Source of the DNA: Hysterangium stoloniferum
Lineage: Eukaryota > Basidiomycota > Agaricomycetes > Hysterangiales > Hysterangiaceae
Direction: 5' to 3'
Length of the DNA: 64,000 nucleotides
Assembly: GCA_015178975.1 (NCBI GenBank)
Contig: WHVD01000044.1
Coordinates: forward strand, 496,001 to 560,000
The notes under the pieces were generated by a model. The model worked only from the letters and a program-made list of their open reading frames with translations. It made no database searches and was not told the DNA's origin. The first letter of the stretch is position 1. Each line of letters opens with the position of its first letter. Below, piece by piece: positions 1-64,000 of the stretch. The position numbers and the translations under genes were made by a program.

Positions 1-524
1 TCTCTCGAGGAGAATAAGTGACTGTGACCTTTTCCCAAATTCACCGTTTAGCATTTGAAGAGAGTCAATTTGTAGCCTTGTTTGACCCATTTTACAAACG
101 ATCAAATTTCTAGGAAAGGTGCTTTCAGATTATTTCATGGGGAAATTGACCCAGATAGTGTCTTTTCTTTTCTTGTGTGGCCTAGTGTTTGTAACAGGAC
201 GTAGAGTTTGCATAAATATGTTCCCCCCTATAACTTCAATTCGAGACAGGCACTGCCGGAGAGCTGGCAGGTAGTGTGGGAATCACCGACCAATACTACA
301 ATACCAACTCCCTGATGGCATGCTAATGCAGCAGTCGAGCTTATTAAAACTCAACCAGGGTAGAACTCAGACTGCAGAACTCACTGCAGCTTTGCCAAGT
401 GAACACTTCAATCTCCTGCCTATGGTTTGCTACTATTGCACCGGTGTCATAATCCAGAACAAGTTGCGTTATATAGACCCATGGTCTATGCCTGTATTTG
501 TTAAGCCTTAATACCTTAAATTCT

Positions 525-920
525 TTGTATCCTTTCTCGCGCAATAACACCCCAGTGTCCCAGAATAGGAAATGATCGCCTGCCCAAGATCGCCAGTACA
601 GTAGAGTTACTTTGCCTGACCGGTGCAATGGATGGATCTGTAGACCATCAGGTGCAACAGAGGAGAGAGAAACGCTTGACGTTGTAGTGGGTCACCCTAA
701 GATCCTACGAGAGGCCAAATACAAACTAACGAAGCGTATTAAAAACACTACATATACCGATTTCGTTAGAACTTACTCTCTTTGAATGAGGTTAACTAGT
801 GCCAGCAACGTAGGTTCTGGCTCTGTCCATTGAAAAAGACCAAACCCGGTAAAGAAATTCTCGGACAATTTATAGGGACTAGGTAGAAAATTGCCCCTGC
901 AGATGCACCCTTCCTCTGTA
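525..920 (-). CDS. possible unidentified gene fragment, two exons
   Basis: I do not recognise this product. Two minus-strand open stretches look coding. One runs from about 920 to 777 (contains FTGFGLFQWTEPEPT) and ends at a good GTAAGT donor. The other, 674-525 (contains LLYWRSWAGDHFLFWDTGV), follows an AG and ends at AAG|GTATTA. Joining them as GA|C keeps one frame: NLIQRD-VSLSSVAPDG. No start or stop was established. A further open stretch at about 1120-1018 (SSTGFFEELATAIATRAQ) may belong to it, but no donor precedes its stop codon. It could be a real gene read toward the left edge or a decayed one. Confidence 0.3.
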
Positions 921-1382
921 CAAAGAGATCTCATCGGGGTTTTTTTTGCATATTCTCCCCAGCTAAATATCGTTGACAGTGCTTTCTTCCAAAAACCTAC
1001 ATGTGCAGATTATTTCAGCTGGGCAAGATTGAGAAGTTGCGCTCGTGTAGCAATTGCCGTGGCTAACTCTTCGAAAAAGCCAGTAGAAGATCTCATCATT
1101 CCTGATGTGATCGTTCTTCGAGGATGATCATCATGATGAGTAGCATGTGCGTGTCTGGTTAACTGCTACGCGCAATAGACTCCACAGTCTGTTAATGCTC
1201 GGTACGACCCATAGGCACCCATACTAGTGGCATAACCTTCCCCTTTCTTTCGAGCACCCGGGGCGGCTTACTATTATAGATTGTGTGAGTTCTCTAGCCA
1301 GAAACCTTTCTGAAGTATTGAGATATAGCCATCGCTGAGAATCTTATCAAAGAACGTTTGTATAGGGACCAGGTGGTGCTAG

Positions 1383-3566
1383 ATGGCCTTCAAAAAGCCA
1401 TTTCACGATGTCAAGACTTCTGGTATGTCAAGAAGATCAAGCTCATATCTTGTGTTCTGATTTCCTGTGGAGCGCCTCTAAGAAGCTCTGACCGCCGAAA
1501 GTTGAAGCAGCGCGTTGTTGAGACATTCTCTTTGAATCCCGAGGATGGGGATATCATGTTGCCGGAATCGACCATGTCACTTAAATTCGGTACACATGTC
1601 GACGAGCCTGGGGTAATTCGAATAGAAAATTAGCAGTGATTTTATACTGAAATCAACCACTGTCAGGTTGCCTATCTTTCTCCTGAAGGGGACCCGTTAT
1701 GGTTCAGTTTAGGAAAGGCATCGAGCGATCTTATACCTGCAGGTCTGGGCAGCATGTCAGTTGTAGTAGATTGATCTCACACTTATTTAGTCTACACTTT
1801 ATGGAAGAAACCTAATTTATTGCCCGTGATAACGACTCCCTCAGCAGTAATACCTGTGCTCATGGGTGGCGCAGATTTAATGATTCCCGGAGGTGCGTCT
1901 GCTAGTTACTAATTTGACAGATATTTACGTGTGTCTGTCAGAAAGTCGTCCGGCATCCAGAGGACATACGTAGGACGGAGCTTGTCGCCATATCTCGTTA
2001 TATCGCCGACAGTGAAATGATTGCACCACCGCTGGCTGTTGGTCGGATGGCTGTTGATTCTCAAGAATTGAAAGAGGCAGCTAAAGGGAAGGCCGTCAAT
2101 GTTCTTCACACGTTCGGGGACAGCTTATGGCAGATGGGTAGTAAAGCCGAACCGCCAGAACCCGTAAAAATCAACATTCCTGTGACTGGCGATACTTCTG
2201 CAGAAATACCCCAAGCAACTGTTGTCGGTGAAACTTCAAGTGAGTCACCAGAACTGCCAGTGCTCTCGGTAGGAGGTGGGAACGACAATGTTGAAGGGGA
2301 GGGACCTTCAAGCTCATTGACAACCCTAACGCCGCAAGGTCTATATTCCAGAAATTTTTACCGTGATATATTTATTGACACTCTTCCCCACCTTTTTTCA
2401 AGAGGTGACTTCAATTTTGCGCTCTAGTGTTCTACAGGTTATCTGCTCCCAACTCTCCACAATGCCACCATCTGCGTTCCCAATTTCATCATCCACATTG
2501 TATTCAACATATATACTGCCCTCCCGTCCGTTATCGTCTGAACAGTATGCCACTCCCATAGACATCAAGCACTCATCGCATAAAAATCTGACATCGTTTC
2601 TCAAATCCCTCGAGAAAGATGGTCTCCTAAAACTGAAGGATTTCAAGGGGGCTCTGAACATTCTCGGAGTCAATCCTTCGCATGTAGAACTCGCAACTCA
2701 CAAATCTTTTACAACTCTTGGAGATAAAGAGAAGACCGAGGAAAAGAAAGCCGATCGGGAGAAAGCCGAACTAAGTAGGGTAAAAGAGCTGAACGCACGG
2801 AAGCTATGGAAGCCGCAGGGACACAGCGTGCATTTCTTTGCGGAGATAGGCAAAAAGTTGGTTTGTTATTTTAAATCGACTTGCAGGTGACTTTCTCATT
2901 TTTTTCATGTGATAGTACGAAGGATCTCTACTCGCAAAATGATATTCGCACCATAATCAACGACTATATCACCGCTCACCAGCTGGCAAATGTGAACGAG
3001 CAACAATACATTCACCCAGACGATGTCCTTGTCGCTGTCTTCACGGCGGGCCAATCAAGCGAGTCAATACAGTATATGAAGCGAGAGGATGCTGTTACAC
3101 GATTATCTCAACGGATGCAGGAATGGCATGAAGTCACAGTTGAAGGCAAGGACCCTATCGTTCGGTACGTCTCGTTTAAAAAAGGACAATGCCGCTAGCT
3201 TATTTATGACGATTTCAGCAAGGGTGCGTTGAAGCCTGTGTCTATCGTTGTCAAAGTACGACAAGGCAAAAAGGCGTCAACACTCATCACTGGTTTCGAA
3301 CCATTCTTGATATCAGCCGACTTTTTAAGCGAGGAACTGAAGCGAATATGTGCCACCTCGACCTCCGGTTGGTCATCTACTTATTTTGATCAACCCATGC
3401 ATGTCTCAGCGAATTAATTTCAGTCTCGCCCGTTCCTGGTCCAGGAAATGCGAATGAAGTTCTTGTCCAGGGAAAACAGATCAAAACTGTCACAGACTTC
3501 CTTATAGCACAGGGGGTGCCAAAGCGATGGGTTGAGTCAACAGATCTATCCGGCAAGAAGAAATGA
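1383..3566 (+). CDS. TMA64: eIF2D / Tma64 (ligatin), translation factor
   Basis: Known role of the family: eIF2D binds the 40S ribosome, supports GTP-independent initiator tRNA delivery and recycles post-termination 40S-tRNA complexes in the cytoplasm. Nine exons: 1383-1422, 1473-1612, 1667-1742, 1791-1892, 1946-2338, 2403-2856, 2916-3164, 3219-3367, 3424-3566. The phases agree and the product is 581 residues, normal for the family. The N-terminus has the typical MAFKKPF start and the LRSSDRRKLKQRV and EDGD blocks. The PUA-type part carries MGGADLMIPG and PPLAVGRMAV. The middle SWIB/MDM2-like part has ATPIDIKHSSHKNLTSFL. The C-terminal SUI1 domain holds the KKASTLITGFEPF and EVLVQGKQIKTVTDFL regions. 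A Lys/Glu-rich helix lies around residues 350-390. It ends 97 bp from the stop of Dim1, tail to tail. The start was chosen because exon 1 is the only upstream ATG that splices in frame into the conserved block. Confidence 0.93.
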
Positions 3567-3663
3567 CGGTAATACGCGCCGTCTACACACCCCAATATAA
3601 TATGTCTAGTCTACATACATAAAAAAAAAAAAAGAATAGTGTGATGATCCGCAAAAAATGAAA

Positions 3664-4932
<1,269 letters not shown>

Positions 4933-5420
4933 ATCACGTTATCTGTGTTTTTTGAGGGATCCAGTACTGGTTGGTTCTCCAAACGTACTTCAAGGTCGAA
5001 CGCAAAAAAGATCAAAGGTCACGTGACATTTATTAGTTAACCTCGAATTATAATATAAGTGGTATATATCTAACAAGTACAAAATTCAGTTTGAACTTTT
5101 TGGGTGCATACCCTTATTTGTGTATAGTATATAAATTCAAAATGCAATGTAATCCTCGTGATATATCTTTCACAAATGGCAGTACATGCTCTCGCTGCAT
5201 CAGAGTTTAAATGTTACTGTAGTTAGTCATTCAAAAACGAAGACAATTTAACCGACTGCCACCGGCTGGGTGTATGGCGTTATGCCCCATCCTCCAGGTA
5301 CAGTGACGAAGTTATGTCATAGTATTTTGCTGCAGGTAACAGAACGCAAGGGTAGATCCCAAGGCCGGAAAATACAATATTATATATATATATACCGCAA
5401 CATATCGTACAGACCATTTA
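4933..5420. other. intergenic, no gene seen
   Basis: AT-rich stretch between the Dim1 start and the 3' end of the SIKE-like gene. It should hold the Dim1 promoter. A short (TA)n run lies at about 5385-5396. No conserved reading frame was recognised. Confidence 0.5.
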
Positions 5421-6867
5421 TCACTGTGCATTTCGCGATTGAGGATGCCATGCACCCTGCGTCCTGTTGAGGTACATAGCAGTGAGCCCCTCCCATGGCG
5501 AACTACCTTGCGAGTTATTTGCGGGGCCCGCATTATGGTCAAAACCAGATCCCTGGATATTCATGTTTCGTTCACTTGGACTACGGTCTATCCATGCCGG
5601 TCTGTACGTTGCAAGAGCTGCTCCTGAGTTCGGTTGAAGTCCTGTGTTTCCGCTCAAAAAATTTCCACCACCCCCGATGAAACTACCGCTACCACTGGCT
5701 GTGCGTCGCGATGCAGACTTTCGTGTGACTAATGGGGCGTCCGGAGGAAAAGCTTTTTGTAAAGGTTGGGTATGTGAAAGATTGGATGGGCCGTCTAAAG
5801 AGATCTGCACAGGGTGACGGCGGAGCATGAGGTCGTCTACTTCAGGATTCAACTGCTGCGTTGTCAGCCGTTGTTGTTCCCCCTCCGTTGACTCCCAACG
5901 TAGTGGGATAAAAGATGGCGATTGTGGTCGTGGTTGCGCGAGAGGTGAAGGAGGAGGAAGTATACCGAGCATGCGCCGTAGCTCTTGGTTTTCAAATTCG
6001 AGTCGCGCAAGTTCAGATTCACGCTCAAGAGCCCAATCATCGATACCGGCCCCCTCTATGTATCCTCCCGATTCACGATTATCAACACGAAATTCGGCTG
6101 GAATCTGAAGACTGCGAGTCAGAGGGCTTAGGGGAGAATCACTCCAATACAGCTTACTTCGTCTTCCAGAAGTTCACCACCAGCTGCCCTCAGAGCAGCT
6201 CGTAGAAGTTCGGAAATACGCCCCAAAGAGTAATAATATGCAGTGGAAGCGGCCAGATCAGAGGAAAGTAGAGAGGTTTCACGAGAAAGTAGTAATGACT
6301 CGTAATGTCGTGTTAAAGACAGTTCATGCTGTTGTGCTGCATGCTATTTGAATTATGAGCTACAATCATGTAATTATTTAATAAGTAACATGCCGCATGC
6401 GTACGAAACTTGCTCATGACGTTTTCGAGTGTTTGTTCATATTCCTTGAGCAAACCAGCAAGTTGTTTGTTCTCGTTTTGCAGATCAGAATTGTGTTGAA
6501 TAAACGAAGCGTTCGTTCGCTCTAATTCTGAGTCGTATGCCTCTGCGCTTTTGTAAATATCTTGACTTTACAGTGAGGACCTCCTTACCTTGCGTCAGAT
6601 GCATGTTAAACCTGGTGATTGTTCAGAAGATGTACATTGAGATTAAATTGCAAAATACCTTCTCAGTGCAAAACCAGTGCTTTGATGTGAGGCAGCAGAC
6701 TTTAAAACAGAATATACATATTTAGTCTCTGCTTATGAGGATTTGCCAGAACTCACATTTACCGCACCTGCCTGAGCTTGCAGCGAAGCCGTAATTGATC
6801 TGTTTTGAGCCAACTGTTCTGTTAGCTCTGTAACGAGCCGCCATAGCTGCATGAAATCATTCTCCAT
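5421..6867 (-). CDS. SIKE/FGFR1OP2-like coiled-coil protein (possible STRIPAK subunit)
   Basis: Four exons on the minus strand (6867-6768, 6542-6394, 6328-6158, 6104-5421) give 367 residues in one frame. The N-terminal two thirds is coiled coil: MENDFMQLWRLVTELTEQLA, then NENKQLAGLLKEYEQTLENV with the SKFR block typical of SIKE and FGFR1OP2, and later GAGIDDWALERESELARLEF. The C-terminal third is Pro/Ser/Gly-rich and looks disordered. Family knowledge: SIKE and FGFR1OP2, and the fungal homologue SCI1, are small coiled-coil members of STRIPAK phosphatase-kinase complexes. The assignment rests on motif likeness only. The intron between exons 2 and 3 has no good GT donor. A GC-AG intron (CATGCG|GCATGT) fits best; a GT-AG alternative inside the SKFR codons would lose the Arg. 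An in-frame ATG at 6933 would add 22 residues. The C-terminal end is less certain. Confidence 0.68.
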
Positions 6868-6965
6868 GATGGTTGTTGACAGAAAGCCTTGAGGATAGTA
6901 TGGCTGACTAAGCCAAGTCCCTGTTTCGCTCAATCATTAAGACAGAGTAACTAGCGTAACTAGCC
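6868..6965. promoter_or_regulatory. short divergent promoter region
   Basis: Only 98 bp separate the chosen start codons of the SIKE-like gene (minus) and the PHD-finger gene (plus), so this spacer plus the two 5' ends should act as a shared bidirectional promoter. No TATA box is obvious. This is inferred from gene layout. Confidence 0.5.
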
Positions 6966-9834
6966 ATGGAGAGGCGGGTCCCTTGCACGGCGTGTTATTC
7001 ACGGATTTCAACACCCTCTAACTTTCTACTGTTGTGTATATGTGGAACTGCTTGGCACCATAGTATGTATAAGTGGATCTAAATTTCCTTTTGTGTCCAC
7101 ATTTACCCTGTTTTAATAGGATGTCTTGAACATCCATTACCACAATCCGATCTCATTATGATGATTGAAGCCTTCAATCGCGGCACGTTCGAAGGTTCAG
7201 TAAAAGCATGGAGGTGTGCCACCTGCATCAGCATGGGACGCGAATCCAAATATTGTAGTCCACCTCTTGACGATCAAACCACCGCGTCTTGTGAGAAAGG
7301 GGCCACTCAAATAATATCTTTGGTCGATGAGAAAGAAGACAATGAGAAGAAAACATGTGCAGATGTCAAAGTTGAAATGGTGAAAGAACACGTCCCTGCG
7401 AAGCGCAAGACAGAGTCACGAACTCAACCAATCGCCAACTCATCTAGATCTCGTGCACTCCTTCCAAGTCGGAGAAAGAATAAGACGAGTCGACATCGTA
7501 CCGAAACTGGAACGGACAGTGAAGCGGAGATACCTGAGGGTGTGATTGTTGTCGAACGTCGCGTGAGCAGCAGGGTTCCAAAGGCGACTCGTCACCTCTT
7601 GAAGGTATCTGTCCATTTTTCGAAGTTTTAGAACCATTTTCATGTTTTTGATAAACGTGTGTTCTCAGGGGACGCCCATCGGTTCGACACCCAGCAATAG
7701 TCCATGGCCTGACACAGAACCACCAGCGGGTCCATCCAGCATGACATCCAAAGCTGCTTCTAGTTCAAATACCCCCACTCCTAACTATGTGCAGACTCTT
7801 GATGCCCCAAGACTTCCATTGCTGCCACTGCCATCGCCACCATCGCCAAAATGTAACGTCTGTTCTTCGTGTGGAAAGAATACAGACCCCGCTAAAGAGT
7901 CTACATGCACAGAATGTCTCGAACCGATGTAAGGAGAGTTGTATTTTTATAGCTCTTCATATTGACACACATTTTCATTCGTAGGAATCATAGCCACGGA
8001 TCTGCATCCGCAGTTGAGGCTATTCTCGATTTTCCAGCATCGCAAAGTACTTCTACTGAAAGGGACGAAACTGAAGCACGTCTCTATATCTATTATGGCT
8101 GTCTCAAACATTTATATTAGTTGATTTTAGATTACAAACCAGCTGCTCATGAACAATAGCTTGATCGCCGATCCACAACATTTGGACCCGCCTGGTGAAA
8201 AGCTCGGACAGAGGTTTCCAGTGACAGTGACGCAAAGCGGAACACTCGCCCCCTCACCTTCGCGATTCATGCCACTTCTTATTGACCTGGATAAAGCGCT
8301 AAAGCGGAAACGAAGACTATCCAGAAGGCGGGCTGTATCGGCTCCAGCGTTGCCTGACATTTTAAGGTCCAGATCTTCGAGTGTAGAAGAGCCTCTCCCG
8401 AAAAAGAGGAAATTGACTATAGAGGATGGGAACGAAAACAAGGCATCTGCCACCAACGGTATCTCCGCAAAGAAGTCAGTGGCCACGGTGACTCCTCCTG
8501 GAGATGAGGCGAGCGGAACAGAGAACCCACCTCAGAGAAGGTCGACCCGTAAACCTGGTCTGAGACCAGGTTTACTGTCAACGGCGGTAGACACCTCTTC
8601 GCACGGAGCATCTTTCACGACGCGTCCTGAGAGAAATCGTGCTGACGACTCTCGCCCAGATCACAATGCTTTTCTGGCTCTAACACCGCTTTCGGAACAG
8701 ATATCTATCTCTCAACAACATAATTTAACCCCTTCTGCCCATAATCCTTCATCATCACCATCTCCTATTATAGAGCAAATGGATATTACAAGTCTACCTT
8801 CAGCTGCGAGGAACAGTGCACCCACTCCTAAATCGCCTTCATCTATAAGTGGATCAACCAGACACCTTCCCCCCGCTTCCTCCTTGCTCTCTTCTATCAA
8901 TCAAACTGGACGAAAATCACAAAGAGGTTCAACTGCAGTGGCGAAACTTACTGCTGCATCATCACAACGAGAAAAGCCAGCCCCCACACCTAATGCAACA
9001 ATAAACCGTGTTAGTACTCGGAAAGGTAGTATGAGGGTTGCATTATCGAAGGCTAAGCGAGATGGCGACACTCCGACATCTTTCAGCCCCACTGTAACAG
9101 AAGACGGGGTTTCAAATACGGCTACTATAACATCCGCATCGACCACGCCTACTGTCCTTGCCAGCGTACGTGCAGGAAATAACATAGGGCCTTCTTCTGC
9201 CGATGATTTTAAGGAGGAGCAGGAGCCTAGTGTCTCGCCCTTTAACATACGAGAACCAATATCCAAGGAACGAACTTCTACCGGTGGTCGTAAAGCAGCG
9301 CGCATTGTGCGTCCCACTGTGGAAGTTTTCCAAACACCATCACCTGAGGTTGCTCTTATCCTACCTCCTCCAGATCGAAAGGAAGAAGATTCTCCTCGAG
9401 CGAGCCCCGCCATTCCATCTGATGAAATGACATCCTTGTATTGTGATACGCCCCTGGATGAGGCATTGCCCCGGTATCCTCCGACTTCTATGATAATACC
9501 ACCCCTGCCTCTCGTCTCTGCACCTGATCAAAACCATCTTGTTGCATCATCCTCTGGCTCTGCGTTATCGATGCCAACGCCGCGTTCTCGATCACCCCGA
9601 TATAACAGCGCAAGAAGTGTCCTCGACAATGTAGTAGCCCGATTGCCGATCGATCCTCTTCCAGCACAAAATGCCAAGCCGGCTGGACTTCCGCCATTGG
9701 CAAAGTGGTTCAAAAACAGCGAAATCAAACCGAGTCCTCCAAATGAACGATCGGGACGTGCGAAGCCGCGAGCCAAACCTTTTGCTGGTAAATCCGCGGG
9801 ATGGTCGTTTGTTGGATCCCATGGTGCATCTTGA
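6966..9834 (+). CDS. PHD-finger protein with long disordered tail
   Basis: Exon 1 (6966-7062) splices to exon 2 (7120-7604) to form a PHD zinc finger: CTAC, then CICGTAWHHRC, then WRCATC, which is the C4HC3 order of zinc ligands (C-x2-C, C-x-C, H-x2-C, C-x2-C). Exon 3 (7669-7928) adds a Cys-rich segment with four CxxC-like pairs (CNVCSSC and CTEC). Exon 4 starts at 7985. The last exon (about 8131-9834) is a roughly 560-residue Ser/Pro/Thr-rich, basic, low-complexity tail with RRSTRKPG and KPRAKPF patches. The junction from exon 4 to the last exon was not resolved, since no GT donor in the right phase is visible; a GC donor is possible. PHD fingers usually read histone H3 tails, so a nuclear chromatin role is inferred. 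The overall family was not recognised. Confidence 0.72.
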
Positions 9835-10964
9835 CGTGATTAAATTCCTGTAATTGCCTAGGAGGATTGCATTCGATACCATTAATTGTATCTTTATTTA
9901 ATCGTTGATTGGGGGCGGTACCATCTGGCGAGGTTAACAAATTAAATCACACGATGTTTCTTTCACGCTTTCTTATGGGATATGTGCATTAGCCTCGTGC
10001 ATACACAGTAATCTATGCGATGATTCTGATGAATGAATGCGGTATAAAGCGATGTATTATATTGCTATCCGATATTAAATAACCTGTAATTTCATGCATA
10101 AGACAATTCAACTTGTTTTCGGTGCATAAAGGGAACTTGGTCTGGATACACATGTTCCGAGTATTCGGACAAACTATAAGCCTCCACTTGTCTCATATCT
10201 CGCTTGTCTTCCTCTTTTAGAATTCCATTAATTATTTTGTTTATTTAGTGACATGAATAAGTTCCCTTGCATGATTGGTGTGATGCCGTTCACACATTTT
10301 CGGTACCATCTGATCGCCGGGTGATCGTGGGACACGATGAGAAAAGTTAGGGTGCTTGTCACTATATCACGTGTACATACCAAAGACTCTGGTGCACGTC
10401 CATACAATCTCCAACAGTCTGCAGAACGCATGAACATCAGTGCAACGAAGACGAGCACGTCGCGCGGACGATCCAGAAACATGCAAGTGAGTGTCAAGTG
10501 CGTGGCGTGACAGATCACTCGCAAAGACTAAGGTACTTGGGAAGCTAATGGCAGATGTGAACTTGAGCTATAAATGCTAAACAATGGATATCTCACCAGC
10601 TGCCAGTGAGCAGCCGAGCGGTGCTAGTTGTCTCAGCCCTCCAAAGTCTGTATTCTCCCAACACAGTCGTATCTATTGACCATGTCGTCCGGGGCGGGGG
10701 CGCAGCGTTTTTTGGAGGTAATTGCACATTGGGGACTTCCTACTGCTGCAAAGAAGCTTCGATTAAGGGGCCACACGCTCTGTGATCTCTTCCCACAATT
10801 TTCTCTCAATTTCTGGGACGTGGGAGTGTGGCTTGTATCACTGGGCGGTTACACTCATCTGGAATCACTTAGAATCAAATTCATAACAGCCGCTAGAACT
10901 TTACCAAAATCTATTCTTGAAATATATTTAGGTACAGTGTCACCCAACAGGGGAGCTTGCGACA
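9835..10964. other. intergenic and 5' leader of the transporter gene
   Basis: No conserved protein was recognised. A pyrimidine-poor, AT-rich stretch follows the PHD gene. The open frame at 10628-11035 shows no family likeness and overlaps the transporter's first exon in another frame, so it is taken as 5' leader. Confidence 0.45.
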
Positions 10965-13427
10965 ATGGCTGCTCCTGCTCCTGGATCACTTGCTTTGGAC
11001 GACAAAGACCCCCGTTTCGAAGATGCCAACGCTAAAGTCCAACAGTTGTACACTGGTAAATAGCACTTATCTCCCCGTTTCAATGCCAAAAAATGAAAAA
11101 AAAATCGCAGGTAGAGTTCCTTTTGAGGCCTTGCTCTACTATGCAAGGCTGCAACGCAAGCGCGAAGAGGTGGCGTTTACAACGATCAAAAACAACATGC
11201 CTGAAGCAGTCACTGCTGTAGCCAGCCCCAAAGAAGACGAGAAGGGTAGAACTGGGTCGCCCTCGATTTCTGCTGACGAGCGAGTTCAAGCCAACCGCGC
11301 CATTCGTACAGCGACTTGGCTGAGTGTCTTCTACCTCATTACAACGGAGTAAAGTTTTGTATTTCACCATACGGGTGTCTCGCTGACGTGATACATAGCA
11401 TTCTAGGCCCTTACTCGGCCCCTTGGGCCTTTTCACAGTTGGGTGAGTTTTGTCACTCATGAGAGTGACGACCAGTATTTAATCATATATGACAAGGATT
11501 CGTTTCGGGCGCGCTGCTTTTCTTCTTCCTTGGAATCGCTGCATTCTACACTGGAATGCAGCTTTGGAAGATGTATCTCAGCCTGGACTCCGACGAGTTT
11601 CCGGTCCAAAATTACGCTGATTTGACGGAGAGAATCTACGGCCGGTTCGCTCGTCACGCTGTGAACATTTTGCAAACCCTCCAGTTGCTTTTTAACGTAG
11701 CTGTGATCATCCGTTAGTCACTATTTACCTGTTATAATTGACTGCTGATTGCCCGAATTAAATTTACAGTGGGGTGCGATATTACCTTTAATTTTCTCGT
11801 TTTCTCATATTAAAGTTTATTCGTTTAGAAACACGCAGGGTCTATCCCAAATCTCCAAGGGCAAGGTACGGTTTTATATATCATTCAAATTATCGCTTCC
11901 CAAACAACGACCCAGGTATGCTTCTCGGTGCTTGCCTTGATTTGGATGTTGGCAGGTATGATCATCGGCCAAATAAGGTCTCTTCAAAACTACGGAAGTA
12001 AGATCCTCTTACTTATATCAGAGTAATTGCATGGTGACACTTCGCTAGATCTGGCCAACTTTGCTATCTGGTTAAATTTACTGGTCATTTTCATCACAAT
12101 GTATGTTAATCCGCCCATCTGCAGGCACTCAATTTGGCTGATCATTTCAATAGGGGCGCCGTTGCTCATTCTGCCCCCAATTTTCACGCTGCTATGATTG
12201 ACCCTGCTCCAGTAGTAGCAGCGGCTAGAATCTCGCGGCCTTTCAACGATCAGATCGTGGGCGTTATGCAAATGGTAGGTCCTATTGCTACAAGACATTG
12301 ATTCTCCGCCGATAATGACTTCTGCAGGTATACTCTTATGGGTAAGAAAGTAGTGGGTTGCAAAATATTGATGAACGCTCACAATGTTACAAGCGGTGCT
12401 ATGCTTTTTATCGAGCTCATGGCTGAAATGAAACGTCCATTCGATTTCTGGAAGGGCATGGTAATCGCGCAGGTATGCCCTGCTAGATAATCTCTCTCTC
12501 TCTCTCTCTCGTACAAGAGCTGACAGTCCTTTAGCTTCTCATTGTTACCGTTTACATGCTTTTCGGCGTGTATGTTTATGCATTCCAAGGGCAATTCACC
12601 ATCAACCCCGCCAATCAAGGTATATTTATTTCGCTCCGTCCAGTTGAAAAATCATGTTGATAAACATCGCACATAGGAATTTCCGGCTTTGCACTGCAAA
12701 CTACAACCAACGTCCTTAGTCTGGTATCTGCCATTATTGCGGCCGGTCTGTATGGCAACATTGGCTTGAAGGTTAATTTTTTCGTAAAAAAACCTACGCA
12801 AAAGCTTATACATTGTCTTTCCTAGGTCATTTACGTCAGCATTATTCAAGATCTCTTCAATGGTCCCCCGATGACCACCAGGGCTGGTCGCTTCATTTGG
12901 ACAGGTTTAGTTTTAGGATACTGGGCTTTTGCTTTTGTAATTGCCTCTGCCATCCCACAATTCTCCAACATTTCAGGTTAGTTGCTACATTCCGAAATAA
13001 GCTATTGATCTGATCACTTATTATCTACGTAGGCATTGTCGGTATGTTGCTATTGAATACAGGCATGCCTTTTACCGTTTTCTAATCTTTCTTTCTTTTA
13101 GCTGCCGTTTGTATTTTGCAATTCACCTACACCTTCCCTCCGATTCTTTATGTCGGATTTGCTATGCAGCGTGACGCAATTGAAGGTCAGCCCGAGTATA
13201 CACCGGGCGCTGATGTCGCTACTTTGCGCGCCGATACGTGGTATGATTTGTCAAGATGGCGTCGTGGGTTCGCGAACCTTTGGTGGCTCAACACCTTCAA
13301 CTTCTTGATCTTCCTCGCAGCACTTGCAACCGCAGGGCTGGGCTCGTTCTCATCTATTGAAAGCATCATTGAAGGATTCCAAAAGGCTGGAGCGGCCACT
13401 TCGTTTGGATGTAAATCACCTGTATAA
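10965..13427 (+). CDS. amino acid transporter, Aa_trans family
   Basis: Multi-exon gene with about a dozen exons and 45-70 base introns. It starts MAAPAPGSLALDDKDPRFED at 10965; exon 1 ends at 11056 and exon 2 begins at 11111. Conserved parts include DILGPYSAPWAFSQL, FLGIAAFYTGMQLWKMYLSL, QGLSQISKGK, MVYSYGGAMLFIELMAEM, YAFQGQFTINPANQG and GFANLWWLNTFNFLIFLAAL. About ten hydrophobic membrane segments follow a soluble N-terminus of roughly 100 residues, as expected for basidiomycete members of the amino acid/auxin permease superfamily (PF01490). It should move amino acids with protons across the plasma or vacuolar membrane; the substrate cannot be told. The stop is TAA at 13425-13427. Confidence 0.88.
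12491..12510 (+). repeat. (TC)n microsatellite in an intron
   Basis: Ten perfect TC units just downstream of an exon ending GMVIAQ, inside an intron of the transporter gene. It supplies a pyrimidine-rich tract. Confidence 0.85.
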
Positions 13428-15854
13428 AACGGGGACAGTTCAAGATAATATGATACGTATGACACTTGTAGAAGTAGCCGATGGGACCCACGTACTACTA
13501 GAGCTATATCACGACTTATGTGGTTCATTATGCGCAAAGAGAATTTTTTATCCCATAATATCGACAAAGATTTCTATATCAGCTCGACGAAATTTCCACC
13601 ATGAGAACAGCTTGCACAGTGGTGTTCTTAAAAAAAGTTCATACCGGCTGCTGGGTTATGTCCTGTGGAGTGTGTGCTCGTCACAGCCCCAGACTCCGCA
13701 CGCGCATGCGGTTCATTTTGTAAGAATAGGGGTACATTGTGGTGGTACTCTGGATCCGGTGTGTCCGACAATGTTTGCTGGTGATGGCCACCGCGACCAA
13801 ACAAATCGCGGCATGTGTATGGCATTGGCAGGCTTTACTATTGGCCAGCATCCCCCCCCCCCCGCCGCCCCTCCAAATCTGATATTTGCACGTGGGACAC
13901 TACTGCAGAAATCTCACGTGGAATTAGAACGGCCAAACCGCACTGAGTCACTTTTGACATACCAATATAGTCTGGTGGCAGCCAGGGGCTAACAACCATA
14001 GCACAGTACCATGCGGAGTCGCACCAGTAGCCAATAAGGCTGTATATATCCTTGCCATCCAAGGGATATTGTACATGTCGAAGCGCTAGGAACCGATGTT
14101 CTCTATTTTGAATGCTGTTCGTTTTGAATTTCCAATGGATAATAGTATAGGAAAACATTATTTCCAGATGATCTATTTGCTCTTTGATGATATGTTCTTG
14201 TCAATCCAGGGCCTACCCCAATCTAAGGCCGCTCAAGGTCATGCAGAGTGCCAGTCATTGAGTAAGGGATTGGCGTGTACATTGCAAGTCCGGACGGGGA
14301 AGCCAAGAGAAACATCGGCGCAGGTTCCTTTGCCCCTGAGCTCTTGGTTTCAGAGTACTCACCGGGATTACGAGTATTTTCTCAACATGCAGAGAACTTA
14401 AGGTGTTCGAGAACCAAATTCCACCTTTGAAATATGCCACCACTCTTCAGGCTAGCTCATCAAATTAAACTTTAAGATATCATTGTTTGCACACTCATGT
14501 CCTATCATTCGTTCTCCCTCAGGGGTACCTATCAACTGATTATATTTGTACGTGGTTATAATTATAATAACAAACCAAAGAGAGAAAGCTCCTATCTTAC
14601 CGCTCACGAAGTTCTCAGGCTTGGCTCCAAGATACGATCTTACTTTGTGATGTGACAAATCAAAAGCTGGTTAGGATAACATAAGTACAAACTGCGGATT
14701 TCTCAATAAAAACATGGCTGGGCCTGTCACTTATGGCAGTAATTTGAATATGAGTACGTGTCTGTGTGTATCAGAAGGGCAACACTTGAATTGCCACATT
14801 GTGTCATGTATCATATGATTTGTACCATATATTAGAGTATACATACTACGAAGATGTATTACGAGTGTACAGATCAGGCATTCGTAATATAACCGCCAGA
14901 GGTTCCTAATAATTCACCTGGCAGACCATGTTGTGTTCTGCCAATCCTCACCGTCCCCTATCTTTCCAATAATGTATATGAGATTGTATAGGAAAGTTAG
15001 AAGGGGTAGAGGAGATGTCACAGAACGGACAGATGTTTAAGGAGACAAACGACGAACTCAGGTTCATATTGTCCAAATGTGGTCGCCAAATGCTGTGTGC
15101 CAAACGGGACGCAAAATGGACCTCCAGAAGTTACTTTGATTTGACACGGAACATCTTGCTCAAAACTGATCATTTTCTATAAAACGACGACCGCCGGACA
15201 GCGAGTTCGTTTTGCTACGTTTGTTCAAAATCGATCGCTTTGTACTTTGAGTCGGCATGAATATTTCGCAACGCAATATTATCACGTCCATCCTTCCCTT
15301 TAATCTACACTTATCATCTGAAGGTACACAGAAACACTCACCTTCTTAACTGATTTTCCTAATCGACCTGACTGGCACCTTGAAATGCAACCATATCAAA
15401 TTGGGACAAGCACCGCAGAAGATAACCTATTCAAATTTAGCAAACTATTGACATATTCTATTCTGTATAATTCGACACCTGAATTGTCTTAACCTCTAGT
15501 GAAATAATCTGTGTTTTCACATGATCGTTCGCTAAGCGACATGCGCCTGCAAAGGCGCCATCAGTGGCCATGCCCCCGGAGCAGCCATGTGGAATTGGAT
15601 ATCTTGATGTTTTAGCCTGGATTAAAAATATACATGAATATGGGGTGCTTTAGCAGGTTACATATGATTAAAAGCACTCATATATAAAGAAATAATATGT
15701 GGCAATTCAAACAATATGCTGTGAGAATTAAGTATAAGCTGGATACAAGATATGTAATAACTTAGTATTGTTGGGATTTATTGGGATATGTTGCAAGCCA
15801 TTGGGCTTTATGACAAGCAGCTATGTCATACATTACAGTAGCTTAGTCATCAGT
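13428..15854. other. long gene-free stretch
   Basis: No protein family was recognised on either strand. Several open frames of 60-220 codons are present but lack splice-consistent extensions and known motifs. A poly-C run lies at about 13851-13864. The stretch ends at the boundary of the transposon block. Confidence 0.4.
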
Positions 15855-16423
15855 TGTATTTACTAAGGGCTTTGTCAGAAACTTATTCCAGAACTATCGG
15901 AAGTCACCAGAAATGTGGAAACTATCGGATATCAGGACATCGGCTTCAGCTTATGTGCTGCACCTCTATGCAAACACTTCGAAGTCCTTCATTTCAAAGA
16001 TGGGACTTACACTGGAAGGTATGGATATTCAGAGTTCTGAAGAGTTCCAAATATTGAGCGTACAGAAAGATGGAAGAGGGAATAAGAAACTAAGTCAATA
16101 TCAGATCTAAAGTAAAGTACAAATTCCTGGAAACTAATATAAGTCTTTTCATTATTGTACTACAAACTAAGACCACAATAAGATGGAAACAGAAATATTT
16201 TAAAACGGGAATACAATAAGACAGATAAGAGAGACTATATTCCGAAACGGGAATATAACAAACAAATGAGTGAATACTTGTCAATGGACAAATTACCAAA
16301 TGTGGAACAAAGGAAAGTGTACAGAAGATACGGGAATTATGATGTTCTGTAGTCGGAAGTCGAGGATTGGATAATCGGGAGTTGGAAGTCGGATATTGAA
16401 GTATCCAGGAACAGGTCATAACA
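15855..16423 (-). repeat. 3' LTR of element 2
   Basis: Reverse complement is clearly related to the LTR of element 1. It begins TGTTATGACCTGTTCCTGG (read on the minus strand) and ends in TACA. It contains the AGATCTGATAT word and the CAGC..GCTG hairpin also found in element 1. The polypurine tract complement (CCCCCCTGTT) lies just to the right. Confidence 0.82.
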
Positions 16424-17376
16424 GTACCCCCCTGTTAGGCTGAAGTCCCATAGAGGTGATTAGATACTGAAAGTTGAAGTGACGGTTGATCGTTATGTGT
16501 CGTGAAATTTACGCAATTCTGGAAGTGAGAGTTTTGGCTGCTGGTCTGAGTATAAAAACTTCCAAATATTCAAATTAATGATTTAGTTTCTTTAACCACA
16601 ACTTGCATGTCGATTCGTCAACCACTTTATACCATTACTCCAGAAGATTCAGATGCTGAAATTGCCTGAGGGGAAGTGGCAACAAGAGGAGGAGGAGGAG
16701 AGGGTGTTGATGTGGGAATTTGTTACGACCCGTTCCTGGATGTTTCAATATCCAACTTCCAATCTCCGACTTCCGACCTCCGACCTCCGACTACAGAACA
16801 TCACAGTTACCGTATCATCCACATTCTTCATTTGTTCCACATTTGGTAATTTGTCCGTTGACAAGTATTCACTCGTTTGTTTGTTGTATTCCCGTTTTGG
16901 AATATTGTCTCTATTATGTCTTATTGTATTTCCGTTTAAACACACTTCCGTTTCCGTCTTATTATGGTCTTAGTTTGTAGTACAATAACGAGTAGACTTA
17001 TATTAGTTTCCGGAATTTGTACTTTACAGTGACCTCAAAAACCCTTTCCATGTTGAGCCCAAATGCAGTGTTTGAAGAACACCGCCTGGGAATTACACTT
17101 AGCTTTGGTGGAGTCATACATAGTACATCCTCTTGGCTACAATATTGCTCCCTGGGTCACGTGATTCCGATCACAGGGTGTAGAGGTATGATTAATTTAA
17201 AACAGCAATACCATGGAAAGGGTTTTTGCACTTTTGAACTGATGACTAGGATCTCAGTCAAATCATAGAATAATGGCTATTATTTGTTGGTACAAATAGA
17301 TATATACATGTAAATAGTATGTCTGAGTTTAAAAAAGTTCTCACACTTCCACACTTCTTGATTCCTAACCACCATC

Positions 17377-18395
17377 ATGGTCAGATCCCTCTCTCTTACT
17401 CAACAAAATACTATCCTCTCCTTGCTTGATTCTGGCCACTCTGGTGAAGCTATTGCCAAGAGAACTGGTGTAGCCCATCTGCCATATCCAAACTTTGCTC
17501 CAAACATTGTTCTCTCCTTCCCAAAGCTGTTGGGGGTTATCCCTCAAAGCTTTCTCCTACAAATATTTGACATGCTCAGCATCTCATCATCTCTGGCAAA
17601 GCTAAAAATGCTGTCCAAGTGACCAAAGCCCTTACCAACATTATCAACCAGCCCCTCTCTGCCAGTACAGTTCGCCTCCACTTGAAGAAAGCTGGTATGA
17701 AGGCTGTGGTCAAGTCAAAACGCCCCCTTCTTTCCACTAGACATCACAAAGCTCACTTGGACTTTGCCTATGCCCACAAGGATTGGACTATGGAGGACTA
17801 GAAGAAGGTTATATGGTCTGATGAAACCAAAATCAATCACCTAGGGTCAGATGGACGTAAATGGGCATGGAAAAGGGCAGGTGAAGGCCTTAATGATAGG
17901 CTGGTAGAGGGAACTCTGAAGTTTGGAGGAGGTTCTCTTATGATGTGGGGTTGTATGACTTGGGAGGGAGTTGGCTTTGCTAGCAAGATTGATGGTAGGA
18001 TGGATGGAGACCTCTATCTTCAAAATTTGAAGGATGAGCTCCAGCAAACCCTGGAGTATTATGGTCTCAATCCTTCTGACATCATCTTTCAGCAGGATAA
18101 TGACCCTAAGCATACCTGCAGGCTGGTCAAGAACTGGCTAGAAGAGCAAGAATTCAGGACTATGGTTTGGCCTGCACAGTCCCCAGACCTGAATCCTATT
18201 GAACATCTCTGGGGTTGTCTCAAGAGAAGGCTTGCAGAGCATGAAAACCCCCCCAATGGAATTCATGAATTGTGGGAAAGGATTCAAGTGGAGTGGGATA
18301 GAATACCAGTTGAGGAGTGTCAGAAATTGATTGAAAGCATGCATAGAAGGGTTCAGGCAGTGCTTAAAGCAAAAGGTGGTTATACCAAGTACTGA
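17377..18395 (+). pseudogene. Tc1-type DDE transposase, broken
   Basis: Starts MVRSLSLTQQNTILSLLDSG with a helix-turn-helix region, is frameshifted near 17480-17620, and resumes at VTKALTNIINQPLSASTVRL. An in-frame TAG lies in DWTMED*KKVIWSDE. The DD34E residues remain: D in WSDETK, D in FQQDNDPKHT, E in SPDLNPIEHLW. It ends KAKGGYTKY. It is clearly related to the better preserved transposase at 33842-34858. Confidence 0.9.
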
Positions 18396-18480
18396 TAATA
18401 TGTAAATACCCTGTTCAGTTCAGAAGTGCAAAAACCCTTTCCATGGTATTGCTGTTTTAAATTAATCATATCTCTATACC

Positions 18481-19202
18481 TGTTACGACCGTGTCGCAAC
18501 CCTATCGGTCCCGAGGTTATCACCACTTGTCAACATTTCAAGTCATCCTCTCGGAAACCATCGGCCCCGAAGCTGACGAATGTTTTCACGAAGATCAAAC
18601 TCCGTTTACACCCACGTCAAAATAACTCGTATTGTCTGGTCAAACTTTGATACATCCCCTTTATTATGTTGATCCGTCCAATCTTATGTTTTGCATATGT
18701 CTATCTATATTTGTAGTCCTTGAACTATTTCCTTTTATCGTAATCCCGCTCTCGGTTATCATCGGCCTCTGAACTAATCATAAACTTCCCGTTCCTAGTC
18801 AAGCTTATTGTTAATACCATGTTCCGCCCTTCTCCCCATTAGTATTTTCCAGACGCCTGTTACTTGTATATGAACCCACTGTAGTTGTAGTCACTAGGCA
18901 ATCAGAATATCGACTCAGAATACCCTCATACGCCTGTATCAGTCTCATACTAAGAATCCCCCCATCTGCCTTCGCATGCGCTCGCCCACTCCCGGCCCCG
19001 ACCCCTTGGCCCGATGCTCGACTTGTCCTTCGATTCCGATCGGTATCACGCTGAAAGGTACTCATTAGGATTAGTCTTCGCCCGCCCGAAATTTAAGGAC
19101 ATCCTACAGATATTTGCGAGGGCGCAGCACATAAGCTGAAGCCAAGTCCTTCCGATCGGTCCCTGTCGGCCACCGACATTAGTCAGTTTTCAGTTCTTAA
19201 CA
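18481..19202. mobile_element. solo LTR B inside Tc1 element A
   Basis: A 722-bp TGTTACGACCG..CTTAACA block flanked by ATACC at 18476-18480 and 19203-19207, the 5-bp duplication of an LTR element. It interrupts the right inverted repeat of the Tc1 element. It shares only end motifs and the CAGC..GCTG hairpin with the LTR of element 1, so it is a different family. No internal region remains. Confidence 0.87.
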
Positions 19203-19623
19203 ATACCCTGTGATTGGAATCACGTGACCCAGGGAGCAATATTGTAGCCAAGAGGATGTACTATGTATGACTCCACCAAAGCTAAGTGTAATTCCCACGC
19301 TGTAAGGCGGTGTTCTTCAAACACTGCATTTGGGGTCAACATGGAAAGGGTTTTTGAGGTCACTGTACCTTAGATCTGATATCGACTTAGTTTCTTATTC
19401 CTTCTCCCGTCTTTCTGTACGCTCGATATTCGGAACTCTTCGGAACTCTGAATATCCATATCTTCCATTGTAAGTTTTACTTCCGAAATTAAGGACATTG
19501 AGCATTTGCGTAGAGGTGCAGCACATAAGCTGAAGCCGACGTCCTGACCCTATCCACGAGTTTCCAACTTCCCGGTGACTTTCCAATAGTTCCGGAATAA
19601 GTTCCCGACATGGCACTTAACAG

Positions 19624-19635
19624 TATATCAGATCT
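19624..19635 (+). promoter_or_regulatory. primer-binding site, self-priming type
   Basis: Two bases after the 5' LTR comes ATATCAGATCT (19625-19635). It is the exact reverse complement of AGATCTGATAT inside the LTR (19372-19382; also 26136-26146), near the likely 5' end of the transcript. Tf1/sushi chromoviruses prime with the first 11 nt of their own RNA in just this way. No tRNA-like TGG site is seen. Confidence 0.65.
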
Positions 19636-19656
19636 CAACTCTGCGACTCGCTCATC

Positions 19657-20889
19657 ATGGGTCCCAAACACAAAGCTGCTGAAGGACCATCCCAACTTCA
19701 ATCCCCGTTGCAACTTTACACCACTCAATCCGAAACCCCTTTTCAGCCGACAACATCAGCTTCAGTCGAAGAAGTTACCGAGGAGGTTACCGAGGTAACA
19801 AAGGACACCAATGTTCACCACACTTCCGACAACGAAGCAGAAGATCAACCGGAGACATTGAAAAAGAAATCTTCCGATGAACCGACTGAAATGTTGTTTA
19901 TCAACTCCATTGTGAAATTCGCTGACTATTTGAAATCCGCTGAGGATAGTAAAGAATCTTCCCGCACCGGAGTCAAAGAACCCGAACCATTTACCGGCAA
20001 GGATCCGAAAAAATTGAAGAATTTCCTTCTTCAATGCCATTTCAGTTTCCATGATCGACCCACTGCATTTAAATCCAACAGTCGAAAAGTCAATTTTGCA
20101 CTCTCTTATCTCAAGGATACCGCTCAAGATTGGTTCGAACCCGGACTATCTGGAATATCCGATAAGACACCTGTATGGCTCGATGACTGGGACGCTTTTG
20201 TGGAAGAACTGGAAACTAATTTCGGACCTTACGATCAATCCGGCGAAGCGGAAAATGAACTGATGATGCTCAAGATGAAGGACAATCAACGAGTTTCCGA
20301 TTATCTCATCAAGTTCAATACCCTCGCCGCACGATGTGGATGGGATGATTCCGCCCTCAGACACCATTTCTATATGGGACTTCCTTCACGCCTTAAAGAT
20401 GAAATCTGCAAAGATGGAAAGCCTAAAACTCTCCAACTCATGCGGATGAAAGCTCAAACATCCGATGCCCGTTATTGGGAATGAAAAGCCGAGGTTTCTC
20501 GAGAAAACCCAACGGAACATTCTCAGAACAACAAGGCGTCGACTAGCAAGTCTTCTGGCAACAACTCAGGCAATAATACTGGCAACTCTGGCACTAATAC
20601 TGGCAAATCAACTTCCGACTGGAAAAAAGACAAGAAATCCAACAAGGAAAAACAGTCAACTTCCGACAAACCCGACATTTCCCATTTGTTGGGTACCGAC
20701 GGTAAACTCACCCCGAAGGAGAAACAACGACGTATGGACAACGACCTCTGCCTTTTCTGCAGGAAAGGTGGACACAAGGTTTCTGACTGTACCGTTAAAT
20801 CTAACTCTTCCAAGGCCCGCGCGGCAACTTCCACTATGACTACAACAACGTCCAAGGAAAAACCCGCCACAGAGCCAAAAAAAGAGTAA
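19657..20889 (+). pseudogene. gag of element 1
   Basis: Starts MGPKHKAAEGPSQ. A capsid-like retrotransposon gag region covers about residues 95-270 (PFTGKDPKKLKNFLLQC, YLIKFNTLAARCGW). A TGA at 20482-20484 (WE*KAEVS) breaks it; the frame then continues through an Asn/Ser/Gly linker to a zinc knuckle CLFCRKGGHKVSDC (CX2CX4HX4C). The TGA looks like a CGA arginine codon changed by C to T. Confidence 0.88.
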
Positions 20890-20899
20890 GCAACCCTCC

Positions 20900-21475
20900 G
20901 GAATCTGCATGGACAGAAGGTTGCATTGACTCTCTCCATGTTTCCGAGGTTATCCGTCTCAACGCGTCCGCTCTCTCTAATCCCGATTCATTATTTGTAA
21001 AACTCGTTTCTTACTTTCTTGAAAATTTAGTGTTCCGAGCTCTAATAGATTCCGGCTCCACACACTGTTTTGTAGATACCACCTTTGCCATGAAACATAA
21101 TCTGAAACTCCATTCTGTTCCCGCAATTTCCTTGTGTCTGTTTGACAGCACTAGCAATACGGCAATTACCCAAGCCTGCGACATGTCTATCCGGTTCCCT
21201 TGTGGAACATCCCAGACGGTTACTTTTTTCGTAACACAGTTGGACTCTAGCTGTTCGGTAGTTCTTGGATACAACTGTACAACTGGCTCACCTGATATAA
21301 TCCGTTGATTGACTGGGTATTGGGCAGTATTAATTTCTGAATTCCCGACACTCCGTTTCCTCCTGCACCGTCTTTTCCGGCCAATGCCTTTTCAGCATCT
21401 ACGGCATCTCCGGCTTCTACCGAAACCTCCGCGCCTCCAAAAATCTCTCTCATCAATGCTTCGGCATTTGTTAGG
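20900..21475 (+). pseudogene. aspartic protease region of element 1
   Basis: After a frame change around 20890 the reading is WTEGCIDSLHVSEVIRL, then ALIDSGSTHCFVD (DSG catalytic triad) and VLGYN. A short duplication (AACTGTAC) near 21282-21297 and a TGA in WLT*YNPLIDWVLG break the frame again before the reverse transcriptase. Confidence 0.82.
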
Positions 21476-22921
21476 GTGAGTAAACTGGATGGTTCGCAGT
21501 GTTTTTCAATCAGCTTAAAAGTTGATGAAGCATCTGGACGTTTTGCGACTCCAGAATTATCCGAGCTAAAAGCCGACCTGGAAGGAGTTCCCGAAAAATA
21601 TCATGATTTCACGGACATTTTCAGTAAGCAAAAAGCTGACCGGCTTGCACCACATAGGCCTTACGACTTAAAAATCGATATTGAGCCCGGTTCGAACCCT
21701 CCGTTAGGACCTATTTACCCATTATCCCAATCGGAACTTTCGTCTATTCGGGAGTTCTTGGATGAACATTTGTCGATAGGTTTTATCTGTCCCTCAAAGT
21801 CTCTGTATGGAGCACCTGTCCTTTTTGTCAGAAAGAAGGACGGCTCTCTTCAACTCTGTGTCGATTTCAGAGGATTAAATTCCATCACACGGAAAGACAA
21901 GTATCCACTTCCACTCGTTACCGATTTACTTGACGCCCCATGGAAAGCTCAGATCTACACCAAAATAGACCTCAAACATGCCTATCATTTGGTCCGAATT
22001 GCTGAGGGCGATGAATGGAAAACTGCTTTTCGGACTCGCTATGGATCCTTTGAATGGTTGGTTATGCCGTTCAGCCTTACCAACGCCCCTTCCACTTTTC
22101 AACGTTTTGTTAATGATATATTTTCCGACATGCTTGACGTATGTGTTATAGTCTATTTGGACGACATTTTGGTATTTTCCGAAGATCCCGCTCTTCACGA
22201 CGAACAAGTCCGTGAAGTTTTCCGAAGACTCCGTAAAAACGGTCTTTTCGCCAATGGTAAAAAATGCTACTTTGACATGGATTCTATTGAATACTTAGGC
22301 TTCATTATCGGACCTGATGGTCTCCGTATGGATGAAACCAAAGTTCAAGTTGTCCGTGATTGGCCTGAACCACGGAAAGTCAAGGATATTCAGTCATTTT
22401 TGGGTTTTGCCAACTTTTACTGTCGTTTTATTTGGAACTACTTGGATATTACAGTACCGCTCACTCGTCTTACCCGTAAAACTCAACCATGGGTCTTTGA
22501 CGACAAATGCCGCTCCACCTTTCAGACTTTAAAAAATGCTTTCACTTCTGCCCCGATTCTTTCCCATTGGAAACCTGATGTTCCGATTATTGTGGAAACC
22601 GATGCTTCCAATTATGCAATTGCCGCAATTCTTTCCATTCAAGATTCCGACGGTGAAATTCATCTGGTTGCATTCCTTTCTCGGACACTGAAAGTGTCCG
22701 AACTCAACTACGACGTTCATGACAAGGAACTTTTGGCAATTTTTGAAGCTTTTAAACATTGGCGCCATTATCTCGAAGGTTCTGCAACTCCCGTTGACAT
22801 TGTTACCGATCACAAAAATCTGGAATATTTTTCTACCACTAAACTTTTAACCCGCCGGCAAGCCCGCTGGTCCGAACACATCTATCCGAGCAACTTCCCT
22901 CTACTATCCAATTATGTGTAG
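21476..22921 (+). pseudogene. reverse transcriptase and RNase H of element 1
   Basis: 481 codons open. Contains [73 protein letters not shown] and the catalytic YLDDILVFS. The RNase H part has VETDASNYAIAAILS, NYDVHDKELLAI and VTDHKNLEYFSTTK. Against element 2 about 190 bp are missing after ARWSEH, removing the RNase H end and the HLGRKPDAMTRRW tether, and the frame is lost at HIYPSNFPLLSNYV*. Confidence 0.93.
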
Positions 22922-24085
22922 CGTCATGATTATGGACATTGAACAGTTACATCAAGATATCCTTTCCGCACTCACTTCCGATCTGGTTCTCAAGCCACAC
23001 CTAGAAGTTCCTGACAATCCGGACCAACCTCGATGGTCACAGGACTCTCAAGGTTTTATCCGTCTCAATGGATGTATCTACATTCCAGATTCCAACAATC
23101 TCCGACTCCGCGTACTTCAGTATAAACATGATCATCCAATCTCCGGACATTACGGCATTAACAATACTCTTGGTTTAATCCGTAGAGAATATACATGGCC
23201 CAACCTCCGAGATTTTGTAACCCAATTCTGTAAGTCATGCACCACCTGCTTACGCTCTAAGACCCAGAGGCATAAGCCGTACGGCCTTCTCAAGCAACTC
23301 CCGATACCGGAAAAACCCTGGAATTCAATTTCCATGGATTTTATCGAACAACTCCCGACTTCCGAAGGCTTTACTTTACATCCATTCTAGTTGTTGTGGA
23401 TCGATTCTCGAAACAAGGCATTTTCATACCCACTCATGATACAATCATGTCCTTACAATTAGCGGAACTTTTCATTATTCACGTATTTTCCAAACACGGA
23501 GTTCCATCTCACGTAACTTCCGATCGAGGTTCCAAGTTCGTCTCCCATTTCTTCCAAGCCCTCGGAAAAGCCCTCGACATGAAACTACACTTCACCTCAG
23601 GATATCACCCGGAACGTGATGGACAAATGGAACGTGTAAATCAAACATTGGAACAATATCTCTGCATCTATTGCAATTACCAACAGGACAACTGGAAATC
23701 CCTTCTCCCGATCGCAGAATTCGCCTACAATAACTCTCCGAATGCAACTACCGGCATATCTCCTTTCTTCGCCAACAAAGGCTATAATCCAAATCTCACC
23801 ATATATTCCAAACGAGATTTGGCTTCTGTCTGTGCTCAAGAATTTATTACCGACCTCGACGAATTACATCAAGAACTTCGGAAAGCTATTTCTTCTGCAC
23901 AGGAATATTATCAACGTTCCGCGGACAAAAACAGGATCCCACCTCCTAACTTTAAAATCGGTGATCAGGTTTTTGTAAAAGCTCAATTCTTCCATACTAC
24001 CCGACCTTCTAAAAAGCTCACTGAGAAATTCTTAGGACCTTTTGAAATTATAGCACAAGCTGGTTCTCTCTCATGGACTCTCTGA
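22914..24085 (+). pseudogene. integrase of element 1
   Basis: Zinc-binding HHCC part: HDHPISGHYGINNTLGLI followed by CKSCTTCLRSK. Catalytic core: D in SMDFIEQLPTS, D in TSDRGSKF, E in NQTLEQYL, in the usual spacing. A small insertion near 23375 shifts the frame (EGFTLHPF* in place of EGFTSILVVVDRF in element 2). It ends FEIIAQAGSLSWTL and then a TGA in front of the chromodomain segment. Confidence 0.92.
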
Positions 24086-24097
24086 CTTCCCGATAGT

Positions 24098-24421
24098 ATG
24101 CGAGCAGTTCACCCCGTTTTCCACGTTTCCATGTTAGAACCCTGTGTTCCTAACAAAATCCCGGAACGTATTCAACCTCCGTCCCCTCCGGTCATTATTG
24201 ACGGAGAACCCGAATTTGAAGTTTCCGAAATTTTGGATTCTAAAATCGACAATCACCGACGTACTTGTAAATTGCTCTATTTAGTCAAATGGGCAGGCTA
24301 TGAAGGTACCGACGAGGAAACTTCATGGATATTGGCCACAGAACTTGGACACGCTATGGAAATTGTTACTGACTTCCACACAGCTTATCCAAACAAACCC
24401 GGACCTTTATCATCACTTTAA
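24098..24421 (+). pseudogene. integrase C-terminus with chromodomain
   Basis: Continues the integrase after the TGA at 24083-24085: MRAVHPVFHVSMLEPCVP, then a chromodomain EFEVSEILDSKID .. LLYLVKWAGYEGTDEETSWI. This places the element among the chromoviruses, whose chromodomain targets integration to marked chromatin. The TGA again sits where related elements have Arg (WTLRLPDS). Confidence 0.9.
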
Positions 24422-24517
24422 TCCTTTTCTGTTTTCTTTCTGTTCAGTTTCCGACACTCCCGACACTTCCGATATCACACTCGTTTTAGGTTTTGCAAGT
24501 CAAAAATATTATTAGGA

Positions 24518-25638
24518 CTATTTTAAAGTCTCCGATACCCCAAATCCACTTTCCATCCCGACTTCCATCTCATCAGCAATTTCCGCACTTTCCACCATAT
24601 CCTGCACCTCTTCATCATCACTCTCAGATACTTCCGGCCCATTTCCTGACTCCCACCTTTTTTCGACACATTCCGCCAACGGATCATTAGGCTGCTCCCG
24701 TGCCTTATCGGAAAATCTCTCGGATACTGCAATTACACCGATGCTAACCATTATCTTCTCCAGGAATTTGTTTTGCCTCCGGAAGTTCCGGATCAACGAA
24801 CGGAAACCTTTTTCCTGGATTTCATTATGGCGATCTATTGTATCTCGCATTTTCATAACTTCCGTCCCGATAAAGACTAACACGTCAACAGTATCTTTGA
24901 GGAGTTCCATGCCCGTACTATCCGTTTTCGGCACCTCAGTTTCCGCAGCCTTGGCTGCTCCCGAACCTTCCGCGTCATTAGCTTTTTGAGCCTTCTCACC
25001 TTTTGGAACTTTTTTTGAGGCGAGAGTGCACGGAAGTTTGAGAACCGCACAGGGATAGCAAGTTCCACCCCATTTTACCTTCTGTTTCCAACACGTCATA
25101 CTCTGTATGGAACATCGATAACACAGATTTTCATGGACAACTTCCATCCGTTCCAGAGCCTTGACCTTTGGCTTCTGTTTCAGAAGTTAACCAATTACCG
25201 GTCTTTTTTGTAGATGTACTTACTTTAGGACTCGAAGGTCCGGCTTCTCCCTCTACCTCCACCTCCACGGCTTTTCGCTGGACCCAATAGTTATCAGTTG
25301 AAATCACCGAATCTATGGACGGAACTTACCTTTCCTTCCCTTACCTCCTTGAGTTTTTTCGCCACCTCTGCTTCCCGCTGTAACCTTTCCAACTCTTCCT
25401 TCCTTTTCTGAGCCTCTGCCTCCACCTTCACCCGCTCCAACTCCCATTTTTCCGCATCTTCCGCATCCTTCAACTCCTGCATCAACGCCTTCTCCTCCTC
25501 CTCTTGTCGTCGCTTCAACTCCTCCATTCTTTGTCATTTTTGTTGAAGTTCTGTGACCTTCGACATTTTTTGTAGAACGGCAATTTCGGTATCTGAATCT
25601 TCCAGGGTAGTGATGAACAATGGCCGACGAATGGACAT
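24518..25638 (-). CDS. accessory gene antisense to gag-pol, coiled coil plus Zn2Cys6-like cluster
   Basis: Three exons on the minus strand: 25638-25330, 25277-25224, 25174-24518, with canonical GTAAG donors and AG acceptors, giving about 339 codons. Exon 1 begins MSIRRPLFITTLEDSDTEIA and forms a Glu/Lys-rich coiled coil (EELKRRQEEEEKALMQELKD). It holds one in-frame TGA at 25534-25536. Exon 2 encodes an acidic RKAVEVEVEGEAGPSSPK linker. Exon 3 has a cluster C-x2-C-x6-C-x10-C-x2-C-x6-C (CYRC .. CYPC), the spacing of fungal Zn2Cys6 DNA-binding domains. A second helical region (RHNEIQEKGFRSLIRNFRRQ) and an acidic tail ending GFGVSETLK follow. The same gene with the same introns is in element 2, so it belongs to the family. 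It is a retroelement accessory gene; no function is known to me. Confidence 0.75.
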
Positions 25639-25810
25639 ACAAGTTGTGGATAAAGAAACAAAAACGTTAATTCGAATATTTGAAGGTTTTTATACTCAGC
25701 ACATCAGCCGAAACTCTCACCTCCAGAATTGCGTAAATTTCACGACACATAATAATCAGCCGTCGCTTCAATCACTCAGTACCTAATCGCCTCTATGGGA
25801 TTTCGGCCTA

Positions 25811-25822
25811 ACAGGGGGGTAC
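25811..25822 (+). promoter_or_regulatory. polypurine tract of element 1
   Basis: ACAGGGGGGTAC directly precedes the 3' LTR and is the expected plus-strand primer. Element 2 has the complementary sequence beside its LTR. Confidence 0.75.
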
Positions 25823-26386
25823 TGTTACGACCCGTTCCCAGATGTTTCAATAACTGACTTCCGATCTCTGACTTCCGACCTCTGACCTCCGACTACGGAA
25901 CATCACAGTTACTGTATCATCCGCGTTCTTCGTTTGTTCTGCATTTGGTAATTTGTCCGTTGACAAGTATTCACTTGTTTGTTTGTTGTATTCCTGTTTC
26001 GGAATATTGTCTCCCTATTATGTATTATTGTATTTCCATTTAAACACACTTCCGTTTCCGTCTTATTATGGTCTTAGTTTGTAGTACAATAACGAGTAGA
26101 CTTATATTAGTTTCCGTGAATTTGTACTTTACCTTAGATCTGATATCGACTTAGTTTCTTATTCCTCCTCCCGTCTGTCTGTACGCTCGATATTCGGAAC
26201 TCTTCGGAACTCTGAATATCCATATCTTCCGTTGTAAGTTTTACTTCCGAAATTAAGGACATTGAGCGTTTGCGTAGAGGTGCAGCACATAAGCTGAAGC
26301 TGACGTCTTGACCTTATCCACGAGTTTCCAACTTCCCGGTGACTTTCCGATAGTTCCGGAATAAGTTCCTGACACGGCACTTAACA
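25823..26386 (+). repeat. 3' LTR of element 1 (564 bp)
   Basis: Uninterrupted LTR from TGTTACGACCC to CTTAACA, followed by the GAATT duplication. It carries the AGATCTGATAT word at 26136-26146 and the CAGC..GCTG hairpin at 26283-26296. Confidence 0.93.
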
Positions 26387-26948
26387 GAATTGAAGGAGGT
26401 GGAAGAGGCGGAAAAGTGTGAGTTGGAGTGGGTGAAGGCAGAAAAGGAGGTGTGGTTACAGAAAATGGCAGAGGATTGGAGGTTGAAAGAAGAAATAGAG
26501 AAAAAGCAGTGGGAGGCTGAGGCAGCAGAAAAGTGAGTAAAGGAGATAAGGGAGGGGAAGGTAAGTGAAAACAACAATGTTCCATGTTTCTTCCGATAAC
26601 AATTGAACACAGTGAAAAGCCGTGGAGGTGGAAGTAGAGGGAGAGGCTGGGCCTTCAAGTCCTAAAGTAAGTGATTCTGTAAAAGGTCAGAAGTTGACTA
26701 ATTTCTGTAACAGAAACAAAAGGTCAAAACTCCAGAATGGATGGAAGTCATCCACGATAGCCCGTGTTACTGGTGCTCGATTTGGAACTTGACTTGTTGG
26801 AAGCAGAAGGTAAAATGGGGTGGAACTTGCTATCCCTGCACAGTACTCAAACTTCCGTGCACTCTTGCTGTGAAGAGGGCTCCAAAAGGTGAGGAGGTTC
26901 AGAAAACTGATGACACAGAAAATTTGGGAATGGCCAAGACTGCGGAGG

Positions 26949-27788
26949 TGTTACAACCGGACAATCCTGCCGGACTCCAGGCACTAACCCGTACGCCCCC
27001 ATGCGCTACAAGCACCAATCGTCTGTTTATAGGATTTCCCGCCCGGATTCCGTTACGTCAAGACTCATTACGTTCAACCTCAATATGACACATATCAGTC
27101 ACCGGACTTCCCCTGGACTCCGTCTCTGTCTATGTCTGTCTTCATCCCACGCATCAGTCACCGGTCCCCACTTAGAATCCCGTCACCACTCTAATCGAGC
27201 CCCATCCCCATTTTAGTCAAATGACCTGTCACAATTTAGGACTCCACTCCCGCTCCATTTCCCATTATGGGTTATGCTTTGTCACGATCCGGACTCCACT
27301 CCATTCCGTTCCGTTCCTAACACCAATTTGGTGTTTACTATTCCCATTTCATGTTTTGTTAGTTTCATTTCACCATTACTGGATTTGGTATATCATTCAC
27401 TCCATGGTCTATATAAACTGGCAGATATTGTACATACAATCCAGTCAGAAAATTAGCTTAGATTCCCCCCAGTAATCTAATAACATTTTCCACTCTAAAA
27501 CCTTACTTAATTCACATCACTCGCACTAGTCAGAGCCCACGGGCTCCGGCGCATCTATCTCTCTCAACTATCTCGACTTACGACCCACGACCCCCGACTT
27601 ATAACCCACGCCCCCCGACTTACGACCTATGACCCACAAACCCCGCCCAGACTCCCCGGGATCCTCGTCCGTCTGTTTGAAATTGGACAACACGATCTAG
27701 CGAGGGTGCAGCCTATAAGCTGAATCCAAGTCCTACCGGATATCCCACAGGTTTCTCCGGAAACCCAGCCTGTGTGTGTATCCTAACA
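26949..27788. mobile_element. solo LTR C inside the accessory gene of element 2
   Basis: 840 bp from TGTTACAACCGGAC to TATCCTAACA, flanked by GGAGG at 26944-26948 and 27789-27793. It contains C-rich short repeats (GACCCACGACCCCCGACTTA type) near 27570-27640 and the CAGC..GCTG hairpin. No internal region is left. Confidence 0.87.
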
Positions 27789-28298
27789 GGAGGCTGAAGT
27801 GCTGAATACGGATAGTTCTGGTGTCAGACTTCTTAAAGACACCGTGGATGCACTGGTGTTTATCAGGTGGAACTGATGAAGATGCAGGATGCTTTAGAGC
27901 ACCATAATGATATCCAGGAAAAAGGTTTCCAGTCATTGACCCAGAATTTCTGGAGGCAGAATGATTTTCTGGAGAAGGTAATGGTTAGCATTGGTGTTAT
28001 TGTGGTTTCCGAAAAGTTTTCCGATAAGGCAAGGGACCAGCCAAATGATCTGTTGGTGGAATGTGTGGAGAAAAGGTGGGAGTTGGGGAAAGGGCCAGAA
28101 AGTGAGGATGATGAAGTACAGGATATGGTGGAAAGTGCAGAGATTGCAGATGATACGGGAGTTGAAGCAGAAGGAGGATTTGGGGTGTCGGAAACTTTAA
28201 AATAGTTGCAATAATATTTTTTGACTTGCATGATTTTGAAGGAATGAGTGTCAGATCAGAAGTATCAGAAAATAAACAGAAAAAGAGCGGAAAGAAAG

Positions 28299-29655
28299 TC
28301 AGAGTGACAATAAAGGTCTGGGTTTACTAGAATACGTGGTGTGGAAGTCTGTTACAATTTCCATAGCATGTCCAAGTTCCATAGCCAATATCCATGAAGT
28401 TTCTTCATCGGTACCTTCATAGCCTGCCCATTTGACCAAGTAGAGCAATTTACAAGTACATTGGTGATTGTCGATTTTAGAATCCAAAATCTTGGAAACT
28501 TCAAATTCAGGCTCTCCGTCAATGATGACCGGAGGAGGCAGAGGTTGAGTATGTTCCAGGATATTGTTAGGAACACAAGGTTCTAACATGGAAATGTGGA
28601 AAATGGGGTGAACTGCTCACATACTATCAGGAAGTTGGAGAGTCCAGGAAAGTGAGCTGGCTTGTGCTATAATTTCAAAGAGGCCTAAGAATTTCTCACC
28701 AAGTTTTTTAAAGGGTCGGGTAGTTCAGAAGAATTGAGCTTTTACAAAAACCTGATCACCAATTTTAAAGTTAGGAGGCAGAATCCTGTTTTTGTCTGTG
28801 GAACGTTGATAATGTTCCTGAGTGGAAGAAATAGCTTTCCGAAGTTCTTGATGTAACGAGTCGAGGTTAGTAATAAATTCTTGAGCACAAGTGGATGCCA
28901 AATCTTATTCAGAATGTACTATGAGATTCAGATTATAGCCTTTATTGGCAAAAAAGGGAGAGATGCTGGTAGTTGTGTTTGGAGAGTTATTGTAGGTGAA
29001 TTCTGTGAGCAGAAGAAGGGATTTCCAGTTTGTCCTGTTGGTAGTTGCAATAGATGCGGAGATATTGTTCCAGGGTTTGGTTAACACATTCTGTTTGTCC
29101 ATCACCTTCCAGATGATATCCCGAGGTGAAGTGTAATTTCATATCAAGGGCTTTTCTGAGGGCCTGGAAGAAATGGGAAATGAACTTGGAGCCTCGATCA
29201 GAAGTTACATGAGATGGAACACCATGTTTGGAAAATATGTGAATAATGAAAAGTTCTGCTAATTGTAAGGACGTAATTGTATTGTGAGTGGGTATGAAAA
29301 TTCCTTGTTTTGAGAATTGATCCACAACAACTAGGATAGATGTAAAGCCTTCGGAAGTTGGAAGTTGTTCGATAAAATCCATGGAAATTGAGTTCCAGGG
29401 TTTTTCCAGTATTGGAAGTTGCTTGAGAAGGCTGTACGGCTTATGTCTCTGGGATTTAGAGTGTAAGCAGGTGGTGCATGACTTACAGAACTGGGTTACG
29501 AAATCTTGGAGGTTGGGCCAAGTATATTCTCTTCGGATTAGACCAAGAGTATTGTTAATGCCATAATGTCCAGAGATTGGATGATCATGTTTGTACTGAA
29601 GTACACAGAGTCAGAGATTATTGGAATCTGGAATGTAAATACATCCATTGAGACG
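28299..29655 (-). pseudogene. integrase and chromodomain of element 2
   Basis: From right to left: IPIISDS .. HDHPISGHYG-like zinc region at about 29540-29650 (frameshifted), core SMDFIEQLPTSEGFTSILVV at 29382-28987, then degenerate C-terminal parts with several stops. The chromodomain segment is at 28589-28299 (LLYLVKWAGYEGTDEETSWI). The core near SEGFTSILVVVD is better preserved here than in element 1. Confidence 0.88.
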
Positions 29656-31505
29656 GTGTGATGTATTAGCCTTACTTTAATACTGTTTTCTGAAAAAGGA
29701 GTCCAATGCTCTATCAAAATGTGCAAATACTCAATTCACTGCAAGGTAAAATAATTTAAGTATTTGATATTAATCAGTGGCAGCCTAAATAGACTTAGAA
29801 CCCCTGAAGTCAAGAGTTTTGAATATATGCACCCTACTTCACAAAGAAGGTTTTGAGAGCTGCTTGTGCAAGCTTGTTCTTTTTCTGTGAAAATATATAC
29901 TTAAAATATGAATAACAATTCACTGATTCAGAATCTAGATTCAACTTCGATTCTAGCTAGTTTATATATATTTTATACTATTTATCAAACAGTAAAAATA
30001 TTTATAAACAGGTCAAAAGATTAGATATAGAATAAAACACTATTTGGCTAATATATGCTTTATTTACGCTAACCTACAGGTCTACTGTGATACTAATCTA
30101 ATGTAGTCTTAGGATCTTGCAAGGATATTCTCAGTATTTATTTATGTGAATATGCTTTACTGATTCACAATGAATGAACAATGGAACAAGGATTATTTGC
30201 AATGTAATAATCAGTCAAATGACTCAACTAGAGGTGACTGAAGTCTTAGAGTACAAATAACAATGTAGAGAAAACTAATAATCAGTACTCAATTAAGAGA
30301 TGACTATAGTATAAGATTATTTATATATTATTGGTTGATAACCAACAACTCTAACTGAGGTGGAAATAATATATAAAAGATAGCCAGCTGCTCAACTAAG
30401 AGGTGGCAAAAGGGAACAAAAGGGAACAACTCAGATTGAGGTGACAAGGGGAACAGCAGATCAGTCAACAACTCAGATTGAGGTGACAAGGGATCTGATT
30501 GGGCCAACAACTCTGATAGAGGTGGCAAGGGTTTCCAATAGCTCTGATAGAGGTGGAATTAGATGTCCAACTGCCAGATAGGGGTGGAGTAGCCTGCTTG
30601 CTGCAGTGACACACACAGATGTGGTGGGTTGATGAGATGATATGATATTGATTTATTTTCAAGGCTGGAGCTGAGCTCCTTATATACATTTTAGTCTGAG
30701 ACATTTAGAAGATTCTAGAAGATTGAATGATGTCATTTAGAATTTTCTAGAATTTTCTAGAGCATTGTGGAAAGTTCTAACTACTTCTAAGACACTATAG
30801 AATGTTCTTGGCACAATAGAACATTCTGGAATCTTATAGAATATTCTACAATATTCTATCTATTATTAGTACATATTATCTACTATTCCATTGAAAGCCA
30901 CTGGAATATTCCAGGGAATTTCCGGTTTTTGCTGTAGTAGCATATATGATGACATAATGCTCTCGTGCCTGTGTGCGCATATGACACCCTTCGCGTCTTG
31001 TGACTGTCACGCGCCCTTGTGACAACTGTCACCCATTGTGACGGCTGTGATGATTTTCCCGTGCACCGTGTAATAAGGCTGATTTGATATTATTATATAA
31101 TTATTATATTTACTTTTAGTTAACTATAAATATTATAATATTTTATTATAATAATATAAATATATATTGCCTTGAATATGCGTGATTATTTCACATAGGA
31201 TTTTGTCCTTGTTGGAGTTTGAAATGTCATGTGAATATCACATGATCTCTTCATGCGTTGTGTGTAAGTGCTGAGTCACCAGTGTATGACATATTAATCA
31301 AAAAAGAATAAAAGATAGAAATTCCATAGCTTGCTCAATTTATAAGATAAAAATACAAAATAAATTGCATAAATTCAATATAAATCAAGACAATATTGTA
31401 CAATTTTGTTGTTGCGATATAATAACATTTAAATATTCTTTCTCACAATTTGTTAGGGGAGATTGGTTAAAAAATTGGAAAAAACCTAGAAATATGTACA
31501 TAACA
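29656..31505. mobile_element. TG..CA insertion in the integrase of element 2 (large solo LTR?)
   Basis: Element 2 coding sequence stops at GAGACGG and resumes after ACATAACA at GACAGATG. The 1850-bp insert starts TGTGATG, ends TAACA, and is flanked by GACGG and GACAG (one mismatch), which suits an LTR element. No protein was recognised in it. It is AT-rich and has short tandem stretches around AACTCAGATTGAGGTGACAA (30427-30490). Confidence 0.65.
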
Positions 31506-31623
31506 GACAGATGAAACCTTGAGAGTCTTGTGACCATCAGGGTTGTTCGGGATTATTGGGGACTTCTAGATGTGGCTTGAGGGCTGGATTGGAGGTGAGT
31601 GCAGAAAGGATATCTTGATGTAA

Positions 31624-32797
31624 TCACTCAATGTCCATAATCATGATGCTACACATAATTGGATAGTAGAGGGAAGTCGCTCGGATAGATGCGGAAAGTT
31701 GCTGTGTTGTAAAAACTGGTTTCAAGTTATGCAGATTAACAACAGTGTAGTTACTTTCCCCCTCTTTAGGATAGATGTTCCATCGTCGGGTCATGGCATC
31801 TGGTTTCCTACCAAGATGTCCAGGCTGGAAACAGATAATCATGTTGAAAGTGGAGAGTAATTAAGACCAGCAGGCTTGCTGGTGGGTCAAAAGTTTTGTA
31901 GTGGAAAAATATTCGAGATTTTTGTGATCAGTAATGATGTCAACGGGAATTGTGGAACCTTTGAGGTAGTGCCGCCAATGTTTGAAAGCTTCAAAGATTG
32001 CCAAAAGTTCCTTATCATGAACGTTGTAGTTGAGTTCGGAGATGGAAAGTGTCTGAGAAAGAAATGTGACCGGATGAATTTCACTGTTGGAATATTGAAT
32101 GGAAAGAATCACGGCAATCACATAGTCAGAAGCATTGGTTTCCACAATAATTGGAACATCTGGTTTCCAATGAGAAAGAATCGGAGCAGAAGTGAAAGCA
32201 TTTTTCAAGGTCTGGAAAGCAGAGTGGCATTTGTCATCAAAAACCCATGGTTGAGATTTATGGGTAAGGCAAGTGAGCAGTATTGTAATATCCGAGTAAT
32301 TCCAAATAAAATGTTGGTAGAAGTTTTCAGAAACCTAAAAATGACTGGATGTCTTTGACTTTCTGTGGTTCAGGCCAGTCACAGACAACTTGAACCTTAG
32401 TTTCATCTATACGGAGACCATCAGGTCTGATAATGAAACCTAAATATTCCATGTCAAAATAGTATTTTTACCATTGGTGAAAAGACCATTTCTTTTCGGA
32501 GTCTTTGGAAAACTTCATGGACCTGCTCATCATGAAGAGTGGGATCCTCGGAAAATACCAAAATGTTGTCCAAATAAACTATGACACATATGTCAAGCAT
32601 GTCGGAGAATATATCATTAACAAAATGTTGAAAAGTGGAAGAGGCATTGGTAAGGCCAAATGGCATAACCAACCATTCAAAGGATCCATAGCGAGTTTGA
32701 AAAGCAGTTTTCCATTTGTCGCCCTTGGCAATTCAGACCAAATGATAGGTGTGTTTAAGGTCTATTTTGGTGTAAATCTGAGCTTTCTGTGGGGCAT
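31624..32797 (-). pseudogene. reverse transcriptase and RNase H part of element 2
   Basis: RNase H at 32208-31861 (VETNASDYVIAVILS, NYNVHDKELLAIFEAF) and its continuation GHLGRKPDAMTRRWNIYPKE at 31842-31624, the piece that element 1 has lost. Reverse transcriptase at about 32797-32454 reads [20 protein letters not shown] and YLDNILVFS. One catalytic Asp is Asn (YLDN for YLDD). Coding resumes beyond the insert at 35580. Confidence 0.88.
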
Positions 32798-33506
32798 TGT
32801 AATGTATTCAGGGGTTTCTCTTAGATAGCTCAATATATGCTATAGTGTCACAGAGCTTCAACAATAAAACAAGCAAAGGTCCAGTAATTTAAATACTGAT
32901 AGATTAATGAGCTGTGCTATTAAGCTTAAACAACTCAAATCAATGCTTATTTTGATTATTGAAAGGTTCAATAGAACAATATATGACTCTTTTAGCAAAT
33001 AAAAGAACTATTCCTTGAGAATAGGGGCTGGAAGCTGAATATATATACAGTAAATTGGCAGAGACTTGATATAAGAGCTTCGGATTCTTGTATACCTATT
33101 TGTAACTAATAATAGTTATTTAACAAGGTGTTAAATAATTTATTAATAGAGAAAATAATTTGTATTGAATTTCTAGTGTGCTTGTACTTGATTAATTCAC
33201 TAGCTTAAGGGATGGGCCTTGAATAATCTAGTATTGGCAGGGAATTTCAGTACAGATACTTAGATACTTATTAGGTTTATTAAGTAATTAATAAGCCTAA
33301 AGGGTAGCTGTGAGGCTGGGGGAACTTAGATGATTAGCTAAGTTCAAGAGTTGCTGACAAAGATTTCAAGCAAGTGTAGGTGCTTGTAGTTAGTGTATCA
33401 GACTAAGGCTATTATTGTCCTTAGGATGATTAGATAAGCTTCTGTGCTGTGTTGCAAAATATGAGTGTGATAGATTGATTTTATTGGAAACTTGGCCCTC
33501 CTTATA

Positions 33507-35097
33507 CAGTGACTTACAAAATGTATCCAATGTTTTGTAGTTTCAGCTTATATATGCTATATCCCAGTAGATAAAATAGTAGAAATCACCAAAATATCTG
33601 TGAACATGACCTATCATGTATATATGGATATGGTAGAACTATATTATGTAATATCATATATGGAAACACTATGAATATTTTAATAGAGAGGGCTCATTGG
33701 ATTGACAGGTTCTAGCATGAAAACCATGTGCCTATGTTGATTGTTTGCAGTTGTTTATGTTTTTCAACATGTCATGTGATCATTCTATACTACAGTATAA
33801 GTAGAAGGGCTTTCTCAGCTAAGATTCCCTCAATTCTAACTATGCATCCCCTTTCCACTGCTGCCCAGTATGAGATCCTTTTTCTACTTAATGCTGGCCA
33901 TTCTGCCAGACATATTTCAGTTTCTACTGGCTATAGCAATGCTACTATCTCTAGACTTTGTTCTAAACACTGTTCCCACCTTTCTAAGTCCTCTGGTAGT
34001 CACCCTTCCAAACTCTCCACAGCCAACATCCATTTTGCACAACACCTTATCAGCTATGGAAAGGCTGATACAGCTGTAGATGCAACAAAGGCACTTTGCA
34101 CTATCACCAACCAGTCACTCAATCCTCAAACAGTGTGTTGTGGACTCAAGGCAGCTGAGATGAAGCCTGTGGTAAAGAAGAAAAGGCCTCTTCTGTCTAA
34201 GAGGCATAGGAAGGAGAGGATGGATTTTGCTTTGGCACATCAGGATTGGACTGTGGAGGATTGGAAGAAGGTGGTGTGGTCTGATGAGACCAAAATTAAT
34301 AGGCTGGGGTCAGATGGCAGGAAGTGGGTGTGGAAAAAGGCAGGGGAGGGCTTGAGTGACAGGCTGGTTGAGAGAACCCTGAAGTTTGGTGGTGGATCTT
34401 TAATGGTTTGGGGGTGCATGCTGTGGGAGGGGGTTGGGTATGCATGCAAGATTGATGGAAGGATTGATGGGGATCTCTACATCCAGGTTCTGGAGGATGA
34501 CCTGCAAGCAAGTCTTAAGGACTATGGTAAATCTGCCAATGGTATCATCTTCCAGCAAGACAATGACCCCACGTATACCTGCAAGAAGGCCCAGAATTGG
34601 TTCCAAGAAAATGGTTTCAGGGTTCTCTCATGGCCAGAACAGTCTCCTGACTTGAATCCCATTGAACACCTATGGAATCACCTGAAGAGGAGGTTGGCAG
34701 GGTATGAGAATGCACCCCAGGGGATGGAAGAGTTGTGGGAGAGGGTGGTGGATGAATGGTACAATATTGATGAAAAGGTGTGTCAGGATTTGATTTAAAG
34801 TATGCCTAGGAGGGCTTCAGATGTATTAAAGGCAAAGGGTGGCTACACTAAGTACTAAATACTAGTAATTTCCTGCCTAAATGTGTCAGTTACAAAATGT
34901 ATCCAATGAATGCTCTCCATTGAAATATTCATAGTGTTTCCATATATGGATATTACATAATATAGTTCTACCATATAAATATATACATGATAGGTCATGT
35001 TCACAAATATTCTGGTGATTTCTACTATTTTATCTACTGGGATATAGCATATATAAGCTGAAACTACAAAACATTGGATACATTTTGTAAGTCACTG
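33507..35097 (+). mobile_element. Tc1/mariner element B
   Basis: 1591 bp between CAGTGACTTACAAAATG and its reverse complement, with about 200-bp terminal inverted repeats. TA is duplicated at 33505-33506 and 35098-35099. Repeat R copy 2 shows the empty site (CTTATATACATTTTGATAAC at about 40989-41008). It encodes an almost intact transposase. Confidence 0.95.
33842..34858 (+). pseudogene. Tc1-type DD34E transposase, one stop from complete
   Basis: About 338 codons from MHPLSTAAQYEILFLL. The N-terminal helix-turn-helix is followed by WSDETKINRLGSDGRKWVWK, FQQDNDPTYT and SPDLNPIEHLW; 34 residues lie between the second Asp and the Glu. A single TAA (34796-34798) interrupts DLI*SMPRRASDVLKAKGGY; the related copy A has Glu there. 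The usual DPKHT motif reads DPTYT. Cut-and-paste transposition is the family role; this copy is probably inactive. Confidence 0.92.
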
Positions 35098-35579
35098 TAT
35101 ACATTTTGATAACTATATAAATAATTAGCTAATTATTTATTTTATGAGGTCATTAGTTAGGTCATAATGACCTCATATTCTACCTATTTTTTACCCTTTA
35201 TTTATCATGTGATTCCTCTCTCTGAGACAAAGGTTCCAACCTTCAGCTTGAACATGAAGGTTCAAGGCCGTGGTCCTGGGACGGAAGCAATTGATGAGTT
35301 GGCGGAATCAATTAATGACTTGAGTAGTCACATCCGTGACTTGTGTGATATCCAGACACCGAAGGCTTATCTAATAAGTCACATGACTTCAAAAATGCAC
35401 AAACAAGGTGTATAATAGCATTATATGAGCTCATATATGCTATTATTATGTGAAGTTAAAAGGAATAAGGCCTTTTATTTCACAATAAAAATATAATAAA
35501 AATACAATAAATTCGAAAAAACATTAAATAATCCACAGAAAATTAAGAGAATATTATGAGATAAGGCTGATACTTCACA

Positions 35580-35930
35580 GGCATCAAGTAAGTCGGTAAC
35601 GAGTGGAAGTGGATATTTATCTTTCTGTGTTATGGAATTTAAATCTCTGAAATCGACACAGAGTTGAAGGGAACCATCCTTCTTGATAAAAAGAATGGGT
35701 GCTCCACACGGAGACTTTGAGGCATGGATAAAACCTATTGACAGATGTTCATCCAAGAACTCCCAAATAGATGAAAGTTCTGATTGGGATAATGGGTAAA
35801 TAGGTCCTAATGGAGGGTTTGAACTGGGCTCAATATTGATTTTTAAGTCGTACGGCCTATGTGGTGCAAGCTGGTCAGCTTTTTACTTACTGAAAATGTC
35901 CACGAAATCATGGTATTTTTTGGGAACTCC
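35580..35930 (-). pseudogene. 5' part of reverse transcriptase, element 2, ending at a chimeric join
   Basis: Reads [60 protein letters not shown] toward the insertion at 35579. At about 35930 it joins element 3 sequence. Confidence 0.85.
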
Positions 35931-35935
35931 CGGAG

Positions 35936-36388
35936 TGTTTGTGAAGATAAGAATATCATCCATGTAGACAATGACAACTTACCATCAATCAACTCTATGA
36001 ACAAGTCATTCATCATGGTCTGAAATGTAGCAGGACTATTGGTGAGACCAAAGAACATGACCAATGGTTCAAACAGTCCTCTGTTGGTTCTGAAAGCTGC
36101 CTTCCATTCATCTCTTTCCTTTATTCTGACATTGTTATAGCCCCATCTGACATCCAACTTAGTGAAGTATTTGGTTTCTTTTAACTTGCTGATAATGTCA
36201 GAGATGAGTGGTAGAGGATAGGAGTTTTTGATTGTGATGTCATTTAGCTTTCTGTAATCCTGGACCAACCTTAAAGAGCCATCGTTTTTCTTTATAAAGA
36301 ACACTGGAGATGCCATAGGAGACTTGGAGGGTTGGATCCTTCCACTTTTAAGGTTCTCTCCTAAGAATTCATCCAGTTCCTTCTGCAT
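35936..36388 (-). pseudogene. reverse transcriptase of element 3, truncated
   Basis: [74 protein letters not shown], then a frameshift and the [12 protein letters not shown] block right at the join. Its sequence differs clearly from elements 1 and 2. Confidence 0.88.
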
Positions 36389-36394
36389 GTGGTG

Positions 36395-36585
36395 CTAAAG
36401 GATAGAGCTGTTGGTAATCAACCTGACATCCCTAGAATATTATAGAATATCTTGGAATATACTTAACAAAGCTTTAGTAATATCTCTGTTATCCCTTCTA
36501 GAACATTCTCCCTGTAGATATATATATAATCCCCAGTAGTTCACTTGTAGATACAATCCAAGTTATATTCTAATATCTACTGTGG
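36395..36585. mobile_element. small AT-rich insertion in element 3
   Basis: Coding reads ..KLLLGTCADHS up to about 36585 and resumes with [19 protein letters not shown] at about 36400. The 190-bp block between them has no coding sense and looks like a miniature element or LTR scrap. A target duplication was not resolved. Confidence 0.5.
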
Positions 36586-37535
36586 TCTGCGCAAGTTCCC
36601 AATAGGAGCTTGCTTCTAAAAGGTTCTGATCCAGGCTTCAATTCAATGGCATGATCCCAGGGTTTCTTATCTGACAATCTATCAAAAGACTCTTTGGAGA
36701 ATATTCCCTTGAACTGGTGATAACATTTTGGGACTAGTTCCTCAATGGTTTTCTTCTGGTCTTGTTTATGAGACTCCTCTGCCAACTTCTGTGATACAGT
36801 AGAAGTAGCATTGATATTAGACTGAGGATAGATAGTTGTAGCCCAGATCCTGTCACCGTCTTCAACCCCTGACTGATCATCATCCTGATCATCTTCATCT
36901 GCATCCTCAATAAGACTAGGAAGTTTCCTTCTAGACTCTGCTGTGTTCCTTTGTCTACTTTTCTTGATTCTCCTAATCTGGAGAGAACATTCAGGTGGAC
37001 ACCTGGTCAAATCTACTTGTCCAGTTCTCCAATTGATTTCAGGGTTATGGTGAAAGAGCCAGGTATGTCCAATAATTGCAGATTTTTCTCCAAGGTCACA
37101 TACAGCAAAGAGTGCCTTTTCTGTATGATCCTTGAAGATCATTGTCAATTCTACTTCTTCATGGATAGAGCCTCCTTGGTTCAATGTCCCATCAACATTG
37201 TAGACAGGGATAGGTCTAGGGAGTTTAATTGTATTAAGATTGTGGTATTCCACAAATCTTTTGTCCAAAAAGGAACCAGTAGCTCCACTGTCTAATAGTG
37301 CAGTTACTGACATTCTAACTCCTGTGTCCAAGGACCTGAGAACAATAGGAAGCTGGGTAGAGGTTTTGGGGTTGAGACTCCTGATATAAATTCTTTCAGG
37401 GAGACCTTCTGGAGAGGGTGTGGCTGACATGGGTTCTGAATTAGTGTCTAAAGTTTCTGGTTGACTTGAGATAATTTCTTGGGGATCCTCTAATACACTA
37501 AATTTATTACTCCATTGGGACATGTCCTTCACCAA
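36570..37535 (-). CDS. protease-linker region of element 3
   Basis: 321 codons open. Retropepsin-like domain with VTALLDSGATGSFLDKRFVE (DSGA) and SAIIGHTWLFHHNPEINW. It then runs through an acidic linker (EDADEDDQDDDQ) to KCYHQFKGIFSKESFDRL, the lead into reverse transcriptase. It is separated from gag by a single stop at 37536-37543. Confidence 0.85.
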   Translation of the reverse strand: MVKDMSQWSNKFSVLEDPQEIISSQPETLDTNSEPMSATPSPEGLPERIYIRSLNPKTSTQLPIVLRSLDTGVRMSVTALLDSGATGSFLDKRFVEYHNLNTIKLPRPIPVYNVDGTLNQGGSIHEEVELTMIFKDHTEKALFAVCDLGEKSAIIGHTWLFHHNPEINWRTGQVDLTRCPPECSLQIRRIKKSRQRNTAESRRKLPSLIEDADEDDQDDDQSGVEDGDRIWATTIYPQSNINATSTVSQKLAEESHKQDQKKTIEELVPKCYHQFKGIFSKESFDRLSDKKPWDHAIELKPGSEPFRSKLLLGTCADHSRY

Positions 37536-37543
37536 TGGTGCCT

Positions 37544-38410
37544 TTAAAAACCCTCTTTCTGTCCACCCTGCTCCTTCTGCAATTCTTCCTTCATGTATGC
37601 CTTCAGGGCATCAAAGTCCATACTATTAGTATCCATCTTTGAGTTGCATTGAGTGGCCTTATGTCCTGGCTTCCTGTACTTGAAACATATGAGAGGTCTG
37701 ACAGCCTTATATCCTGAATCAACTCCCATAGGTACAGCCTCAGATGGTTTAGCAGTCTGGGCTGTTTGGCTAGGCAGGATATTCTTCTGGGGTGTGGCTG
37801 GTTTATGGGATTTGGAAGATTGGCCAAAGTTTCTTCTGCTAGCCTCCCTTTGTCTCCACTGTCTGTCTAATTTGGTGGCCCATTCAAACCATTCTTTCAG
37901 GGCAGTAGGCATTTCTGGAAGAGCATATATCTTGTCAACCAATGCAGAGTTGAGTCCCTGTTCAAATTTCTCAACGAGGACTGCATCATTGTACAATGTA
38001 TCCTCTTTGAATTGTTTCAACTGGGAAATGTACTCCTCAGCACTCTGTGATCCTTGTCTGAGTTGGTTCAGCTTATGCCTAGCTATACTGGTAGGGTTGG
38101 GGTCTCCAAAGGTCTGATTAAACTCCTCTACAAAGTCCTCCCAAGAGTCAACACCCTTGTTGGTGTAATACTCTTTGACTTTGAGTTTGGCACAAGGTTC
38201 AGCAGTGCCTCCTTTCATGTAAGATAGGGCAAAGATTATTTTCTCAGAGTCATCCTCCACCCTCTTCCCATGAAAATAGAGCATGAGTTGAGAAATGAAC
38301 CTTTCTGTTTTCTTCTGAGACCCATCAAAAGGATCTGGAGTGGCTACTTTCAAGGTTCTGGCTGATGAGGTGGGTAGAGATGGCTGAAGATCCTTCAAAA
38401 GCTTCTGCAT
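37544..38410 (-). CDS. gag of element 3
   Basis: 288 codons. Retrotransposon gag core: PFDGSQKKTERFISQLMLYF, SWEDFVEEFNQTFGDPNP, EEYISQLKQF. A zinc knuckle near residue 245 reads CFKYRKPGHKATQC, with Tyr at the second Cys position, so the knuckle is probably dead. Otherwise intact in this stretch. Confidence 0.88.
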   Translation of the reverse strand: MQKLLKDLQPSLPTSSARTLKVATPDPFDGSQKKTERFISQLMLYFHGKRVEDDSEKIIFALSYMKGGTAEPCAKLKVKEYYTNKGVDSWEDFVEEFNQTFGDPNPTSIARHKLNQLRQGSQSAEEYISQLKQFKEDTLYNDAVLVEKFEQGLNSALVDKIYALPEMPTALKEWFEWATKLDRQWRQREASRRNFGQSSKSHKPATPQKNILPSQTAQTAKPSEAVPMGVDSGYKAVRPLICFKYRKPGHKATQCNSKMDTNSMDFDALKAYMKEELQKEQGGQKEGF

Positions 38411-39316
38411 CTGAAGTATTTTTTGCTACAGCTCTTGAAAAGAAGGATTAGAGGATGTGGTAGGGGTGTGTGTGTGAAAGAAAGCTAGCTACAAATGTGC
38501 CCTTGGTCACACCTATCTACTTTAAACTAAAAAGACTATTTAATTATTTTACTGAACACCCAGTTGTCAGCTTTTTGAACCTGATCCCAGAATCACAGGG
38601 TTGACTACCTGGATATTTTCTGGAGAACTGAAAGCTGTCTCAAAATGAGAACCAGCCCCAACAGTTGGTGTTCCTAACTAAAAAGGTCACAACACACTAT
38701 AAGGGAGACTTGTTGACAGTGCACAGAGCCTGAGAGGTTGATAGATGGAGGAATAGGGAATTGGATGTGGGGAGTTATTGGGAGAGAGAAAAAGGAGAAT
38801 AGATTGTTGAGAGAGGTAGAGAGATAGATGGTAGAGTTGTTAAAAGAGTTTCAATCTTCTGTTAGGGCAACACTAACAATGCTACCAAACATAAGATAGA
38901 ATATAGAAATGTGAAGTGAAGAGGGGACAGCTCAATTATAGGGGAGTTCACACTTGTTTTAGTGGGATTCCTAAGAGATTGAAACTAAATAAATGAGTAT
39001 GTACAGGTCTACTATTAATACTATTTATTTAATATTTATTTAGTATTTTTTATCTATTAGAACTCTGAGAAAAATACTAAAAATGGCATGTATACACCCT
39101 ACAGTACATAGCTGTACCTTGGCACTTATGTAAGCCCACCTGGCGCTCCAGCACTTGCATAGGTGCTGACTGTATTTGCAGTGCTGGCACACAAGGGGGC
39201 CCCATGGGCATACAGTGACAGTGCAAAGCACTGTGTGTCTATTGGGGTGTAGGCAGTGGTGGCAGCCTTGCATCAGCACTATGTGAGGATGCCATAATGC
39301 CACTGTGCTGTGTGCA
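38411..39316. other. leader region of element 3 and unassigned sequence
   Basis: Purine-rich GAGAGAG tracts at about 38760-38830. No LTR end with target duplication was located. GC content rises just before the minisatellite. Confidence 0.35.
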
Positions 39317-39900
39317 CATTGTGACTGCACAATGTGCATACATTGTGACTGCACAATGTGCATACATTGTGACTGCACAATGTGCATACATTGTGACTGC
39401 ACAATGTGCATACATTGTGACTGCACAATGTGCATACATTGTGACTGCACAATGTGCATACATTGTGACTGCACAATGTGCATACATTGTGACTGCACAA
39501 TGTGCATACATTGTGACTGCACAATGTGCATACATTGTGACTGCACAATGTGCATACATTGTGACTGCACAATGTGCATACATTGTGACTGCACAATGTG
39601 CATACATTGTGACTGCACAATGTGCATACATTGTGACTGCACAATGTGCATACATTGTGACTGCACAATGTGCATACATTGTGACTGCACAATGTGCATA
39701 CATTGTGACTGCACAATGTGCATACATTGTGACTGTGCAATGCATGCACACATTGTGACTGTGCAATGCATGCACACATTGTGACTGTGCAATGCATGCA
39801 CATTGTGACTGTGCAATCAATGCAGTGTGCACACTTTGCAACTATGCAGTGTGCGCACTTTGGGACTGCACAGTGTACCCATGCATTGTGACAGCACAAC
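39317..39900. repeat. 24-bp minisatellite, 17 exact units plus a degenerate tail
   Basis: The unit CATTGTGACTGCACAATG + TGCATA repeats exactly 17 times (39317-39724), then passes into variants of about 20-30 bp (CATTGTGACTGTGCAATGCA type) to about 39900. Each unit contains the inverted repeat TTGTG-ACTG-CACAA and TGCACA/TGTGCA. The array is open in several frames on both strands (8 codons per unit); these are repeat artefacts rather than genes. Confidence 0.95.
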
Positions 39901-40019
39901 TGCTTTCAATTTGGTGGCAGCAGCACAATTACATAATTGTTCTCATGCTGTGCCTGCACTGCTACATGTAAATATAATAAAATAAACTAAAATAAAAAAT
40001 AAATGGCAAAAATATATAT

Positions 40020-40290
40020 TATATATATTGCCCTGACAGGTTTCTCCAGAAACTCTTTGCTAAGCTCCACACATACCTTAACGTGAGTAATGAAGATGGG
40101 TACCTCTCATGATTGTTTGAAGATGGATTTTGCTTGAGCATAAATTTTAATGTCCTTTAGATCTCACAGCATCATTTTCTGAACTTGTTGTAGATAGCAT
40201 CCCAAGACAAAATCAGAGGCATCTGTATACAGGCAATAAGACATCCTGCTGATGGAGTGTCCTAGAACTGGAGTGGAACCCAAAGTGATC
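40020..40290 (-). pseudogene. RNase H fragment of a third Ty3 family
   Basis: The minus strand reads KITLGSTPVLGHSISRM, then YTDASDFVLGCYLQQVQ, the RNase H active-site region of Ty3-type pol, followed by stops. Confidence 0.65.
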
Positions 40291-40291
40291 T

Positions 40292-41550
40292 TGATGTCCT
40301 TCTCTTAGATAGCTCAATATATGCTATAGTGTCACAGAGCTTCAACAATAAAACAAGCAAAGGTCCAGTAATTTAAATACTGATAGATTAATGAGCTGTG
40401 CTATTAAGCTTAAACAACTCAAATCAATGCTTATTTTGATTATTGAAAGGTTCAATAGAACAATATATGACTCTTTTAGCAAATAAAAGAACTATTCCTT
40501 GAGAATAGGGGCTGGAAGCTGAATATATATACAGTAAATTGGCAGAGACTTGATATAAGAGCTTCGGATTCTTGTATACCTATTTGTAACTAATAATAGT
40601 TATTTAACAAGGTGTTAAATAATTTATTAATAGATAAAATAATTTGTATTGGATTATCTGAGTGCTTGTACTTGATTAATTCAATAAACTTAGGGCTGGG
40701 CCTTGAATAATCTAGTATTGGCAGGGAAATTCAGTAAAGATACTTAGATACTTATTAGGTTTATTATGTAATTAATAAGCCTAAAGGGTAGCTGTGAGGC
40801 TAGGGGAACTTAGATGATTAGCTAAGTTCAAGAGTTGCTGACAAAGATTCAAGATTCTGCAAGTGTAGGTGCTTGCAGTTAGTGTATCAGACTAAGGCTA
40901 TTATTGTCCTTAGGATGATTAGATAAGCTTCTGAGCTGTGCAGTAAAATGTGTGTGTGATATGATGATTTTATTGGAAGCTTGGCCCTCCTTATATACAT
41001 TTTGATAACTAAATGATTAGCTAATTATTTAGTTTATGAGGTCACTAGTTAGATCATAATGACCTCATATTCTACTTATTATTTACCCTTTATTTATCAC
41101 ATGATTCCCCTCTCTGAGACAAGGGTTCTAACCTCTTGCTTGTACATGAAGGTTCAAGGCTGCAGTCCCGGGACAGAAGCAAACAATGAGTGGGCAGAAT
41201 CAATTAATGACTCAGGTAGTCACATCCGTGACTTGTGTGACATCGCGACACCGGAGGCTTATCTAATAAGTCACGTGACTCCAAAAATGCGCAGACAAGT
41301 CTGCAGCAAGGTGCCAAAAAGCAATAACTAAGTAAATAAAATATAAATGATTAGTTAAAAATTATAATTAATTAATTAAGTAATAATAGCATAATATGAG
41401 TCCATATATGCTATTATTTTTGTGAAGTTAAAAGGAATAAGGCCTATTTTTCACAATAAACATAATAAAAATACAATAAAAATTCGAGAAAATATTAAGT
41501 AATTCAAAGAAAATTAAGAGAACATTATGAGATAATGCTGATACCTCACA
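40292..41550. repeat. LTR-like repeat R, copy 2 (without Tc1)
   Basis: Matches 32812-33504 and 35100-35579 nearly base for base from CTCTTAGATAGCTCAATATA to ATACCTCACA. Its first bases differ from copy 1 and no target duplication was found. It gives the unoccupied site for Tc1 element B. Confidence 0.88.
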
Positions 41551-41589
41551 ACCTCCTATACTGGAGTAACCACTGGGAGGATCCCTTTT

Positions 41590-43230
41590 TCAATAGATGA
41601 TAGTCATGTCCTCCTCCATCAGCCAGCTGGATTGAGGGTGTTGAATCTTAGGTCTCTTGCTTTCTTTTTGTAAAGCTACCTTGGTGTCTCTCCTGATCCA
41701 TCTACTGTCTGGTTTAGTGAAGGTGATTCCTGTAGTGGGATAATTGGTTTCCAAATCCAAATCTTCATAGGGTATTAGGGTGGGTAGCAATCCCAGATCG
41801 AAAGGGAAGTTTTCTTCTTCCAGCCCTTCTAGTCTAGAGGGGTCCTCAATAATGTAATCCTTACTGATACTTGTAGACCAATTGATTGATACATTTTTGT
41901 CAATGATTTGATCTATAATAGGTGTCAGAGATGAGGACAAGACTTTCTTTCCTGTCAGACCTTTACAGTTCTGACGATGGGTACTCCCCTTTTCTAGGAA
42001 ATTGCAATCTGATATCAAGATGTAAACTTCTAATGCTTTGTTCAGGTTTGAGTTAGGTTCTGTCTCTGGGATTGCATCATCCTCTAGTCGAGGAAGATAA
42101 GCAGAAATAAAAATTGATTCATCATCAATGTTATTTACTAATCCCTGTGTGCTTAATCCATAAACCATTTCATATAACCTCTGGTCCTCAGCCTCCTCAG
42201 CAGGATTTTGTGTGGAACATTTATTGATTTAAACATAATGAGACATTTTGCCTGCATGAGGATAGTCAATATTAAAATGCTCCAGGCTCCCACAAAGCCA
42301 GCACTCCTTAGGAGGCTTGGTGATACTTTTTTTGTCACTTCTTTCAAAGAAGAACTTCCCATGTTTCTTGCCTTGCCCTGAACTTGGCTCCCTTGTGATG
42401 CTTTTTTCTCCTACTCTGCTAATGAGAATGCAATCACAGCTGGTTGAGCCATTCCTGGTTGAGAGTTCCTCTTTGGCCTTGGGACTCAATTCTTCATGTC
42501 CCATGATCATAACTCTGGGTTTTTGGAATCTGTAGCATTCTCGGTGCATCTGATTCCAAGCATTGATGAGGGCTTCCTGCAAGTTGTTGGTGTAGGTCTG
42601 TAATCCCATTATGTTGTTAATAGGTTGGCCCTGTAACAGGTACAGCCATTCAGTGGGTAGAGTTAAGATTAAATGGTGCATTCCTTCTTTCCAATTTTGA
42701 TGGAATCCATACAGAAAATGATACAGTTTGATTCTGCATTGGATGTACTGTACAGGAGTTTTGTGGTCATGATGAGGTTGGCAAAATCTCATTTCCTCCC
42801 ATTCCAGAGCTAAGGATTTACACCATCTAGTTCCCAGTAAACCCTCAACAATGCCCCAAAGGAAGGATCCATGAGATTGACTAAATTCAGTGCAATGCTT
42901 GTGGTCCAAGGTGCTCCACCAGATTTTAGTGTTACCTGTGAGTCATCTGGGAAGAGCGACTCCCAACAATGAGCTCATTGAATCATATATTTCCAAGAGG
43001 CTCATGATGTCCAGGATGTGTTCCAGTGCTTTGGAGTGGCTTCCATCGTATTCAGGAAGGTCAGACCACTTGGGCTTGATGTCATTGGTGTTAAGAGTAA
43101 ACACTTTGTTCTTAGGTAATTCATTGTTTCTGGTGCTAGCTTGAGTTGGGAATCTGGAGGTTTCAGGATTCTGCCCCCCATGTCCCTGGTCCCTATTACC
43201 ATCAAAACCATCCAAGCTTCCAGATGAGTC
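41590..43230 (-). pseudogene. gag-like polyprotein of a further Ty3 element
   Basis: Minus-strand segments in order: 43215-42943 (PEYDGSHSKALEHILDIMSL), 42909-42229 (QPHHDHKTPVQYIQCRIKLY .. SSGQGKKHGKFFFERSDKKS, then a knuckle-like CWLCGSLEHFNIDY), and 42168-41590 (a proline- and Asp/Glu-rich continuation). Several frame breaks. The knuckle has Asp where the last Cys is expected. A related gag scrap lies on the plus strand at 47526-47831. Confidence 0.65.
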
Positions 43231-43245
43231 ACTTGGTTCTCCTCC

Positions 43246-45345
43246 TCACAGGAGGAATGGGTTCAACTTTATAGATAAGGGATGGTGGGCTTCATCTGGG
43301 TTCAGTGATCCTTGACCAAAAGCGTGACCTGCTATCCCTTCAATGAACACAGTTGAAAAAGATGGTTGATCTTTATTGGTGATCAGCCTGTCAAGATTCT
43401 GGTGGGAGTCATCAAAGGGGTTCAGGGTGTTAGAAGCAATGTCAAAAGTCACTCAGGCACAGGGAGTTTCCACATTGGGAGTTGCTCATCATTCCCTCAA
43501 AGCTTCCTTTTCCAGCTCAGCCATCCTTAGAGGTGATGGTTGTGGTTGGTGAAGGGAAAGTTTGACCAGGATATTTTTCTCCTGTAGGCATTCTGTCACT
43601 TTGATCCTCATGTCTGTCAGAAAACCTTCCAGGATCAATGGGTGGTTGAGTGAGCAGAGGAAACAAGTGTCAGGAGAACCCTTGAGCTCTTATACAAATG
43701 AGTCCATCATAGAAACTGGAGATGGGGGTATTTGGATTGTTTCATCAAATTCATGCAGTAATTCCATCATCATCTTGTCACATTTTTGCTGGATGTGCAG
43801 AAGTCTAGACCGAAGGCTGAAATACGTGAAAGATATGTTGGGTTACCTTTCATAGAGAGAACATTCTAAGATCCAAATGTATACATATATGAAGAATGAG
43901 TTCGAGTTGAAAGATGTTCAAGACAGCTGAGATGATACCCCAATCACAACTTGCAGGACACTAAAAGGGTGTATGGGCAAGTCATGGGTAAAAGTGTCTG
44001 AGTTCTAACTATGCATGTTAATGTACATAAAACTACAGTGTGCATGCCCACAAGTATCTATGTACCCACAGGCATACATAGATCTTCAAACTAATGTAAA
44101 TACTACCAAATGTGAGATGTAGTAGTAGAAATAAAGGAAGAAGCATAGGAGGTAAAATATAATTAGAGATATATTTTAGGATCCCTCTCACATGAAGAGG
44201 CTGTTGCTAAGAGGTATCAATCAGTTGCAGAGGGTTGGTAATGGTATCTTTTTCCACAGACTCATGATTCCCAACAATGTCTCAAGCAGATCCATAAATT
44301 CATTCACCAGGAGTAAGTTCAAGTTATCTGGGGGATCACAAGACAAATCCACCATTAGTTGTCTGAAAAATGAAAGCTTGATCTCTTTGATTGCTTCTGC
44401 TAAGCTCTCTTTTCATCACATTTTCAATGAGCAAGTAGAAGTCCACCATTGCATCTGTTAGTGTGGGTAGTCCACTCCAGGCTATATGCTTCCCCGAAGC
44501 AATAGCTGTCATATAGCTGGTACTAGTTTTGTCAGTACTCTTCCAACAGTGAATTCTGTGGAAGGGTAATTGACAACAATCCACATCCAGGGGGTGGGGG
44601 CTGGTAGGCAGGGAATGGTGACCTCTGTGTGGTTTGAGGGCATTAACAGAGGAGATGGCTTGAGTAAGAGGTTGTTCAATGAAGGGTCTAGCATACAGTC
44701 CTCAACAATGAGCTTTACCTCTTGATTGATAGCTCTTCATTTTCATTTAGCCTTCTCACTCCTTAGGATGATGTTAGCTTCCATGTCTGCACTGGGTGGG
44801 TCAATAGCCATTGGTTCAGGATAGGTAGAGGGATTGGACTTCCAAGAGACACACAGGGGGGGAAGGAGGTTCAGATGACCTTGTAGGCTGTGGTACCAAA
44901 AGAATGGGTACCAGGGGTGACAATGAGCATTGGATGACCACTTCAATCCACTTTGACAATTTCTTCATTCACAGAAGTGCAATAGGCTCTCAGCATCTGT
45001 TCACTGGTGGGATTCATGTTCTTGGTCTGACCATCCATTTGTGGGTGATGGGCTGATGATACAGTGAGTGGACTTCCATATACTCTGCAGACTTCTCTCC
45101 AAAATCTGCCAGCCCATCTCTGGTCCTGGTCACAGATTAGTCTTGATGGTAGCAGCTACCTTCTTAACAAAATTCATGCAAGTGCAGACAGGTTTGAGTG
45201 TGCTGTGAACTCAAGGAACAGCTCATCCCCCCATGATGTTGTGACCAGATGGAACTTGACATACAACATGATAAAGTTTGCACTCACATACAGTACAGCA
45301 ATCAACAATATCACTGCTGAAAAGGTCCTCAAGTTGAGAAAATAT
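43246..45345 (-). mobile_element. degenerate Ty3 fragments, including integrase core
   Basis: Minus strand 45135-44946 reads DQDQRWAGRFWREVCRVYGS, then SSAHHPQMDGQTKNMNPTSE and QMLRAYC, the second half of a Ty3 integrase core with its Glu. Shorter open pieces at 44946-44743, 44694-44509, 44584-44336 and 43452-43246 look like further polyprotein scraps without recognised motifs. Confidence 0.6.
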
Positions 45346-45600
45346 GTATGTTAAGCTTGGGGGTTACAGGCAGGCATCCAGGGAAAATGTGCAGATGTTC
45401 CAGGGACAGGTAGGACTTGGCTTCAGCTTATGTGCTGTGCCCTCACATTATTGTTGGGTCCAACTTCAAACAGAAAGGTATGGTAAAGCTGGGGGGTCTG
45501 AGAATACACAATGGGATAGAGTCAGAGGGCCTGGGGACTCCAAGAATATGCTAGTACAAGTTTGGTCAAACAAGTAGATATACAGTATATACATAGATGT
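45346..45600. repeat. probable LTR scrap
   Basis: Contains CTTCAGCTTATGTGCTGTG (45421-45439), the reverse complement of the hairpin motif found in the other LTRs of this window. Boundaries were not resolved. Confidence 0.45.
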
Positions 45601-45959
45601 TATGTGGGTACTTAATATATTCTGATTAGATTTTACATAAGAAAATTTCTAGACTATATTAATGGAGTGATTATTGTACTACTAATCCAGCAAAAACAAA
45701 AAGATGAAACAGGTGAACAAGAACAATGGAAGGTAGACCATACTAAGGACAAGGATTGAGACAGAATAGGAACAAGTGCAGGGGACACAATACACAAATG
45801 AATGAATCCATATTAAAAGACTCAGGGGCAGATTGGGAGAAGAGATCTTCAACCATCTAAAGGGTCTTGGATATCTGAACAGAGTCTGGGTGACAGATCA
45901 TCCTTGACAACAGAGAGAAATGCATATGGGGTAGGATCTGGATCCCAGTGGGTATCCTG

Positions 45960-47430
45960 ATCCTAACAAAATATGAGCTAAACAACAATGATTTGGCTAT
46001 CATTGAGGATCTCATTATCATTCTCGAAGTACATATTTCCAACCTTTGTTAAATACACTACTAATACATCTTGACACAGAAGTACAAAAAGGCCACTCTA
46101 TTTTCCTCACAGGACTTGGCCAGCATTGTGGCTATTATACCAGCTATGGACAAGCTCAACAACCATCTAAATCTCCACGTGAAGCAGCCATACCATCCTG
46201 CAATCTGAGCTGCCCTGAAACTTGCATACAACAAGATCAACCACTCTTCCATGACCAATCTTTCATCTATATATTGAATTGCAATGAGTATCTTATATTA
46301 TATAGTTAGTTCATTTTCATACACTGACCTTGATACAAGTCCTTCATTCAGGTTTTAAGCTCAAGTATTTTCATCAGAAGGATTGGGAAGACAGTTGAAT
46401 TGACATGGCAGAAGAGCTTGTGTATGATACCTACCTATATTATGCACTATCAGTTTGTGGACAACTTGAACATGCCAGACCTTGAGCCAATTGTTGAACC
46501 AGTAAGTACACATGTATTATAATGCTAATATTTTGATACTAATCACACTCTTGCAGGTTGATGTCAATAAAAATTTCACAACCTTTGGCAACATCTCTGT
46601 GACAAAACAAGTAGTGATTGGCAAGGCCTAGCCCCAGCTTGGGCCTCAGCTTTGATGGCTTGGGACTGCCAATATCTCAAGCCAGACTTTAAGAGATGGT
46701 TTGAGCTAATAAACATCTCAAAAATATTATGAATGTATATTAGACATAAATTTCCTCTTCATCAGAGGGCAGCTCAACTTCAAGTAATGCAGCCTCTGAA
46801 TCCCTGCTAGCCAAAATTTCCTGCCATGAACTTGTTTTGATTTCTTCATCACTCTCAATATCCCAGGCAAGATTTTGACTTTGGCAGCATTGGGCACAAA
46901 GAGGTTGAACAGAAATTCAACTGGTCACTTACATTATACAGAAGAAAATCTGACCATCCTTGACCATACAGTACCTTGTCCTTCCTTTGTGGGGCTATGG
47001 CTTGGCAGCCCAGCTCGGGCTTACAATATCCCAGGCTGGGCCCAGAGGGGATGGCCTACATAGTACTTGGCCCCAGTTCAGCTTAGGTTTTTCAGGGCTC
47101 AGCTCAGCTAGCCTATGGCCTGAGGCTGGGCCTTGCCAATCACTAAAAAGAAGTCAAATCACAGCCTAGTGAACTTCAGGAGTACTTGGACAAGCCAGTT
47201 GAAAACATAAAGGATCCTTTGAAGTGGTGGGTTGCTAATCAACATGTCTACCCAAGCTGCATTGCACTTCTTTCTTTTATTCACAGTCAGCTTCACATTT
47301 TATCTATTTGTGCCTTTCTCTGCCTCAGCTCTTGGGACCATGATGATCTTGTTTTTATAGAAGACATTCTGGTTGCTGTGATATCCAATTTAAAGAGGAA
47401 GAGAGAATCCTTTGAGGTTAAGGTCAAATA
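45960..47430 (+). pseudogene. hAT-family transposase remnant
   Basis: Plus-strand scraps with the order of a fungal hAT transposase: LNNNDLAIIEDLIIILEV (about 45975-46030), ATLFSSQDLASIVAIIPAMD and KLNNHL (about 46095-46165), AALKLAYNKINHSSM, and the C-terminal dimerisation region EYLDKPVENIKDPLKWWVAN with QHVYPSCIAL (about 47175-47265). Stops and frameshifts throughout. A miniature element sits inside it. Confidence 0.68.
46614..47143. mobile_element. TA-flanked miniature element (MITE)
   Basis: 530 bp with ends GTGATTGGCAAGGCC and GGCCTTGCCAATCAC, flanked by TA on both sides (46612-46613 and 47144-47145). It has GC-rich inner repeats of GGCCCAGC/GCTGGGCC. It interrupts the hAT remnant and has no transposase of its own. 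The TA duplication suggests mobilisation by a Tc1/mariner enzyme. Confidence 0.75.
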
Positions 47431-47525
47431 GTTTCATTATACATGTTCTATGGACTACAGTATTGTTTTAGTTGCTTGTTATACAAATTACCTGTGGGTA
47501 TCCATGATACTGTGGGTTTCATATC

Positions 47526-47831
47526 ATGATGGTGGAGGAAGGAGGGCCTAGTTTGGAGGTCAAGGAATACATGTGGACTGAGAATACTCTACCTACTGCT
47601 AGTCATGTATATGCTAGTGAGATTGGAGACAGAGGAGCCATGACTAGACTGTCCTCTGAGAAGCCAAAATCCACAGAGGGTAAACAACATGGGAAATTCT
47701 TCTTTGAGAGAAGCAACAAAAGGAGTGCTGTCAAGCCTTCCAATGGATGTTGGATCCCCAGGAGTATGGAACATTTTAACATAGATTGTGAAGGACAGTC
47801 ACAATTTCTTCAATATACAAAATCTTCCTGA
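47526..47831 (+). pseudogene. gag fragment
   Basis: 101 codons. GKQHGKFFFERSNKRSAVKP and EHFNIDCEG match the gag segment at 42229-42909, here on the plus strand. The knuckle is broken (CWIPRSMEHFNIDC). Confidence 0.7.
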
Positions 47832-48400
47832 ATAATCCTCATATTTTTAAATGATACTATTCCTTCTGGCCATGACTACATATTTTATGAGTTTATACAC
47901 CACATTACCCTGAAATTTTTATCTTGAAGACATGTATGCCCTTTTAAAATATACACAAATGTCATGGTTAAACAAGATTATTTTGGTGATGACCTAATCT
48001 TTGGGATAGGATGTGTTCTCAGGCATCTGTGTGACTTTTAAAATATCTACAAATGTCATGATTGAACAATATGATTTGGGTGATAACTTAATCTCTGGGA
48101 TGGGATGTATTCTCTAGTATATGTGACTTTTCAAAGATAGTTAATTTAATGGAACATAATTTGATTCAGAAACTTAACAAGAATTATCTGGCCTAGTGAG
48201 CCATGTTGTGTAATTTATTCTAAAGAAATAATGTAGAAATGGGTATTTAACTAACTTTTATCAGATGCAGGCTAAGTGTTAATAAATTATTCTCCAGAGC
48301 ATTGCCTGATGGGCTCACTTTGGGAATATATTACTTTTATGTCCAACAATATAAATATATATATATATTTGATTGAGTAAATAATTTTTTAAAGTTTTTG
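47832..48400. other. no gene seen
   Basis: AT-rich. It has a partial internal duplication: about 47950-48010 and 48030-48090 both read as ACAAATGTCATG followed by GGTGAT and a GGGATRGGATGT block. Confidence 0.4.
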
Positions 48401-48404
48401 GTTA

Positions 48405-48590
48405 TCCTCAAACATTGAGATCAGCACCATGAGCAAGTAGTGCCTGGACCACATCTACTGTAAGTAACCCGTCACTGTTGCACAGCTAAGTGTTCTCCCA
48501 TAGAAACCCCCCTAGACTTTGGGATCAGCACCATGAGCAAGTAATGTCTAGACCACATCCAAGTGAGCCTGTCCTGCTGCAGAGTGACAT
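48405..48590 (-). pseudogene. detached ankyrin repeats of the NLR gene
   Basis: Two decayed 99-bp ankyrin units (for example ATTGAGATCAGCACCATGAG and GGGATCAGCACCATGAGC) in the same orientation as the array at 49521-52985 but separated from it by about 0.9 kb of unrelated DNA. They mark the former 3' extension of the gene. Confidence 0.8.
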
Positions 48591-49475
48591 GAATCAGAGT
48601 TTACTCAATAAAGTCAAATAACCAATCAAAGAATATTCAACAATATTGAGTACAGATGCCTCATTTTACAAGGTATTATTTTGTCCTGTTGATAAATCAT
48701 GAGGCAAAGATAGGACACAGAGGCTCATAAATTAATTAAGTCAAAGAAGGTCTCAGAAACATTCAATGATTATATAATACAGTTAATAATATAGTTATTG
48801 TACAGGTTTTCTGACAGACCTCCCTCACTCCTATCATAGCCCTTTTATGCTATTTATCATTTACTGATGATAATATAATATCAGAGTGAAATCATTAATG
48901 ACATCAAACTGAGACAAGTTGAAGATTAGAAGAATCTCAAAAAATAGTTGAGTTGGAAATTGAGTCAGACAGTTGAAGGAATGTCAAAGAGATGTCAAAG
49001 AAAATTGAATTGAATATTATTGAAATTTGACCTTGTAGGTTCATGATACAGAGCCAAGTGCTGTCCCAACCTGTCAGGGCTCATATATTTTATTGTATTT
49101 TATTTTATTTTGTTTTGTTTATTTGTCACACATCACAAGTCACAGTGTGTGTGCATGACACCACATGATGTCACATGAATGCAAAATGGCTTGAAAGATT
49201 GCTCACAGCCACACAATGTCACTCACATCATGTGACATACATGTGTCAAATGTAAAAATTAACTTCTTATAAGGTTTGAACCTTCAATAAGAACTTTATT
49301 TAGTTTTCCCTTTAGTATAAATACCCTAAGATGTACAGTACATAGTTAGACCCCAGTTTCAATCTCTTAGGATTTCCACTAAATACAAGTGTGATATTCT
49401 CAAGTCATTAGAACTTCCATTCTCCTACTCCTTATCTTGCCCTCTCTCTTGCTTCTTTTTGTGTTTTGGTAGCCT
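48591..49475. mobile_element. insertion that cuts the ankyrin array
   Basis: Ankyrin coding stops in mid-unit at about 48590 (..CTGCTGCAGAG) and picks up at about 49476 (GTGTTGTCCTAACACAACC), leaving an 885-bp AT-rich insert that starts TGACATG. It contains a TATAAATA box at about 49317 and direct repeats of CACATGATGTCACATG type, as LTRs do. No clean target duplication was found. Confidence 0.55.
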
Positions 49476-52400
49476 TCTTAGTGTTGTCCTAACACAACCC
49501 CCCTGCACATTAGGATCAACACCATGGGCAAGTAGTGCCTGGACCACATCCAAGTGACCCCGTGCTGTTGCACAGCCAAGTGCTGTCCTATTCTGACCCC
49601 CTTTGATATTGGGATCAGCACCATGGGCAAGTAGTGCCTGAACTACATCCAAGTGACCCTGTGCTGCTGCACAGCCAAGTGCTGTCCCATCCTGACCCCC
49701 CTGGACATTGGGATCAGCACCATGGGCAAGTAGGGCCTGGACCACATCCAAGTGACCCCATGCTGCTGCACAGCCAAGTGCTGTCCCAGCCCGACCCCCC
49801 TGGATATTGAGATCAGCACCATGGGCAAGTAAGGCCTGGACTACATCCAAGTGACCGTGTGCTGCTGCACAGCCAAGTGCTGTCCTATCTGAACCCCCCT
49901 GGACATTGGGATCAGCACCATGGGTAAGTAGTGTCTGGACCACATCCAAGTGACCCCATGCTGCTGCACAGCCAAGTGCTGTCCCAGCCTGACCCCCCTG
50001 GACATTGAGATCAGCACCATGGGCAAGTAAGGCCTGGACCACATCCAAGTGACCCCGTGCTGCTGCACAGCCAAGTGCTGTCCTATCTGAACCCCCCTGG
50101 ACATTGGGATCAGCACCATGGGTAAGTAGTGTCTGGACCACATCCAAGTGACCCCATGCTGCTGCACAGCCAAGTGCTGTCCCATCCCGACCCCCCTGGA
50201 CATTGGGATCAGCACCATGGGCAAAGAGTGCCTGGACCACATCCAAGTGACCCCGTGCTGCTGCACAGCCAAGTGCTGTCCAATAGAAACCCCCCTGAAC
50301 ATTGGCATCAGCACCATGGGCAAGTAGTGCCTGTACCACATCCAAGTGACCCCATGCTGCTGCACAGCCAAGTGCTGTCCAATAGAAACCTCCCTGGACA
50401 TTGGGATCAGCACCATAGGCAAGTATGGCCTGGACCATATCCAAGTGACCCTGTGCTGCTGCACAGCCAAGTGCTGTACCATCCCGACCCCCCTGGACAT
50501 TGGGATCAGCACCATGGGCAAGTAGTGTCTGGACCACATCCAAGTGACCCTGTGCTGCTGCACAACCAAGTGCTGTCCCATCCTGACCCCCCTGGAAATT
50601 GGGATCAGCACCATGGGCAAGTAGTGCCTGGACCATATCCAAGTGACCCTGTGCTGCTGCACAACCAAGTGCTGTCCCATCCCGACCCCCCTGGACATTG
50701 GGATCAGCACCATGGGCAAGTAGTGTCTGGACCACATCCAAGTGACCCTGTGCTGCTGCACAACCAAGTGCTGTCCCATCCTGACCCCCCTGGACATTGG
50801 GATCAGCACCATGGGCAAGTAGTGCCTGGACCACATCCAAGTGACCCTGTGCTGCTGCACAGCCAAGTGCTATCCCATCCCGACCCCCCTGGACATTGGG
50901 ATCAGCACCATGGGCAAGTAGTGCCTGGACCACATCCAAGTGACCCCATGCTGCTGCACAGCCAAGTGCTGTCCCATCCCGACCCCCCTGGATATTGGGA
51001 TCAGCACCATGGGTAAGTAGTGTCTGGACCACATTCAAGTGACCCCATGCTGCTGCACACCCAAGTGCTGTCCCATCCCGACCTCCCTGGACATTGGGAT
51101 CAACACCATGAGTAAGTAGGGCCTGGACCACATCTAAGTGACCACGTGCTGCTGCACAGCCAAGTGCTGTCCCATCCCGACCCCCCTGGACATCAGGATC
51201 AGCACCATGGGCAAGGAGTGCCTGGACCACATCCAAGTGACCCCGTGCTGCTGCACAGTCAAGTGCTGTCCCATCCCAACCCCCCTGGACATCGGGATCA
51301 GCACCATGGGCAAGTAGTGCCTGGACCACATCCAAGTGACCCTGTGCTGCTGCACAGCTAAGTGCTGTCCCATCCTGATCCCCCTGGACATTGGGATCAG
51401 CACTATGGGCAAGTAGTGCCTGGACCACATCCAAGCGACCCTGTGCTGCTGCACAGCCAAGTGCTGTCCTATCTGAACCCCCCTGGACATTGGGATCAGC
51501 ATCATGGGCAAGAAGTGCCTGGACCACATCCAAGTGACCCTGTGCAGCTGCACAGCCAAGTGCTGTCCCATTTTGACCACCCTGAACATTGAGATCAGCA
51601 CCATAGGCAAGTAGGGTTTGGACCACATCCAAGTGACCCCATGCTGCTGCACAGCCAAGTGCTGTCCCATCCAGACCCCCCTGGACATTGGGATCAGCAC
51701 CATGGGCAAGTAGCATCTGGACCACATCCAAGTGACCCCATGCTGCTGCACAGCCAAGTGCTGTCCCATCCTGACCCCCCTGGACATTGGGATCAGCACC
51801 ATAGGCAAGTATGCCTTGGACCACATCCAAGTGACCCCATGCTGCTGCACAGCCAAGCGCTGTCCCATCCTGACCCCCCTGGACATTGGGATCAACACCA
51901 TGGGCAAGTAGTGCCTGGACCACATCCAAGTGACCCCATGCTGCTGCACAGCCAAGTGCTGTCCCATCCTGACCCCCCTGGACATTGGGATCAGCACCAT
52001 GGGCAAGGAGTGCTTGGACCACATCCAAGTGACCCCATGCTGCTGCACAGCCAAGTGCTGTCCCATCCTGACCCCCCTGGACATTGGGATCAACACCATG
52101 GGCAAGTAGTGCCTGGACCACATCCAAGTGACCCCATGCTGCTGCACAGCTAAGTATTGTCCCATCCTGACCCCCCTGGACAATGGGATCATCACCATGG
52201 GTGAGTGATGCCTGGACCACATCCAAGTGACCCTGTGCTGCTGCACAGTCAAGTGCTGTCCCATCCTGACCCCCCTGGACATTGGGATCAGCACCATGGG
52301 CAAGAAGTGCCTGGACCACATCCAAGTGACCCCGTGTTGCTGCAAAGCCAAGTGCTGTCCCATCCTGACCCTCCTGGACATTGGGATCAGCACCATGGGC

Positions 52401-55400
52401 AAAGAGTGCCTGGACCACATCCAAGTGACCCCATGCTGCTGCACAGCCAAGTGCTGTCCGATAGAAACCCCCCTGGATATTGGGATCAGCACCATGGGCA
52501 AGGAGTGCCTGGACCACATCCAAGTGACCCCGTGCTGCTGCACAGCCAAGTGCTGTCCCATCCCGACCTCCCTGGACATTGGGATCAGCACCATAGGCAA
52601 GTAGTATCTGGACCACATCCAAATGACCCTGTGCTGCTGCACAGCCAAGTGCTGTCCCATCCCGACCCCCTTGGACATTGGGATTAGCACCATGGGCAAG
52701 TAGTGTCTGGACCACATCCAAGTGACCACATGCTGCTGCACAGCTAAGTGCTGTCTCATCCCGATCCCCCTGGACATTGGGATCAGCACCATAGTCAAGT
52801 AGTGCCTGGACCACATCCAAGTGACCCCGTGCTGCTGCACAACCAAGTGCTGTCCCATAGAAACTCCCCTGGATATTAGGATCAGCACCATGAGCAAGTA
52901 GTGCCTGGACCACATTCAAGTGATCCTGTGCTGCTGCACAGCCAAGTGCTGTCCCATACCAGCCCCCCTGGACATTAGGATCAGCACCACCTTCTAATAG
53001 CACTGCTAATACTTTGTATAACCCATAATATGCAGCCATAACTAATTGTGAAATTGGCTGTTTCCCCCACACCTCCTGCTTCCAAAATTCATATTGCTGG
53101 CTTCCCTGTTCAAACAGTTTCATTATTAGATTGTGATACACTTCCAATGGTTGATTTCCAACAGCTTGTGAATGAGACACCCATTGTGTGGCACTGTACC
53201 TTGCCAATGGATGGTCATGCTCAAGATCTGTCTCATTTTTTATAGAGGGCATCAAGGTGTTTTGGAATTGAAGCAAATAGATCAAACACATTTTTGCTAT
53301 GTGACTGTGTGCCACCTGCTCCTCAAGATGAAGGTTAGAAGGTGGTCCTCCCATAGAACTATCCATCATAAGATACTCTTTCACTGAAAAATGTGCCAAC
53401 TTGATTGTCCCTACCAAAGTCAAATTAATATGCTATTGCTATTTTTATGGCAGATAGAGCAATACCCACCTTCTGACTGAAAGACAAGTCCACCACAGAT
53501 ACTTAGGATATCTGTTGGATTATTGTATATAGCACGGGAATTAAAGGGTGGTTTTGAGCCATCAATTATATAATCCATATTTATTCCAATAATTTGGGCC
53601 AACTCTTTGGCTTTCAATGGCTGCAATGAAAAGGCCAACCACTGTAAGAATTTCCATGTCTTCTTTATATGTTTCTTTGGAATCTTGAGTATCATCTTCC
53701 TGTAACTTCCAAACAGCTCACGTGGACTTGTATTCAGCTGCTCCTCCAGTTCCTCATCACTAAGGCATTTGGAGAGCTCTTCAAGTTGTAATGCTACCCA
53801 TCTGAACCTGCACAATAGTAGAATAAGTTAATGCCAGAGATGACCAAGTAATAAAATATATCACTTACATCCCTTCAGCATGATCATTAAGGGTCCTAAA
53901 GATATTATTAAGGAGATTTTCATCTTTTGAGGAAAAAAGAGTCTTGGATTGCAATTTGGTATGAATATAGGTAGTAATATCATTATTGGCATGTTGTCTG
54001 TGCAGAAACAGATGTTCTGGACTTAGATTATCCAATTCTCTTTGAATATATGCTTCTGGCCGAGTTGTTACTAGAATGTGTAGTCTTAAACTATTTTGAC
54101 TGAGTAACTTGCTTAGCCATATGATGACCTCTCGAGAATCTGAGGATTCATCAAGGGCATCTAAAATAATATACACCTGATTGAACATAGTGAGTAACTC
54201 ATAAAGTGTCTTCTCAAGGCCATTTAGAGATGGTTGCCGTGTGCCATCCCTATAGATCTGAGAAAGACATTTGGGAATATCAAAGCAAACTGAAGTTAGT
54301 TGTTTTATGAGAGATCTGAGTAAATATTGATGTGATTGAAAAGCTTCTTGTGAGTCTCTGGAGTCAAAAAAGAAATAGGCAAGAGCTTGTGAGGAGTCAT
54401 TTTCACAAATATTTTGAATGCTGGCAATGATTGATGAACTGCAAATGTATATGTTAAAAAATTTACCCAAACAGATTGTTTAAGTGTCTTGCATAAACCC
54501 ACCATAAAATTGTTTTTCCAGATCCAGCTGAGGATTAAGCAGTAAGACAGTGCAAACTATAAAAAAAGTCACCAAACATACAGATACCATAGATCCAAAG
54601 GTATTGGTTGACATCCTCTTTCCATTTCAGATACTGTGTGCTGTTGAGAAACCAAGCACCTGTATTTGCCATACACTGTTCTTGTGCTGCATCTAAGTTA
54701 TCTGATGGATCAGGGGCAGATAGCCAGCTATAAATATTTTGACAGTCCTTCTCAGTCTCTAAGGAATTAATGTTATTTCAATAGATCCTCTCAGATGTTA
54801 AAAACAATACCTGGATTGTTGAGTAATTGATTTTGTCTCCCCAAAGATACATAGTGCTTCTTCTTATTTTTAAGAATAGCAGATGGTGCCTTTTCAAACA
54901 TTTGCAATAAACACTGCATGAGAACATCATATTCATTATCATCCCGTGATGTAAACTGTGCCAGTCCCATGTGTGTCTTGTGGATTGCAAGAGCTTGGGT
55001 ATTAATAGCTCCCGGAACAACAGCGGAGAAGACAGGAACATGCTTCAGAATGATAAAGATAAAGCTTTAAAAAAAACCATCGGGCCACAAAAAAACTACT
55101 TACATCCATCGACGAGTTCTTTGACGCGGTGTCATATGTCTCATAACAAAAAACAGTGTGATATCTACCACTGATGGCACTATATTGAGCTATCTGTTGC
55201 TGTAGGGTCTCAGAATGCAAGCCCAAATGCTTTGTAATTAGATCACCGGTCTGGATGGTAGTCGAAAGAGATCTGAAGAGGGATTCGGTCCACCTTGTAA
55301 GATCAACACCCTGGTGAGGTGTCCCCAAGTAGATGATACCATAAGACGATACTTCAACAGCTTTGTGTGCGGGTAGATGCTTGTTATGGCTTATATGTGC

Positions 55401-55983
55401 ATGTATAAGAGCCTTACATGGATCGGTAAGCTGTGGCGGACTAGTCATTTAAGGAGTGACATACATTTTTCAGCATGATACCTCCAAAACTATGTGCAAT
55501 GAATATCAGTGGCCGCTCCTACAAGTATGAGGTCGTCAAGTACAACCCGGGCAGCATGAATCGTAAATAGCATACATCACTCTTCGTGTGAACTCTAAAA
55601 CTCGACAGTTTCCCGACGAAGTCCGTTGATAAGTCATACAAAGTTTGACTGGACCTATTCTCGCCGTGGGTACGCGCATCATAGCCATATGTCAGAATCC
55701 TTGCAGTAGGAAGTGCTTCCGGCAACAGATCACGAAGCCAAAGGACACCATTGGGAGCTGTGAAGGACGCCTCACGATGTCCGTCGAGGCCGTGGATGGC
55801 GACAATGCTAGATGTGGGACCTGTGACGATTGGACGAATTGATTTTGCTCAAATGACTTACTCAACGGTGGGAGAATCCCCTCCATCCGCAAGTACTTTC
55901 ACCCCGAACTGGGATCCATCCTTGGGTAGGATCTTTGAAGAAGGTGAGAGATCAGTAGTTATGTGGAACGGTAGCCGAAGCAT
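49425..55983 (-). CDS. NLR-type protein: alpha/beta-hydrolase, NACHT, 35 ankyrin repeats
   Basis: Ten exons on the minus strand: 55983-55862, 55807-55576, 55518-55465, 55412-55104, 55042-54811, 54758-54582, 54527-54503, 54438-53869, 53807-53470, 53410-49425. All phases agree, with no stop, giving 2014 residues. Residues about 45-270 are an esterase-like hydrolase: IVAIHGLDGHREASF, nucleophile elbow FIAHSFGG (Ser about 128), IIYLGTPHQGVDL. A linker WLSAPDPSDN leads to a NACHT NTPase with Walker A GISGSGKT (about 373-380), Walker B IILDALDES (about 474-482) and VTTRPEAYI. The winged-helix-like part has KLAHFSVKEYLM. Residues about 829-1984 are 35 ankyrin repeats. The tail is Lys/Gln-rich. Known for the family: fungal NLRs act in non-self recognition and regulated cell death, with repeats sensing and the N-terminal enzyme executing. 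No partner or ligand can be inferred. Normal codons and full frame suggest it is functional. Confidence 0.9.
49521..52985 (-). repeat. array of 35 near-identical 99-bp ankyrin units
   Basis: Consensus of each 33-residue unit in two pieces: ADPNVQGGxDGTALGCAAAx + GHLDVVQALLAHG. Units differ mainly at a few positions: after GG (Q, R, W, S, L, F), the next two residues, the residue after AAA (Q, R, W, H, C), the residue after VVQ (A, T, I, M, G), and H/Y and A/T/V near the turn. Synonymous positions are also almost identical, so the units are kept alike by recent duplication or gene conversion. The array happens to be open in other frames on both strands. Confidence 0.95.
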
Positions 55984-56604
55984 AATCGATGATTGTAAGA
56001 GCGTTGATCGATGGCGCCTAACAAGTTGTCACAGTCACTTCGCGTAACAATTTTGGGACGCCGTCCAGTGGATAACGAGCATCAGTCTTTTACACCCTCA
56101 GACAGCATGAGCATTATTTTGCGTAGGCTGAATGACTGTAAATTTATCTCGGAGCGTAAGTTGGTTTTCTATCCCTGGCTACTCGATAACTAACTAGAAG
56201 GCCCTAAAGCGTGGGAGTAGTGGCCTGGAACAGTTGGATTGTTTTATGTGTACTACCGCTTATACTGGCAATGGACACCACTGCCTTTCCACTACATCAA
56301 TAATATTCGATATCCGTGCAATCTTGCCTTTTTGCGCCCTTCGGATCACTTCAATTCGATCAATGCTTATTCTTTGGGGGACAAATAAACAACAAAGTTG
56401 GCTCCGCCATTAACATCGACAATGCAACGACTACTAATATAACAGGGGGTATGTATTCCCTCTTCAGAATACAAATATAAGTAACTTCTTGAATTCATTG
56501 CATTCATATTCGTGATCGTGTTTCTGACAGACGTACAATCCATTCTGGGCATTAAGAAACCTACAAAGTCACCTCCGGCCTTGAATGAACTTGAATAAAT
56601 TTAA
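55984..56604. other. upstream region of the NLR gene
   Basis: Should hold the NLR promoter. Short open frames only, none recognised. Confidence 0.4.
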
Positions 56605-57110
56605 TTAAGCACGACCGAGGCTCATCAAACTGCCAATAAATCTAAAGAGAAAGTCAGTTGTAAGCGTAGTACTTGCACTCGCACCATCAAGTACGTACCA
56701 GTTATGGTCTGACATGCACAATATCCTCGGGGACAAGGAAGATAAGTGCTTCCATCTTACGCCCAATCGATATTGCCAATTTGGTTAGCCAAAACGACTC
56801 GTCAAGTCGATCGTGTCGATTGTAAAAAAATTATCTGTCTGCGCTCCTCGTAATCGCCATTCTCACTAACGTTCGACACCATGCTGAAATCAACGATGCC
56901 AGGTTGCATAGCATCAAGAAGCTCAAAGAAGAATACACCGGCAGTGATCGACGGGTCCTTGGATGATCGAATCGGCTTCACCGAAGGTTTGTGTTTTTGC
57001 GCGGTAGTATTGGCCCACTTAAGCATCTCCGTGTCGGAGATCGGGCGCTTCGTTCCAGAGATTAGAGAGCGTTTACGTGATGTTCAATCTGCCACCAAAA
57101 TAAGCTCGAT
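56605..57110 (-). pseudogene. fimbrin/plastin fragment (last calponin-homology domain)
   Basis: The minus strand reads RPISDTEMLKWANTTAQKHK, SIRSSKDPS-type text (SVKPIRSSKDPSITAGVFFF), LLDAMQPGIVDFSMVSNVSE and NGDYEERRQ. After an intron it reads LAISIGRKMEALIFLVPEDI and VHVRP, and after a second intron FIGSLMSLGRA and TAA at 56605-56607. This is the C-terminal actin-binding CH domain of fimbrin (Sac6). An in-frame TAA interrupts VRP*L, and frame breaks occur in the NIT*TLSNL part upstream. No other fimbrin domain is found in the window. It is a dead partial copy; the intact gene should be elsewhere. Confidence 0.82.
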
Positions 57111-57430
57111 AGAAGTCACAAAGAAGGAAGTAACACACCGCATGCATGAGCTGTCATACAAGTCCTAAAACCCATCAACAATATCTGCACCCTGAACCAC
57201 CAACCATATATAACTTATTTGACTTGCAAGGTCAACGGCATCAGTGTTCTCGACAGCTTTGAAGCGTGTTAATCTTGGCCGGTCAGCCGCTGTCACCGGG
57301 ATAACCCCCCTCTCCAAAGAATTTTACGATCCTTAGTAGAGCCTTATTTTATATAAACTCCAATAGTCATCCATTGAATCCTTATATGAGTTGAAATTGA
57401 TTAGGGATCTTTTGAGGATTGTAAAATTTA

Positions 57431-57540
57431 TTGGATTCTAAACCCTTCAATCACATGTTAGATCCTTAACCGATCTTAACTCGGTTATCTTTGGATTCTA
57501 AACCCGCCAATCACATGTTGGATCCTTAACCGACGTTAAG
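57431..57540. repeat. 60-bp tandem direct repeat
   Basis: Two copies of TTGGATTCTAAACCC..CAATCACATGTT.GATCCTTAACCGA start at 57431 and 57491 with a period of 60 bp and a few differences. The second half contains a short palindrome (AACCGATCTTAACTCGGTT). Confidence 0.85.
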
Positions 57541-58260
57541 GATCCGATGAGTCCCGATTCTCTTTCACAATGAAATTCATCACAGCGAGTTTATTGCCCC
57601 AACCCATCCTTCACGGTCGCTTTTCGGGATTATTAGTCGAGGAATTAATGAAGTGCTGTGAGTCCATACGAACTTTAAGCTGACCATCACTTATTGTCAT
57701 CACAAAATACACGATGCTTGTGACGGCAATGTATCATAATGTAATGACTCTGGGGATAATCTTCAATGCAGGATAACAACAAACATACTCTTCCGAATCT
57801 CTTTGGGACAAAGAGCCGGACAAAAATATTTCTTCAGAATCCCATTGGGATCACTCACGACGGAAATTACACTTCGGCATGGTAGCACCGGACCGACAAC
57901 GACAGGAATTCTTGTCAAAGACAGTAGCAATGATCGCACCCTGTCTCGGACATTCCTGACCAAGACGTCTCATTTCGGTTTGAAAGCAGTCCAAGAATAT
58001 TACTGCCTGTGAGATGTATATAGGTAGCCCTACAATATATTTAATTATTAGTCACAAAACATGAATCCAACAAAGTTGAAAAAAGGTATCATCAATCTTC
58101 GTCACCAATGTAGAAGGTCAACGTCACAGCGACCTGTGAGTCACACTGACTTGTACCGCAATCAAATAACAGGGTTTCTATTATCAGCAGTCACTCTAGC
58201 ATAAGCCCCAGTGCTATCTCAGTTCCTTCTGCCGTCGGACTAGACTTGGATGGCTTGAAA
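57541..58260. other. no recognisable gene
   Basis: An open frame at 57803-58012 (plus) reads LTTEITLRHGSTGPTTTGIL and NDRTLSRTFLTK. It looks protein-like and may be a remnant or exon, but I do not recognise the family and found no joining exon. Confidence 0.35.
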
Positions 58261-58348
58261 GGCGATGCTTGAATGATAATTTTCCCGGTTGCGGAAATTC
58301 TTTGGTCTCAGAGCCAGGTGAGGTTATTATGGTGGTTACGACCGTCTT

Positions 58349-59930
58349 TTGTATAGAATGTGTACCGTGTCCTATCTTGTGCCTCTATGCACCCTCTTTT
58401 CGTATGTCGACGGTCAATTCGAAGACGCCAGATTCACCGAACCATATCCTCTGAAACGACACCTTGTCCACGCATATCTCATCCGCTGCATCCTAAGGAC
58501 TTGTTTTCTGCCTGATGGTGGGGCTGTCATTATCTTCAGTTTATTCATTTCGTTTTTCATCATATATCGTTTTCAGAACCTGAACACCTCCGTGACGTCT
58601 CCACCTCGACACGCCAATGCGCCTTTATCGCAGAAACCTACATTGCTCAACAAAGTAGCACCGGTATCCCTTGCTTCGGCCTCCTCTGACTACTCTCTGC
58701 ATCACGCTAGGGATTAGCACCTTGGTCCATGCCCAGATGTCGAATTCTTCAAGATGTGGGGATACCCCTGGCTCGCCGCTGATTCCGAGTGGACACGGAG
58801 CATTCATCCCTCCAATACTGCCCCGTTCGTCGTTGTGCCTTAATCCCCTCGCAACACCACCCCTCATCAGGCCTTCCCATCTACATCCCTCCAATACCTA
58901 ACCATCGCTGCTCTCGAGTATGGCCTCCTTTTTCAGTCCGCAGCCTCCCACTTGTCCCCCGCCCACGGCGACTCTACAACAGACAAATCTTGGCTCATCC
59001 ACTACTACGTCCGCCGTTTCTCTCCGCATCCTTTCTAGCCATATAACGCGCTATTGATGTCCTTTTGGTACTGTCTCTGAACGATGCTTAACTTTTGAAG
59101 GAGAGTGCGTCGGGCGTTGGTGTGTGAGAAGGAAGCTTGGGGGGTCAAGGATTATGCATCCTTCATGGCTGGCGATGCTGTGTGGGATCCGGCTATCGTA
59201 GATGAGGAGAATGTGGGGAGACTGGGTTTGGCATGGAAAGCATATGATTGTGGGTTCCGTTCCTTCCTTTTCTTCTTTCGGCGCTTTTTGCTATGATCCC
59301 GGTCACTCGTTCTGTCCCTCGTGATCTGGATCATGGCTACACGCAATGGACGAACTCTAACGCCTCATGCACCCACTCTCCTTCCACCGTTCTACTTTGG
59401 AAGCAATTCGCACGAATGGGAACCCGGTCTTTCAGCGCGATATCAGTCGTCGTCCACAGAAATCGCACAGAAAGTGTGGTCGTTGGAGGATAGAATTATA
59501 ACTGAAGCTTGAAGCTTGTGTGCCTTCCTCCTTTCCCATAGACGCCACAATTCTTACCATCGCCAATACTTCTGCTCATACCTCGCTGTCCCAAGTTCAC
59601 GCCACATTGTCCTCGTTCCTCCGCTGGATTCACCGCTCCCGGCGGCCCCCGTATCCTCTCCGGCACGCCGATGCCCCATGTCCGCTTCCACCCCAATGGG
59701 TAGGCAACGTCATCATTGAAGGAGAAGGGACAAAAGAAGGCCTCGATGATCTTTTGGACAATATGGAGAAGAAGTAGCCGCGAAGCTTGTCAAGAGTATC
59801 GGCGACTTGAATGTGACGTTGGATAAAGGCAATGCGGGGATGGCGTTCATAATTTTCAGGGGCGGGGGGACGCCTGGGGAGGTCTGGATCAAGCGCGTTG
59901 CAGAGAATGAGACGAGTACATCGTATTTAC
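58349..59930 (+). pseudogene. possible decayed or unresolved gene, not identified
   Basis: Several plus-strand pieces look coding: GQFEDARFTEPYPLKRHLVH (about 58410), a hydrophobic stretch VIIFSLFISFFIIYRF (about 58525-58575), FFKMWGYPWLAADSEWT (about 58750), LTIAALEYGLLFQSAASHLS (about 58895-58960), KEAWGVKDYASFMAGDAVWD (about 59130-59190), PLPPQWVGNVIIEGEGTKEG (about 59685-59740) and GNAGMAFIIFRGGGTPGEVW (about 59830-59890). Stops and frame changes separate them. It may be a real multi-exon gene with one membrane segment, or a remnant. I do not know the family. Confidence 0.35.
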
Positions 59931-62640
59931 TTGTATTCAAATGTTATTTTCTTTTCTGTTTGCTTAAATCATTTAAATCATTTAAGATCGTTAAGATGAT
60001 TTAAACCCATTTGAACAAAACAACTTAAAACACATTATAATTTAAAACATTTTATAATATTTAATACAAACACTTGGAAACATTAAAATGGCAGCGGTTG
60101 AGCGGAGTTTGAATTATTTGTGGGAACTAAAGCTTGCTGCGCTAATCCAGGGATAACTAATCCCGGTTATATATATATCTTAGTTGCAACATTTATTTAT
60201 GCCTGACAGTTTCAACTAAGAGTTAAAAGCGGCTGTCTCTTGCTCATGAGTACAATAGTTTTGCTGAGCGGCACTAAATTTCTTCGATAAGAAGCTGGTA
60301 GGCTACTATAACTATACAAAGTAGACCTCATCATTGGAAAGGCGAAATTCAACATTCGCATAAAAACTACGTTAATTGATTGGGAACACTCCATTCCTTT
60401 ACCCTTACCTTTACCCTACTTCAGCTCAACTAAATATGTCTGAGAACGTTCTACCATATTATATCCCTAAACACTTATTCTCATGGTCAAATATGGTTAT
60501 CGTCATCACAGCTCTCTGTTGGAATACCAAGGGATCTACTAATCTCTCATAAAACCATTGTTTTTGTATTTGTAGTCACATTATCTAGTTATAGTATTTA
60601 ATAATGACGGCGACCCTAGTTTCAGGGACATACATATGTGGTGTATTGTTCCGAGCATGATTGAAAGCCTGCAGAAATTCATGGCGTACTGTAATCTTAG
60701 GAATGCAGACGTGAGACTGACATTTTACGAGTAGAGGTATACAATGGGTGCAATATGAGTAGGAGGGTCCGCAAGACCAAGGGGGAATGTGGGGACTGGT
60801 CTACCCCTTGAATTCGCAATGCCTGTGTAATCAGAAAAAAAAAATCAGTATGAAAGCTGAAGGGCGCAGATACAGGAATAACTAGTTCTTAAAGAGTATC
60901 ATAGTAAAACTTGTAATTGTTCAGATTCACTTTCAACGGCGGATATCAAGCTAAGGGCATCTCAAGACGGTCGTGAACGGGCCTATGTCTATATGGTTGT
61001 AATAAAACATCGCTCCAAATGTGATATACAACCAAGTCCAAGCGCAATCCATATTATAAGACCAGAATCGCTGATGAAAGATGTAAAGGTCACCTATAAA
61101 GAGATATGTTTTGAACTGCAATGCCACGTGTGAGCTGCATATAAACAACAAACAACATTGATTGCTAATAAACCGCTAATTCGCCATTTCACCAGGTACA
61201 ACCTTTACTCTTAATAAACTTTACTCACCGTCTAACACCACAACCACCGCAACCATTACGTATACTACCAGCAAGGTTCGAGCTCGGCTTCATGACAAGC
61301 GAGGCGTTGAGGTCGTAGTCAAACTCATTAGACGAGGAAATGTTGATGTCTGCTTGGTTTGTTGAAGGTTGAAAGTGAAATCGAAGTACTCAAGGTGAGT
61401 GGCTTGGTGATCGATTGCATAGAAGCTAAAACCGGCTTTCATACCCTTAGTCTCTCAAATACCTAACCTTGTTCGTCACTGCGCCGTCATCGGGGCCGAC
61501 AGGAGGGGAATAATTCTTCGACTCGACCACATCCTTGCACACCGATACCTAAAAAAAATGCCTACAAGCTTTCGTCCGGCTCATATTAGGCACCTCCTAC
61601 ATTCAACTCGCAAAAGATCGTCCTTTATGGTCTAAGACTCCAGAATCTTCTTCTAGACCGCTTTCGCAACATGATCATCAACTTTGGTTTCACAAAACAG
61701 TTTGAACATCGTTCCAATCACCTTATGGGAGGTCATGCGGTTCACCATGCCACTCGGAACTTGTCATCTAGAGGGCTCGATGTTGGCTCTGCGGTTGATG
61801 TATGGCCCTGTGGAGTTAGGCAATAGCTGCAGGCGGCTTGATTATCAACCTGGCTGAAGTGATAGAAACCGAATATGAAGGCGCTGTAAAGAATGTTCAG
61901 TTGTAGAGGTATAATGACGGATCCTGAGAATAGCACAGACAGGTGGTGAAATCAACGTACCTGCCCTTTGATCATAACCTAGCGAATCTCGACGGCGACA
62001 GCAACAGCATTAGCCTGCTCTACTAATAAATTTTTCAACGCACTGTTAACGGTCCCTAGTGTGCAACCTCCTCTGGATGCTCTCACCAGACCCAAGACGA
62101 CAAGCGGGTCTGCATGAGATCATGGTTCATTCTGTGGTGCCCCGCGACCTACGTGTTATCTGTCCGATCGAAGCGTCGGTGAGCGCGAGAAGGTCGCGAT
62201 GGAGCAACAGAAGAAACGACGGGCGTATCAGCACCAGTGCGCGCCGGTGCTGAGCAGCCCACTGCGCATATTCTTCTAAAACACTTGTCTCTCTTGATTC
62301 TGCAGTTGCTCCTGGTCAAACCAGAGCCGACGTGGCGCGCTCTTGCCTCCCTCCCTACCACTTTTCCATTTCACTGGACCATCAGTGAGCTCAAGAAGGT
62401 TGTGATGAAGCAACCAAGAAGAGGCAGAGGAACAGTGTAGATGCCCGCCGATGCTGAGCAGCAGCTCAGCGCGCAAGTATACTGTCCTCTTTGAGTTCCT
62501 CTATTGCTTACACTACCTGCGGCTACACCTCGCTGGACCATCGCATTTGCGTGTCATTCTATCGGCCACGCTCTGGCCGGTCATCGACACCCCTAGACCT
62601 GACCCGATGCCGACAGAGCGGCCTGTCGATCAAAGTCCAA
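59931..62640. other. no recognisable gene
   Basis: Starts with a TTAAATCATTTAAATCATTT-type AT tract at 59963-60003. Short open frames only. A stretch near 61255-61345 (GVEVVVKLIRRGNVDVCLV) looks protein-like but is isolated. Confidence 0.4.
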
Positions 62641-62646
62641 TAGGGT

Positions 62647-63123
62647 TTGCAGAGGAAGGACCATGCTGAGACGATCGAAGACATCCGCGAAAAGCCCAGA
62701 GAAAGAGAAGGAGAAAGCAGGACGAAAAGACATATCATTCAACTCGAATATCCAGAAGGCGCACAGAAGGAGAAAGAGAAAGAGACAGGAGCAGACGCAA
62801 CAAGACAAGAGGGTACAGGCATATTATTGAACTCGGATATCAGAGGACGCATCGCAGTAGCCCCCAAACGGATATCAACGAACCCACCATCACTCCCACT
62901 AGACGAGATCACACCTCCACGCCGTGCCATCTTCTCAAACGCCGCAGCTTTTAACGTGTCCATTGAAGGTCGGGACGTTGTTCACGCCCTCCAGCCCCCA
63001 CGCCGTTACAACTCACCGAGCCTATTGCAACGGTCAGACTGGCTCAGTCAGTGCTCGACGGGGTCGGTGGGGGCCGATTGTGTCACCGACTTCGTGATGG
63101 AGACTGTGGCTTTGAGAAGATAG
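62647..63123 (+). CDS. hypothetical open frame, 158 codons
   Basis: Glu/Lys/Arg-rich first half (EKPREREGESRTKR, EGAQKEKEKETGA), no known domain. It lies in a region with diverged internal duplications and may be chance coding. Confidence 0.2.
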   Translation: MQRKDHAETIEDIREKPREREGESRTKRHIIQLEYPEGAQKEKEKETGADATRQEGTGILLNSDIRGRIAVAPKRISTNPPSLPLDEITPPRRAIFSNAAAFNVSIEGRDVVHALQPPRRYNSPSLLQRSDWLSQCSTGSVGADCVTDFVMETVALRR

Positions 63124-63149
63124 TGACAGGTGGAATGGCCTGACCTTGT

Positions 63150-63960
63150 CCGATGTGGAGCCTATCAATAGTGCGACGAGTCACTGTGGAAGATGGTGAC
63201 TGTTGCGGAGAAGTGAAACTACAGGAGAATGTAGCTTTATAGGTGGGAAGAAAAGGGGAGGAGGAAGGCCGCTGAACTTAATTTTGGAGTATAAGCAGGT
63301 GAGACGAGTTGATTGATGGGTTGTCGACACTGTTTGACTATGATTGGGTTGACTAATGATTGGTCTCGTTTTGTTTTGTTTACAGCACAATTGGAGATCT
63401 CACGCTATCGTTCGGTTCCGATCGGGAAAAACCAATAAAAAGCCAAAGCGCAGATAGCGCCTGTAGAAGAATGGGAAGTGAACTCCGTCTGCAACTCCTG
63501 CTGCACTGCCTACAGTACCTCCCTGCGGGTTTGAATCTACTTCTACACATATCCTTTTCGTTCCGCCCGCCACAGGCCGTTTTTCTACCCTGTCAGCAAG
63601 AACTAGTTCCGACTGTGCAGTCTTGGAAGATGCGACCTAGACCTCCCTTTTGATCTCAGTGGAGAAAACCCGCTGCGAGCCACAGCTGCAGTCCGATGTG
63701 GTGGACTCCCTCGATAATACGACGAGTAGGAGGAGGTGTCTGTTACCCTGAAAAATGGTGGTGCGAACGCTGTCGAGGGGATGAAGCCAAGGGGGAAAAC
63801 GTTGAACTTGATGACGGTGCCTATAAGCAGGTGCATGGCGTCGATTGTTGCTTTTTTTTATTATCGTTTGGCAATAGTTGGGTGTACTAGTACGTCGCTT
63901 GGTTTAGTTTACAGCACAATTAAAGAGCCCGTGATGAACCTTTTGGAAACAGTTGAGATC
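63150..63960. repeat. diverged tandem duplication, about 530 bp period
   Basis: Similar blocks recur in order: GCGACGAGTCACTG (63173) and TACGACGAGTAGGAGG (63718); a TATAAGCAGGTG stretch (63290 and 63821); TGTTTACAGCACAATT (63378) and AGTTTACAGCACAATT (63908). The rest is only loosely alike. An older third copy may lie at 62060-62500, where CTGAGCAGC..CTCAGC-type blocks recur. Confidence 0.5.
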
Positions 63961-64000
63961 GAGAAGCACAAAGAAGACAGCAAGAAAGGTCCGCGCAACA

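Follow-up and report, generated by a model that had tools for sequence, protein, structure and literature searches.

In a high-copy fungal retrotransposon with a chromodomain, an accessory gene that contains introns lies opposite to gag-pol and is under purifying selection of approximately the strength that acts on gag. We describe it in the window, i.e. the whole 64 kb stretch of DNA that was analysed; genome-wide copy counts refer to the source assembly of 111 Mb in 554 contigs, whose intron sizes, element types and gene content suggest a fungus and probably a basidiomycete. By the available sequence tests the antisense gene is real, with a splicing pattern that we infer from the sequence, and its product is likely to have a DNA-binding role, which we call putative throughout. 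We consider it an evenly balanced call that this product is a zinc-cluster regulator encoded by the element and acting in trans on TTCCG sites in the element's own LTR, where it would activate transcription or counteract silencing. The antisense zinc-cluster protein and the TTCCG sites in its own LTR thus form a concrete predicted protein-DNA pair.

Element copies in the window

Copy 1, the younger of two copies of the same family in the window, is a Ty3/gypsy LTR retrotransposon with a chromodomain and occupies 16721..26386 on the plus strand. Its limits are given by LTR matches (25823-26132 to 16721-17027 at 92.6%; 26126-26387 to 19362-19623 at 95.8%) and by GAATT, a 5-bp target duplication present at 16716-16720 and 26387-26391. 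The LTR is about 564 bp long, and the 3' LTR lies at 25823..26386 (+). The gag ORF is found at 19657..20484 (+; Pfam Retrotrans_gag, 2.5e-14), followed by pol pieces for RT, RNase H and integrase at 21476..24085 (+; Pfam RVT_1, RT_RNaseH, Integrase_H2C2, rve and SH3_Tf2-1, with the rve match under its curated cut-off). The pol frames of this copy are broken. The chromodomain end of pol is at 24128..24421 (+; Pfam Chromo 2.5e-07, above cut-off), with the stop codon TAA at 24419-24421. By its domain content, that is a Ty3-type RT and integrase with a chromodomain ending pol, copy 1 is a chromovirus. Its 5' LTR is split by a DDE_3 (Tc1/mariner-like) element at 17081-19303 whose 99-nt inverted ends are 97% alike.

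Copy 2 is older and has the opposite orientation, copy 1 having inserted in its antisense gene. A part of copy 2 with the 3' LTR, the antisense promoter and the start of exon 1 lies at 15864..16720 (-), is cut by copy 1 and resumes at 26387. The antisense gene of copy 2 is broken within exon 1 and interrupted within exon 3; it retains the TATA box, the ATG, both GTAAGT donors and the six cysteines. Copy 2 also contains, at 33503-35101, a stretch with 153-nt inverted ends that are 97% alike. A further Ty3-type element at 36570-38410 (-) abuts copy 2; its gag differs (Pfam Retrotrans_gag, Ty3_capsid) and it has a protease/RT-like frame as well, a label given by reading. In six other loci of the family with both LTRs read, the 5' and 3' LTRs are 93.6-97.3% alike, so the sampled copies are not fresh.

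Structure of the antisense gene

The preliminary description had placed a three-exon gene on the opposite strand between the chromodomain and the 3' LTR, and it is indeed there: on the minus strand, in the interval from the pol stop (24421) to the 3' LTR (25823), with its ATG at 25638 and a TAG stop that ends at 24518. The gene had been called antisense to gag-pol, which is correct for the strand and incorrect for an overlap, since the gene lies past the end of pol.

Conservation of the gene signals was assessed in an alignment of the window with 35 other copies, each having one collinear alignment over 1400 bases. From 40 located loci, five were left out (L016, L022, L038, L056 and L057), and the resulting 36 sequences represent the closest relatives of a window copy that is itself old. 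A TATAAA box at 25689..25694 (-), 56 nt upstream of the ATG, is present in 36/36 aligned copies, so that the antisense promoter which had been proposed is borne out as a signal. Exon 1 (25330..25638, -; 309 nt) is charged and rich in E/K/R/Q. It is followed by intron 1 (25278..25329, -; 52 nt, phase 0), which starts with GTAAGT and ends with CAG, both in 36/36 copies. Exon 2 (25224..25277, -) has 18 codons and measures 54 nt in 36/36. Intron 2 (25175..25223, -; 49 nt, phase 0) is again of the GTAAGT...CAG type, with GTAAGT in 36/36 and AG in 35/36. Exon 3 (24518..25174, -; 657 nt including the stop TAG) encodes the six-cysteine cluster, a long helix and an acidic tail. The ATG is found in all 36 copies and the TAG stop in 33/36. 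Exon lengths are multiples of three in 30/36 copies for exon 1, 36/36 for exon 2 and 32/36 for exon 3. Exon 1 occurs in several lengths, and indels in exons are mostly multiples of three, whereas intron indels drift by single bases.

The cysteine cluster, CX2CX6CX10CX2CX6C, lies at 25028..25123 (-), and 33/36 copies have all six cysteines at exactly this spacing. When the window (64 kb) was scanned in all six frames, the spacing, exact or looser, turned up only twice, here (25123-25028, -) and in the older copy 2 (26765..26860, +). Both copies, which had been said to carry the same gene, share the six-cysteine spacing, and neither gene is intact: that of copy 2 is broken and interrupted, and that of copy 1 is dead, its exon 1 having an in-frame TGA as codon 35. 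The whole three-exon frame is open in only 4/36 sampled copies (L002, L004, L006 and L051).

Purifying selection on the antisense frame

The antisense gene is under purifying selection. Its Nei-Gojobori (NG86) omega has a median of 0.222 over 630 pairs and drops from 0.288 in the least diverged quartile to 0.187 in the most diverged. CpG decay biases this estimate, and we therefore used a null in which the observed changes are re-dealt among sites of the same trinucleotide context (100 null sets; 72 overlapping pairs, which are not independent). Under this null, omega of exon 3 is 0.519 with all changes, 0.407 without CpG-type transitions and 0.397 with transversions only, and that of exon 1 is 0.497 without CpG-type transitions. 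In each of these tests the observed N/S was under all 100 null sets. Stop-creating changes in exon 3 reach 0.45 of their expectation. Exon 2 alone gives no sign of selection under the context null, with omega 0.99 (65 substitutions, 18 pairs). Selection on this frame had been suggested in the preliminary description, and a context-null omega of about 0.4-0.5, i.e. not near 1, agrees with that suggestion.

As yardsticks from the same element, again without CpG-type transitions, RT has an omega of 0.296 (12 sequences), integrase 0.349 (16) and gag 0.467 (7); it is important to note that these come only from 8 kb loci with 90% cover, the window included, and that exon 3 used all 36 sequences. By these values the constraint on the antisense gene is close to that on gag and weaker than that on RT. 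Divergence along the locus is least in the leader between LTR and ATG (0.051), followed by exon 2 (0.074), exon 3 (0.110) and intron 1 (0.135).

Control frames behave differently. The two other antisense frames and two sense frames of exon 3 have omega values of 1.38-1.59, and the two other antisense frames of exon 1 have 2.33 and 1.07. In exon 3 the antisense frame averages 0.25 stops per copy, with 24/32 copies open; any other frame is open in 0/32. A chance open frame is rejected by the context-null omega together with these open-frame counts. We also rejected coding on the sense strand in the mirror frame (omega 0.554), which averages 3.47 stops per copy and is never open (0/32); its omega is low because its third positions face the third positions of the antisense frame.

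The same tests bear on the idea that the antisense transcript alone matters, for example in small-RNA silencing, with the frame being incidental. Non-coding antisense transcripts are known from other retroelements, according to part of PMC7264820. The coding frame of exon 3 differs from the four non-mirror frames in omega (0.4-0.5 vs 1.38-1.59) and from all other frames in openness (24/32 vs 0/32), and antisense RNA as the sole explanation is contradicted by these coding-frame results. We give this reading hardly any credence and proceed with a gene that acts through its protein.

Distribution within the family and in a sister family

The gene is present in most listed copies of the family and resembles in this respect, as in its place between pol and the 3' LTR, the antisense ORFs of the aORF-3R type. 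Among 137 listed integrase places (at least 87% identity), at least 104 have the gene downstream on the opposite strand within 3.5 kb, at a median distance of 1.1 kb. Conversely, a listed integrase lies beside at least 95 of 149 listed exon-3 places. Both pairings are lower bounds, the integrase list being the best ~150 of 4128 candidates and the exon-3 list the best ~150 of 790; the window's own place was left out of both lists, and so was one partial integrase match. At 15 listed places pol has frames of 1,223-1,239 codons, and at least 14 of them carry the gene downstream, so it is not absent from most intact copies, a possibility raised earlier. Two of these 15 places have one TGA inside the match. 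Twelve of the 14 are among the listed exon-3 matches, and in all 12 exon 3 is without a stop.

When the genome was searched with the exon-3 protein and the best 150 of 790 candidates were scored, 111/150 had no internal stop. A degenerate 24-base pattern for WGGTCYPC occurs at 190 places genome-wide (100 of which entered the pairing with this pattern) and a 31-base promoter word around TATAAA, with up to 3 mismatches, at 264 places; the reversed controls gave 0 in both cases.

Next in similarity to the main family comes an integrase group of 81-82% identity, with at least 11 places listed, none of which paired with listed main-family exon-3 matches. However, within the 1.2 kb behind one of these sister places (L058) we found an antisense gene of the same build, at L058:117-1077. 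It has a TATA box, an exon 1 of 100 codons, a 50-nt intron, an exon 2 of 28 codons, a 47-nt intron and an exon 3 of 159 codons. Both introns are in phase 0, and the cluster CNRCTKRGRTCHPRTNGRGRTCQECADQKLGC has a spacing identical to CX2CX6CX10CX2CX6C. Exon 3 of L058 is ~21-25% identical to that of the main family. By blastn there is no convincing DNA similarity between the two antisense genes (best E 0.02), and by tblastx the cluster alone aligns (41%, E 2e-4). Judged from these alignments, the antisense protein has diverged far more than integrase between the families. With a homologue present in L058, the single sister copy read, the gene is most likely older than the divergence of the two families. 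In L058, exon 2 is acidic (SESDDEEGEEDEED) and the cluster is much more basic than that of the main family, which suggests a different DNA preference.

It could be argued that the gene is a passively carried fragment of a captured host transcription factor, and its Zn2Cys6-like cysteine spacing is of the host kind in fungi. The purifying selection on the gene, its occurrence in most listed copies and a sister homologue with the same introns at ~25% identity, on the other hand, imply that it has long resided there under selection. Passive host cargo is contradicted by the wide presence and by the sister homologue and is very improbable, though capture may be the origin of the gene.

Predicted protein

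The spacing CX2CX6CX10CX2CX6C fits the Zn2Cys6 (Gal4-type) class. The likeness to this class (PF00172) lies in the cysteine spacing, and the difference in the profile and in charge. The exon-3 frames of the window, L006 and L058 have no Pfam match at curated cut-offs, Zn_clus (PF00172) included, and the main-family cluster is without the basic loop typical of the class, where the sister protein has more basic residues. Exon 3 of L058 has no sequence match in the PDB (best E 0.58). Pattern searches returned 75 stretches from IMG/VR and 81 from prokaryote genomes, with no relative among either. AlphaFold models the six-cysteine cluster with low confidence (block pLDDT about 35-53). Thus, of the fungal-type DNA-binding protein that the preliminary description had named, the cysteine spacing speaks for it by recurring in a divergent sister, and the Pfam and PDB searches (the latter for the sister exon 3) and the pLDDT over the cluster do not.

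A coiled coil had also been reported for exon 1. E, K, R and Q make up 0.65 of the residues there, and heptad hydrophobicity is no better than in shuffled sequences (P 0.64), so that a coiled coil is unsupported for exon 1. A long helix is instead predicted in exon 3, at residues 86-160 (ten-residue blocks with pLDDT 61-90, 5/8 above 80), for which the same heptad test gives P 0.09.

Non-specific nucleic-acid binding by the charged exon-1 region is conceivable, and nuclear entry and accessory roles have been proposed for plant antisense ORFs, as stated in sections of PMC7264820. The protein might accordingly serve in the particle or the pre-integration complex, for nuclear import, as an RNA chaperone or as an integration-site tether, and not in transcription. 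A chromodomain is already present in the element, and the fixed six-cysteine spacing and the enriched LTR word described below better suit sequence-specific binding. We find a particle role decidedly improbable and prefer a regulator that would bind specific sites.

The TTCCG word in the LTR

TTCCG/CGGAA is the top over-represented 5-mer of the window 3' LTR, with 14 sites vs 1.31 expected (0/300 dinucleotide shuffles). Its density falls from 24.8 per kb in this LTR to 8.0 within the element and 1.2 at window positions 1-15800. The sites are spread over the whole LTR, and among its CCG contexts TTCCG occurs 14 times, the next commonest twice. Taking 31 LTRs together, from 29 loci and the two window copies, we obtain a median of 17.5 per kb vs 2.2 in the locus flanks, and TTCCG makes up 52% of 514 CCG contexts in LTRs vs 24% of 116 in flanks.

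The excess is also seen in the coding parts, where TTCCG/CGGAA occurs 36 times vs 19.1 under synonymous-codon shuffling (0/1000). It is strongest in exon 3 (11 vs 4.1), the second part of integrase has P 0.011, and gag, RT, the first part of integrase and exons 1+2 are not significant singly. TCCGA is likewise over-represented in the coding parts (33 vs 18.3).

Zn2Cys6 proteins usually recognise CGG triplets as half-sites. Taken together with the excess of the LTR word, this leads us to propose that the antisense protein binds the TTCCG sites, a testable guess. Against this proposal, CpGs inside TTCCG are kept no better than other CpGs of the LTR (medians 0.61/0.61; 13 and 20 columns, P 0.90), and there is no trace of protection of these sites after insertion.

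The excess of TTCCG may instead be unrelated to the gene: the sites could serve a host activator, or this LTR could be prone to such mutations or to repeat expansion. At the head of the LTR, TTCCG-containing units are partly arranged in tandem, 1 to 5 of them depending on the copy (31 LTRs, rough estimate by regular expression). In 12.8 kb of locus flanks, which may contain other copies, TTCCG again ranks first among the CCG contexts, and it is infrequent in L058, the sole sister stretch read (LTR excluded), falling outside the eight commonest CCG contexts there. A word unrelated to the gene fits less well with an excess that reaches coding sequence, as revealed by synonymous shuffling, and with sites across the whole LTR. 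We hold an unrelated word to be quite conceivable while leaning against it; this reading overlaps the other alternatives and its probability is not exclusive of theirs.

Possible function and related systems

For a regulator that acts on the LTR we propose the following course of events. The accessory gene opposite gag-pol would be expressed from its own TATA promoter and its transcript spliced twice in vivo. The introns would survive retrotransposition because they are present as reverse complements in the sense genomic RNA, where they are not seen by the spliceosome. The product of ~340 residues would consist of a charged helix, a short acidic/proline stretch, a six-cysteine cluster presumed to bind zinc, a long helix and an acidic tail. 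This putative DNA-binding regulator may then act in trans at the TTCCG/CGGAA sites accumulated in its own LTR, whereby transcription of the element would be switched on or its silencing prevented. We favour activation or anti-silencing over repression as the direction of the effect. Regulation of expression had been among the roles suggested beforehand and gains plausibility from the LTR word, and targeting of integration, suggested along with it, is without support.

Antisense genes with spliced RNAs that regulate their own LTR are known in deltaretroviruses, namely HBZ of HTLV-1 and APH-2/3/4 of HTLV-2/3/4, and HBZ reduces expression from the 5' LTR (in the portions of PMC10186651 that deal with these genes). 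Our gene resembles them as an antisense gene with a spliced RNA, which in our case is predicted from the sequence. HBZ is a bZIP protein expressed from the 3' LTR, whereas here the promoter signal is located between the LTR and the gene and the protein has a candidate six-cysteine cluster. By analogy with HBZ/APH, the antisense protein, perhaps also the antisense RNA, could repress sense transcription from the LTR and thereby control copy number. The topology is as in HBZ (antisense, spliced, downstream of pol, a putative DNA-binding protein) and enrichment of sites in the LTR suits a repressor and an activator alike. The 190 places found for a single exon-3 pattern argue against strong self-limitation, if not decisively. 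Repression is in our opinion unlikely, and the comparison that follows concerns an activating or anti-silencing protein.

VANDAL elements belong to the class of DNA transposons. In Arabidopsis, their VANC proteins bind short words that have built up in the transposons encoding them and reverse silencing, and the word is subject to tandem-repeat turnover in non-coding DNA (excerpts of PMC5735166). The likeness is to our working model only: a protein that the element encodes, together with a short word that has built up in its own non-coding DNA. For VANC, binding and demethylation have been demonstrated, while here there is enrichment of a word, and the proteins are different. As would be expected for a VANC-like system, TTCCG is dense in the element and rare outside it when compared with window positions 1-15800 and with the locus flanks. 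A more far-reaching form of the model is a self-specific anti-silencing or activation system in which a fast-diverging zinc-cluster protein co-evolves with the word TTCCG in the LTR and at synonymous sites. This form is possible, and we regard it as doubtful. If it is true, the system would be the retrotransposon counterpart of VANC/VANDAL, with introns shielded from reverse transcription by the opposite strand. Should the predicted protein-DNA pair itself be right, it would offer a way to learn how such elements evade or adjust silencing where repeats are losing their CpGs, and plant antisense ORFs, retroviral HBZ and VANC would then represent recurrent answers to a common problem.

Antisense additional ORFs (aORF-3R) are already known in plant LTR retrotransposons: Grande gene23, RIRE2, Retand (with a TRP28 domain) and PvRetro13, with a nuclear or DNA-binding role proposed and an own promoter for Grande (parts of PMC7264820 and PMC11963269). 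Unlike these, the gene described here belongs to a chromodomain element in a fungal host, has two short introns and encodes a zinc-cluster-like protein without a match to the TRP28 or SMC Pfam models. Fungal gypsy elements with extra domains have been described, including a dUTPase and an 'additional ORF with unknown function' (figure legend of PMC2864245). They are alike in having extra coding capacity, and that part of PMC2864245 makes no mention of antisense orientation or a zinc cluster. In the text of a survey of fungal LTR elements (PMC3248453), a term search finds no 'antisense'. Among the best-ranked open-licence papers, judged by titles and abstract openings, we found none that describes a zinc-cluster gene on the antisense strand of a fungal retroelement.

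Other features of the window

CpG is nearly absent at 36001-54000, with 1-14 per 2 kb block vs 47-117 in 1-16000 and 54001-64000. This loss is probably due to CpG methylation and deamination of old repeats. A short tandem repeat array at 39040-39900 has several frames open on both strands (VQSQCMHI-type repeats). At 49381-53423 (-) there is a 1332-codon open frame that consists mostly of ankyrin-like repeats, as labelled by reading, with a spacing of 99 nt. These repeats are strikingly homogenised: 35 register copies of a 300-nt reference are mostly 87-93% alike. Close to this frame, at 53865-54470, lies a NACHT/NLR-like frame, likewise labelled by reading.
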